DNA of 64,000 nt from Siphonodentalium dalli (taxonomy: Eukaryota; Mollusca; Scaphopoda; Gadilida; Siphonodentaliidae), in the NCBI GenBank assembly GCA_032622095.1, contig CP136067.1, forward strand, positions 58,321,899-58,385,898. Direction: 5' to 3'. The first letter of the stretch is position 1; each line of letters opens with the position of its first letter. Under the pieces are notes generated by a model. The model was not told the origin of the DNA. It saw only the letters and a list, made by a program, of their open reading frames with translations, and ran no database searches. Positions 1 through 64,000 of this stretch are shown in pieces. The translations under genes were made by a program, and so were the position numbers.

Positions 1-2480
1 GTAGATACCGGTAGTTCCCGAAAGACATGGAGACTGAGATGACCTCCCTTTCGGAGCTTAGAGCTATCAATGTATCAGCTGAGTACTTTGCTGGACAAGG
101 AATGTGTAACACTAGCTCATGCATACAACCAATTTCGGAACATCTGTAATAAACCATTGAATACGTGAACAAGAGGATCCTAATGAATCAGTGAACATTA
201 TGGACCATAAGCAGTCCTTCACAAATTGAAAGGTCTAAATGAAGCCCCACCGTCGCTGTCAATGTGTCTCATGTCATGGAGAAGAAGAGAAGATAATGCG
301 ACAAGAAGAAATCAGATAGACCGTTTAGAAAGGCTACGTCTAATCAACTGTCCGCTAAATTAGGCAACAAGTGATTGCAAGCCTTGAGATTCAATGAGAA
401 CCACGAAACCTATGCTCGTAATGATGCTCGCGAACTTTTCAAAGTTCAGTGCTGTATGACCAACCTGCTTCCGCATTCGATTCTCCCAAAAAGAAATGCA
501 TTTGGAGCCAGGCATTTATATGTTTCACGATTTCGAGAAGGCTTTCATTTCCCCACCTGGCGATATTCAATATGTTGAAATACCGGCTAGCTCCAAAGTT
601 AAACCCAACTGAGAAATCACAGGAAACATGCACCGTGATTGTGGCACAAGCCCAAAACCAGCCGAAACAGATGCCAGGTTGAACTATTGAAAAACAAAGA
701 CCCAGTTTTCTTTTCTCTCTATTCTTGATCTTCTGACGGACCCCTGACGGGTCGATGGTCCAAGGTACCCCTTCTGGGATGGATGGGGTGGGGTGCCCCT
801 CCGATTGCACCTTGTTCTTGAGACAACCATCGCCTGAAGTGCGAAGCCAGTGGGTGGAGCATATGATCTGGCATCCTACACCCAATGCTAGTGAATACCT
901 CGCACGAGGGGAAGCATCTGGTAAGGATCTTCTGTCCGTATGAAGAGCGTACAATGTTATTAATGTGAATCGTGAAGATAGGAAACCAGTTGCTTTCTGA
1001 AGATAGGCATATGTCTAGGATGGATTCATATAGTGACCCATTGTATCAGTACCGCTCTTCGTGATATGACTGACCCATCATCCCAAGATTATTCCTGAAG
1101 ACTATCGACACGGGTGACTCTATTCCAGCCATGACCACGACCTCGCAGGCGCCGGAGGGCACATTGAAAGAAACAATAACATCTAAAGCAAGGAGCTGAA
1201 CTCTGCTCAATCCGAGAACAATAAAACTTTTGAATACCTGGTCCGCTCCCATGTCGCCCGGTTTGCAGTCCGATGGCCTACAGCGACACTTGTCTGCATC
1301 AGAGAACCCTGAACAACTATCTGAGCTCCCTCGTGAGCGCATGGATGGGTGACCCCAAAGGAATGTCCAGAGCCTTTTTACCTCGGGGATAGAGCTACAG
1401 CTCGTCCCGATCCCGATCTCCATTAGTCCGAACAGGCGATGGGTTGTTAAGAGGGGCAGGATCCGAAGCATGCCTCCTACTAGAACGGCATCGGGGAACA
1501 AATTCTTGTGCATCTTTAATAGGATTCAAACCCGAAGGTACTGGCTGCTATTTGATCAGAAGGCGGCCAGTAACTGGAATTCCAGGCCCACAGACCTGGA
1601 GTTGGCCAACAAGGAGGAAGCATGCTTGGGAATTTCAACCCCAGCCCAAGCCCAGCAGGGACCGAAGGCATATAGGATTATCATAGGGACATGGCGAACC
1701 CCCAGCCATGCTGACCCCGAGATAGTGACTAGTAGCGATGAACAGCGCGTGATTCAAATGTTAGATGGAAGCCACAGCCGCACATGGGCACGCCAACCCG
1801 CCAACGGTCGACCCGAGGCTTGAGTAGATTGACGTCCCTTACGATAGTCCAGGGAGCGCACCAACTGTGATTAATGGGTTCGATGGGTAGCCCCAACCCG
1901 CGCCCTGTTTGAGGTAACTGTCGCCCCGAGTTGCTAAGCCAAAGGTGTCCTTGTCTCAGAGGCAGCGGTACCCTCGAAACGAGGAGAACAGCAGCTCTAG
2001 GGGAGCTACAGGGAAAGATCTTCTGTATCTGGTTCTTCTTATCTGTAGATATTACAGTGCAGGAACCATCTGGTTGTAGACGCACTGGTCCAGGTTAGTA
2101 GAGCAGAACACAGCCGTACCTGCCGAGGATACGAATTGGTGTCCCGTTCGATAGTCCAGGGAGCGCACCAACTGTGGCCAATGGGTTCGATGGGTAGCCC
2201 CAACCCGTGCCCTGTTAGGTGTGACTATCGCACCGAGCGCTAATTACGCTGATGAGGGGAACACTATATATCGACAAGTGTCAGTGTCCTGGTCTCAAAG
2301 GTTACTTCTCTTCTTTTGGGACCCTCGAAATGAGCTACGGGGGATCTGTGGTGACTCCAGTAGCGTTCTTTAATGTGCACACTCCGAGGCGTGTACACGG
2401 ATCAGCTATTAACTTGTTCGACCCTGATCGTGCATCGTACTGCACCCACGACAACATACCTGGACAAGTGTTGTAATGGG
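1..2480. other. GC-richer unresolved segment, no gene recognised
   Basis: This segment is visibly richer in G+C than the following AT-rich DNA. It has overlapping open stretches on both strands (439-954 minus, 1046-1513 minus, 1470-1823 plus), but none shows a domain or motif I recognise. It holds a direct repeat (separate entry). It may be a decayed mobile element or a neighbouring unit that I cannot identify. No function is proposed. Confidence 0.4.
1838..2240. repeat. Direct repeat of about 95 bp, two copies 310 bp apart
   Basis: Copies lie at about 1838-1935 and 2148-2240. Both carry 'gatagtccagggagcgcacc', then 'aatgggttcgatgggtagcc', and end near 'cgccccgag' or 'cgcaccgag'. They are well over 80% identical by eye. 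The DNA between them is not obviously repeated. Confidence 0.8.
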
Positions 2481-5400
2481 GGGAAGTTGGCATTTTGCAT
2501 TCTGATCTGTATTCAGTGATCTTGAATGAGACTTTTCAGCCTGACAAGCTTGGTATCTGACCGAGTTCTGACAATTGCTAACAATCTGTTATTTTTATGT
2601 TGATAATGATAAGCACCTATCGATTGTTTTGCACGAAATCAATATTGTAAACAAATATTGTTAAGTTGAAACAATGAAAAAATTATTAACAAGTGTCAAT
2701 TTACACTCTAGTATACATAAAGCTTGTAGCGACGAAGCCGTCAGAAGCCGAAAGTAAGTCACCTAATTTTGTGATACCTTATCGCACAGGCCAGAGCACG
2801 TGTCGCCTTCGCTTTGACCACGGAATACATTCACATGTATGCAATAGATTCTTGCAATAAAGATGAGCGTCTTTAGTCATATATCATTCTGTCTTTTGGC
2901 GACTATAATATACCAAATTTTTTAGACAGATGCCATTTTGAATTTGTTAAAAATATGGAAAACGAAATGACTTAAAACGAAAAGAGTTTTCACACAAAGC
3001 CGGGATATATTGCATATCCTTACAATCCGCTTTCGTAATACTGTTACTAACCAAGCGTCGCACGTGGTAATTTTTTTTTTCTTCGACCACAGAAAATCGC
3101 ACATGTGTGCAATCGATTCGTGCTATAAAGATTTTTAGCGTCTTTAGTCATATCCAAATGTGCATCTATTATTGAATAATTTATTCGTCCGTTCCACGAC
3201 AAATAGTATAAAAGACGCATTCGTTGAATTATGAACGTTCTCGATCGTTTAAAACATGGACGCTAATCGCTATAGCAACGCAAGTCAATTGCACAATTCA
3301 ACATAATAATTAACAAAAAACTGTCAATTTATCTTCGATGTGGTTCCTTCCGTTAACAAGGGAAAAGTGAGAATAACGATCTGGCGTCGAGTTTAAATGG
3401 ACATTGGGAGATGACGTCATCAGAGGTTACCGGTCAGGAAACAGGATAAAATGACCACAGAATTTTCGTTCCGTTTTCAACACGGGTTTGTTAACCCTTC
3501 CTTGTTAATATTGGGGATATACCATATAGTTCAGTGGGCAAGATACCTTTGACGGAGATACAAATTACGAATACTAACAAAATGAAAAAGTTTCCATGTG
3601 GATGTGAGAAATATTAATTAGCTATCGGGTCGGACGACAAATAAATTTTAGTCGATAAACTCGCAATTCAGAAAAATACTCCCTTTAGAAACACGTCCAG
3701 TCGACAGCGAGGAGGAATAAAAACTGGCTAAATAATTAGAATGCGGGATTTACCTGGGCGTATTCATGCGTGACTAATCTGAGCACGGGTGTGAGCGGAG
3801 TCGGGACAGCAATAAAATTTTAACCCTCCTGATTGACACAAGGCCGGAGATTTAATCCATATAGTTCAGTTGAAGGGCTTCCTTGGCGGAAAAATTTATG
3901 TTGACGAATAAAAATATTAGCATTTCCAAAGAAGCAAAAAAGACTAATTCTAGAACGAAAAACATGAAGAAAACCACTGACCAATTTTCTGAATGTCCAT
4001 ATGGTAGTGAACATCAATACAAAATTTTATTTGGATCTGAAAACCCATGGCTGAGATAACTGCTTGGATCGACAGATGGATGGAGGATAATGGGGGTAAA
4101 ATTATATGCTAATTCTTTTAACCTGTATATCCACTCAAATGAAAGTTCAAGTGACTCAAATATATATGGTATCAAACTGTTTCTGAATAGGACTCACTGC
4201 ACTGGAATGTAAGACACAACATTAGGCAATTAAAAGCTGATATGGTGTGGTTTCCTCTGGTTCAACCAAGTGTTCTATCTGATGAATACCTTTAATCTGT
4301 CTCAATTGTTCCTCTTCTTCTATCATGCGTCTTCTTGCTTCAAGGGACTGATCAGGACTGGAATATCAAAGAATCGTAATCATATACAACAAGATGTACA
4401 GGCCTTAAAATCCATCAGATTTTGCGAGAATCAAAACATAGCGTTTCTACAGGGAAGTAAGACTTTTTACGAGAATTAAAATGATTTGAAGGCCTGATGT
4501 ACAAAGCACATGATATTACACATTGAAATCCAGGAGCTATACCCACCAAATCATGTCCAGTGCTTTGTTTTGGTTGATCATCCATACATATCAATGACAA
4601 TACATGTACAATTATTGTCTTATAGGATTGGACATTGTGAAAGTGGGATTGTTTAAACTTCCCAAAATTTGGACAAATAGCAACATTGCCTGACAAGCTT
4701 ATTTAAAGACGAACTGAAAAGTAAGTTAGTTTCTTCAGTTTTCTGACTATGTGCATCTATTTAGGTTCACAAGAAAAAGCAATGCAAAAATCACTTCGAA
4801 ATATACCCAGCCATTATCTTTAAATTGACTGCGAAAATGTCACCAGAGTTTTCTTTTGGTTTCACAATGGTCGATGGAAGGGCATGTGACTTAAAGTTAT
4901 CGCAGTAAGGAATTTCTTTTAACACAACTTTGTTTAGTATCAATCTCAGGTAAACCGATGGCATTTATATACATGCGGCAAAATGTTTATCGGGATAGGA
5001 TGTATATAGTATCGAAATTTTTAATGTGAAATAAACACAGATGCATCAGGGATGCATGCTTCAAACCTTATTTGGCAATTAAGAAATCACAGTTAAACAA
5101 ATAATAAGGTTTATTTTATGATTTCAGTTAATTTTTAAGGCAGATTGCCGATCCCCTAGAATCTAAAAACGTTGTTAGAAGATAATGACCATGTAAAACA
5201 ATTAGACCCCATTGGATACATCAAAAGCATAGCTTCACTGCAGATAAACACACAACAGAATAAATGGCACCTTTGTGAAGAAACAATAATTAACAACAAA
5301 TCAAATGATGAAAGAATAACAGTTACTGGTTTAACATGATATCTTCCCCCTGATTATGTCTCCCTCCCACCTGCATATCTTCATCCTCCTCTGCCACTCA

Positions 5401-5765
5401 TGATAAAACAATAGGTCTTTTGATACTATTTTGTCCTGAAATGCTGTATAAATTGATCATGTGGGCTTTTGCTGGGTGAGTTGGGGTGGGTGTGGTCGAC
5501 AAGGTTGACTTAAACAAATTTATTACCAGCAACTGGGTTTCAAATATGATAGCAAAAACAGTCCCCAGATTGGGGAGTTTGGAGTGGAAAAGCATAGATC
5601 AATGACTGCTGATAACTCTGCAATAACAAATAGCTTTTCACATCTCTTCACATACTGATGATGCAATACTATAGTATAATAATATATAGTAAAATAAATA
5701 TCGAGTTGCACAACATTTGTGATGAATCGTTACAGCCCTAATCACCAGGTAAACCTGTAATATAC
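2481..5765. other. AT-rich noncoding stretch 3' of the last recognised harmonin exon
   Basis: No exon, RNA gene or complete transposon could be supported. A diverged direct repeat lies at about 2803-2887 and 3058-3152 (shared 'agcgtctttagtcatat'). Two 'ccatatagttcagt' segments at about 3520 and 3860 are also related. A possible tiny exon at 5363-5386 on the minus strand is too weak to call. Confidence 0.5.
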
Positions 5766-5887
5766 CTCATGCTGTGGACAGTTACAGTCGTTTCTGTGAC
5801 ATCAGTTTGTGGTCCTTCTAGAACAGGTGGCAATGGAGCCTGTCCCTTCTTTTGTTCTTTCTTCCTTGATTGAACAAGTCGCAGACC
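5766..5887 (-). CDS. USH1C-like: Harmonin-like exon 12, charged linker
   Basis: 122 nt encoding [20 protein letters not shown], a Pro/Glu stretch and [10 protein letters not shown]. The first residues continue PDZ2 (AAG.. as in vertebrates). The rest does not resemble the vertebrate coiled coil closely. Donor is GTATAT at 5765; an alternative donor GTTTAC lies 11 nt further. If neither is used, the frame runs to a stop at 5738-5740 (…[10 protein letters not shown]), a possible short-isoform end. Confidence 0.75.
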
Positions 5888-8800
5888 CTGTTGGAATGAA
5901 AGGTGGTAATCAAAAATAAAATGGTTCGCATTTACAAAAGTGAAATTCTCCATCAATCAATTTTGAAAATGTTCTGAAGAATAATAATAGATAGTTTTCA
6001 TACAGTGCTTCACTCCCCTGAGCCGAATCTAATGCATGTTGTAATTTTACAAACATTGCTCAGTAATTAGTGTAAATTTAGTCTTCACTCATTGAGGGAA
6101 ACATTTTTGGTGGGGAACCAAAACTACCCATAGATTAAAGATGCCCAGTCTCTTTCAGATCAGACAACAGTTCCAACAATAACGATAAAAATTTCTATGA
6201 AATTCTGTTTGAAATTCATCAATGATTATAACACAGTTTTACATTTTGCGTGTCAATCATCATATACTTTACAACTGACGACATAAGGAAGGTATGATTT
6301 CGGGGGTATTATTGCATATTGGCAGCATGGTAAAACTAATTAAACTTTTTCTGTAGATGCCTTGTAACCTAGCAACCATAAGCTGCTCCCACTAATGAAT
6401 ATGTGTGGAAAGCTTCATTATTATCTTTTATCCTGATAACTGGCCTCTCTGACTAAATAATATTATGTTATACCTTTGATCAATACAGGGAGCTCAGAGA
6501 TTGCTTTTAGGCCATGCAAAGTCAATTTCCTATTTCTCAGGCCAAAACATTTTGAAAAGCATGCAGTCTTTAATTAATTTGTTTAATTTCAAGGACACAT
6601 TCTTCCTCTGCATTGGCTAGCTTTGAGTTTAATTTCAGTTGCCCATGGCCATTATTACCCAAACAGATGTGCATAACAGTTAATTCATAGATAATAGATT
6701 CAATGTGATAAAGTAAGATTGATACATTTGTTACTGGGTTTGCAGACACAATACATCAGATGTTTAAAGGCCCATATAATTTTCAGTCACCAATTATTTT
6801 TATATAGTGCCTTGATATATGGTTTTAATAACAATCTATGCCATAAAATATGATTAAAATAATATAATTCATCACCATTTGAAAGGTCTGTGTCTCAGAA
6901 GATGCCAATAGGGAAATAGAAAATAGCTGAAATCATAGAAAGATTTCCCCCGTTATGACTCCCAGAATGCAACAGAATTCAAACTAAAAATGTATTTTCA
7001 ATGGAAAGGGAATAACTCTATATCTTAAGATATAGAGTTATTCCCCTCCATTGAAAATAATGAAACTTGAGCACAGATCACAAAAGTCGGCATCTTAACA
7101 AAAACAACATGTTCACAGTTCATTTCACCGGATAAGAAGCTTCCTCTATCAAATGGTATATATTATGGCATATATTTTATATAAAATTATCAGGGGTTCG
7201 AAAATTAAGTGGGCCTTTAATAAATGTTGGAACATAGAACTTTAGAATAGAATAAGGAAACGGGTCTTGCATGAAAAAACATAGCACAATTATTTTGTAC
7301 TGATAAAAACTTTCCCCCCCCAACCGATTGATTGTGAATAGAAGGATTGTACACGTAGGGTTTCGGGACCATGCACGCAGTCCTGAGAAATGGGAATTTG
7401 ACTCTCATTGGCCTAATCACCTCAGTTGGTTGCAGATCTTTATATGACATGTAGTTGTTCCTATACAGTACATTGTATTTGCATATATCCTTGCCAGGCA
7501 TGAACATCACTCTTGAAGGAATATATGTGTTAGTAAGACTAAAGTAGTACTTACTGCTGCTTTCCTAACCACCAGGTTCAAATGTTTCGATGCTTGCAGG
7601 AAAAACACAGCCTGAAGGTGAAGAATTAATTAAGACATGATTATTGAAGTGATTACTAACTCCCGTCCACTAGATGTTAGTTGTAATTGTCAGATAAATA
7701 TAAATTGTTTTAGTTTGCATCAAAGTTTGAACAGAATATTAACCTCTTGGGGGCAAAGACGGACATAAAACTGCACATTGTGTGCTATATACTATATACT
7801 TCAGCACACTAGCAGTAGGCCATTATACAGAACTGGAATTCATAGAATGGTGCATCGGAATAACTGTATCTCGAAGTTTCAAACAATGTATGATTTTCCT
7901 CAATTGTGAACGATAAAGCTTTTCAACTGAGTCAGTTTTGTTGTTCTTGTGATATTCCCATTATATTTTTCCACTGGAAAATGGCAATAACATCAACAGC
8001 CCAGCACACAAATTCATAACGTCATTTAGCAGCGAAGAGGTTAACATTCAAGGTCATCATTTCAAATTTGAATTATTTCAATTATCAAATTAAGGACATC
8101 CTAACCCTTTGACAATACATTAAATTACTACGATTGAATAATAGTAACACGGCTTCTAATTCATGCATGCATGCATCAGTGTCACATGATAGTCACATGA
8201 TAGTACAATCTAAACATTGTCAGAATTGTTTTCCTTCATAGAAGTTCCGTCATTGGATTCCAAACTCGCATAGAATTCAACCAATTGCTCATGTCCATCT
8301 TATTGATATGAGTATTACTGCACTATATACCTAACTATATATAATTAGTGAGGCCAGTTCCAGCCGATGTGAGATCAAAGAAGCATTGGTAGTGATGGGT
8401 CTTCTGGTGTCATGTCATCAGTTTGATTTATTATGTCCAATATACTCTGGAATCCAGGTTCTGAATACCGCATGCATAATGACATTATGGGGCAACGTAG
8501 TCCACTAACTTATTACAACATAATGTGAAGTAATAGATGGAGTCAGTAACAGCTCCTCACATGCCATGTTGATTCTGGTTAGAACATTATCATGAACCAA
8601 AGGAAATGCGGAAATGAAGGAAGTTGAATCATCATGCATAACTATGGAGGTGGACATGGTTCACTATATAAATAATAATGGCATCTTTCAGATCATATTA
8701 CATAGGCCAATCCATCTATATCCTAATGCCTCAAACTGTTCTAATTCTGTTCGAATAGGATCTATCAGATCAGTCTGGCTATATCCCATAAATTGTATAT

Positions 8801-11800
8801 ATCATGCTGCATTCATGCATGATGATAATCTACCCCAACCAAGGGGCATATACAGATTAACTTCAGTAGAAATCTAAATGGTCTGTAACTATTACGGATG
8901 TAAAAGTTCACATAGTGTACTATATGAACTGTAGTGAAGCGAAGAGATTAAATAATCTTGGTATCTTTAGAATACTATTGGTGGGTAGTGGTATTTCCAC
9001 CATTATGAATTTTTGTTTTCTTCATTTTCACACCTCAACTCCGTGTAAAGAAACAATAATATATTCTATGATTTCCAGAATATAATCTGAGATGTTCCGC
9101 GTAAAGACGCCTCATCACTTACCTCCTTATGTGCGACATTGAGAAAGCTCCTATCATTGACCTCAATAAGCTGATCACCAACCTCTAACCCGACTTCTTC
9201 AGCAACACTGCCCGGTTTAACGTACTCTATGAAGATACCATTGTAGTATGATGGACCACTAACTATGCTGTGGAGGAGAAGAACTGGATATCATGAACAG
9301 TGTGTAATGGACTAGAAAATCGTTGGGCCATTCTCAATATTTTTTGGGTCATTTGAAAATGTCAAGAGCCATTTATATTTTGGGAAATCAAAACTAAGTA
9401 ACACTAAAAATAATTGGGTGTATAAATATATTGTATTTTAACTGAATCTAACATGAATTTATGATATTGGATATTTATTGCGGTTGGATAATTTTTTTTA
9501 TTTATAAAAATCTAACTTGCAAGCGAAAATTTAAATAATAAAGGTCTCTTATAATTGATGACCGAAATTGAAATTGCTCAATATATTGTGATAGTTATTA
9601 GTAGAAATAAAGTTATGATCTGGAAACAAAAAGTAAACGGAGCGATATAATACATAATACATGTAATTTTTTTTTTAATTATTGAGCCTTTAGCATAGGT
9701 ACATTCACATTTATTCCATTTCCACATCATTTTTTTTTATCATATTGGAAGAACCATTATCACAAAGGTAATCAGTACGTGATTTCTATCATTTTGAGTG
9801 TCTGATCCAAGAAAAAAAACTTTATTTTGAAAGAAATCTCTTAGAAATTGGTTATCTATAGAAATTTGGAATAATCATATGCTTATAGTTTCAAGCACTT
9901 TCTACTCACCCACATCCTAGTCCTGTTTTGCCAGTTCTGTTGACGAAGATCCTCACCTCCTGGCCATCCTCTGTTTTTGTATTATCAGCACCATCTAAGA
10001 TTTGTTGCTGAAATAGACAAGTGGGAGTTGTAAAAATCACTGCAATAATAATGGAAAATTTTTGTTGCACAAAGGATTGTTATGGAATCAAAACTCAAAT
10101 ATCTGTATGACAATATGTTAATTTTTTTTATCAGAGTCAAGCTGGCACCGCATCAAGACCACATTCTTTTATCCACGCCAGCTTAGGATCAGGCCTTCAA
10201 ATATGGTGCCGGGCATTTGCAGAATGAAGTCCCCAGAGGGTGAATTAGTGACGCTACCCCACAAAACAGGCTAGCTTCACCAAATTTATCCTCTGGGAAC
10301 CACATACTGCAGGCCTCATCTGCTATGGGAGACCTGGACACAGATTTAAGTTCCCAAATGATGAAAATGGTGATGTGCACCCATATGCATTGTGTTGTCT
10401 ATCAATTTGGGGATATAGAGAAACTAAACTAAAAAAGAAACATTCTAAAAAAACTAAACAACTTGTTAATTCGAAAAAAAAATAATACTTTCCAGTAGAT
10501 GAGGCCTAAGCAGAATGAGGTCCCCAGAAGGTTAATTTAGTGATGCTAGCCCACTATGCAGGGTAGCGTCATTAAATTCATCCTCTGGGGACCTCTTTCT
10601 GCAAATGTCCAGCACAATATTTAAAGGCCTGCAGCTTAGGATATTGTCTGTACAACTGGCAGATGCTGGCACATTCAGACAACTGCTGTGTTGGTCCATT
10701 GCGCTGGTCCGTTGAGATGACACAATCCATTGTCTGAATTGAACTGTTCACATGGTTGCGTTGTGTTATAATGCAGATCTGCCGATTGCAGCTGAAAAGT
10801 TCAATATTTGAATAAATGCAATATCGAAAAATCAATCTATCAGTTATGATTGAATTCTACGATAATGCAAACCTGTCAAATCCTAAATCTATATTGACAT
10901 AATGGTCAATGCCAGTCAATTTCCGTCGCTTCGCAAACAGCCGCCATCTTTTATCGATTGAAAACAAGAAATGTCATGATGCATGTTCTTAATTACCATA
11001 CAAGGTAAGTGTTGCAGCTTGCGTTGCACTGAAAATAGAATCTCTCCATTGTGTGTGTTAACCCTTTCTTTACTGAATGGATTCTCCCACTCAGTTATAA
11101 AAGTATACATCTGAACAGTCTATTATTCATCTGAGGGAAATATAAGCAGCCGACAGATAACAGAAAGTGCAGAAAAATCCTATTCCTTTGTGCGAAATGT
11201 TTAGATAATAAGTTCAACATGGTCGTTTGTTGAACTTATTATCTGAATATTTCCTAAGGGATAACTACTCATCAATGATTATTTAGTGTAGACAGGGTTA
11301 ATAGATACAACATAATGGATGCATCGCAGCCATCTACTTTTGACGTCATATCCGCATGGGCAACCACTTAGCCAATTGCACTGAAATTTGGTACGTCGTG
11401 TATTTTGGCCCCCGGGTAACAAGGGCTGGGTCACGACCCCCACAACATCGCGTATTGACATTACAACGTCATATCCGCACGGGCATTGCGGTTTTCATTA
11501 ACTACTGGGTGGATATCATTGAATTTGGCGTGGTCATGTATAAAATTTCGGACCTCTGGGTAACATGGGCTGGTTCACGACTCCGCCCGACATCCCCTTC
11601 GAATATGGGTGCCATCGGACTATTTTTATTTGCCTTTTGTTATTGCAAATCATAAAGTTAGCCAACGTTTTCTGAGCAACGCTGTGTATGCATCCGCTAG
11701 TCACTTATAATAGTATACATTGGAAGGGCCTATTATTCATCTGGATGGAAGTCCAGGAAAAATGTCCAAGAAAAATGAGCAGACAACAGACATACAAAAA

Positions 11801-14800
11801 GATAATATGAAAGTGTCAATGACACTGTAGCTCAACTTAGGTAGGGGAATAATTTAATGGTTGACAGTAAATGGAGGAATAGGAAAGGTGCTAATTGAAA
11901 TGTCTAAGTAAGACTAGATGTACATGTCAATATCAACATTCATGACAGGTTTCATAATGATCGGATCAGGGATGTGGTGATTATGGTGTGCCAAAGGATT
12001 TAGTGATGCAAAGAGTAAATTCTAAAATGGCCACCGGCAGCCATGTTTTTTTCTCCGAATTACCCCAAAATGACCTGTTCCCATCTACAGCCTTTACAAA
12101 TCTCATAATGATCTGATCAAAGGTACGACCTGAAGCCTGTGCCAAAGGATTTAGTCATGCAAAGAGTAAAATCCAAGATGACTGCTGGCGGCCACGTTTT
12201 TCGGCTGAACGACCCCAAAATGACTCGTATCCCATCTACATGTCATTGTTAACATCCATGACAAATTTCATGATGATCAGACGAACAGTACGACCTGTAG
12301 CCAGCGGCCATTTTTTTTTGGACGAATGACCACAAAATGACTCGTTCCCATCTACATGTCAATATCAACATTCTTGACAAATTTCATAAAGATCAGACCA
12401 AAGGTACGACCTGTAGCCAGCGCCAAAGGATTTAGTCATGCAAAGAGTAAAATCCAAGATGGCTGCTGACGACCATGTTTTTTGGCCAAACGACCCCAAA
12501 ATGACTCGTTCCCATCTACATGTCAATATTAACATCCATGACAAATTTCATGATGATCAGACGAACAGTACGACCTGTAGCCAGCGGCCATGTTTTTTGG
12601 ACGAATGACCTCAAAATCACTCGTTCCCATCTACATGTCATTGTTAACATCCATGACAAATTTCATGAAGTTCCGACCAAAGCTACGACCTGTAGCCCAC
12701 GCCAAAGAATTTAGTCATGCAAAGAGTAAAATCCAAGATGGCTGCTGACGGCCATGTTTTTGGCCGAACGACCCCAAAATGACTCGTTCCCATCTACATG
12801 TCAATATTAACATCCATGACAAATTTCATGGTGATCAGACGAACAGTACGACCTGTAGCCCGCGCCAATGGATTGAATTTTGAAATCCAAGATGGCCACC
12901 AGTGGCCATGTTTTTTGGCCAAATGACCCCAAAATGACTCGTTCCCTTCTACATGTCAATGTCAACATTCATGACAAATATCATAAAGATCAGATCAAAG
13001 GTATGACCTGTAGCCCGCGCCAAAGGATTTAGTCATGCAAAGAGTAAAATCCAAGATGGCTGCTGGCGGCCATGTTTTTCAGACGAATGACCCCAAAATC
13101 ACTCGTTCCCATCTATATGTCATTGTTAAAATCCATGACAAATTTCATGATGATCAGACGAACAGTATGACCTGTAGCCCGTGCCAATGGATTGAATTTT
13201 GAAATCCAAGATGGCCGCCAGCAGCCATGTTTTTTGGCCAAATGACCCCAAAATGAATCGTTCCCTTCTACATGTCAATGTCAACATTCATGACAAATTT
13301 CATAAAGATCAGATCAAAGGTATGACCTGTAGCCCGCGCCAAAGAATTTAGTCATGCAAAGAGTAAAATCCAAGATGGCTGCTGGCGGCCATGTTTTTCA
13401 GACGAATGACCCCAAAATCACTCGTTCCCATCTAAATGTCATTGTTAACATCCATGACAAATTTCATGAAGTTCCGACCAAAACTACGACCTGTAGCCCG
13501 CGCCAAAGGATTTAGTCATGCAAAGAGTAAAATCCAAGATGGCTGCTGACGGCCATGTTTTTTGGCCGAACGACCCCAAAATCACTCGTTCCCATCTACA
13601 TGTTAATATTAACATCCATGACAAATTTCATGATGATCAGACGAACAGTATGACCTGTAGCCCGTGCCAATGGATTGAATTTTGAAATCCAAGATGGCCG
13701 CCAGCAGCCATGTTTTTTGGCCAAATGACCCTAAAATGAATCGTTCCCTTCTACATGTCAATGTCAACATTCATGACAAATTTCATAAAGATCAGATCAA
13801 AGGTATGACCTGTAGCCCGCGCCAAAGAATTTAGTCATGCAAAGAGTAAAATCCAAGATGGCTGCTGGCGGCCATGTTTTTCAGACGAATGACCCTAAAA
13901 TCACTCGTTCCCATCTACATGTCATTGTTAACATCCATGACAAATTTCATGAAGTTCCGACCAAAACTACGACCTGTAGCCCGCGCCAAAGGATTTAGTC
14001 ATGCAAAGAGTAAAATCCAAGATGGCTGCTGACGGCCATGTTTTTTGGCCGAACGACCCCAAAATCACTCGTTCCCATCTACATGTCAATATTAACATCC
14101 ATGACAAATTTCATGATGATCAGACGAACAGTACGACCTGTAACCTGCGCCAATGGATTGAATTTTGAAATCCAAGATGGCCATCAGCGGCCATGTTTTT
14201 TGGCCAAATGACCCCAAAATTACTCGTTCCCATATACATGTCAATGTCAACATTCATGACAAATTTCATAAAGGTCAGACCAAAGGTACGACCTGTAGCC
14301 CGCGCCAAAGGAAATTGTTGACGGACACACACACACACGGACGACGGACGCCAAACCATGGCAATAGCTCAAAGTTACAAAGTAAGTTAAGCTAATAAGT
14401 GCATAAGGATTCATAATCTTTGGTGGGAAATGTTCAGATAACAAGTTCAACAAACGACCTGCTAATTTTTCATGGACTTTCCTGATTAATAATAGGCCCT
14501 TCCAATGGATATTTTCATAAGTAATGGGTTAATAGAATATACCTATGGTCATTTGTTGAACTTATTATCTGAACATTTCTTAAGGGAACTACTTGTCAAT
14601 GAGTATTTAGTATAGGAAGGGTTAAATTGATGACACAACTAAAGATACACAAATAAAATATAATAGTCTTGTATTTCATCAGCTACTGCAGAGGTTAAAT
14701 TGGAAAATGTCACATTTCATACTTGATCAACAGACTACAATTTTGTACCAGTCATGGGAAATACCAGCGTACCAGTTCCCATCTATGGTATTTTTATTTT

Positions 14801-17800
14801 AAAATTTATTATCTGAACATCTCCTAAGGAACTAATCGTCATTGAGTAATTAGTATAGAAAGTGTTAATCAAACCATAGGTTGAGTTTTGTTACACAACT
14901 CGACTAATTATGTTGATGCTACACCACTTACTAAAAGCTTGGAAGAATTAACATTCTCTATATAATTCCATGTCAGCTTGTCATCAGATTTTCTGGAAAC
15001 AGAAGAAAACAGATAAAAAGCTACAAAAACGAAAACAAAAACATAGATACTCCATATATTTCAACAAATATTGACCTTCCATCAAGTGAAGAGAAAAACT
15101 GTCAGATATAAAGATTTAATCATACTGTACCTTACCCCATTTGGATTTTCATAGATGCCCATCACTGAAAAAGGGACAGTTCCCAGCACACATTCAACAA
15201 TGATTGTTTCAGTAACCATGTGGTAACACTATTATTCCTTTTCATTTGGGTGTCTTATTAGTTAATTTATTTGATGTACCATACAAAAATAAATACATCC
15301 AGTTTGTGCAAGAGGAGGGACAAAGCCAGATAGTAGAAAATTAGCATTATTTATTCACAAAAATCAAACTTTTATCCCGATGAGGCAAACCTGCCGACTG
15401 ATTGCCTCTTCAGGTTTGGAATATTGCCAACTGCTTCATTCATATTTAGTTAGCTAGAGAGGAAATCCACAAGATGAACACAATTAATACTTACTCTTTC
15501 ACAGGTAGCATTCCAATACCTGAAACGATGAGATCAAGTAGAATGGTTAATACAGTTTAGATCATTTTCCTAAGTAATTGGATGGACAATCACCCATTGG
15601 TCGTCATATGGTCATTAACCCTTTACCCAACAAACCGGCCAAAACCGGCCAAATAAAGCTTCAACAGCCTAAAATATCTTGGGTCTGTCTCAATAAAACC
15701 ATACAAATATGGATATCATTGGAACCGGCTCATTGACCACATTGTCACAGTTATGCCCTGTGCCAATGCATTCTCTTATATATGTGAGTCGACCATAGGT
15801 CGCCTCGCATATATAAGAGAATGCATTGGCCTAAAAAAAATCTTTTTTTAACACTTTTTACCATTTTTTCTTACATTCTTTAACAATTTTATAATTTTTA
15901 ATGTGTTAAGCCAATGCATTCTCTTATATATGCGAGGCGACCTATGGTCGACTCGCATATATATGAGAATGCATTGGCACAGGGCCCTTCTGTTGGGTAA
16001 AGGGTTAAAGGTATGTTTGGTTTTCACAGTGGGTACATAAGAAAAGTCATAAAAGTCTTAAAAACCACTATTTCCAAGAAGAGCACTGAGAAATAGATTG
16101 ACAATGTTATAATTTACATTATTAATAATTCTGAGATTTCACATGTTGAGACCATTGTTTAATATGTAAACATTAATTTAGCATAACAGCAAGACTCGTC
16201 ATATCAACAAACAATTTATTGCAGTCAGATCAAATCGTGACTCCATGCATTATAATAGATCAGGAATTCAATAATATCCCGAAAAGCACAAATTTTCAAC
16301 TAAAATATTTGAATTGCAATTGCCACACGCCAAAGTTAGACTTGAAAAATGCAACCTGTAGACACAAAATAAATGTATTCAATGTAACTGTGACCATAAT
16401 GAAGATTTGCATTCCCCATTAGCCGAACAATTGTCAGGACTATTTCTTGTTGATGTTGTCACTGAGAGTGAAGCTGTAATTTATGTCAGTGCTTATCAGT
16501 ACATAATTTACAATTCTGTAAATTTAAATTCAACTTCCAGTTAGTATTTGTCAACCAATTTCAGCACCATAGGGTTACCAATTGCATGTGGGCAGAATAA
16601 TTTATGCAGAACACAATGCGCATCAGAATCTCTAATCTCATAGAAAACTTGTTGAAGATGGCATGGAGTTATGTTTCAGAAAATATAACCTTACACAAGG
16701 GTTTCTGCCAAGTGTAACATATACAGTAGTTCATTTCAATGAATCACAATAAACTGTGTTTTTATTTTTGACAAATGAAAGGTTTACATGCATACATATA
16801 TGATTTACATATGATCAGTTCATATTGGGATAGCATCATAGCAACATGCTTTATTTGACAATATAATTGCAATGTAACCAGGCAGAATCGTGCATGTGGC
16901 TTTTAGCGATGCACACTTTGATATCTTTCAGAATAATGCAATAACTATCGATATTTTCCATAAAAATGGTCCAGTAAGATCAATGTTGGCAAATAAATAA
17001 AATTATTTTCATTTTATCATTCATTGAGATAAACATACATTTGACATAGTCATTAATCTGTAGATTGGGTAAGGGAATGTGTCAGAAATATGAGCTATAG
17101 GGGGAAAGGACCCGAAATGGGACCCACTTCCCATCTAGTGGAAACCCTGCTAACACCAATCAAAATTCACTTGATAGAAGCTCTCGATTCAGATATGCAT
17201 GTTCTGTCATTATATTTCATAGCTTGAGTGTTGACCCTTCATGTATTACCTATACTTACTTGTAACTTTAAGTTCTATCTCATCTCTTGCCTTTATCAGC
17301 TTGAGAACTTCATCGTGGATTGCTTGGCTAATTGTGAAGCCATTAACCCTAACTATCTCATCTCCCACCTGTCATTATAGAATTATACATAATTCAAATT
17401 CAACAAATAACCCTGGTTATGTCACCAAGATTCAGGAACATGATAAACTAAAATTCATCATTATAATTTAACTGACATTTCTTCCTATATCATGAACTGG
17501 TCGAGAGCTTTTTTCAAACACTCTCATTGGGCAGTGATCAAATTTTATTGGCACACCCTACAATAGTAATGGCAGTTGCCTCTGCTGCCACCATCAATAC
17601 ATAAAAAAAATGAATAATATCCACACTCGCCTTCATAAAAGAAAATACTGTCAAAGAAGTGCATTTTTTATCAGCACTTCTTATTATTATTTGACCGAAT
17701 AATACCATTGACACTTTGTGAATGGAAAATCCAATTGTTTTCTAATGTTCTCTGCTATCAAGTACAGTGAATTATTTATGCGGTTCAGTTATAAAATTAC

Positions 17801-20800
17801 AGTGCATTACTCCCTCCAACTCTAATTTGATACATGAGGATAAATTTTACAAAGAAAGCTTCTTTGATAGTTTGAATCTGTGTAGGCGTTTTGTTTTCTT
17901 TAAGAATTTCCTATGGAAAAAGTTGGACAACAAAAAATGTCTTTCCTTCGATTGAGAATATCTTAAATGAGTGCTAAAAAGGCCATAAGTTTGACATGGA
18001 AAATATTCAGTGACATATACACTTAGCTACTAAATCTAATCATTTGTATTTTCGGAGATACAGTAATGCCCTAACTAATCGACTCCTTAACCAAAGCAGA
18101 ATTATGGGTTATTTTTCAGGATTTAGTCCGAAATATGGCTTGTTGCCATTCATCGGAAAGCTCTCTGTGAGAGCTTTCCGATGAATGGCAACAAACCATA
18201 TTTCCGACTAAATCCTGAAAAGTTATCATAATTCTGCTGTGGTTAAGGAGTCGATTATTTAGGGCATTACTGTAATTACAATTTGGCTTCTCATGTAGAA
18301 TCAGAAAACTTCAAATTTCACTGATTATTTACCTTTAAGCCCTGTTGTTCAGCCTGGGATTTTTGTTCAACATGTGAAACAAAGACTCCGACGCCATGTT
18401 CAAATCCTGCAACACAGAAAAGCACATGATTGGTCATGTGTGACATTAACAGCTTTGATAGCCCATCCCATATGCTGCACCAGAGCAGCTCCCGTCATGA
18501 AAGGGTTAATCATTCCCCACAATCTTGTGTTTATATTTCACTGTTGCCTGCACGATAAAGACAAACTTTCCTGCATGAGAATTACACTTTAATTTATGGA
18601 CTTTCTTGCCTTTTTCAATTCGATTCAATTTGAGTATATTGGTGTGTATTCAGTTCAATATTTGTTTCAATCAGAAATGATATTTTTCACTGCAGCCTAA
18701 TTTACTTGCTCCAGATGTATATGGCATTCAGCCTCAATAGTATAGAGTCCAGACCAGAGTCTGGCAGAGAGCAATCCTTACTGTTATCTTAACAGTACAA
18801 AAAGTGTAGGGAAGAGAGGGAGTCTGTCTTCAATAGTTAATTGCAATGAACTTTCATCGTTGAGGAATGAGAAGTGGTGTTGCATTATAATTATCAAAAT
18901 AAAACATTTTGATAGGGAAAGGCAAAATAATAATTTTTATATTGGCCTTAACCCTTTCTTGATGGCAGCTGCGCTAGTGCATCATTCAAGATGATGTGCC
19001 AGTGCATTCTCTTATATATATGCGAGTCTCCCACAGGGAGCCTCACATATTTAGGATAATGCACTGGCTTACAAGATCAAGGTAAATATTGTTAGGCCAA
19101 TGTATTCTCTTATATATGCGAGGCTCCCTATGGTAGACTCGCATATATAAGAGATGCATTGGCACATGGTTTTTTCGCAAAATTTCAGGAAGGGTTAAGC
19201 AAAATTTCATGGAAGGGTTAAGCAACTTATTATCTCAATCAGATCATTATAAGTTGGTAATTGACATAAGTTTTGTGTTTTCTAAGAAATAATTATTTAT
19301 AGTTTCTCGTAGTATATTTACCTCCCCTGACAGCGAATCCTAAGCTCTCACCAGGGAGCTTCCTCAGTCTGACGACTCTTAATTTCTCCCCTGGATGAGA
19401 TGGGGCTAACTTGTCATAGCTGATCTGATGCTTTGGAGGAACTAGTGGTCTGTAAATATGTTACACACCATTAAAGTATGGCAAGTACTATTGATACTAG
19501 TAGCTACAATACAATTACAGCTATTGTAGCTAAATATGACCATTTCTGCAGTGTAGACCAATCAAAGAGCGATAACTGAAGACACCAAAAACAATTAATG
19601 TAATAATACCATAAAAAATATCTCGACTTGACTACTCTTATTACCCCTTTCCTTACTAAATACTCATTGATGAGTAGTTCCCTCAGGAAATGTTCACATT
19701 ATAAGTTCAACAAAGGTCGTTATTGAATTTATTATTTAAACATTTACCACCAAGGAATAGGATCCTTCTACATCTGTGTTAACTTTGTTTATAATAGACC
19801 ATTCTAATGTATACTTTTGTAACTGGTGGGGGATTCCATTTAGTGAAGAGAGAGTTAATGCCACATTGAACAAGAGTTACTGAATGTTCAGGTTGAACAA
19901 ATTGTAATATGTGATCAATTAAATTTTGTTTTTAAACATACTATGATGTTAGCCCCTTTTTCCCTCAACCAATCTGTCTGAAAAATGGAACTATTTTTAG
20001 TTTAGTCATTACCATGGCTGTGCTTGGGTATACAAATTTGCACTTGTTACTCTTCTTTCAAGTTGAGACATGGGCCAACTGATCGGATGAGCGGAGCATA
20101 TAATAAACAGAACATCTGCACTTTTTGGATGGATATGGTAATTATCTCATTTGTGATGACAAAAAAATGTATTTCGACTCATGGCAGAGCCACTCATGGA
20201 ATTTCATTTTTTTGTCATCACTCATGAGATAATTACCATATCCAACCAAAAAGTGTAGATATCCTCTATATAATTATACAATTCCCGGACTTCCCTAGGT
20301 TTTGAGCAACCTGCTGAAACAGGGGTTTTCATGGTTCAAGTGCTTCTTTCTGATCCAACATAACAACAGATTCAGTTGCACCAGTTTGAAAAAAATGCCT
20401 GCATCCAAAGAAAGTTGGCAAAAGGTGTGTTTATAGCAACACATCAGATTATGTTCTCAACAAATGCGCTGTTTACAGCCTGATGCAATAGTTTCTTTAC
20501 AATTCACCATGTATAGGCATGCAATGTAATTCACCTGTCTAAAGTCAATGTAACTGTTTCAAATTCAGGGAAAAACAAAGAATGTTGAGTGATGAAGATC
20601 TCTAGATAACACAACTTTTATTTTTGATACATTAAATACTAGGGGGTATATAAATTTACATAACCAAACTTATGTTGGGAAAAGTGGTTGCCACTGTTAT
20701 CATCTGATGTTTAACTTTTGATTACTGGCCACTCAGCAGAGCAAGATTATCCCAAAACATAGGTTAGGGACAATAGCAGGTGAGAAGAGCTAGTATCATA

Positions 20801-23800
20801 ATTCATTCATGTGCGATATAGCTAATTAGTGCAGGAACCAGCCTAGAGGGCGACTTTGAAGACATCTTCTCCTGTGTCATTTCTCCATATTTTTGTCCAA
20901 GGGAGAAGTGACTTCTCTCTCATAAACTAACAGTCCATTTCTACCTAATAATCTAATAGCAAGAAGAAACTTGGTCGAAATTTGGAGTGGTTTCCAAACT
21001 CATCCAAGAGCTTCATGAGCAGAAACCACAATCCATATTTGGTCAAAATCGGTTTATGTTTGTTAAAGTTATCGTTCTCCCATCGTGACATGGACGACGG
21101 AAAAATGGTTAAGTGGGCAGATGGACAGATGCCCACTGTCATGCATCAAACCATACTAGTAGGTCAAGTTTGTTACACAACTTGACCAAAATAATGTTTT
21201 AGGTTTGCTGTTTCTTTTTTAGCTACGGGTGTTACTCTTTGTGGCCTATGCTTAGTATCTATCATAATTATGTTGTCTGGTCTGCACTCTCTTATAGTAG
21301 CTATAAACAGATTAACTTAATGGTAAATAAATACCTTATATGCTCATACAATTCCAGTTTCACTGGTTCATTTAGAACAATTCTCAGGTCCTCAAAAAAT
21401 TTCTTGATATCCATTGAACTGCAAAAGATAAAATGAAAAATATAATTCAGTATACTTCAGGTGGAGTTTAAAAAAAAAGTTGTGTTTGTGTTCTCTCATC
21501 TATAAAGTATTCTCTGATATTGGGATGTGCAGGAATGCCGATTTTAACACACCACTTTTGGTATCTTAGACCTATTTGATGTCTGGGTCCAGATTGTCAA
21601 ATTGCTGCAACATTCCAGTTTGGGAAATAGCACCAGACCTTTGTAAAATATTGAGGCAATACATTTCTCCATTTTTATACACTTTTTTGGACTAACAATG
21701 CTCCAATTGAAGAGAAATGTATATTTTCTTCCTATCTTCATCCCGAGATGACATAAAATCTTTAAACAACATCATCTAGAACAACCATAGAACATAAATT
21801 AATCTACATGCAGTGTTCGCACTGGACCGAAAAATCTTTTGGCCAAACTAAATGAAAATTTTATTGGCCAAATTTAAAAGAACTTTGGCGAAATGTTTTT
21901 GGCCAAATTAAAAAAAAAAATTGCAAAACTAAATCCTCATTTTCTGGGCAGTTCACAATTGTTGACTAAAATATTTGTTTTAAACTTTATTTGTTACTCA
22001 GAATAAAGACATAAAAAAAAAACATTAAAAATATAATATTATACGAACATTTAGGTATGTGTTATGTCACACGTTACAGACAAATGAATTCATGTAAGTC
22101 AATATTAATTAATGCAAAATATGACAAGATTTCATATCTGACCTTATAAAAAAAGCACGGTGGAAATCATAGTCAGAAATGAGTGGGCCATCAATGCAAA
22201 CAACGAAACTAACATTGTATATAATTATAATCACATAAATCTGCTTAACCAAGTGCAATAACTCTATGTCGCTGACGCCAAAGTTGCCATCTAATAAAGT
22301 AATGAGCTGTGTTAGTTGTCATCGCTATTTTCGCCGAGATAAAAATAATTGTTGATTATTAACATGAGGTGACAACTGTTGAATATCTACTGTATTCAAA
22401 CCTTTTATGATGCGAAGCCATGTTGTTGTTATTAGACGGGAGGCAGTTTATGACACATTATGTAACCGACTTTCCATTGAGTTAAGTACTTCTCGCTTGT
22501 ACATCCAATTATGGGACAACGCATTTACGTATTTTATCTTACAGACTGCTTATCAACAAATAATTACACAACCAGTGTGTAGATTAAGCGTTTTGATGAT
22601 TAGTGTTTTAGATCCAATATTAATTGTGCTCACTGATAACAACTCTCTTCAAAGCATATATAAAAAAAAAACACTGATTAGATGTCGAAGAGTTGTGTAA
22701 AGTCCCCTTTGTACAGTCATCACCATTCAACCAACACTCCTGTTACAAAATAAATTTGTGTTTTCATGGTACTAAATTTCAGAAGTACGAAGCCCAAATA
22801 TTTGGCCAAATAAAACTTTTATTAGCCAATTTAGAAAAATAATGGACATTGGCCAATTTGGCCACTGACATCGCAAACACTGACTTCATGTGCCACTTCA
22901 AATAAGTTCAACATATGGCTACCACAAGTGTGAATGAAATGTTTTGAAGTGGCTATCCAATAATAATAGTATCTATGACAGTTTGCATCTCTCAATAGGA
23001 TAGCTTTCAGCGGAACACTGATGAAAACAATAAATGTGAAACTTACGATTGGTATCTTCGAAGAGCATCAAATAATGCATCCCGTTCATCTTCAGCTGGG
23101 ATCAGCAACCTGACCTACAAAAGATAGAAGAAATACTCATTCATTAGCATTCTCATGTCAGACTGGTACGCAATCTAAATCTCAACCACATAGAAACCAT
23201 TCAAACCAAACCCATTCTGCCTTGTACATATACTTCCTTAAAAGATATTTGAAAATTTTGACAGATGGCCAGACAACTAGATTGACATATGGAAAAATAA
23301 TGAACTATACATATAGCTCCACTAAGGCTACTAAAGTTAAGCTAAATAGTACACGTACTATAGTAGTTGAACCTATTTTTGTTCTATTGTGGTAGCTCCA
23401 CAAGTGTTTGGCATGATGCCAGCATTTGTTTGTTTCAATTGACCACGATGATATCATGACAATCATGTTTCTCTTCAAATGGATGCGTTATTGACAGGTG
23501 TTTGTTTCCACGAAATAACTGTTTATGGTAAGAATTTTTTTATTTTTATATATCGAAATATATTGGTGAAAACTAGATATTTTTTACCAATAATGTGATT
23601 AATACTACGCGCATTATAGAATTTGTCTTCAAAATTTTTGGTTAGAACTGCATAACCTAAACCCTTTGAACCCGGTTGGCAGGAATAAATGGCCAATGCA
23701 CAAATGGCTATAACCAGGCTGGCCAGAAAACCAGCCAGTTGACGCACATCATGTAAAAAGGGAATGTTGTTAGATATAGATTTTAGGGTTGCATAGAGAA

Positions 23801-26800
23801 ACCTGGTGATAACTGTTGATGAGCATGGCATAGCAAGGCCATCTACTGAATAAATGTATATATCAGAGTAGATTATATGATATATAGCCCTTGTTTTAAT
23901 TAAAAATCGAAAAACTTACCAGGTGATGCCATATGAAACATCTGACACAGACAAATGATGGCAATAAATATAGTTACTTTGTAGAGGGAAAATAACCTGG
24001 TGGTAACTGTTATCGAGCATATCATAGCAAAGATAACTACTGAATATATCCTTGTTTTATACAATACATAGTCCTATTTTAAATTAACAAGACAGTCAAT
24101 GACTGTGGGGTCGCTCACCAGACTACAAAGACTGATAAGACTGGGACTCTGGAGACTACAACAGTCAGAACTTTTCATAATTACTTTAAAAGAAATAGCT
24201 CTAAACAGGATATGTGGCTAGAGAGATTTCACATATGTAGATTGGTGAAAATCCACCTTGAAATTACCAACTGTATACTACTGATCACCCCCTCCTCCTC
24301 CAGCTCAACAAGTCCCCTTTGACCGGTATACAGACTCCCAAGTCTTAGGTTGGAATTTCACAACTGACACCTCAAACTTTCTCAATTGTTGGAAATTTCG
24401 AATCTCACAAGCGCCTTTTTCCAAAACCATTTAGACATGTTTGAAGCCCAATTATCCATGGATCCAAAACACAATACATGTAAGTCAGATTAATCAGTCA
24501 GGTGGTTCCAAGGTAGATGTTTTAATGAATTTGGCATTTCAATGATTTTATTAGACACAAAAGTGTTAACTCCCCATAGCCCCACCATTTCTTGACAAAT
24601 TGACCTCATTTTAACAAATCTGAATCTCAGTCACTTAAGGATCCTCCTGATTGCTCCATACTATATGTAAGCTAAATAGTCCAACCTCTCTTGAGAAGAC
24701 ATTTTAAGAATTACTATAGAGACATATAGTTATGTCCCTGGTCCCACCCTATTTAACCTGGTGACCCCATCTGAATAAATTTAAATCCCAGACACCAAAG
24801 AACCCTTCATACATATGATAAATATCAGTAAAATAGACCTGATGGTCCTTGTGAAGGAAGCATATTAAGAGGGAAACTGTTCTTCGTTTGGCCCCTATTT
24901 GACCAAGTGACCCCATTTAAAAAAAATCTGAATTGCAGTCAAGGAAGAACATTCCATGCTAAATAAGCCAACCAGTTCTTGCAAACATATTTTAAGAATT
25001 ACTATGTAGTGAAATAGTCTCTGGCTCTGCCCTTATTTGACTTTGTGATCCCATTTTCACAAAGGTAATTTCATACCAAATATAAGCAAAATAGGCCATT
25101 TGATTATTGCATAGAAGACACATCATGAATTACTATGTAGAGAAAGAGTAATGTAGCTGGCCTTGCACCTACTTGACCTGGTGACCCTGATAGAACAAAT
25201 CTGTACCACAATCACCAAAGGAGCAAGCCTGCAAATAGTGCACCTATTCCTACATTGTATGTGCCTGGCCTCAAGCAACACAATGTATTATACAATCAAG
25301 CCTTGAAATAGTGCGATAGTGTGTCTGTCATTTGCGGAATGAGGTCCCCCAGAGGGTGACTTTAGTGACGCTATCCTGCACAGTGGGCTAGCATCACTAA
25401 ATTCACCCTCTGGGGACCTCATTCTGCTAAGGCCCTCAACTGCTATGGCAGACCTAGGATAAGATTGAAGTTCCCCAGTTGAAGTTGATGTTCACCCATT
25501 GGACACCTCAATTATGAATTTTATATTCTGCAAATTAGGGGATATAGAAACTTCCTAGAAGGGAAATGTAACTAACAACTGTGTGGGATAGCATCACTAA
25601 ATTCACCCTCTGGGGACCTCATTCTGCAAATGACAGACCTCCTATTTGCCATGTTGAACAATACATGATAGATTGTACCTCTTATTAATGATTCTCTGAC
25701 CTGCAAATGTCAGACACACTAAATTCAGGCAGTTTGTTTAAATTGCTAGCAGTATGTTTATACAATCTGTCAGTGACATTGTATTCCTTGATTAATGACC
25801 TGTGTTTCTCTCTGTCTATCCACAAAAAGATATCTGCAACTTTAATAGAACAGGTATTAATGTTGGAAGCTGGAAATGATATCCATTGGAAGGGATGTTG
25901 GTTGGGTGTAGGCCACTGCAGGGTGGGGGTGCATCTGGGCCATGTGGGAGGGGGATGGGTAATGGAATATTTCTGTAATTTCAGAAGATTAAAGATTAAA
26001 GTTTCATAAATCTGCAGATGTTATAATGGTGTCACTTTTTCAAATTTTATAACATGGTTTTTTTTTTCCAGTTATGTCACTGGCTCTGCCCACATTCGAC
26101 CCAGTGACCTCATTTGAACAAATATGAATAACAGTCCCCCAAAGACCCTTTGTACCAAATATGAACCCATTCGGACCAATGAAATTTGAGAAGAAGTTGT
26201 TGTAAGAATTACAGAGTTATGGCCCTGGCTTCGCAACTATTTGACCCAGTGACCTCATTTGAACAAATCGGAATGAGAGTCACCTAGGGAACATCCACAC
26301 CAAATATGAACCCATTTGGTCTTACGGTTCCAGAGAAGATGTTCAAAGAATTGTTGACGGACGGACGGATGGACGGACGGATGGATGGACGGACGACGGA
26401 CGAGGAGTGATGACTATAGCTCCACCGGAGACTTCGTCTCAGGTGAGCTAAAAACCAGAAAGCTTACAAGCTGATGCCGTCTAAATCATCTGAGGTAATT
26501 GCCACAAACATATGACGTCAATAGATATACTGTTCCTTTGCATCAGGAAATCTGGGGATAACTGTTGGTGGGCATGAAATACATGTAGTAAGCTCAACCA
26601 CTGGACATACATGTAGAATCATATATATTCTTAGGGTTTACTAATTTGGAGCATCCTAATTGATATGTGTATATACATAGAGGATCTACACGAGTCCCCT
26701 GTTTATAGCAAAATTTACAAAACGAGTCCAGTAAATTAACTCTGGACTGAGCCAAATAAATAAGACTCTTTGACATATTTAATGTCATAAAATTAATGAA

Positions 26801-29055
26801 ATATTTCTTCAAACTAAATCAATAATAGTCACACACATCGAATTAGCATACGCAATGTAAACAGATGATAAGCCGGAAGTCAAAAGTCACATTTGCGCAA
26901 CAATAATTCATTGGGATACACCTGGCAATATTTCCTGATATACAATGGCTGTTGTATATCATTATTATAGAATGGATTTAATGAATGGAATAAGGGTCGG
27001 ATCATGTAATAAAATGAATAATATGTGTTTGATTCTATTGTTAAAGTGGTTTAGATATCATTTGAAACATCCCAATTTTGTACTACAACCTAGGGAATTG
27101 ATCATTCTACATCTATATTCCAGGGTTCAAAGCGGCCAAAACATTTCCCACAATATAGACATTTTCGTCTGTGATATTAGTTTTTGGCTTAATCATGATC
27201 TCAAACCAAATGATAAAGGCCATTGCAAGTAAAAAAAAACTACAGCCAATATTTTGGACATATACATTTGATATAAGCTTGTACATCATGTTAATGCCCA
27301 TTAAATTAGCATTTCCCAAGTCAAACATGCATGTGTCAATTATGACAGATAAAACAATCTGAAATAGTTTCTCTGAAATTTCAGTTTTCCAGGCCTTAAC
27401 CTTTTCACTGCTAAATGACGTTATGACGTTGTGTGCTGGGCTGTTGACGTTATTGCCATTTTCCAGTGGGAAAATATAACGGGAATATCACAAGAACCAT
27501 GAAACTGACTCAGTTGAAAGACTGTTATCGTGGAACATCATACACTGTTTGAAACTTCAAGATACAGTTATTCCGATGCACTAATCTCTGAGTTCCAGTT
27601 ATGTATAATGGCCTACTTCTAGTGTGCTGATGTAGGTCCGTAGTACCTACGGACCATATAGCACACAGCGTGCACTTTTACGTCCGTAATAGTTACGGAC
27701 GTCATAGCAGCGAAGAGGTTAAAATCCATCCATTTTCGCGAGAATCAAAGTTGATTCACAATTTTTATGGTACGAGAATCAAAATTGATTCATGATATGC
27801 CACAAGTTTCGTGGGAGTGGTATATGGAGTATCATTCTATGAATCTCTTTCCATATGAGAGGTGGTTCGAAAGGCATCCCCCAGAAATTTTTTGAAAATT
27901 CAATGCAATGAGAGCAAATCTTGTGACTGCTTGTGCTTACTTTTCTCAGAGATGACTTTAGCCAATATCTGAACAGTAATTTAAAATCTTAATAAAGTTA
28001 CCCTCTCCCTGTATCATCAGTCAAATGAATTAAATTGATGTGAATGTGACAGGATAGCAGAATTGCAATATTTATAGAACATGCATAGCTTTCAATATAT
28101 AAAAATTTAATGTTAGCCAAATAAAAGAAACACCCTGTAGTTATATAACCTATGATATGACTATCTTTGTATAAAACAACCAGATATGTACATGCATGCG
28201 AGAATCATTTGCGAAAATCAATTTTGATTCGTGTACAGATTATAAGACCTGGTTATCCCACAATAAATTTGGAATAATTTATCTGTTTTTCTACCGTCCA
28301 TTATTTCACAGATCATTGACAAGTTTCATTTTGGTGACGCAACTGACGCTATATCATTTCAGTGATGATATGTCATTTCAGTGATGCTATGTCATTTCAG
28401 TGATGGCATGTGTCACCTTGGTGATGAGTGACATAATTATACATGCACTCTTCTAACAAATATGACATGATATGCTCATAAAATGAATGTGACCATTTTG
28501 ATACAGCGATTTTTTTTTATGGTTCCAGTCAGAAACTGTACACAATGAGTATCCTCTCATGTTCTACATGCCCATAGCTTCGTAAAATAGGACATGGATG
28601 CAATAAAAAATAATTGTTATTTAAGAATAGTGACACTCTAAATTGGCCACTTTAAGGATAAATCTGATAATGACCCTTAAATTAATCAAAACAAGAGTTT
28701 TTCTTAAATATCATACAATTACTGTACAACAAACTTTTAAACCAATAACCCAACAATGAATAAAATGAACAATCCAGCACCAGCTAGCTGTTAGCCTGTT
28801 AAAGCTGTTTCAATGGAGATGATACATGTACTATGGAGAGCAAGAAAGATTCAGTCTGTCAGCCCTTGAAATTAGCCACGACAAGAATCAATGCCTTGAG
28901 AAATGATGTGGCAACATTTGGAATCTAACATGTCACAGCATTAAATTTGTCGTGGGACATTTTTCCTAATTTCGAGGGCTAGTCTGTTGACAATAAGCTG
29001 GATTTACCTTAGCGTTGAAGTCCATCCCCACGTTTGATTTTTTAGAATGAACCAT
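5766..29055 (-). CDS. USH1C-like: Harmonin homologue (USH1C-like scaffold), partial: exons 1-12
   Basis: Twelve exons, listed separately, join in consistent phase to about 340 residues. The order matches vertebrate harmonin. Residues about 15-80 form the N-terminal helical harmonin homology domain ([20 protein letters not shown] matches the vertebrate pattern). PDZ1 is at about 88-172, with carboxylate-binding loop SLGFAVRGG and core [13 protein letters not shown]2 is at about 215-298, with loop GLGC and core [11 protein letters not shown] Lys/Glu-rich linker then begins. Harmonin is a cytoplasmic scaffold that links cadherin and myosin tails in microvilli or stereocilia; that role here is inferred from the family. 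Eleven introns are visible, and the larger ones carry transposon debris. The last exon leaves an open phase, so the gene continues, but no PDZ3 was found to the left. Confidence 0.9.
6764..7220. mobile_element. MITE-like element with central hairpin
   Basis: The ends are inverted repeats of about 27 bp beginning TTTAAAGGCCCA (left) and, read on the other strand, TTAAAGGCCCAC (right). A strong hairpin with arms of about 33 bp lies at about 6991-7059. There is no coding potential. It sits in the intron between exons 11 and 12. The TIR plus hairpin layout fits a non-autonomous DNA transposon; superfamily unknown. Confidence 0.6.
7555..7611 (-). CDS. USH1C-like: Harmonin-like exon 11, PDZ2 end
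   Basis: 57 nt encoding [19 protein letters not shown], matching vertebrate [20 protein letters not shown]. Acceptor TTCAG, donor GTAAGT, phase 0 at both ends. Confidence 0.93.
7739..8044. mobile_element. TTAA-flanked short element, family 1 (copy A)
   Basis: Flanked by TTAA (7739-7742 and 8041-8044), with ends CCTCTT. Its reverse complement aligns over nearly its full length with the element at 27396-27722, including 'gacgtt', 'tgtgtgctgggctgttga' and 'gttattccgatgcac'. The TTAA target is typical of piggyBac-type transposition. There is no ORF, so it is non-autonomous. It lies in the intron between exons 10 and 11. Confidence 0.72.
9123..9267 (-). CDS. USH1C-like: Harmonin-like exon 10, PDZ2 core
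   Basis: 145 nt encoding [20 protein letters not shown], then [18 protein letters not shown] and [10 protein letters not shown]. The match to vertebrate harmonin PDZ2 (GIFISHVKPGS...VGLEIGDQIVEVNG...HKEA) is the strongest single evidence for the gene's identity. Acceptor CCACAG, donor GTAAGT. Confidence 0.96.
9910..10007 (-). CDS. USH1C-like: Harmonin-like exon 9, start of PDZ2
   Basis: 98 nt encoding a polar linker, then [17 protein letters not shown], the first PDZ2 strand and its GLGC carboxylate-binding loop. Acceptor TTTCAG, donor GTGAGT. The intron before it (10008-14931) is about 4.9 kb and holds the larger satellite array. Confidence 0.93.
10212..10612. mobile_element. Double-hairpin element, copy 1
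   Basis: Two hairpins (arms 10219-10260/10269-10310 and 10509-10551/10561-10602) flank a short unique core containing 'ggggatataga'. All four arms are versions of one motif of about 42 bp (GCAGAATGAGGTCCCCAGAG...). The outer ends also pair (catttgcagaatga). A second copy is at 25325-25640. Confidence 0.65.
11058..11301. mobile_element. TTAA-flanked short element, family 2 (copy 1)
   Basis: TTAA at both ends. Left end CCCTTTCTTTACTGAATGGA; right end CCCTGTCTACACTAAAT when read on the other strand. It contains an internal inverted pair around 'ataataagttcaac'. Related copies lie at 14400-14625 and 19641-19858, with partial ones near 11700-11760 and 14813-14869. Probably a non-autonomous piggyBac-type element. 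Confidence 0.65.
11342..11600. repeat. Two-copy direct repeat
   Basis: 'cgtcatatccgca(t/c)gggca' occurs at 11343 and 11467, and 'gggtaaca(a/t)gggctgg' at about 11413 and 11556. This is two diverged tandem units of roughly 125-145 bp. Open frames across it reflect base composition rather than a gene. Confidence 0.6.
11925..14350. repeat. Pearl-like tandem array, ~160-bp units with terminal microsatellite
   Basis: About fifteen units. The marker 'aaatccaagatggc' recurs every 154-165 bp (12728, 12883, 13047, 13201, 13366, 13528, 13686, 13849, 14011, 14169). Two unit types exist: A with 'gtcatgcaaagagtaaaatcc' type sequence before the marker, and B with 'ggattgaattttgaaatcc'. The array ends at 14318-14350 in a GGAC/AC microsatellite. 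Core repeats of about 160 bp plus a terminal ACGG-type microsatellite is the layout published for bivalve pearl elements. It lies inside the intron between exons 8 and 9. Confidence 0.8.
14400..14625. mobile_element. Family-2 TTAA element, right part (copy 2)
   Basis: Contains the family-2 motifs 'gaaatgttcagataacaag', 'ttgaacttattatctgaaca' and the end 'ttagtataggaagggttaa'. A clean left TTAA end is not visible. Related left-end sequence at about 11700-11760 suggests that the pearl-like array may sit within or beside a copy of this family. Confidence 0.5.
14932..14992 (-). CDS. USH1C-like: Harmonin-like exon 8, inter-PDZ linker
   Basis: 61 nt encoding [20 protein letters not shown] and a final Leu, like the vertebrate 'DEPLTWQYVDQFVSESG' linker. 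Acceptor TTCCAG, donor GTAAGT. It lies about 600 bp to the right of the pearl-like array. Confidence 0.9.
15495..15519 (-). CDS. USH1C-like: Harmonin-like exon 7 (25-nt micro-exon)
   Basis: Only 25 nt, between TTTCAG and GTAAGT. It encodes SIGMLPVK plus a split codon, corresponding to the HIGLIPVKS stretch after PDZ1 in vertebrate harmonin. The phase fits exons 6 and 8 exactly. Confidence 0.88.
15615..16008. mobile_element. TTAA-flanked hairpin element, family 3 (copy 1)
   Basis: TTAA at both ends, with perfect TIR CCCTTTACCCAACA. Inside are two inverted copies of 'gccaatgcattctcttata' followed by 'tatgcgaggcgacc', which makes extended dyads at about 15760-15830 and 15908-15980. No ORF. Intron between exons 6 and 7. 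Confidence 0.8.
17260..17368 (-). CDS. USH1C-like: Harmonin-like exon 6, PDZ1 end
   Basis: 109 nt encoding [20 protein letters not shown], then [16 protein letters not shown]. This is the VGDxIxxVNG core, the ligand-contacting helix (His at the HDEV position, as in class I PDZ domains) and the last strand. Donor GTAAGT. Confidence 0.93.
18061..18272. mobile_element. Mariner-like hairpin MITE (212 bp)
   Basis: Almost the whole element is one inverted repeat with arms of about 100 bp that meet at 'agctctctgtgagagct'. Ends are CAGTAATGCCCTAA and its complement, directly flanked by TA on both sides (18059-18060 and 18273-18274). TA targets and a CAGT start fit Tc1/mariner-derived MITEs. Confidence 0.8.
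18333..18406 (-). CDS. USH1C-like: Harmonin-like exon 5, PDZ1
   Basis: 74 nt encoding [20 protein letters not shown] followed by QQGLK: PDZ1 strands C-D and the following helix. Acceptor TTGCAG, donor GTAAAT, phase 1 to phase 0. Confidence 0.92.
18948..19198. mobile_element. TTAA-flanked hairpin element, family 3 (copy 2)
   Basis: TTAA with CCCTTTCTTGA at the left and CCCTTCCTGAAAT (other strand) at the right. It shares the internal 'gtgcattctcttatatat' / 'gcgaggctccctatgg' dyads with the element at 15615-16008. The right end is duplicated: a second 'ggaagggttaagcaa' follows about 22 bp later. Confidence 0.7.
19322..19449 (-). CDS. USH1C-like: Harmonin-like exon 4, start of PDZ1
   Basis: 128 nt between a TTTACAG acceptor and a GTAAAT donor. 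It encodes [17 protein letters not shown], then the first PDZ1 strands and the ligand-binding loop [10 protein letters not shown], in the same order as vertebrate harmonin (IRPLIPLKHQ...GLGLSVRGG). Confidence 0.93.
19641..19858. mobile_element. Family-2 TTAA element (copy 3, inverted)
   Basis: Inverted relative to the 11058 copy. It starts CCCCTTTCCTTACTAAATAC, contains 'tcattgatgagtagttccct' and 'aagttcaacaaaggtcg', and ends 'ccatttagtgaagagagagttaa'. The left target reads TTAC instead of TTAA. Confidence 0.6.
20113..20260. repeat. Foldback repeat with ~56-bp arms
   Basis: Arms 20113-20168 and 20205-20260 are near-perfect inverted copies ('gatatggtaattatctcat', 'gatgacaaaaaaatg') around a 36-bp loop. 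Probably a MITE remnant in the intron between exons 3 and 4; no target duplication was found. Confidence 0.75.
21335..21418 (-). CDS. USH1C-like: Harmonin-like exon 3
   Basis: 84 nt, acceptor TTTGCAG and donor GTATTT. It completes the harmonin homology domain helices ([18 protein letters not shown], then VKLELYEHI). It starts and ends with split codons that match its neighbours. Confidence 0.92.
21811..22882. mobile_element. hAT-like non-autonomous element (~1.07 kb)
   Basis: Ends CAGTGTTCGC (left) and CAGTGTTTGC (right, other strand). Both are followed by clusters of 'ttggccaaa' / 'tattggccaa'. The flanking 8-mers are TCTACATG and ACTTCATG (6 of 8 match), consistent with a decayed 8-bp hAT duplication. 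A 97-codon frame inside (22407-22700) has no recognisable transposase motif. Intron between exons 2 and 3. Confidence 0.6.
23047..23114 (-). CDS. USH1C-like: Harmonin-like exon 2
   Basis: 68 nt, acceptor TTTGTAG and donor GTAAGT. It encodes [20 protein letters not shown] and then YQ, ending in phase 2. This is the first part of the harmonin homology domain. The intron before it is about 5.9 kb and carries a tandem array and several short elements. Confidence 0.9.
23640..23831 (-). pseudogene. Possible retroelement-derived coding fragment
   Basis: A minus-strand frame reads [20 protein letters not shown] followed by an [15 protein letters not shown]-like stretch. The VRxLAxFxGxLVS pattern is faintly like the region after the RT domain in DIRS-type retroelements, but RT and recombinase motifs are missing. 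It may equally be chance. Part of this frame lies in a repeat with copies near 23990 and 26546. Confidence 0.2.
24560..26455. repeat. Second pearl-like tandem array (~140-bp units), interrupted
   Basis: Degenerate units of about 135-147 bp are marked by 'gtgacc(c/t)cat' and 'aattactatgtag': 24762, 24909, 25046, 25180, then 26103 and 26250. About 0.85 kb without units (25251-26060) separates the blocks and includes a double-hairpin element. The array ends in a GGAC/GGAT microsatellite (26356-26402) and 'gacttcgtctcaggtgagct'. Confidence 0.65.
25325..25640. mobile_element. Double-hairpin element, copy 2
   Basis: First hairpin at about 25331-25427; only one arm of the second is clear (25584-25630). 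It shares the arm motif 'ttcaccctctggggacctca' and the core 'aggggatatagaaact' with the element at 10212-10612. Outer ends pair as CTGTCATTTGC. It interrupts the tandem array at 24560-26455. Confidence 0.65.
27396..27722. mobile_element. TTAA-flanked short element, family 1 (copy B)
   Basis: TTAA at both ends, ends CCTTTTCACTGC and CCTCTTCGCTGC. Nearly full-length match, in opposite orientation, to 7739-8044. An internal 'tccgtagtacctacgga' dyad and 'gtccgtaatagttacggac' form local hairpins. Intron between exons 1 and 2. Confidence 0.75.
28859..28984. repeat. Short inverted-repeat element
   Basis: Ends 'agcccttgaaattag' and 'ctaatttcgagggct' are inverted copies, with an inner pair 'cacgacaa' / 'ttgtcgtg'. 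About 125 bp, no coding content, just inside intron 1. Confidence 0.5.
29008..29055 (-). CDS. USH1C-like: Harmonin-like exon 1 (start codon)
   Basis: This 48-nt coding exon begins with ATG at 29055 on the minus strand and encodes [16 protein letters not shown]. It ends at a GTAAAT donor and leaves phase 0. A second in-frame Met is at residue 11 (MDFNAK), and the vertebrate protein starts close to that position (MDR..FRHKV), so either Met could be used. No core promoter was identified upstream. Confidence 0.8.
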
Positions 29056-30663
29056 TATCTAATCCTCTTAACAACCAGGAAGGAAAAACAAAAGACTACA
29101 GGTACATGTGTGCATGTACTGCACCGATAAGCTTTCTCCAAGGTAAAATATCCACTGGTGTGTAAATAAAGGTTTATGTACTTTGGTCGGTTGGAGCTAG
29201 GTGAATGTCAACAAAATAAAACTTAAAAGTATTTGCTCTTGGTGACAGGTATTAGGTCAACATTTACGAGGCAGGCTATGAGCTTTCTGGCCAGTAGTTT
29301 ATAAATTACTTTATATGTGTATTGATATCAAAGTGAACGCTCTGTTGGGGTCTTCAGATTTTCAAAACATGACTACTCATCCTCAGTGTAATTTAAATAC
29401 TTCCAACACTCACAGTCGTATACACATGGGCAGGATACATCACCATTCTTGTTTATAGATTATTGGCAGTGCATATTGTTGGTGGAATCAGTTCTGCAGG
29501 TTTATCAGGAATTAATTAATTTATTAATTAAACCGAAAGACTGGACAAAAATGTAAATATTTCATTTTTCCCAAGTTAAGACAGGTTGAGAAGTCACATT
29601 TTCTGATATGGTACAACTGTCATGGTTGTGTTGCATATTTTACCAGTGAAATTATAATTATTACAACTCTAAATTCTTCAGTAAAACAAATTTTAGACAA
29701 ATTGGTAATTCTGTGTGTCAATTCCTTTAGATACATTCAGGATGCATTGTGGCATTGTACTTATTATGCAAGTTACTTGTTTTACATGCTGTTTCATTAT
29801 TGACACGTGCATGATGGCATAACTTATATCTGGAAATGTTGATTTTTCATCTGTCTAAACTGATATCTCAGCCATGGATTTAAAGAAATGAAAGAATCAA
29901 TGACACTGGAGAGGGGATAATGTCACACATTACAGTCAATGGAGCGATAAAAGGAATGCAAAAATTTAACTGTTTAAGTAAACCAGTGGGCAACCCGAAG
30001 AGCCGTATGAAGTTGGGGATCAATTGGATAAAAATTGTTGGCTGTTGGGCATGCCAAAGTATTTTGTGATGCAAAGAGTAAAAGCCAAGATAGCTGCCAG
30101 CAGCCATTTTTTTATAGAATCGTAATCTCCCATCTATAGGTCAAACCAGTACCTCAGCTAGTAATTTATATACCTAAGGTTTTCTGACACGAAATTGCTG
30201 GTCGAGTTCTATTCATACAATTAGTATTGGAGCATGTTGTTGCCATTTTAGTCGCATGGCCACGAGCTTATACATCCAAACGGATCCTGCTCAAATACCA
30301 ATACAGATACGATATTATAAAGCTAGCTACTAATGGGATTGCGCCTGCAAAAACCCAGTTCTGAACCAATGGCTGACTCGGCTGGCTCAATCGGACTACA
30401 TGTACAACTTGTTGTGGGTTTCAGAACGGAAATTGTCTATAAACTTATTTGGGCTATACATGTATATTAACAACAATAAACAAAATTTAAATCCCCAACT
30501 ACAACTTTTTTCCCAAACCTCTAAGGTCAAGTTAGTGTGTCAACCGAAAAGTTCCCAAGTTTTGAAATGTTTTTCTGTTGGGACAATATCGCACTATTGT
30601 GTGCCGGTGGATGAGGAAGTTGTTAAAACTAGATTGATGACTAAAAGCAAAAGTGTAGTTACT
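29056..30663. other. Region upstream of harmonin-like start
   Basis: AT-rich, no second gene recognised. At about 29880-30140 one diverged unit of the pearl-like array is present ('gatgcaaagagtaaaagcc', 'agctgccagcagccat'). It should contain the harmonin promoter and 5'UTR, but I see no diagnostic core element. Confidence 0.4.
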
Positions 30664-33312
30664 TGCATATATTTTCCACTTTATGGAAAAAAATAATTCT
30701 TTTGCTAAATGATATGCTACTATTACAATTGATTACATATGTAATAAAAATATTACCGAAAAAATTACTAACATAATTTTTAATAGTATTTTTACTTCGA
30801 AAATACACTAAAAAGTGTACTCTAAGCCAGAATTAGAAAAAGTGTACCTGAGTTAAATCTTGAATTTCATGCTTTATTATTCACTTCTAAATACTAAATG
30901 TTGTATAATACTTTGACAGGTTGAGAAATTTATTGGTGATATGAAGTAATTATTTTATTCAGTGAAACATTATTATGTATGTGACAAGTTTGATGTGTCG
31001 TGATTCGCTTGGTGTTATATACCTTAAATTCGCGCAGTACTATTTTTCGCTAGTTTTGAATTCGCCTGACAAAAATATTTTCGTAAAAGTCTTGTATCTG
31101 ATATACCTGTGTGGAAATTTACATAGAGTAGAACATAACTGCACCAGCATTGTCTTGTGAACATGGGTACATATGCTCCTAGTAATTATTGTGATATCTA
31201 AATAGTTATGGACATTATTATAATGAAAAAGAACAAAGTAAAATCACAACCAAGTACCGTAGGTCCAGGCTGCTGACTCAACAATTCTCTGCAGGCCTAT
31301 ATTTTAAAGATGGATTATCTCTTTGTAAACATGTATATATAGTTACCGGGGTAGAAAATATTAGATTTGAATTGAAGACTCCTGTCTGGAAATGCTTCTA
31401 TCGATTAATATTGAGTTACTGTTAACAGAGACCAGAAATTTTTTGTGTATTTTTGTCACAAATAAATGTTAATTAGACTCATTATCACTCATAACTATGG
31501 AATAAAACAATACAATCAATCAATCTGGGACACTTGACGTTCGGTCCGTAGATATATGAACATAATGATGCTTTCTATCAATATATGGTGTCACCCGAAT
31601 GGTCTGTTCTAAAAATAGACCAATAAAGTGTCCCAATAAATCATCTCATTTCATAATAAAATATTTGAAATAAAATCATTATCAATTGATAGAAGCCTTT
31701 CCGGGCAGGGGGCCGTCAATTCATTATTAATATTTTATACCCATGCAACTATTTCAAATTTGTTATTTAAAGAGATAATCCATCTTTAAATTTATTATCT
31801 TATTCTGAATGATATATAGAAGTAACATATTATACAAATGGATAGAATAGAATAGAATATGATTTATTGATAGACTCAAATTATCAAATTATCAAACTTA
31901 ACATAACATTTTGTGATAACTGTAAATTGAAACATGAAAAAATTAGTGTTTAGCGAAAGAAAAGTTAGGTATTGAATAATGGTGAAAAGTGAAAATATGA
32001 AGGTTTAGGAAAAGAAAATTTAAGTATCGGATAATAGTGAGACATGTCAACCTGAATATGTTTACAGACAGATTTATAGAATAACTACTCTTCTAACCAA
32101 CAAGACAGACTAATGAGTAATGAGGCATATGATCATGAAGACTCAGATGTGTAGAAGTATTCAAATAGGCTTACTATTGCGTCTATCAATGAGATGTTGA
32201 CTGGGGATTAACCTATTTTACTAACTTTAGTACTTATTTTATTATTTATGCATACATATCGTAAACATGTAGTTAACTTTTATTTATTATGGTTCATAAT
32301 GCTATGTCAGAATAAGATTACGTTTCTTATATAATAAATGGACTCCTTTCATACAAATTTTATAAGTTTTATCACTTGATGTGAGGACCTGGGAGAGTGT
32401 ATACAACAAATTGGATTGGGACACAAGTGACATTACTTAAGTATGCGTGTCCCTCTCGTATATAAATAAGTAGAGAGTTAGAGAGGCACTGACCAAGTTG
32501 AGATATCATTAATTATTTGGTGAATATATTTTGGCTCGAAAAACATAGATATTAAGATGACGTTCCATATTGATTACCCAAATTATACAATTTACTTGAT
32601 TTTCTTTTAGGGGTAATTTCGTTGTATAGAATCTGGAATAAAATGTGATGTATTGAGTTTGTGAACAAGTTGAGCGGAGCCTCACTAAACAAGATTAGAT
32701 GCAGACAAAAATATGACAATAGTTGTGCAAACAAGGTGTTGAAATAGTTTGCCCATATGTGAAAATAATTGTTTATTCAGTTCGTAGTGATGCAACTCAT
32801 TAACATATTATTACCCTCTTATTTTTCCTGCATGTGGTTTAGTATTAATTCAGAAGTCGTATTTTTCGCACAGTTTTAAATTCGCGCACCGATGGGTGCA
32901 CGAAAATTAACACTGCATGAATTTAAATATGACTAAGGTACACAATTTCCCCGAGTCAGCGTCGGAGTATGACATTTTTTTGACACCATGAAATGTGAGA
33001 ACTGATTATGTTTACTGAATAAAATAATTAGTTCATATCACCAATATATTTCTACAACTTGTTAAAAGTATTATACAATATTTAGTATTTGTGAAGTGAA
33101 TAATAAAGCATGAAATTCAAGATTTAACTCAGGTACCGGTACACTTTTTCATTCCGGCTTGGAGTACGGCTTTAGTGTATTTTTTAAATAAAAATGCTAT
33201 TAAAAAGTATGTCAGTAATTTTTTCGGTAATATTTTTGTTACATATGTAATAAATTAGCATATAATTTAGCAAAAGATTATTTTTTTCCATAAAGTGGGA
33301 AAATATGCAAGC
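30664..33312. mobile_element. 2.65-kb element with ~300-bp inverted arms
   Basis: Left arm 30664-30968 and right arm 33003-33312 are inverted copies by eye, e.g. 'gcatgaaattcaagattta' and 'actgaataaaataatta'. A second inverted pair (31303-31412 and 31681-31792) is nested inside. No transposase frame was found between the arms. No clean target duplication is visible, so the class is unknown. Confidence 0.65.
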
Positions 33313-33443
33313 ATATATCTTCCGAGTACACATTTTCCCCGAGTCGAAATCGGGGTCGGAGTACACTTTTTAGTGACCATCCAGTAAAATGTTGATGGAT
33401 TGTTTTGCTCAGGCATTTGCAAATTTTAAGTAGCATGTACATT

Positions 33444-34040
33444 AGATCATGCCATGAATCTCTACTCTGGCTAACGCACATAGAGATCATATTCCACCAA
33501 TATAAAACCTTGGATCTTTTTGAAGTTTTGACAGGGAACCTTATAAAGTCGAAACAATAAAACGGGGAATATATATCTTAGTTATTATCTGTTCTTTAAT
33601 AAATGTACTTCGCTGTAGGTGAAGGTCCCAACTAAAAATTGCATGCTTTTCTTTGACTTTTGTGAGCTGATATCGCAATAAACAATTAATTAATTACCCA
33701 GGAGAAATGCCATAATTGTAGCGTGACAAAGCAAAATCGCTCACAAATTCACTTAATTAAATCGTGAAATTTCGAGTTGGGATCTTCACCGATGGCGATG
33801 ATGAGGCTATGGTGAAGTACGTTATTAAGGAACAGATAATAAGTAAGAAAGATATTCCCCGCATTATTGTTTCGACTTTATATGGTTCCCTGTCAAAGAT
33901 TCAAAACATTCCAAGGTTTTGTACTGGAGGAATAAATCTGAATATGATCTTGACGGCCTGTAAGGGCATTAGCCTAGGCTATCAGCCGCTATGTCTATGA
34001 TTAGCCAGAGTAGAGATTCATCATTTCATGGCATGATCTA
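33444..34040. repeat. Foldback repeat with >200-bp arms
   Basis: Arms 33444-33650 and 33768-34040 are inverted copies around a loop of about 115 bp ('agatcatgccatgaatctct', 'ttattgtttcgactttata'). A 78-codon frame (33764-34000) falls wholly in the right arm and has no domain I recognise. Confidence 0.75.
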
Positions 34041-34520
34041 CATCATACATGGGGTCCTACTAAACAACGAACACAAACGAACATAAACGAACACAGGTCT
34101 AAAATCGGAATGGAAAGGTGAAATTTGGTTTGTGGGTGTGCATGGGTCCATTCTATGTGTATGTGGTGTTATTTTCAAGTTTGATGACTTATTTTTTTTA
34201 GTTATTAGCATTATTTGAATACAAAGCTACTAAACAACGAACACAAATGAACATAAGATTAGCGGCGGCAGTGCAAAGGTGTGAATACAGGTGTTAATTA
34301 ACTATCACCTTCTCTATGGCTTATACCCTGTTTCTTTGTCACTGAGTTGTTTTGACTTATTTATTTTGTCTTATTGTGACTTCGTATAACTCCCCTCATC
34401 CTTTATCTGGGCTTGGGACCAGCAGACTTCAGAAAAGTCAGGCGGATTTAAAGTTTTTTTAATTTTTTTTTACACACACACGCATGGACATATATATATG
34501 TTTGTGTGTGTTATATACAC

Positions 34521-34800
34521 TGCTCTTTCAGTAGAGCTTCCGGTATAATCAAAGTTTATATATACAATCGAATATTTACATATGTGTATGTTATATATAT
34601 CGCACTGCTCTTTTTATCGAGCTTATGTGTATATTATACATAGCACATTGCTCTTTCAGTAGAGCTTCAGGTAAAATTTAAGTTTGTTTTATATACCATC
34701 GAATATTTACATGTGTGTATGTTATATATATCGCACTGCTCTTTTTATCGAGCTTATGTGTATATTATACATAGCACATTGCTCTTTCAGTAGAGCTTGC
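34521..34800. repeat. 131-bp tandem repeat, ~2.1 copies, inside MULE
   Basis: 'cgcactgctctttttatcga' recurs at 34601 and 34732 with nearly identical surroundings; 'gctctttcagtagagctt' recurs as well. Confined to the interior of the MULE at 34052-35904. Confidence 0.85.
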
Positions 34801-35049
34801 TCTTGTGAGCTGACAATTGTCACAGTTTTAGCAATGACCGGTACATCCAAGTCTATATGCTACTGTATATTTGCATATGAAATCATTCGTTGAAGACAAA
34901 TCCACCCACTGACATTCAAGAATACCCAACATTAGAGGTAGCAAACTCAGCCCTCGGCGGAACGATGGGTAGAGTTTGTTCTCCTTGAAGTCATCAGTGG
35001 ATGGAAATGGCTCCAGCAAAATATTACATCATTTAAATCCAGGAAGTCT

Positions 35050-35499
35050 CTATGCTATTGTATATTTGTATCTATATGTTAACTTTCTGTCGTTTATTGG
35101 TGATCGTCTTGGTTTTTTTGCGAGAGCGGTAGTTTTGGGTATTGTTAATTGTCCGTCAGTTGAAGTTTGAAATTTGGAATTGTCACTCACAAAATTAAGC
35201 AGTCTTCGCATCCGTCTGTCTCGTTGTTCGGCTGTCATATTCGTCCAAATTTCGTGTCTCACTTTCAATGATGCCATATCTGATAACGTAAAATCCCCTC
35301 CACCGTGGAGGGCGCCTTGAATGTCACGCAGTTGGTCAGTCACTATTTCATTTAAATTGTCTGACAAATCGGTTAATTTTTTTGCCTTCCAATTGTTTTC
35401 TAATTTAATTATATTATTAAGGCTTTCACAATTGTTATTTGTCCAACATTTCGGAATTGTTGAGAAAATATATATAGTCATCTCCGAGACTGACACCAA
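35050..35499 (-). pseudogene. MULE transposase C-terminal remnant
   Basis: An open frame of about 149 codons includes CWTNNNCESLNNIIKLENNW, then a Lys/Leu-rich helix, DIQGALHGGGDFTLS, and a basic tail. The [S/T]NNxxES-N signature after the catalytic region is typical of Mutator-like transposases, as is the moderately conserved region after it. The DDE catalytic domain and zinc finger should lie upstream (higher coordinates) but only TIR sequence is there. The copy is therefore an internally deleted, non-autonomous element. It ends with a stop just before 35050. Confidence 0.6.
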
Positions 35500-37828
35500 T
35501 CACTCACTGACATTCACTCAAATGTTTTGTTAGCTATGCATTAAAACGCCGACCTCTGATGTTTCCCGTGTTTTTATTGCCACCAGTGACAAAACTGACA
35601 TCACCTTGTAGTAAAAACAACTCACAGATGTGCAATTAACAAGGTGACAGAGTAAGTCGTAGTTAATTAACACCTGTCAGCCTTTGCACTGCCGCTAATC
35701 TTAGAACAGTTATGTTCGTTTGTGTTCGTTGTTTAGTAGCTTTGTATTCAAATAATGCTAATAACTCAACAAATAAGTCATCAAACTTGAAAATAACACC
35801 TCATACACATAGAATGGACCCACGCGCACCCACAAACCAAATTTCACCCTTCTATTCCGCTTTTTAGACCTGTGTTCGTTTATGTTCGTTTTTTAGTAGG
35901 ACCACATACATGTACACTACATGTGTATCTAGAGTTGGAGATTCATGGCATGACCTATAACTAGACCTGAATCCTGATTGTTGATCAAAGATCATTTGCA
36001 ACATCTTGAAATTGAATTGAAAAATTTGCACTTTGCACTTTGACTTTCTGTTTCAACTTCAAGTTCAACAGTTCAAAATCAAATTTCAACAGGTCGGGCA
36101 CACATCCAAAATGGTCTACGTAGCTCGTTTTTTCTACTGTAGCCCGAGTGAGCTACGTTTTTAATGTGATTTACACACATCCATCGATTACCGCCATACC
36201 ACGAGAAAAGCGCATTTCGAATTTTCGTTCATTAGTTGTGTACCACTATTGCGTCTACAAAGAAGCAAAACACTCAATGACTCACCACGGCTTAGACGCA
36301 ATTAACGATGTTTTAATTAAGACCTGTTAGCGTTTGGTAGTGACTTTCCCGAAAATATCAGATTTTGCCATAAAAAGCAGGGAACGATCCATTTGTTTTT
36401 GCAGGATATTTATTTTTGAAGGTCAAGAACGTCCAGTTTATGTGGCTTACCTGATTGGATAAAGCGAACAGCTTCACTCGGAGACGACTATTTGTTAAAT
36501 GTTTGGCGACCGCCGTTCAGAGAAGGCAACTACGGAAACACGATTCACAACTCTACATTGAAATTTGGAAGCACCTCGCGTAACATTACAGTTATACAAA
36601 TATGGTTGTCCTTTTGTCGTTCCGTACATTCCGACAGATAGATGTTACACTGAAATCCCATTAAGAACGTACCATTAATCCCCGGCTAAATGCAACCAAT
36701 CAGATTATCGCCTGCACACGGATGTTTGCGAACACAATTGCGTAGTGCTGGGCGGTATTTCGGTATACCGATTATAGTCGGTAAGATTTTCAATACCGTT
36801 ACCGTCATTCTTTCCCATAATCGGTAAACCTTGAAGACGGTATTATCACCGGTCATATGTCGTACAGGCCCATTACCGAGTATATTGTGGTTTTCCTTTG
36901 TCGGGATACAAAGAAATTACTTCGTTTCTTTACACCGTATTTCAACGAAATCACAATTAAGAAGTAGCGAGTTTGTGTCAGGAGATAGTGTTGCTGTAAA
37001 TTGGGCTGGAGTAGCTACTAGCGTTGCGGATTCTGTTTACCAAGTCATCCCCAAAATTGGCGCGAATATATTTCAAGACTTACGTTGTGTGCCCCATGCA
37101 CGTGCTGGTCGACAATTTAAAAATGACCAGTCCGTTTCAATGATTGGCGTGTGCAAGTTTATGTCATTTCCAAACAAAATGAATTCCCTCCTCACCTGGG
37201 ACAAAATCCAGCCCTAGCATTATATTGCAAGGTATGTTGCATCATTCTGCGCTATTTTTAATCGACTGAATGGATGGGGCAGATCATTATTTCAGGAGTG
37301 TTATCGAGTGGGAATTATTGATCACATTCATAAACCTGGATTTAAAAGTATGATTTATAATAATGCAACGGGAAGTCAATAATAGTTCTAGAAGTTAAAT
37401 ACTTTGGAAGTAATACACTTCATTTCCCGGCATTAATAAAATCATTGTACTTATTGTTAAGTTATTCACACCCGGCGGAACATTCCAATATCAATGTCAC
37501 AGCACGTGCTCTGCAAGTCGGCCCTGTCAGTGGGGGATTGTTTCAAAGCTCTTGGGTGTATCCAACTTCGCTGAATGATGCTTGCATTAAGTTGTATAAA
37601 TCTCAATTATTACCTGTATCTAAGATCAGCTCATGAATCCATGCAGATAATGATACATCCATTGATTGCATTCCATAATTTAATAAAACGGAGCGTAAAT
37701 TTCCTTATTTTATGTAATCTGTGTAGCGATTAGATTTTCCTCCATAAACAGTCGACCTGTGCACCAAACGAATGCTACTAAACGGGGGTTTTAAGGGATT
37801 AGTTTAAATAAACGGTAATACCGTATGC

Positions 37829-39501
37829 GGGTACAGGACGTTTTGTAACGTGGTCGTTTCGTACTTGGTCGTTTCGTACCATCTGGTCGTTTCGTACCAT
37901 ATTGTTTGGTCGTTTCGTACCGCATTCTTTGGTCGTTTCGTACCATGTAGAAAATCAATTGGTCGTTTCGTACCGTGTGTTGGAAATGTGGAAAACACGG
38001 TATTTTATATATATATTTATATTATGTATGTATAATTATTCATGTTTTGGAATGCGGCGAAAGATATTATGAGATTTGCTTACATCGAATGTGAATAACA
38101 ATCACGCTGACAATAGTATTCATCTGATTGACTGCGGGAAAGATCTTATGAGATGTTTTTACAACAAGTGTTAATACTAATCACGCTGTATAAACAAGAG
38201 GTGAGCTCTTACTGATTACCACTAATTACCACCTGGCTTCTTGATCACACCTTTTCGTGAGTTGTTTTTGTTGGAATCCTATAAGTAACATGAGATCCCC
38301 CATCATTTCATCATTCATCTCACAATCATGTCTGACTTTCTCTCCGACGTTAATTGTATGGACTTTGACAAGGAAGTCCAAACACAAGTTACTACCAGAG
38401 GTAGAAAGACGTGGTTGTTATTTTCACTGGACCCAGGCCGTGAATAAGCAGATTCAAAAGAAAGGGCTGATCGAACTGTACAACATAAAAGGAGACGAAT
38501 ACAGGTAAATATTTGTTCTCATAAAATAAAATAGTAGATAAAATAAAAATAATAGAATTATATGATTAAAATAAAATAATAGAATTGTATGATTAAATCA
38601 ATTTTTTCAAAATATAACTTATATAATTATTATTTTATATTTCAATTATATAAGTAGAATAATGCTATTATTTCAATTAGCATAAATAGGGGGAAATTAG
38701 AATAATATATAACAAACTGAAAATTTTCTTATTTATGTTTATATCTTCTCTTCATTTTTGTAGGCAACTGCGAAAGCTTTATGCTTTGCCACTTCTGCCA
38801 GCTGAACACATCCGATCAGCATTTGCCAGGATGCGAGATCACCCGACAGCCAAAATCGGCAACATGCCATTAATCTACGAGTATGTGGAATCACAGTGGC
38901 TGGACTCCAGATGCCTACCAATGGAATCGTGGTGCGTCCACGGGTGCTCCATCCGAACAAACAACGACACTGAGGGATGGCACAGACGCATCCAATACAA
39001 AAACAAGGCAACAAACATCCCATATTACATCCTGGTTCCAATGCTCAAGAAGGAATCGGCAACAACAGACATGACAGTAAACTATTCTGCTTGTGGAGTA
39101 ACTACGAAAACGGCGGCATCTCCACCAGTGGTCTTTTGAAGGCATGTTCAAAACTGTTTGCGCCAACAGTTGCTGTCCTTGCTGTCGAGTCTGCTGATTG
39201 TTAATCAAATAACAAATATCATGTCCCATATTATTGTGTAAAATAATGTTGTTAATGTTAATATGTTATTGTTATTTTAAAATAAAGAATAAAGTATGAA
39301 ATTAATACTGTTTTCCCCCATTCCCAACATGGAACAACACACGGTACGAAACAACCAATTGATTTTCTACATGGTACGAAATGACCAATTGATTTTCAAC
39401 ATGGTACGAAACGACCAAACAATGCGGTACGAAACGACCAAAAAATATGGTACGAAACGACCAGATGGTACGAAACGTCCAGGTACGAAACGTCTAGAAG
39501 C
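37829..39501 (+). mobile_element. MULE nested inside the hAT-type element
   Basis: TIRs of about 160-180 bp consist of repeated 'tggtcgtttcgtacc' (six near-identical units on the left; inverted 'ggtacgaaacgacca' units on the right). Flanking 9-mers ACCGTATGC and CCCGTATAC match 7 of 9. It contains a two-exon transposase C-terminus on the plus strand. The 1.67-kb length indicates loss of the N-terminal coding part. Confidence 0.75.
38257..39139 (+). pseudogene. MULE transposase C-terminal part, two exons
   Basis: Exon a (to about 38503) encodes LPEVERRGCYFHWTQAVNKQ, then IQKKGLIELYNIKGDEY. Exon b (38763-39139) encodes QLRKLYALPLLPAEHIRSAF and later CSIRTNNDTEGWHRRIQ. A GT-AG intron of about 259 bp joins them in phase at a split Arg codon. 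The GCxFHxxQ and TNNxxEGWH signatures are typical of animal MULE transposases. The frame upstream of exon a carries stops, and the first catalytic Asp region is missing, so no active enzyme is expected. The context is the MULE TIRs on both sides. Confidence 0.7.
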
Positions 39502-39747
39502 CCCGTATACCGCGGTATTTTTATGGTTATAAATACCGCCCAGCACTACAATTGCGACCGGATCTACCTCAGATTTGATGAAGATTTACATTTCGATCAA
39601 CAGATTTTGATGATCATTTCATACCGTTTTTCATGGTAAATTGACCAAAACAAACTTGATTTTGAATCGCTCAAAAGGAATTAAAGCCGTGGTGAGTCGT
39701 TGAGTTTTTTGCTTCTTTGTACTTGAAGTTGTAGACGTGATACTAGT

Positions 39748-40194
39748 GCTAATGGGGTCGTTGTCATAACGTTTTATACATAAATGCACACCGTGTGCAT
39801 TTATGTATACATAAATGCACACCAGTCTCAGTCGGCGCGAGATTGAAACGTTACCGTAAATTATTGCCGTCTGCTTCAATTCATAACTATTTTTTTTCCC
39901 AATGTTCTGATAAAGGCATTCTTTTATCATAATGACGAAACTGCAATAAATTGGTCATCGATCGCATATTTTCCTTAGTATTAAAAAGGGACGGAAAGAA
40001 CTGCATGCTTGTTTGGTCGATGAACGGAAGAAAAAACTTACAAAAAGTATCATAACGTGTGCATTTACGTAGAAAACACTACGACAATGGCCCCTGTCAC
40101 ATGACACTACGCGAGACTGGTGTGCATTTATGTATACATAAATGCACACGGTGTGCATCTGTGTATAAAACATTACGACAACGACCCCATTAGC
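39748..40194. mobile_element. 447-bp TIR element splitting the outer right TIR
   Basis: TIRs begin GCTAATGGGGTCGTTGTC and extend about 90 bp, with a subterminal 'tttatgtatacataaa' palindrome embedded in 'gtgtgca...tgcacac'. Perfect 9-bp duplication GATACTAGT (39739-39747 and 40195-40203). No ORF. The 9-bp target suggests MULE-type or Merlin-type mobilisation. Confidence 0.82.
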
Positions 40195-41511
40195 GATACT
40201 AGTGCCAGTAGTGGTACACAACAGTGACAACTAAAGAACGAAAAATTCGAAATGCGCTTTTTTCGTGGTATGGCGATAAACGCAGGAGGCGTGTAAATCA
40301 CATTAAAAAAGTAGCTCAATCAGGATACAGTAGTAAAAACGAGCTACGTAGAGTAGACCGTTTTGGACGTGTCAGACTCATTGTGAATTTGTGTGCCCGA
40401 CCTGTTCAAGACCTTTGGCTTTGCCTTTAGGCTTTACAGTAACAGTCACTACAGTTTACTATAAATAAGTATAATGCTTTATCCTGATATAAGTTATAAC
40501 ATTATTACTTGGGCATGGAATCTTCTAGCGACTGTTCTTTCCACCATCACAAATCGTTATATTTTATATGACGCTGACCAAACACAAAATGACAGCATAA
40601 ACTGATAAAAGTTAAAACACAGTAAAATCGATTTCGTTTGTTTACAATCGAAACGCTGGAAGTCAAATCCTGTTTCCGGAATCGCTATTCACATACCAAT
40701 AGGGAATTGCAAAACACATTTAACACGTTGAGTGCCGGAAATCAATTATTAATCTCGCCAGTTTGCCAAATCGTGGCAAGATAGATACCCTTAGTAGACC
40801 ATAATTTGGCTTCAATGGAGCAATAATTGGATGACGTCGCGACTTTAGATGACAGAAACGGCGATTGATAGTACTACGAGATAACTCGTAGCCGGCACTG
40901 GCGTAAGGAATCTGGGTATTCCCACCACCAGTGCCAACTACGAGTTATCTCGTAGATTAGATTTTAAATTAGATTAGATTTTATTTTGATAGTTCAGGTT
41001 TACATGAATACATATTATGGGTATGTTTACAAGTTGAATCAATATAATACACAGCAGTATATACATATTATAATTATAATAGTTTATATTAAATATAAAT
41101 ATGTTATATGTTGGGTTCTGATGAGACAGTTAGAGTTCAGACTGTGTACATAATTGATATATACCGTAAGAGGATATATAAATTTTCTCAAGAATTGATT
41201 CATTTTATTTTATAGAGGTTGCCGTCAGAATATAAGGTAAATTATGTGGCAGAAATCTGTATAAAAATAGAAATACTCATGTGACCTGAGACCACCAGGG
41301 ATAACGCAAAAAGTTCTCTAAATGAGAACTTAATTCCATTGCGGTCCCTGGTGGCTTTCGGCACATGGGCAGCGAGTGAAGTTCGAAACTTCGGAGCACA
41401 ATGTATAAAAGTATTTAAAATATAAATTAAATAAAAGCCATTTCAGAACGAGACTTATATGGAGAGGAAAATCTAATAAAATAAGTCAATACGCAAGTAA
41501 TGTAACTTCAA

Positions 41512-43168
41512 CAGCCCTTCGCCACCTGCATATACGCACCACTGCCATGTATGGCCGGCTTTGGACTGGTCTGTCCATGACCGAAAGATGGAAACCCGAA
41601 ATACAGGCAGCAGTAAGTAGACACAATTGGACACGTTTGAGCAACAAATATGAAGTAGAATGTAATCCAAACAAGTTATTTTGGTGGTAAGCATATTTAT
41701 GGAGGTGTGGGTGTCCTTGTGGTGGTTATAGCTCGTTATATAATTATATTATGGCTGATGCACGGTGGAGAAAATTACTTATATGAGCATGGCTACAGAC
41801 GGTGAATCCGACGTGGAATCGGGTGAACTTGTTTCCTGTGAGGATGAGTTTATTTCGTCCAGTAATGACTACGAGCATGCATCTTCTGTTGTTTCGGGCA
41901 TTGTAAGTTATATCCCGTTTAGCCTGATTTAGGCCTATGCTAGGGTTCCAAAGTAAAGCCCAAAATAATAGTGTAGGAAGAATTGTCAGCACAAAATTAA
42001 AATAACCATGCAGCATCAGCCAAAGAGATCCCTGTACATTCAAGAGTGTGCTACATGTAACGATTCCATTATAATCCATCCGTCTGGAGATAAGTCACCC
42101 TTTACTGTAAACATCTATGCTACACAAAACCATTTATCAATACATGGTGCCTGTCTCGATGATGGTGCCTGTCTCGATGAAAGTCTCACTGGGGAACAAA
42201 TGGCCAAACAGGTACTAAATAAAGTAACTGCTCGTCTCAAATTTTTATATAGAAAGGCTGACTTTCTAACCCCTTTCACAAAGAAACTACTTGCTAACTC
42301 ATTAATTCAATGCCACCTCGATTATGCATCCTCTATTTGGTATAGCTCTTTGAGTAAAACTACCAAAAATAAACTACAAATATTTCAAAACAAATTAATC
42401 CGGTTTGTTCTGAGCTTGGATAGATTTTCACATATAGGTTATGAAGAGTTTAAAACCATTAAATGGCTTCCGGTTGAATCCAGAGTTTCCCAAAGAAAGC
42501 TGACTATCATGAAAAATATTACAGATGGGAAAGCTCCTACATACCTAAGAGATGGATTCCAATTTTCGAACACTCATTGTAAATATAATCTCCGGTCTGG
42601 AATCTTAATTTAGATTATCTGTGCCCCATGTTAGGGTATTTGGTTACAATAGCTTTTCCTACACAGGAATCACATTGTGGAATAATTATGTAAAATATAT
42701 TGAACCTAACTGAAACTTGGCTACATGGAATCACCTAATAAAACAGGAATTATTCGATAAAATTCTAGGTACTGAGGAATCTGACTTTGTATATTATTAA
42801 TGGTGTGAATCATGCTATTAATAATACCGTACGACCTTATGAGAACTTGTGCTGTGGCCTGGTCAGTCATGTGGTCGGTTACCATTAAGGACCACAGTGG
42901 AAAAAGCAAGCTTTGGCTTGCTTTCCTGTGCGCTCCTTGATGGCAATCGATGGCATGACTTGTCAGACGAGCGTATTTCATATGTATATTTCTCTTCTAC
43001 TACTCTATTTTCCCCTCTATCTTTCTATGTACGATGACAGTACTTGGCCAGCTGCATATATTGTCACTGCTGTCTGTATTTAGGGATTCCATCTTTCGGT
43101 CATGGACATGCCAGTCTAAAGCCGGCCATACATGGCAGCAGTGTGTATATGCAGGTGGCGAAGAGCTG
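41512..43168. repeat. Inverted pair of ~100-bp arms flanking a LINE fragment
   Basis: 41512-41614 and 43066-43168 are inverted copies: 'ccatctttcggtcatggaca', 'gccggccatacatggcag', 'tatgcaggtggcgaaga'. They enclose the RT fragment at 42164-42800. This could be the termini of an older element that captured the LINE, or two independent copies. Confidence 0.7.
42164..42800 (+). pseudogene. LINE (CR1-like) ORF2 C-terminal fragment
   Basis: The frame reads DESLTGEQMAKQVLNKVTAR, LIQCHLDYASSIWYSSLSK and LQIFQNKLIRFVLSLDRFSH, the post-RT region common to CR1/L2/Rex-type LINEs ('DYAS..WY...L' and 'Q.Q.NKA.R'). After a stop at 42611 homologous residues continue (TGITLWNNYVKYIEPN). The polymerase core is absent, as in a 5'-truncated insertion. 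A local duplication 'ggtgcctgtctcgatga' (42146-42181) precedes it. The plus-strand frame starts at 42008, but its first 40 or so codons look unrelated. Confidence 0.75.
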
Positions 43169-43486
43169 TTGGTTCTATTACTAGTATCTCTTAAGCAACA
43201 TGACAGTCCTGTTGAGGGAGGAGGGTGGGATAGCACGGGTTGATTATTCATGTTGTATATATATATATATACAGGTACGAGTATCTATTTAGTAGTCATT
43301 ACTAAGCTAGGTTTATTCACTATCTTGTCCCTCTACATAACTGTCAAGCTGCATTCTTGTTATATTTATATATCTATACTTTTTATATTTATATAATATG
43401 AATGTCACACTCTGTGTTTACACTTTTGTATATATGCTTATGCTCATGTCTGCAAATTTTGTATCTTTTAGCCATTACAAAATTAT

Positions 43487-43509
43487 CTATCTATCTATCT
43501 ATCTATCTA
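43487..43509 (+). repeat. (TCTA)n microsatellite
   Basis: About six copies of 'atct/tcta' in a row. A short (AT)n tract lies nearby at 43255-43270. Confidence 0.95.
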
Positions 43510-44790
43510 CCCGTAGAATAGTTCGATGAACTGCATGACGTCTAAAGTACGGTAATTGTTACCCTTTCTATTGTCCAACACGTTCGGAAGATGGTACAAT
43601 GTAGCTTTGGGGAATAATTGTTCTGCTTTACTTGAATTATAATTAATAAAATACCTAGCCCCAAAATGGAGCGGCACAGTGTATTCCAAAAACAACTGCT
43701 GCGTTCCCTAATAATGAGATAATGGTAGCATTGATCAACATGTGTAACGTCATGGATTATCCGCTTATCTTGTGTTGGATGCGTCCCCTCGCACACGAGT
43801 GAGAGGGAACATATTTGGCAGGCCTATGTGACGTGGGTGGGTGGTTGTGCGAAGTTTCAATGTGTTGAAACATTGTGAATATCCACCCCCTGGCTGTGTT
43901 TGCATGCGTGCACATTGTCAGTCTATTGAATACCAAAAACCCAGTCCAATTGCCCACACACGACTGCCTCTGGTGGTCACTCAGTGAGACAGTATCAGCT
44001 GTATTCACTCACAACTGAACCATTTTGAGTAAAGATTATGTGCTGATGATGCTCACTTCAGTTGAACGATGTAAGGGGAGCCACACTATTTATTTGATAA
44101 AATCACTGTTCTGATGTTCCGAGGCGGGTTTTCGTGGTGTACCGACCTATTCCACTGCTTCCGTTTGTCAGTTACACGACATGGAAACCACTACGAGATA
44201 ACTCGTAGTGGCAACCTGCGAAGGTTGCGTACTACGAGATAACTCGTAGTGGCACTCAACGTGTTAAAGAGACACTTCTGTTCTCGCACAAGAACATACA
44301 ACAAATAAATACCGAAACATCAACTCACAGAAAGACCACAACACAGTGCTAAATAAGATCTAAAGGAACTTGGCGGGCATGTGGGGAATGCGCTTCAACT
44401 CAAAAAAGTGTAACATCATGAGCACCAAGAACAATCAATGTTTTATGAACAAATAACATTTGATAAGTACTATATATATTGCTCGATTATTTTATGGAAA
44501 TAATTCGAAATATGAGAGTGTTTTCTGTTGAGTTGTTGAATTTTCACAAACTCGCACGATTTTCTCAAGATCATTGACACTGACAAATCTCACTCAAATT
44601 CTGTGATTCTATGTCAATAAATTGTATATCATGTGTGGCTAACAAATCTATGACTGGGCACCCAATATACCACATTTGCCTGAAAAGATGAAGAAATAAA
44701 CGGCGCTGTTGCAACACCGGTACTTATAAACATCACCGGCAACACCACGTATACCGTACTGTACCAACGAAATTAACAACTAAATGGAAA

Positions 44791-45583
44791 ATGACTGAAC
44801 GGAAGCTAAACAAATTCCTGAGGAAAGGGAAGGAAAAACCAAGAAGGGGCCCGCAAAGAATACGACTTCTACTAACTGACAGCAAAGGTAGTTATCTTAA
44901 AGATAAAGTGGACAAAGAAGATAGTGTAGAAAAAGAAATCATCTTCTGGGACAAATCAGGAGAATCTACCACCAATAGACTCACGTTCATCAAACAGAGT
45001 TTTGGACGATTTGTCTCGAGGCACGGACCCACACACGTCTACATTTGGACTGGAACGTGTTATCTAACTAAACTGATAGCCGGCGGTTACTCCACAATGA
45101 GGGGCCAAAATACAGTCCATCAATTATCTCGCCAATACCAAGAACTCTACAGAGAAATTAGAAGACACCAAGACTGTATATGGACTATCCTCGAGACTCC
45201 AGCGTACTCAATCCCTGACTAGAACAATTACCAATACGACAAGCAGGTAAGAAAACACCGAGGGAACCCGGCAAGATATCCACCAGCTGTACAACCTCCA
45301 ACACCAGAAGACCAGCAAAACGAACTGACTGAACAAATCAGACAACTAAACATCGAGATTAAGGCAGCACTTGAACCAATCCCATCATCAAAACTCACCG
45401 GAATTCTCATCCGACCTGCGCACATACAAGAAGCACATAACAGGACGCGCACGGCGAAACATCAGGACTGAGACCAGGTACAATTACAAGCTGTATATAA
45501 ATGATGGCATCCACCCTGATGAACTACTCAGTGAGGTGTGGCTTCAAAAAATCAGAAACCAGATACTCAAAGACTGCTGGTAG
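44791..45583 (+). pseudogene. CR1 ORF1 SGNH/GDSL-esterase-like region
   Basis: The first frame (44791-45222) has RIRLLLTDSKGSYLKD, with the block-I Ser in 'TDSKG', and later THVYIWTGTCYLTKL at the place of block III. After a stop, the frame at 45371-45583 has RYNYKLYINDGIHPDELLSE, in which the DxxH pair (Asp-Gly-Ile-His) matches the SGNH catalytic Asp/His block. The domain is split by a stop and a frame change, so it is inactive in this copy. In CR1-type elements such esterases are associated with ORF1 and thought to act in RNP or membrane interactions. Confidence 0.65.
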
Positions 45584-45592
45584 TAAACAAAA

Positions 45593-45935
45593 TGTGGGTC
45601 GGTATGGGCTGAACCATGCTATAATACACACCAGACAAAAAACACACCAGACCACACCATGAGGAGCACCGCGGAGGAAGGGTAGGCATGGGCTGAACCA
45701 TGCTACACCCTACACACCCCAACTGCAACTGGCACTGCATAGAAAGGGTAGGCATGGGCTGATCCATGCTACACTCTATACACTCCATTAACAACTGGCA
45801 CTGCAGAGAAAGGGTAGGCATGGGCTGATCTATGCTACACTCTATACGCACCAAAACCAAAAACACCAGGCTCTACGTAACAAAAATAAAACAAATGCGG
45901 GTCGGTATGGGCTGAACCATACTATACCCCTAACA
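45593..45935 (+). repeat. Five ~66-90-bp tandem repeats inside the CR1-like element
   Basis: 'ggtaggcatgggctga' type units begin at about 45599, 45681, 45747, 45813 and 45903 (spacing 82, 66, 66, 90). They lie between the esterase region and the 2A/PHD region. They may be 5'UTR promoter monomers of the downstream part. Confidence 0.8.
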
Positions 45936-45955
45936 TATAGCCACAAAATGAGATA

Positions 45956-46260
45956 TGGGAACGGAATAACGGCAAAACACCGCGCCTCCTCCTTATCATC
46001 GCTGGCATCGAACAAAACCCGGGACCCAAAAAAAAGCGAAAAAGAAGGCTCACACTAAGCAAAAGGAAAAATCAGTATACCCTTGCGGAGTATGTGAAGG
46101 AGCAGTGACTTGGGCGGTCAACGTAGGAGTATGCTGCGATAGCTGTGATGTTTGGCATCACTACTCATGCGTAGACCTAGATACATCAGAAGTCCACTCA
46201 TCCACTAGAAGAAAGACCCAGCAAAGAATGGAAATGCTTGAAATGTGACAGCATCAACAT
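45956..46260 (+). pseudogene. CR1 2A-like peptide and PHD finger (ORF1 part)
   Basis: 45983-46027 encodes RLLLIIAGIEQNPGP. This resembles the ribosome-skipping 2A consensus D-V/I-E-x-N-P-G-P, with Gly in place of the Asp. A basic KKKRKRR stretch follows. In another frame, 46078-46200 encodes YPCGVCEGAVTW, then VCCDSCDVWHHYSC, a PHD-type Cys/His pattern (C-x2-C, C-x2-C, H-x2-C). An A-rich run between the two probably holds a frameshift. Both modules are known from LINE ORFs; this copy is broken. Confidence 0.7.
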
Positions 46261-46473
46261 CGAGAGCTTCACATTCCACAGCTATGAATTCAGTACCTCC
46301 AATTACTACAAAAAACTAAGCCACCTAGACAGCTCCATCCGAAGTATGAACTCAATTTTCGACCGACCCATACTAGCAGTCCCAAATCAGACACAACCCT
46401 AGGCTCAGCATCAAGATCGAACAGATTAGCATCCCAAAATACCTTTAACACACCAAGGAAAGAAAATCTCAGA

Positions 46474-48507
46474 TTGCTAATTGTTAATTGTAGAAGCCTA
46501 GTCAGCAACAAAGCGGAACTGGAAATTGCAACCACCTACATAGAGCCTGATGTTATCATCGGTACAGAGTCATGGCTAAAAGGAAAGAAGCCAGGTAAAG
46601 AACCAGCTCAAAATGCCACCAAGTCAGCTGAAGTCTTTCCTGAAGATTATACTGCCTATTATAGGAACGACCGAGATACGACGGGTGGAGGAGTCTTCAT
46701 TGCCATTCACCCGGAAGCAGTTGCAATAGAGAAGACAGAATCGCGATTCCATCAAAGAAGTCGTGGAAAAAAAAGAGTGCCAAAATCACAAATATGTCGA
46801 CGTAAACAACTACCATGGATAAATAGAAGACTCAAACAACTCCTAAGGAAAAAAGCAAGTCTACACAAGAAAGCTAAAGAAGCAGGAAGTTGGAAAGAGT
46901 ATAAATACCACCAGAAGAAATGTAGAAGAGAAATGAGGAAAGCAGAGCAAGAACACATCAACACCATAATAAAGAAGGGGAAGGAACAGAAAACATCAAA
47001 ACCTTTTTGGAGCTACATGAAGGCCAGAAAACAATAGAGAACAGGTACGCCACCGCTAAAAACAGGAACATCACTCACAAACGACACAAAAGAGAAAGCG
47101 GAGCTATTAAATAAGCAATTTCAGTCGGTTTTCACCATAGGCACTGATGAAGAGCTACCATCCATACCGCAGAACAGTGTAAACATAAAGACACTGGAAA
47201 TCACAGAAGAAGGGATAAAGAAGCTTCTGGAAGATATCAAACCATCAAAGGCACCAGGTCCAGACAACATCACTAATAAAGTACTCAAAATACTGGCCAA
47301 TGTATTGGCGAAACCCATCACCACCATATTCAACAAATCCATAGAGACGGGCACCCTTCCAGAAGACTGGCTGAACGCAAACATAACACCAGTTTATAAG
47401 AAAGGAGATGTACACCAACCATCAAACTACAGACCAGTATCACTCAGTTCAACATGCTGTAAACTACTAGTGCACGTCCTGTGCAGACACATCCGCGACC
47501 ACCTGGAACTATGCAACCTACTTACTGATAGAAACCACGGATTTAGATCTGGCCACTCATGTGTAACCCAGCTTGTAATCACCACACAAGATCTACTATC
47601 GTCTTTCGACTCGGAGAAGCAAACAGATATGGCAATTCTCTACTTTTCCAAAGCCTTTGACACGGTACCACACCGGAGTCTATTATACAAACTGAAGTCG
47701 TACGAAATCACCGGACATATACACAGCTGGTTGACAAGCTTCCTAACAAAAAGGCATATGAGAGTAGTGTTGGAAGGAGAAACATCCAAAAGTGTTCCAG
47801 TGGAATCGGAAGTACCCCCAAGGCACGTACTAGGACCTCTACTATTCATCTGCCACACCAATGACCTTCCAAAAGCAGTCAAATCAGAATTAAGACTCTT
47901 TGCTGATGACTGCATCCTATACCGCCAGATAAATGGCCACCAAGACCACATCCAACTACAACATGATCTGACATCACTAGAAGAGTGGGCGAAAACCTGG
48001 GGGATGAGATTTAATGCTCCATAATGTCCATGAAGAACAAGGACAAGAACAAAACATCGTTCATCTACCAACTTGACAATAACATTCTGCAAACAGTCAA
48101 ACAAAGCGTTTACCTAGGATTGACCATCACAGACGACCTAAAGTGGACAACGCACATATCCAAGATCACTGGAAGAGCCAATAGCACCTTAGGCTTCATA
48201 CGCAAAACCTACGAAGAGCGGATAACAAATCCAGAGAGACAGCATATAGAGCTATGGTGAGAACATCACTCGAATATGGAGCTGAAATATGGGACCTCGC
48301 CGCAGTAGGAGAAATAGAGAAGTACAGAGAAGAGCGGCTAGATTTATCACCAACAACTATAGAGACAGAGAAAAAGGCGCAATAACCAGCATGATAGATG
48401 GCCTAAGGTTAGACTCACTAGAGACCCACAGAAAGATGAAGAGAATAGAACTCTTCGGCAAGGTGGTTGAGGGAAAATCCCAGCCACACACACACATGAC
48501 TTACTAA
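46474..48507 (+). pseudogene. CR1 ORF2: endonuclease (shortened) and reverse transcriptase
   Basis: The APE-type endonuclease start is clear (LLIVNCRSLVSNKAELE, then GTESWL). At about 46745 it jumps, still in frame, to the RT-proximal basic linker, so roughly 130 residues of endonuclease are deleted. A stop at 47035 precedes RT motifs: KAPGPDNITNKVLK, NYRPVSLSSTCCKLL, FSKAFDTVPH (47648) and FADDCILYR (47900). The first motif-A position reads Tyr where an Asp is expected (ILYFSKAFD). The GVPQGT-like motif reads EVPPRH, as from two compensating single-base indels. Frame changes follow at 48024 and 48260. Inactive. Confidence 0.88.
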
Positions 48508-48816
48508 AGGAAAACAAAGGACGGAACATTCAAGCAAAACAATTTCCAGACCATAAAAGTGATAACATAATTTCGAGCCAAGAGTGTATCAACTCACGAT
48601 CGTTCGAACCATTAAGAGCCAACACGGAACAATATAACCATTCATTCTTCGTGAGAACGATAATGGACTGGAACAGTATAGAAGAATACGCATTCTCTGG
48701 GACCACATCAGGATAAACATCAGAGTAGTAGCAACGACGCGACAACAGCCGAGAGGCTCCTGTGCCGAATCAATACAGATACAGATACAGATAGAGAAAT
48801 CGTCACACATGTAGGC

Positions 48817-49324
48817 CTACGTGTATAGCCTATGTACCAACTGGGAAACTACATACCGGTATTGGAAACAACATCTGAGACCCCATACCTGGGGCTGATC
48901 GACCTTCGCCAACGATCTGACATGGTCAGCCACATTAGGAAAACAAGAAAGAAAGCAAACTGAGCTCCAGGCCTCATAAGACGAAACATCAGACATGCTC
49001 CAGAAAAATGCAAAAACACAGCCTATATTGCTACAGTGAGAACGACGCTCGAATATGGACCAGTAACTAGTATGGGACCTCCACCCAAAGAAAGACATTG
49101 GCCACCTCGAAAAAGTGCAGCGAAGGAGCGCTAGGTTTATAAAGAACAAATGTAGTCGCCAAGGAGCGGTGGTGTTCAAAATGGCGCATCAAACTGAACA
49201 CCAAAAAAAAACGCAATTAATCCTCTTTAGCAGAGAACATACCAAATACAAACTTAAATTGTCCATAGATCTACGGGGAAACTTTCGACCAAACCCAGGA
49301 GGCAACACTTCTCCAGGGGCATAA
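48817..49324 (+). pseudogene. Second CR1-like RT tail, heavily decayed
   Basis: Scattered frames resemble the post-RT part of the upstream CR1-like copy: 'NIRHAPEKCKNTAYIA' (+), 'RTTLEYGPV', then VQRRSARFIKNKCSRQGAV at 49111-49170, which parallels VQRRAARFITNNYRDREKGA of the first copy. It begins right after the first copy's 3' microsatellite, so the two tails are in tandem. Confidence 0.6.
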
Positions 49325-49339
49325 CTCTCGACCTAAAAC

Positions 49340-49661
49340 TATCTTTCCAAACACACATTAAACATCTCAACCAGGGCCTACCAAAGAATTGGGCTATTAC
49401 TTAAGGATGCTCAGGGGCACATCATGGGGACTCAATCCAGTAACCCTTAGGCTAATTAAGCTATATAAGCTATTTATACGACCAATAATGTATTATGGGG
49501 CCATCATAACCGCCGATTTACCCAAATATACACTCAACAAACTCCAAGTAATCCAAAACAAAACATTGAGAATGGCACTCCAAGAAAACACACGAACCCC
49601 CATCAGGGCATTACATACAGCCGACATACCCCCGCTCCACGTTAGACTTCAAACTCTATAG
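49340..49661 (+). pseudogene. LINE ORF2 C-terminal fragment (Jockey/I-like)
   Basis: The frame includes LIKLYKLFIRPIMYYGAIIT, LNKLQVIQNKTLRMALQENT and RALHTADIPPLHVRLQTL. This 'L..RP...YG......L..LQ..QNK.LR' pattern, with a late 'H...IPP' segment, is usual for jockey- or I-type LINEs and differs from the neighbouring CR1 tails. Catalytic RT motifs are missing. Confidence 0.6.
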
Positions 49662-51360
49662 CGACAAACACTCTAATCAGACTACAAGGCAGCACCCTAA
49701 TAGTCGAACTCGAGCTCAGGAAAACACTACTGACCAAAAACAATCAACAAACAAACAAATAGACCTATATCTTTAAAACTTAATAAACACGCGAGGTCGA
49801 GCTGGTTACTAACACAGTCCAGGTAAACGGATAGTAAGTCTAATAATAAAAATCTCATTTCAGCTACCCACGGAACAACAACCCAAACAGGTAAATTCTA
49901 CCGGTCACCCCTACCTACACGGCAGGTAATTATTACATTTAATTGTGTTTCAAATGGCTCTTTGGTGCGTACTGACCATCGGCTGACGAACACAGTGGAT
50001 TGGCCACGCCCCCTGCAGTAATGCAAGTCCTCAATAAATTCCAATGCTAGAACCCCAGTATAAATAAGTCATCATGTACAAACCCACTTACATGCAAAAT
50101 CCGCAATATCGACCACCTAACAAGACTAACAATAATATAAAAAATCTAGGGTAGCGGGCTCACGCCCCAGATGGCTCCGGGGCGCTGATGACTGTCCCCG
50201 GGCGGTGTAGATACGTTTGTCATGACCGAAGTATAAGCCGTTGAGTAATTATCTCCATCAAACAACCAACTAACCTGCTAACCTTGTAAAACCATTACAC
50301 ATCACAGAACAATCAGCTCACAAACCTCACCACAAAACTACTAACAACTGCATATACAAATTTGCAAATACCCCATGCACAGTAGGCAAACATCTACTGT
50401 GCATGGGCAGATAGTAATCTACTTACAAACACACAAACCCTGCAAACGCTCTTCAGCGGCATTACAGCATTCATGGGTTGTAGGAGAGGGCCGACGGCCC
50501 TTTCAAATCTTCCCGGGTATCATCCCAAACTACAAACTTGTGCCAAGGAGCATCAGTCACCATCAGAGGAACTCAATCTACAACCCCTAGAGCAGCGACG
50601 AAGAGAACAGCGCACCTCACCCAGCTACACAAGACAGTTGAGGAATGGTGACAGCGCTAAATGCGAATGACTATCTGACACCAACAAAACATCAGACATA
50701 AAGATCACGGCCAGAAAATTCGCAGCGATGTCTTTTAAAACAAATGCAGGTATATTGATCAAATTACGTCTATTAGATTTTTATGGACTGCTGTTAAAAT
50801 TAGTTTCGTATTGTCGTATATTGATAGAAATGATATTAAAACGAAATTGACGTATATTAAATGTACGATAGCTGTAGTAGAATATCTAATTGCTGTATTA
50901 TAATTTGTTTTTACATATTGGTTGGAATATATGAGTAGTCCCCTACTATTGAATTGAAATAGAACATTAATTCTGCGTCTTTCAACATTGATTAGAAAAC
51001 GATATATATATTAGAACGAAATTGTCTCATATTGAGTATTAGAAAGACAATTGATTTGGAAATGAACACCATTGGTTGTGAAATAATAAATTGATTTGCA
51101 AAAGATTGCTATTAAAATGGAATACTCCTATATTGAATGCTTGATGCATGCAATTAGTTAAACAATGATCCACTATTATTTTTTATTTGACGACTGCCAT
51201 GCATACCGAACTAAAACAAATATTAACCAAGATCAAATAATATAGTATCTTAGTCAACATGACCTTTACTTGTAACCAAGCAATAAAAACATATTTAATA
51301 TCCTAAACAGCAAATATGTTTATGGCCTCATGTTAAAAACACTGAGTTGATACCTTTTGG
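49662..51360. other. Unannotated stretch with hairpins
   Basis: No gene recognised. It holds a perfect short hairpin at 50372-50407 (arm 'cccatgcacagtag') and a GC-rich dyad at 50176-50208 ('cggggcgctg'). It also holds a loose AT-rich repetition of 'acgaaattg' and 'catattga' motifs between 50780 and 51140. Confidence 0.4.
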
Positions 51361-54300
51361 TTTATCAGTATCGTCCGGGAGCTGGTGTATATAGGGTACC
51401 CCTGCACCCGGGACTTAACTTCACCCCACTCTCTTTCTTCCTTATTATGTCCCTAAACTTTTAAGAAATTTAATTCATTCAGTGCCGGCGACAACACAAC
51501 GTGCTGCCTACTGATCGAAACTCACAATTTCAATGTGGGTGCACATCTCAGTTTAATTTTTTAACGGGGGTGGTTTCTATATACGCGCATACGCAGATTC
51601 AACTTGTTCATCATGATATAGCTGAGCATGTCACCGTTAAAATGACGCATCAGGCAGCTCCGCATGTCCAGAGTCGTTATTTCGCTAAAAATCCGGATTC
51701 AGAATCCGAAGCCGATTACGGGGGCGGGGCTAATTCCCGATTCTAGGTCAGATTTTGAAATCCACGCATGGTCTCCGAAACTATGTTTAATGTTCTCCCA
51801 GCGTCAAACATGGCTCATGTATTTGACACAAGTATCATTTGTATCTTATATTTATAAAGTTCATGTTTGTTGTGAAAGTCATGCTTTTCTTCTATGTGTA
51901 TATACACGGCACATAATTTGCTGCCAATCCGACTTAATCGCATCTTTTTTTCAAGTTAAAGTGTGTTTATTGATGAGGGCAAGCATTTCTAACAGCTCTA
52001 GGCCTCCTGAATCAAATTCCGAAGATGTTGTGAAGAACACACGAAACTTGTCAGTTGAACAGGGACGTGGCGACAGGGGTTGGTTGGGTGTCTCGACCCC
52101 CACCCCGAACTTTGGTACAATTTGCTTAACTGTGCAGTCAGTCATACGTGAGGAAAATCAGGATTATTTTTCACTAACTGTTCCAAATAATGATACGTAC
52201 AAGCCAGCAAACGCAACAAACACACCCGATTTTAAATAAATACATATACAAACTTATGACTAACTCGAGAGAGGGGTGTCCAGTGATCTGTATATATGTT
52301 CAACTTGTTTTGGTAGTCATGTTGCTTTGCCATTACTAATTATTTATTTTTTCAGTGTAATAACATATGGGAGAGGGGGTACCATTAAGTGTGTCAGCAC
52401 TTGTCCCCCAATTCCTTTGTATGTATAAACAAATGTATGTGTTATATTTCATGTGTTATCTAAATTTTACATATATTTGAAATAAATATATCTAAACTAA
52501 ACTTTGGTACACGTACATTCCAGCAGTCGGAAATTTCATGCATGACACAACATTAGTTGGACATTAATTTGACACCATATATAGGTTGGCATTGTTTGAT
52601 TTTTTTCAACCAGTAAAAGTTGGTAATTTTCCTAGAACATGTGTCTGTTGTCTATACAGACTATTGTGCAAAACGACTGCATTTAACGAAACAAAACATT
52701 TTAAACATGAAATTGCTATAAGACTAGATGATAGTACATACGTGTATCTGATAATCCATCGATACCATATAATCCTACTATTTCTTGAATAACTTGAAGA
52801 AGAAACATTATAATAACGAACACAGCAGAAGACATATCCATGCAGGTTCATATGAATTCGGTCAATGGTGACGTATCCGCCGAATTCGAAATCGACATGC
52901 GTTCGGGCGGTATTTTATGGATGGAATTATGAAATGGACATATGAAAGTGACAATCAACAATGGGCGTGACTAAGTATATATAAGAGGTCAACGTATACA
53001 AACGTACATATATGTTAATTGGAAACCGATTTTTATTGTGTAAAGGTCGATTCCTACCAAGTCGGGCATGCACTGATCCATCATAGACTTGGTTTGGCGC
53101 CAAACGATCTAGGAACGCTAATGTCGACGACATGCACATTATGTCAATCAAACTATGTACCTTAATAGGGTTTCGCCAAATTACAATGAGAATTTACTAT
53201 AGAAAAATTGTCGATAGACTGCTCAAACGGTGTTAACGATATTGATCTGAAATTTGGTATTTTGGGATTATTCGATGCGCTGAATCAGATAGAATTGTCA
53301 CCGGGTTAATTCGATGGCCCAGAATGTGTCATTGACATCGTAGCTACAGCACGAACTAACTAGAAGTACGCCGCATCGCGGATAGTGCAACTGTTGTAGG
53401 CATATAAAACGCAAACAGTTCATATTTATCAAATAGTTTGCAGTTTTGTTATCTTCTTTTCTCGGAGATCGTTTATTGTTAACATCCCATTAGAAAAATT
53501 GTTTGGGCTCACCGATTAGCCCCCCCCCCCCCCCACACACACAGACACACCCGCATCCTTGCCATAACAAAATGATATGTTGTTCCAAAAGCAAAATTAA
53601 TGTCCAAAACAACACTGAACAAATTATTTAGTAGGCCACATGTGGTAGAGCACAGGGGTGGGTCTTTAGTGAACCATGTCGCTATATCACAAACATTTAT
53701 GGGCTCTGAGTCTAAACATCTGGCAGGGTCTATGAAAACACTAAGCCTACCTTAAAAGTCTTCATCATGCATTTAATCGAATATTCAAGCAATATCGAAC
53801 GGAACACATCCAACAAGCATCACAACATGGATGACATCACAACACATCTGTATAGACAGTTTGACAGCAACATCACAACACCACATCGAGCATCAAACAT
53901 CAATCGAGAGATGTCCAACGAGAAAAGTACCCTGGTGAACAAATACATAGATTGTAGTTGCTACCAAAATATATATCCAGAATGGATATAAATAAATATG
54001 TGAAATGTGATTGTGTCAAAAACCAACTTCCCTATTGTCGATATAAACAACTATTTGACACAATCCTAACTGTGATGAACAGTTAGAAATAAAACCTACA
54101 TACTAGTATAAAAGGGAGATTACGAACGCAGTGTGCGATTTCCACATCCCTAAACTATTGGGCAAATATATATTGCAAATGTGACGTAATTCTAAACTTT
54201 CAAAACCGAAGACAATATTATTAAAATACAAGATATTATAACGGGTAAAAACATATAACAGAATATCACATACCATATCGTAGGAACATAGGTCAAGATG

Positions 54301-56570
54301 TCATAACGTAGTATTCGTCTTATACTTCTTAACATTAAATGGGTACTGTACGCCATTTTCAATAAATTTCCGGTGATAACAACGATCTAATATCGATAAT
54401 ATATAGAAACATAAGTAATTTGAGTCGAAGATGTATTCTGTAAACGCTCAGGTTATTAATTTGATATAAATTGAATTTATGACTGGAGCCATAAAATGGC
54501 GTCAATTAAATTACGAATTTCCGTGTACAAAACGTAATCAAATTAATTGAGGGATACTGGATTGGTAAACCGATCGCACACACGATCGTTTAAAATATTA
54601 TGATGATACCGGGAGAAAACTCAAGCCACCCACTCACTAGTGACGATACAATAACTTAAATGAGTATATGGGACTAGTATGCATATAATATAACTTTTAT
54701 TTTATACATTTGGTTGAAAACTGTACAAAAATTACTCGACAACGACAATTTGTATTTTTGCATTCCGGTAAATTTGCCATCCGTAACACTACTTCGTACT
54801 CAGCAGACTTTCAAATAATGGAAAAAGTGTTACCTTATTCTCCGACTCGGAGACTATAGAAACCAACAACAACAATTTGGGTACAGTATCCCTTTAACAT
54901 TCTTCAACCATTTGAAGAATTTCAAGTGCGACGACATAATATTGTCTGTTACCCGAGATCGACTTCCGAAGTGAACACATCAGCACTTGCCCTTATGTTA
55001 ACTAGCTGAAACAAACTCATGTATATTATATATGATTCGTGCAAATTTGATCTTTTAACCAGTTTGATTTTTAAAAAGTTATTTAGATTCAATTTTTTAT
55101 TTTTTTTTTATATTGAACTTTGATCTGCTGTTGAACAAAAACAAAATAATAATTTGTTTTTTAAATTAAAAAAAAAATGCTGTTGAACAAAAACAAAATA
55201 ATAATTTGTTTTTTAAATTAAATTTTTTTTATTTTCTTTTTAGATTGAATCTTTCAAATTTGTTTCAATTTGTTAATTTCAATTTTTTTTTACTTAATTA
55301 AAAATTTAATTTAAAAATTTGCTTTTTAGATTTTTAGTTTGAAACTTCTTGCTAAAAAATTCCAAAATAAAACAAAATTATTTGTTTCAAAAATTTAATT
55401 AAAAATATAAGTTCGTTATATCATCTGCCGTGGTACCCCGAGGCACCACACCAAATTTTGATAAAATCGGTCAAGGGCTCTGGAAGAAAAATTGCATACA
55501 GACCAGAACAGACAGATCACTGAACTCTAATATATCTAAACCAGAGAACATACATTAGTTTTGCCATTAAATGTGAAATGCTCTCAATGTGTTACACGCA
55601 TTCTCATAAATTGTATATCCAAATTTGTATCCGTCCCACCAATACAGAAGTATTTATTTATTTACAACTTCGTATTCTTCAGACGTTATAGCATGAAACA
55701 TGAACATCATAAACACATTAGTTCGAAAAAATAAAAGACGACAATTGTGTTTTACATAGAGATGAATCAATCAACCAATCAATCAATCTAGTTTATCATA
55801 TCTTCATGAAGATACAGATGTTTTAAAGATATGTCCAGGTGCTCCTCTGTTCTGGTGCTATATACTGGCTAATCATTTTAAGTTAAAAAGAAATGATGTT
55901 ATGCCTGTATAGCAGCTACATGTGCCAGACACAGCGAGATTTTGAATTGTTTATGTTGGGCGATGAGTCTGTTCTAAAAAAATGAAAGAAATCCTCTGTA
56001 TCGGGCAGATATACCCTTGTCAGATGTCACTTTTGGAGGATCCTAAAAAGTCATGTGCTACGGACTGCGTTTCCTTTATCTCAGAAGTAACCATATTTGA
56101 CTGCCCACTGTGACTACTATTTTTGAACAGGCCTGCTCTGCATTTCCATATCTCTTGGCAACTGCAACTTTTTTTTGTGGAAACTATATTGAATGGGGCA
56201 GACTCAATCGTGTTATAATATATACAGGAGTAATTATAATATGCAATCCTCTGACGAGTCAAGGTCCCTCAGTTTGAATGAATATATGTATCTCTTAAAT
56301 AGATTGATATAAATATACTTTTAATGCTTTCTTCTATGTATCTGTGTTGCTAGATCATTATAGGAATGCCCTGATTTCCATCCCCATATGAATATGACAG
56401 TTGAGATGATATAATTGTTCAAGTGACTTAATTCGGTCACCATTTGTCGAGATAGTGAAATTGGAATGCCAAAGACTCCTTAGAACGACATGGAGATGGC
56501 ATGGGAGATGACTATAATTATATAACTTGGATATCGGCGAATTGAACAATCTTATAAATGCTAGTGAATC
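51361..56570. other. Mostly featureless AT-rich stretch
   Basis: No exon chain, RNA gene or transposon could be supported. Open frames at 51501-51746 and 51664-52239 lack recognisable domains. A poly(C)/(CA) tract lies at 53521-53550. Low-complexity A/T DNA occupies about 55060-55400. Confidence 0.4.
55136..55219 (+). repeat. 42-bp tandem duplication in A/T-rich DNA
   Basis: 'tgctgttgaacaaaaacaaa' and its following bases recur exactly one 42-bp period later (55136 and 55178). This is probably recent slippage. Confidence 0.9.
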
Positions 56571-56576
56571 TCCTCT

Positions 56577-56697
56577 CGCCATTGATGACCCAAACGACAC
56601 CAAATGTGATTTAATTCATCATATCATTAGAGAAGAACGTGCATGAATTTGGTGGAATCAGTGCTAAATATATTTGTATCAACTTTGGTGCAACTCC
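56577..56697. repeat. Left remnant of ~150-bp satellite
   Basis: Sequence such as 'agagaagaacgtgcatgaat', 'ttggtggaatc' and 'ttggtgcaactcc' matches monomers at 62200-63560. The LINE separates this piece from the rest. Confidence 0.75.
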
Positions 56698-56784
56698 GGT
56701 ATGTGAGCGATTTCGAAAACACGTGAATTTTTAGCTCCGCAAATTCGAAACTATTTTTCTCCAAAAAACGATCAAACTACAACA

Positions 56785-57639
56785 ATGGGACTTGAAACAC
56801 GATCCAAAAACGAAAAAGATGCATAGGAGAAAGCAGACAAGGTTTTTACTTGCAAAAATTTTGATGATATTAGCAAATGTTTCTCTCAATTGCAAACAAC
56901 ACTTACGTCGAAAATAGGTGACGTGGAGAACGAAGTGAAATCCCTTGCGTCGAAGGTAGAACAAATCGAACAAAAAACTATAGACACCTCCAACTGTCTC
57001 AAAACGTTGATAGATGAAACGATCCCAGGTATAAAAGAAGATGTTGCTGCACAGGGGGACAAGCTAGACGAACTTGCAACTGGAATGAGTTACACCCACG
57101 AAGAATTAACCGAAAAAATCGATGGTTGTTTACTTTCGGAACAAAGTGTAAGTGACCTTGTCAAGCGAATTTCTGATTTAGAACTTGCCCATACCAAGCT
57201 AGACTTATGGGGAAGAAAATGGAATCTGCTACTCCGCGGCATACCTGGCGCCAGAACCGAATCTACCCAAGTAACAGCTCAAAAGGTGATTGCCTCCTTC
57301 ACGTCTGACTTAGGCATCTCACAAAACAGGACCTCCGACATGTATTTTGCTGCGTGTCATCGTTTGCCGACCGGCGAGGACGACAAGCCAGATGTGATCG
57401 TGCGTTTTACTTCTTTACAAGACCGCGACTTTGTATTGCAGTGCGCGAAAAAACTTAGAAACACCAACTACAGTGTCTCGATTGATCTTCCGCCGACATT
57501 GTATCGACTCCGTGGTCAGCTTCTCAAAACAAGAGCTGAACTCCCAGCAGAGGAAAAGAAAAAGACAAGGCTGATGTACCTCAGAAAGGAACCATTCTTA
57601 AAACTTGCACCAAAGACCGCGCCCAACGCAAGAAAATGA
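56785..57639 (+). pseudogene. L1/Tx1-like ORF1 (RNA-binding chaperone), one early stop
   Basis: The likely start is ATG at 56785 (MGLETRSKNEKDA). An in-frame TAG follows at 56824-56826 and then 271 uninterrupted codons to TGA at 57637. The product has an N-terminal heptad coiled coil (SKIGDVENEVKSLASKVEQI). The middle is an RRM-like domain (KLDLWGRKWNLLLRGIPGA) and the C-terminal domain includes PDVIVRFTSLQDRDFVL and LPAEEKKKTRLMY. This is the L1-type ORF1p layout (trimeric coiled coil, RRM, CTD) that coats the element RNA. The early stop would block the full product unless initiation occurs downstream. Confidence 0.85.
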
Positions 57640-58091
57640 TCTTTGTGTAAACAAACAATAAAATTCCCACTAGTCTTATAAATGTTTTGTCTTATAAATG
57701 TTTATTCTCACAAAAGACTAATACTCAATGAGGACATTCATGTTCAAGCGTTGACATGCATATATTATTTTTGTTTACAATTTCCTCGAGTAACTGTGTT
57801 ATACATGGAACTATATATATAATGTTTTGTTTTCCTTTATACTTTTCCTACTTTCAAATAAATATACGGAGAAACATGCAAAAATTAACAATGGGAGCTA
57901 AATCTTCTCAACACAAAATTAAAGTTTTACAATTTTAGTTTTCCATACTGACAATTGCTGTTACACACTCTGGATGTCATTTGTTATTGTTACAAAAATA
58001 AAAATTATCGTAAATTTATCATTCATCGCGATGTTTAAAATATTATCATATATATGTCCTTATTCCAATCAAAATATTACTTCTTATGTAA
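57640..58091 (+). other. Inter-ORF spacer of the L1/Tx1-like LINE
   Basis: 450 bp of A/T-rich sequence with stops in all frames. It is longer than the short inter-ORF gaps of most mammalian L1s. It may carry signals for ORF2 translation, but I see no specific motif. Confidence 0.6.
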
Positions 58092-61000
58092 ATGGCTAAT
58101 ATCAAAATTGTTGCACAAAACTGTCGAGGACTGTCTTCCGATCAAATAAAACGTAGGGATATTTTTGATAGATGTAGGACAAATTTCGACATAACTTTAT
58201 TGGTAGATACCCATTGTAGTAAGGAAACCGAGTCCAAGTGGAGAGCCGAGTGGGGTTATGATGCAATTTTTTCTTCATATTCTAGTTCAAAAAGAGGTGT
58301 AGCTATACTCTTCCGAAACACAATTCAATATAAAATTCATGACAAAATAATAGATCCAAATGGAAATTTTATTATTTTAGACATCGAGATACAAAATCAA
58401 AGACTCAGCCTTTGTGCTATTTATGGACCAAATAAAGATGAGCCATCCTTCTTTGAAGGTTTTTTTACGAAACTAGAAGAAATGGAAAATACTTCAATTT
58501 TAATTGCTGGGGACTGGAATGTACCTCAAAATTATGCAAATGACACGATAAATTACAAGCAAGAAAATAACACAAAATCATACCAAAAAATTCAACTTTG
58601 GAAAAATAAAATAGACCTACATGATGTATGGAGGCTACATAACCCGGATGCTCGGCGCTACACTTGGAGGGGTCCTGAGAAAAAAATGGCTAGACTTGAT
58701 TACTTCTTAGCTTCATCAGATCTTCAACTTTTTATTAAAAAATCAGACATTTTGCCTAGCTATAAGTCGGACCATAGTCCGATAAGCTTAAATTTACAGT
58801 TTGTGTGTCATGCCAGGGGAAGGGGAACATGGAAGTTTAATAATAGCTTACTAAGAGACCGAGAATATATTGACCTAATAAAAAAAACAATATCTGAAAC
58901 TGTCGACCAATATAGCATCAACAATCAGGCAGAAACAACATCCATAGACTCTGACTCTTTCAATGTTAATGATCAATTACTTTGGGAAACCTTAAAAATC
59001 ATGATTAGAGGAGAGACAATAGCTTACTCATCCAAATTGAAAAAAAATAGAGATAATATTGAAAAGATACTGGAACTAAAACTAGTTCAATTATATGAAA
59101 AGCTAGATGCAGGTGATACAACTATAATAAATGAACTAGAAAGTGCCAAAACAGATCTAAGGACAATAAGAGATAAAAAAATACAGGGAATTATCACTCG
59201 CACAAAAGCTCGATGGAAAATTGAAGGAGAAAAATCGACAAAATACTTTTGTAATCTGGAAAAAAGAAGTTATATTGAAAAATCTATTCCCAGTCTAATA
59301 AAAAGCGATGGAACAGAAACAAATGATTTCCCAGAAATTTTATGTGAACAACATAACTTTTACAAAGAATTATATAGCTCAAAATTGTCCAATGACGAAG
59401 TGGTAGATGACATTTTTTGGGATGTAAATAACCCATTCTTTAACTTTTTGGAAGTGGAAGAGTCAGAAACTATGGAAGGTTGCCTACTGAACCATGAATG
59501 TAGCAAAGTCTTGAAAAAAAATGAAAAATGACAAGTCGCCCGGTTCAGATGGATACACAGTTGAATTTTAAAAGTTTTTTTGGAACGATCTTGGAAAATT
59601 TGTAATTAATTCACTCAATTATGGATTTAAATCAAAAAAACTATCAACAACTCAACGATGTGGAATTATAACTTGCATACCAAAACAGAATAGACCTAGA
59701 AACTATATCAAGAATTGGAGACCAATCTCATTACTGAATGTTGATGCTAAAATTGGATCGGCAGTCATAGCAAACCGATTAAAGAAACATTTGCCAAACT
59801 TAATTTCTGATACTCAGCTGGGATTCTTGTCAGGTCGATACATTGGAGAATCAACTAGATTAGTATTTGATCTAATACACAAATGTGAAGAAGATAATAT
59901 ACCAGGTATCCTCACACTGCTCGACTTTGAAAAAGCCTTCGACTCCGTAGAATGGAGCTTCTTGGAAAAATGTTTAGTATTTTTCAAATTTGGCCCAGAT
60001 ATAATCAATTGGATTAAGACTTTTTACAATGATATCTACAGTTATATAATAAATAACGGGCATTTATCAGAAAGAATAGATATTGAGAGGGGGGTGCGCC
60101 AAGGTGGTGGCCCTCTATCTCCCTATTTATTTATCATAGCTGTCGAGATCCTCAGCTCGGCACTAAAATTTAACCCAAATATCAACGGAATTAAAATCCA
60201 TGACTCGGAATATGTTTTAACTCAATATGCAGATGACCTGAGCCTCTTTCTCCGGGATGACACACAATCATTAAATACAGCACTAAACTTAATTAATTTA
60301 TTTGCAAAAATATCAGGACTGAAAGTGAACTTTGATAAAACCCAGGTTTTATGGATTGGATCGAAGCGGGGCTGTGGTGAGGAACTAAACACTGACGAAC
60401 AAATATTGTGGAACCATGATAGTTCCGTAAAGATCTTAGGTATAGAACTTAATCTTTTCAACGAGGATTATATCAAGAAAAATTATATTGACAAAATAAC
60501 AAAAATAAAGAACTTATTAAATGATTGGTCATTTAGACAACTTAGTCTCATTGGAAAAACAACTATCATAAAGACTTTAGCACTCCCTATTCTGACACAT
60601 TGTCTATCGGTTCTCCCATCACCATCTCAAGAAATAAAAGACATGATTCAAAAAGAATTTTACAATTTCCTTTGGTCCGGAAAAATTGATAAGATTAAAA
60701 GAAATGTTGTAATTAATAAAACAAATTTAGGCGGGTTAAATTTCCCACATATTGACTCATTTGATAAAGCTTTGAAATTATCATGGGTTAAAAAAACATT
60801 AGACCCTTTACTAATAACTGGATGGAAAACCATATTTATAGATGATTTAGAAATATATGGAGGAAACAAAATTTGGTCTTTGAACAAAGAAGGACTCGAT
60901 ATTGTTAGTTCAGACATGAACAATTTCTGGAAAAGTGTACTACATGCATGGTCTTTAGTAGAAAAAAAATCCACCACAGCCCCGGTCGACATCATGTCAC

Positions 61001-61905
61001 ATCCAATACATTTAAATAAACATATTACTGTTAATCGTAAGAAATTTTTTGATAAAAATTGGATTAGCCATGGAATATATTTCATTAATGATTTAATGAA
61101 TGAAACCGGGAATGGTTTTCTAGATTATTTCTCATTTTGCTCTATGTATGGTATTCAAACCCCATTCACTACATACCATGGTCTTTTGAATGCTATACCA
61201 TCTGAATGGAAAACTATTTTGAGGTCAAATACAAAATTGGACTCTATTAATATGCAACATATTGAGACTGTGCAATCTGCAGTAAAAGTATGTAAAACAT
61301 TCTACCCAAAGTTTTTAGAAAATAACGCTATAAAGCCAGAACTGACACAGAAGAAATGGGGTGAACGTCTTAAAAAACATATTAGCAATACAGATTGGGA
61401 AATAATTTACTCAAATCCATATCAAATTACAGATGATACTGGTTTACAAACATTTCAATATAAAATTTCACATGATATCATTTACACAAACTCCAAACTA
61501 TATAAATGTAACTTATCAGAAACTGAATTGTGTGGCTTCTGTGAAACTGCAAAAGAAACAAATTTACATTTCTTTCTTGAGTGCACAGTCTCAAAGACCT
61601 TACTCCTTCAGTTCCAAGACCTCCTGCAAAGTAAATGTAATATCACTTTTGAAATTATTCCTGATTTCATCATTCTTGGTTTGCGAAATAACACCACTGA
61701 CTCAAACATTATTGATATATGCATTTTATTATATAAGCGTTATCTATATTATTGCAAATTAAAGGCCAATGCACCAAGTATCCAAGGGCTTGTCCAATAT
61801 ATAAAATATTACAAAACAATTGAAACTTTCACTCCGCCAAAGTTCAAATCAAAAAAAGAAATTAATTTTAGAGAAAGATGGGAAGAAGTGAACAGTCTGT
61901 TTTAA
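58092..61905 (+). pseudogene. L1/Tx1-like ORF2: APE endonuclease + reverse transcriptase
   Basis: First frame 58092-59531. Endonuclease motifs are in order: QNCRGLS, DTHCSK, AIYGPN, AGDWN, ARLDYFL and SDHSPIS. At 59512-59520 one extra A in an A-run shifts the frame, and a TAA at 59569 stands where a Tyr is usual. The second frame runs to 61905. RT motifs: NWRPISLLNVDAKI, LLDFEKAFDSVEW, GVRQGGGPLSPYLF (one Gly longer than the usual RQGxPLSP), QYADDLSLFL (YADD at 60226-60237), and VKILGIEL. A C-terminal Cys-rich stretch reads CNLSETELCGFCETAKETNL, then HFFLEC. About 1,270 codons in all, the usual L1 size. Confidence 0.93.
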
Positions 61906-62188
61906 TATTGAAATACTGTAACTATTACTCTCTTTTTACTTACAATGTAGTTCTACACAAAAAAAATGCGGCCTCGGGCCGACCGATTATTTACTATGCT
62001 ATCTAACATATACTACAGAAGATATACTATATGAATCTAAGCTTATATAACGATTGGAACAATTTAATTACATATCATAACTATTGATGTATAATTATGT
62101 CTGATTTATGTATACATTTCTGTATAAGTGATTGTTGAAGATGATGATAATTTATGATCCCAATAAAAATATTAAAAAAAAAAAAAAA
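61906..62188 (+). other. 3'UTR and poly(A) of the L1/Tx1-like LINE
   Basis: Short 3'UTR. 'cccaataaaaatatt' precedes a terminal run of about 17 A. The AATAAA at 62162-62167 is a plausible polyadenylation signal. Confidence 0.8.
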
Positions 62189-62205
62189 AACTTTGGTGCA
62201 ACTCC

Positions 62206-63740
62206 CCTCATGCATGACTTGAACCGCGCCACTTTTGTCATATTTAAACCACGTCTATTAGACTCATGCATTATATAATGGAGATGTTTATATATACGTT
62301 TGTTGGTAATCGGCAACTAAACAAATTCTTATCATAGTTATTACCCCCCCCCCCCTTCTCTCACCCAAACGGCACCAATTTCGCGTCTTTAAATCACACG
62401 TTAGGCCGCCTTGGTGCCATCTCGATTGTACCCTTAAAGTTATATATAGAACACATACAGATATTCGCAAATATTTGATTCATTGTATCATTTGAGAAGA
62501 ACGTGTATGAGTTTGATGGTAATTGGCACTAAACATATTTGTATAAGTTTTTTTGTGACCCTCCCGTCCCTATTTTGGACTCAAGCAGCGCAACTTTTGA
62601 CATCATTAAACCACACACTTAGACTCATTTTAGAGATGAATATATATAATATTTATGAAAATTGGCGAGTATACAAATTCGTATCAAATTTAGGGCCACG
62701 ATTGCATATCTCTCACCCAAAAAGGCACCAATTTGGCGCATTTAAACCACACGATTAGATTATTCGTATCACGAAGAAGAATATGTATCAATCAGGTGGA
62801 AATCGGCGCTAAACATATTGTTTATCAATGTTTGTGTCCCTCTCACCCTCTAGGCACCCCTGACTCGAATGGCCCCACTTTTGACATCTTTAAACCACAC
62901 AATTAGACTCCTGATATCATGGATATTATTATTTGTAAGTATATCCGCGACTAAAAATTTTGTTATCAAATTTAGTGCCCACCCCACCCCAATCTCTCAC
63001 CAAAGCAGCACCAATATGACGTCTTCAAAATCACACGATTAAATTCCTGATATCATGGATAAGAATGTGTATCAATTTGGTGGAAATTGGCGCTAAAAAT
63101 ATTGTGTATCAATTTTGGTGCCCCTCTCCCTTTCAGTGCACCCCTGACTCGAATGACGCCACGTTTGACAGCTTTAAGCCACGCCATTAGACACATCATA
63201 CCATGGGGATGAATATGTATAAGTTTCGTGGCAATCGGCGACTAAACCAATTCTTATCAGATTTAGTACCCACACACCGCCCCCCCCCCCCAATCTCTCA
63301 TCCCAACGACACAAATTTGGCGTCTTTAAATCATACAATAAGATTCCTTGTATCATGGAGAAGATCGCAGAAGAATGTGCATCAAATTGGTGGAATTCGG
63401 CGCTAAAATTATTTTGATCAATTTTGGTGCCCCTCTCCCCTTCCGGGCATCCCTGACGCGAACGGCGCGACTTTTGACATATTTAAACCACACCATTAGA
63501 TTCATCATATTATGGGGATGATTATATATAAGTTTGGTGGCAATCGGCGACAATTTGTTTTATCTGCCCCTGCCCCCTTTTCTACCCCTGACAACAACGG
63601 CGTCACTTTAGAAAATTCTAACCTTCGCCATTATCTTTCTCGTAAAAAGTTACCCCTATTATACCCCTTTGTGTCATCTAGGTGGTCCCCTGTGGATTTC
63701 TATAGAACACAGACATTCGCAAATATAAATATAGATTAGT
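62206..63740. repeat. Satellite array, ~150-bp monomers of two alternating types
   Basis: 'ttaaacca/ttaaatca' markers lie at about 62238, 62385, 62604, 62740, 62889, 63023, 63173, 63322 and 63480. Monomers alternate between a '(c)gactaaa..aattcttatca' type with poly(C) and a 'ggcgctaaa...gtgcccctctcc' type. The 219-bp step at 62385-62604 contains about 70 extra bp, 'atagaacac...attcgcaaatat', also found at 63701-63730. Confidence 0.8.
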
Positions 63741-63744
63741 CCCC

Positions 63745-64000
63745 ATTGCAGTTACCTGAGGTCAAAGGCGCCTATCCCATGGTATTCCCCGGGTCAGGTG
63801 ACCCCATGTGTACCAGTTTTCCTACACATCGTTTTAGCCGATAAGATAAGGAACCCTCTTTATTATCATATATTTGTCCCCGTTTATGTCATCTGATGTC
63901 AAAGACGCCTATCCCTTGATATTCCCTTGGTCGTGTGACTCCTGTCTACCATTGTCCCTACATATTGCCTAAGATGACAAGGAACGCTCTTTGTTGCTCA
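63745..64000. repeat. Tandem repeat, two ~140-bp units at the window edge
   Basis: 'aaaggcgcctatccc' (63763) and 'aaagacgcctatccc' (63901), with flanking 'ggaacc/gctcttt' stretches, mark two units about 140 bp apart. The array continues past the edge. Confidence 0.75.

Follow-up and report, generated by a model that had tools for sequence, protein, structure and literature searches.

A stretch of 64,000 nucleotides from the scaphopod Siphonodentalium dalli (contig CP136067.1, positions 58,321,899 to 58,385,898; the whole stretch is referred to here as the window) holds, at positions 36090-40404, what are very probably four independent, non-autonomous cut-and-paste DNA transposons that inserted successively one inside another. 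The outer element contains a hAT-like element, which in turn contains a MULE-like element, and a 447-bp foldback element lies in the right inverted arm of the outer element. For three of the four layers (outer, hAT-like, and 447-bp), an exact target duplication was found directly outside a symmetrical inverted repeat. These duplications, together with a pairing of arms beyond that of shuffled sequences, confirmed the nested layers with boundaries of their own that a preliminary description had reported. We regard the locus as a case of ordinary nested insertion within a transposon-dense stretch. Its features are as follows (window positions; a dot stands for no strand).

36085-36089, dot: outer target duplication TTCAA, left copy (flank comparison)
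36090-36293, +: outer element, left inverted arm, without the 447-bp element; pairs with the right arm
36294-36734, +: interior belonging to the outer element, to the left of the hAT-like insert; the frames tested showed no protein family
36735-36742, dot: hAT-like target duplication CAATTGCG, left copy (exact, 8 bp)
36743-39548, +: hAT-like element, the inner MULE-like element included (18-bp perfect TIR)
about 37829-39502, +: MULE-like element within the hAT-like element; repeat-bearing arms, ends uncertain by a few bases
38331-39139, +: transposase-like gene remnant (from translations; splice sites by eye)
39549-39556, dot: hAT-like target duplication CAATTGCG, right copy (exact, 8 bp)
39557-39683, +: interior belonging to the outer element, to the right of the hAT-like insert and bounded by the hAT duplication and the right arm
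39684-39747, -: outer right inverted arm, inner part; it ends in the left GATACTAGT copy (9 bases)
39739-39747, dot: 447-bp target duplication GATACTAGT, left copy (exact, 9 bp)
39748-40194, dot: foldback element of 447 bp, with arms about 82 bp long (95%)
40195-40203, dot: 447-bp target duplication GATACTAGT, right copy (exact, 9 bp)
40204-40404, -: outer right inverted arm, outer part; pairs with the left arm
40405-40409, dot: outer target duplication TTCAA, right copy (flank comparison)

Ends and target duplications of the layers

The ends, the duplications and the nesting of the layers are read directly from the DNA. In the outer element, the two arms form a pairing of about 200 bp, with identity at 189 of 211 ungapped columns (274 columns in total, 63 of them gapped). 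Both ends begin with CAGGTCGGGC (10 bp). When one mismatch was allowed, the window held three occurrences of this motif, a number equalled or exceeded by 5 of 100 shuffles, so the 10-bp end by itself is not strong evidence. The preliminary description had given the element a 10-bp TIR and a 5-bp TTCAA duplication; the duplication and the inverted ends held, and the TIR was found to be about 200 bp long, not 10 bp.

The hAT-like element carries a perfect 8-bp CAATTGCG on both sides, and the first 18 bp are identical in its two ends (TAGTGCTGGGCGGTATTT), giving a perfect TIR, in agreement with the hAT-type insertion described earlier inside the outer element. Likewise, the 447-bp element, which begins at both ends with the same 18 bp (GCTAATGGGGTCGTTGTC), splits the outer right arm between perfect 9-bp copies of GATACTAGT, as had been claimed. 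An 11-bp duplication reading GATACTAGTGC was also considered for this element and rejected, since only the 9-bp reading leaves symmetrical ends. More than a third of its length consists of arms, and as single-stranded DNA it folds much better than shuffled versions of itself (z -15.57).

The arms of the MULE-like element (124 nt at 94%, within arms of roughly 150 bp) are built from repeated GGTCGTTTCGTACC units, seven per arm, with slightly different counting patterns on the two sides. Its duplication, CCGTATGC/CCGTATAC, is imperfect, matching at 7 of 8 positions (or 7 of 9). When the boundaries could shift within 3 bases, 57 of 3000 random placements were as good; when they could vary over 30 bases, 592 of 1000 reached at least 7/9. 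The duplication is thus only modestly better than chance. Boundaries had been called readable for every layer; they are exact for the outer, hAT-like and 447-bp elements and weaker for the MULE-like element, with its imperfect duplication and uncertain ends. A further MULE-like element lies close by, at 34052-35903.

The local score of each arm pair was judged against the maximum from 200 mononucleotide shuffles of one arm. Scores were 188 (shuffle maximum 25) for the outer arms, 66 (22) for the inner part of the outer arm, 213 (27) for the MULE-like arms, 144 (23) for the arms of the 447-bp element, and 36 (20) for the hAT-like ends. The pairing is therefore far above shuffles for the outer, MULE-like and 447-bp elements, and clearly above them for the short hAT ends. 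Exact duplications arose by chance 607 times for 5 bp, 25 times for 8 bp and 16 times for 9 bp at random junction pairs in the window (up to 400000 per length, near-end pairs being skipped yet counted in the 400000). The exact duplications differ in length, being 5 bp for the outer, 8 bp for the hAT-like and 9 bp for the 447-bp element, which fits the action of different transposases.

Coding sequence and search for relatives

The remnant in the MULE-like element starts with an ATG and, by its translations, changes frame near 38400; an apparent intron was placed by eye at about 38506-38764, and a C-terminal-like part runs from 38765. Read in frame, this part presumably resembles the C-terminal part of animal MULE transposases. 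The MULE-like frames and the remnant gave no Pfam match and no MULE DDE domain. As the remnant has no Pfam match, we call this layer MULE-like and do not file it as a Mutator-like member. What stands of the earlier claim of a MULE inside the hAT element is the pair of 124-nt arms at 94%; the duplication is weak, and the name reflects architecture and a presumed resemblance, not a Pfam match.

Twenty-one open frames lie in or over the outer, hAT-like and 447-bp elements, and seven of them were scanned for protein families, along with one frame of a neighbouring element. No transposase domain was detected in the frames tested (these 7 of 21 and the MULE-like frames), and weak protein-family hits at E 0.078 to 0.16 fell short of the curated cut-offs and were discounted. 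The three frames scanned in, or reaching, the left part of the hAT-like element gave no hAT transposase match. A non-autonomous hAT copy need not contain a transposase. We label this layer hAT-like by its ends only, the end TAGTGCTGGGC being one that we take to resemble hAT ends. All the layers look non-autonomous and are probably inactive at present. An RNA-family search gave nine matches up to E 0.5, of which eight were miRNA, all below gathering scores.

Searched against the window at E 0.01, no layer had a match other than itself, except for a 21-nt stretch of the MULE-like interior, whose match at 6848-6868 was taken as chance; a 24-nt likeness between 35663 and 36313 was dropped as it did not reach E 0.01. 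Exact patterns of the outer core, the 447-bp element and the hAT end yielded no confirmed relative among viral contigs. A viral-contig match to a 17-base pattern from the MULE-like subterminal repeats lay in what appeared by eye to be a phage-integrase-like gene, and was rejected as chance. The pattern of the MULE remnant peptide matched one stretch in viral contigs, which tblastn did not confirm, and 23 stretches in prokaryote assemblies, none of them confirmed; the outer core had no match in prokaryote assemblies. These viral and prokaryote misses say little, because the collections are poorly suited to eukaryotic elements. Five end sequences were searched in the literature, and the one match, to the hAT end string, was a paper on Bacillus. 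Among the papers listed for a rule involving TTCAA, a TTNAA-like target or a 5-bp duplication, none was recognised as relevant.

Order of insertion

From the nesting, the outer element precedes the hAT-like element, which precedes the MULE-like element; the outer element also precedes the 447-bp element. The layers had earlier been said to be datable relative to one another, and this holds for the steps just named. It does not extend to the 447-bp element versus the hAT-like and MULE-like elements, whose order is not readable from nesting since they occupy different parts of the outer element. The outer arms are more diverged (89.6% of ungapped columns identical) than the MULE-like (94%) and 447-bp (95%) arms, which agrees with the outer element being the oldest, although arm divergence is no clock of insertion time, as arms may differ already in the parent copy. 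Both the 447-bp element and any copy of GATACTAGT are absent from the outer left arm. Alignment gaps of about 12 columns fall at the insertion site and remove the comparable target bases, so for the 447-bp insertion this arm is not a clean empty site.

In the proposed sequence of events, the outer element, about 1045 bp long by itself, would have landed first, and the hAT-like element, about 1124 bp by itself, would have entered its interior next. The hAT-like element would then have received the MULE-like element (about 1674 bp) close to its right end; the entry of the 447-bp foldback element into the outer right arm would be a separate event. Each element was presumably mobilised by a transposase supplied in trans, which would attach the two element ends at a staggered target cut. 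After repair, the duplications would measure 5 bp for the outer element, 8 bp for the hAT-like one, about 8 bp (imperfect) for the MULE-like one and 9 bp for the 447-bp one. In this way, nesting with clean duplications can show, locally and without a clock, in what order transposons were active. Such ordering serves the history of one genome; nesting itself is well known as a phenomenon.

Alternative explanations

It is most improbable that the locus is a single composite transposon whose inner pieces are permanent and which moves as one unit. No empty copy was seen within the window and the outer ends are recognisable at both sides, as such an element would have it, but the hAT-like and 447-bp layers each have an exact duplication of their own, of a length that fits separate insertion, and one outer arm is without the 447-bp element. 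Spread as a unit at a later time is possible, yet the origin would be by nesting all the same. Two other alternatives touch one layer each and are compatible with successive insertion. The inner element could belong to a superfamily other than MULE, or consist of two pieces joined by rearrangement, as its imperfect duplication and the missing Pfam MULE domain in the remnant would allow; we consider this quite unlikely, given inverted arms of 124 nt at 94% with a matching series of subterminal repeats, and a remnant that presumably resembles the C-terminal part of animal MULE transposases.

The outer element, for its part, could belong to a family with another target rule (e.g., MULE-like, 8-11 bp) whose duplication has been lost, the TTCAA pair being a coincidence. 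The last 50 bp before the left end hold five TTCAA, one of them the duplication copy itself, which is the highest count in the window; with this TTCAA-rich left flank, the outer 5-bp duplication is less secure than the other two exact duplications. For junctions set as at the outer ends, an exact match of at least 5 turned up in 432 of 200000 random pairs, and in 773 of 200000 random right junctions when the real left junction was kept. The long outer arms also suit this possibility, as the TIRs of MULEs commonly reach hundreds of base pairs (PMC6446971). Against it, no eroded long duplication is visible: at the TIR-fixed ends, flanks of 8, 9, 10 and 11 bp match at only 1, 0, 2 and 4 places, and an eroded duplication of 8-11 bp was rejected for the outer element. 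We consider this alternative unlikely and keep TTCAA as the target duplication. It is very doubtful that the outer element represents a superfamily or lineage of eukaryotic DNA transposons not yet described, defined by a 5-bp TTNAA-like duplication, CAGG-starting arms of about 200 bp and a preference for TTCAA-rich targets. If it proved to be multi-copy with constant 5-bp duplications, it would be worth a repeat-library entry and a transposase search.

Comparison with known elements

The outer element shares with Transib, which makes 5-bp target duplications, the length of its duplication (TTCAA on both sides). Transib ends are of the CACWATG type, whereas those of the outer element begin with CAGGTCGGGC, and its arms are about 200 bp long. 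The hAT-like layer resembles non-autonomous hAT elements in its 8-bp duplication and short TIR, and differs in that its 18-bp TIR gives way to largely unlike sequence; unlike the hAT superfamily, it showed no remnant of a hAT transposase in the frames tested. For the 447-bp element, no coding sequence was recognised (two overlapping frames) and no relative was found, which sets it apart from Mutator and foldback MITEs; it is like them in its 9-bp duplication (within the 8-11 bp Mutator-like range), in arms exceeding a third of its length, and in its folding.

The MULE-like layer may be compared with the Muta/Phantom group of Mutator-like elements (PMC5225508). In Muta1 and Muta5 of Aedes aegypti, a long TIR consists of a short terminal motif followed by subterminal tandem repeats, in series of 12- or 15-bp units; Muta elements make duplications of 8-9 bp, and many of their copies are non-autonomous with changed interiors (PMC5225508). 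The layer studied here differs from Muta in that no catalytic domain was found and its duplication matches at 7 of 8 positions. The two are alike in having a long TIR with subterminal repeats, of roughly 150 bp in the present case.

Results

The inserted elements, with the short repeats at their flanks, are as follows.

36090–40404, outer element with long inverted arms, enclosing all the others; TTCAA/TTCAA, exact duplication
36743–39548, hAT-like element in the interior of the outer element; CAATTGCG/CAATTGCG, exact duplication
about 37829–39502, MULE-like element inside the hAT-like element; CCGTATGC/CCGTATAC, imperfect duplication
39748–40194, 447-bp foldback element splitting the right arm of the outer element; GATACTAGT/GATACTAGT, exact duplication

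Each exact duplication lies directly outside symmetrical ends. The preliminary description of nested transposons was, as a whole, right and careful, and the perfect duplications it had given for the hAT-type and 447-bp elements were found as exact copies on both sides. When up to 400,000 random junction pairs per duplication length were drawn from the window, exact duplications appeared 607 times for 5 bp, 25 times for 8 bp and 16 times for 9 bp. With junctions fixed like the outer ends, 432 of 200,000 random pairs matched exactly over at least 5 bp, as did 773 of 200,000 when the real left outer junction was kept. In every layer, arms shuffled by single bases (200 shuffles each) scored below the real arms; the short hAT ends showed the narrowest margin (36, compared to a maximum of 20 among the shuffles).

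The inverted ends described for the outer element were recovered, but not their length of ten bases. The arms are far longer: after removal of the 447-bp element, 189 of 211 ungapped columns (89.6%) were identical; the alignment spans 274 columns, of which 63 contain gaps. By itself, the ten-base end CAGGTCGGGC would prove little, since it has three matches in the window at one mismatch or fewer, and 5 of 100 shuffles gave three or more. Five TTCAA words, one being the element's own duplication copy, occur within 50 bp of the left flank, and no higher count was found in the window. This may reflect a target preference or coincidence; among the three exact duplications, it leaves the 5-bp one as the least secure. 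When inner layers and their duplications were subtracted, the outer element measured 1045 bp and the hAT-like element 1124 bp.

The arms of the MULE-like element pair across 124 nt with 94% identity, and each carries seven subterminal repeat units, counted with slightly different patterns on the two sides. A duplication of 7/9 or better occurred in 592 of 1000 random placements when the boundaries were free over 30 bases; with boundaries held within 3 bases, the observed fraction was reached in 57 of 3000. The coding remnant consists of an ATG-led reading frame, a frame change near 38400 and a C-terminal-like stretch, with an apparent intron at about 38506–38764 (splice sites judged by eye). 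The C-terminal-like stretch looks like the end of animal MULE transposases. A Pfam search of the remnant returned no family; a remnant lacking its catalytic part would give just this outcome, but the MULE label is left unproven by it.

The arms of the 447-bp element (about 82 bp each, 95% identity) together make up over one third of its length. Folded as single-stranded DNA, it reached −110.5 kcal/mol; 100 shuffles averaged −47.15 kcal/mol. The outer left arm contains neither this element nor GATACTAGT, which supports a later insertion into the right arm. Alignment gaps of about 12 columns fall exactly at the corresponding position of the left arm, which thus does not amount to a clean empty site.

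A window-wide scan for inverted repeats (pairs of at least 14 nt) with adjoining duplications gave nine entries, some overlapping, from 114 repeat pairs. For the outer element the scan returned the exact limits; for the hAT-like and 447-bp layers it came within 2 bases, and the MULE-like layer was not reported. Since entries also lie beyond the nest, including 10190–10631 and about 34051–35905 (34052–35903 after inspection), the nest is one among several insertions in a transposon-dense stretch. Other features of the window are listed here.

10190–10631, 442-bp element; 57-nt inverted arms starting CAGGCC; perfect 11-bp duplication CAGCTTAGGAT, long for a duplication
12096–14312, tandem array; overlapping period readings of 115–116, 164, 279, 319 and 483 bp
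15773–19153, 63-nt inverted arms starting CTCTTATATATG; perfect 7-bp ATGCATT at both sides
33443–35957, overlapping inverted repeats (33490–33602 with 33822–33934; 33443–33458 with 34025–34040, an end of which is matched again at 35938–35957)
34052–35903, second MULE-like element, left of the nest; ends GGGTCCTACTAAAC/GGTCCTACTAAAA; CGAACA repeats in inverted arms that extend inward for about 250 bp; duplication TCATACATG/ACATACATG (8/9 match)
34389–34454 (−), twister-P1 self-cleaving ribozyme inside 34052–35903; 71.6 bits, E 2.3e-14, above the gathering score
35050–35499 (−), ORF of the same element, on the ribozyme's strand; transposase C-terminus-like by eye
40874–40955, hairpin; 38-nt arms, 84% complementary; CTACGAGATAACTCGTAG-type palindromes at start and end
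46288–48024, LINE-like region; RVT_1 in 47038–48024
58092–61905, LINE-like region; endonuclease domain and RVT_1; zf-RVT match just below cut-off

The repeats at 33443–35957 point to one more element, which the element at 34052–35903 may have split or which may be duplicated around it. Pfam gave just two matches for ORF 35050–35499, both below cut-off. At Rfam gathering scores the window held nothing besides the ribozyme, and a search for tRNA genes found none. Together with the two LINE-like reverse-transcriptase regions and the apparent intron of the coding remnant, this gives the window a eukaryotic look.

Discussion

Successive insertion of the layers is very likely. From the nesting, the outer element came before the hAT-like one and this before the MULE-like one, as the preliminary description had it; the outer element also preceded the 447-bp element, whose place relative to the hAT-like and MULE-like layers is not readable from nesting. 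The arm identities (outer 89.6%, MULE-like 94%, 447-bp 95%) agree with an old outer element, though they are not a clock. Nesting of this sort is commonplace and holds little general interest.

No transposase domain was detected in any layer when the MULE-like frames and 7 of the 21 listed frames of the outer, hAT-like and 447-bp elements were scanned. The layers are accordingly most readily interpreted as non-autonomous and would be mobilised in trans by complete copies of related elements at other sites. The hAT-like label, and the MULE-like label of both layer 3 and the 447-bp element, are putative, drawn from duplication length and end structure, which is weaker evidence than a transposase. 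Such labelling is nevertheless customary: Repbase practice, as set out in PMC4455052, relies largely on TIR features, terminal sequence and duplication when non-autonomous DNA elements are classified.

The 447-bp element folds strongly as single-stranded DNA, like foldback elements. Transib elements have a 5-bp target duplication and characteristic ends of their own; the outer element is like them in duplication length but not in its ends, and stays unassigned to a superfamily. A literature search for its end sequence or for a TTCAA/5-bp rule gave no recognised match among the matches listed, which is not proof that the element is undescribed. The host of the twister-P1 ribozyme looks like a DNA transposon, whereas a review (PMC7761336) reports truncated twister versions in RTE retrotransposons. 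For MULEs, target duplications of 8–11 bp are stated in PMC6446971. The arms of the MULE-like layer resemble those of Aedes Muta1 and Muta5 as published in PMC5225508, which describes subterminal tandem repeats of 12 and 15 bp along with duplications of 8–9 bp.
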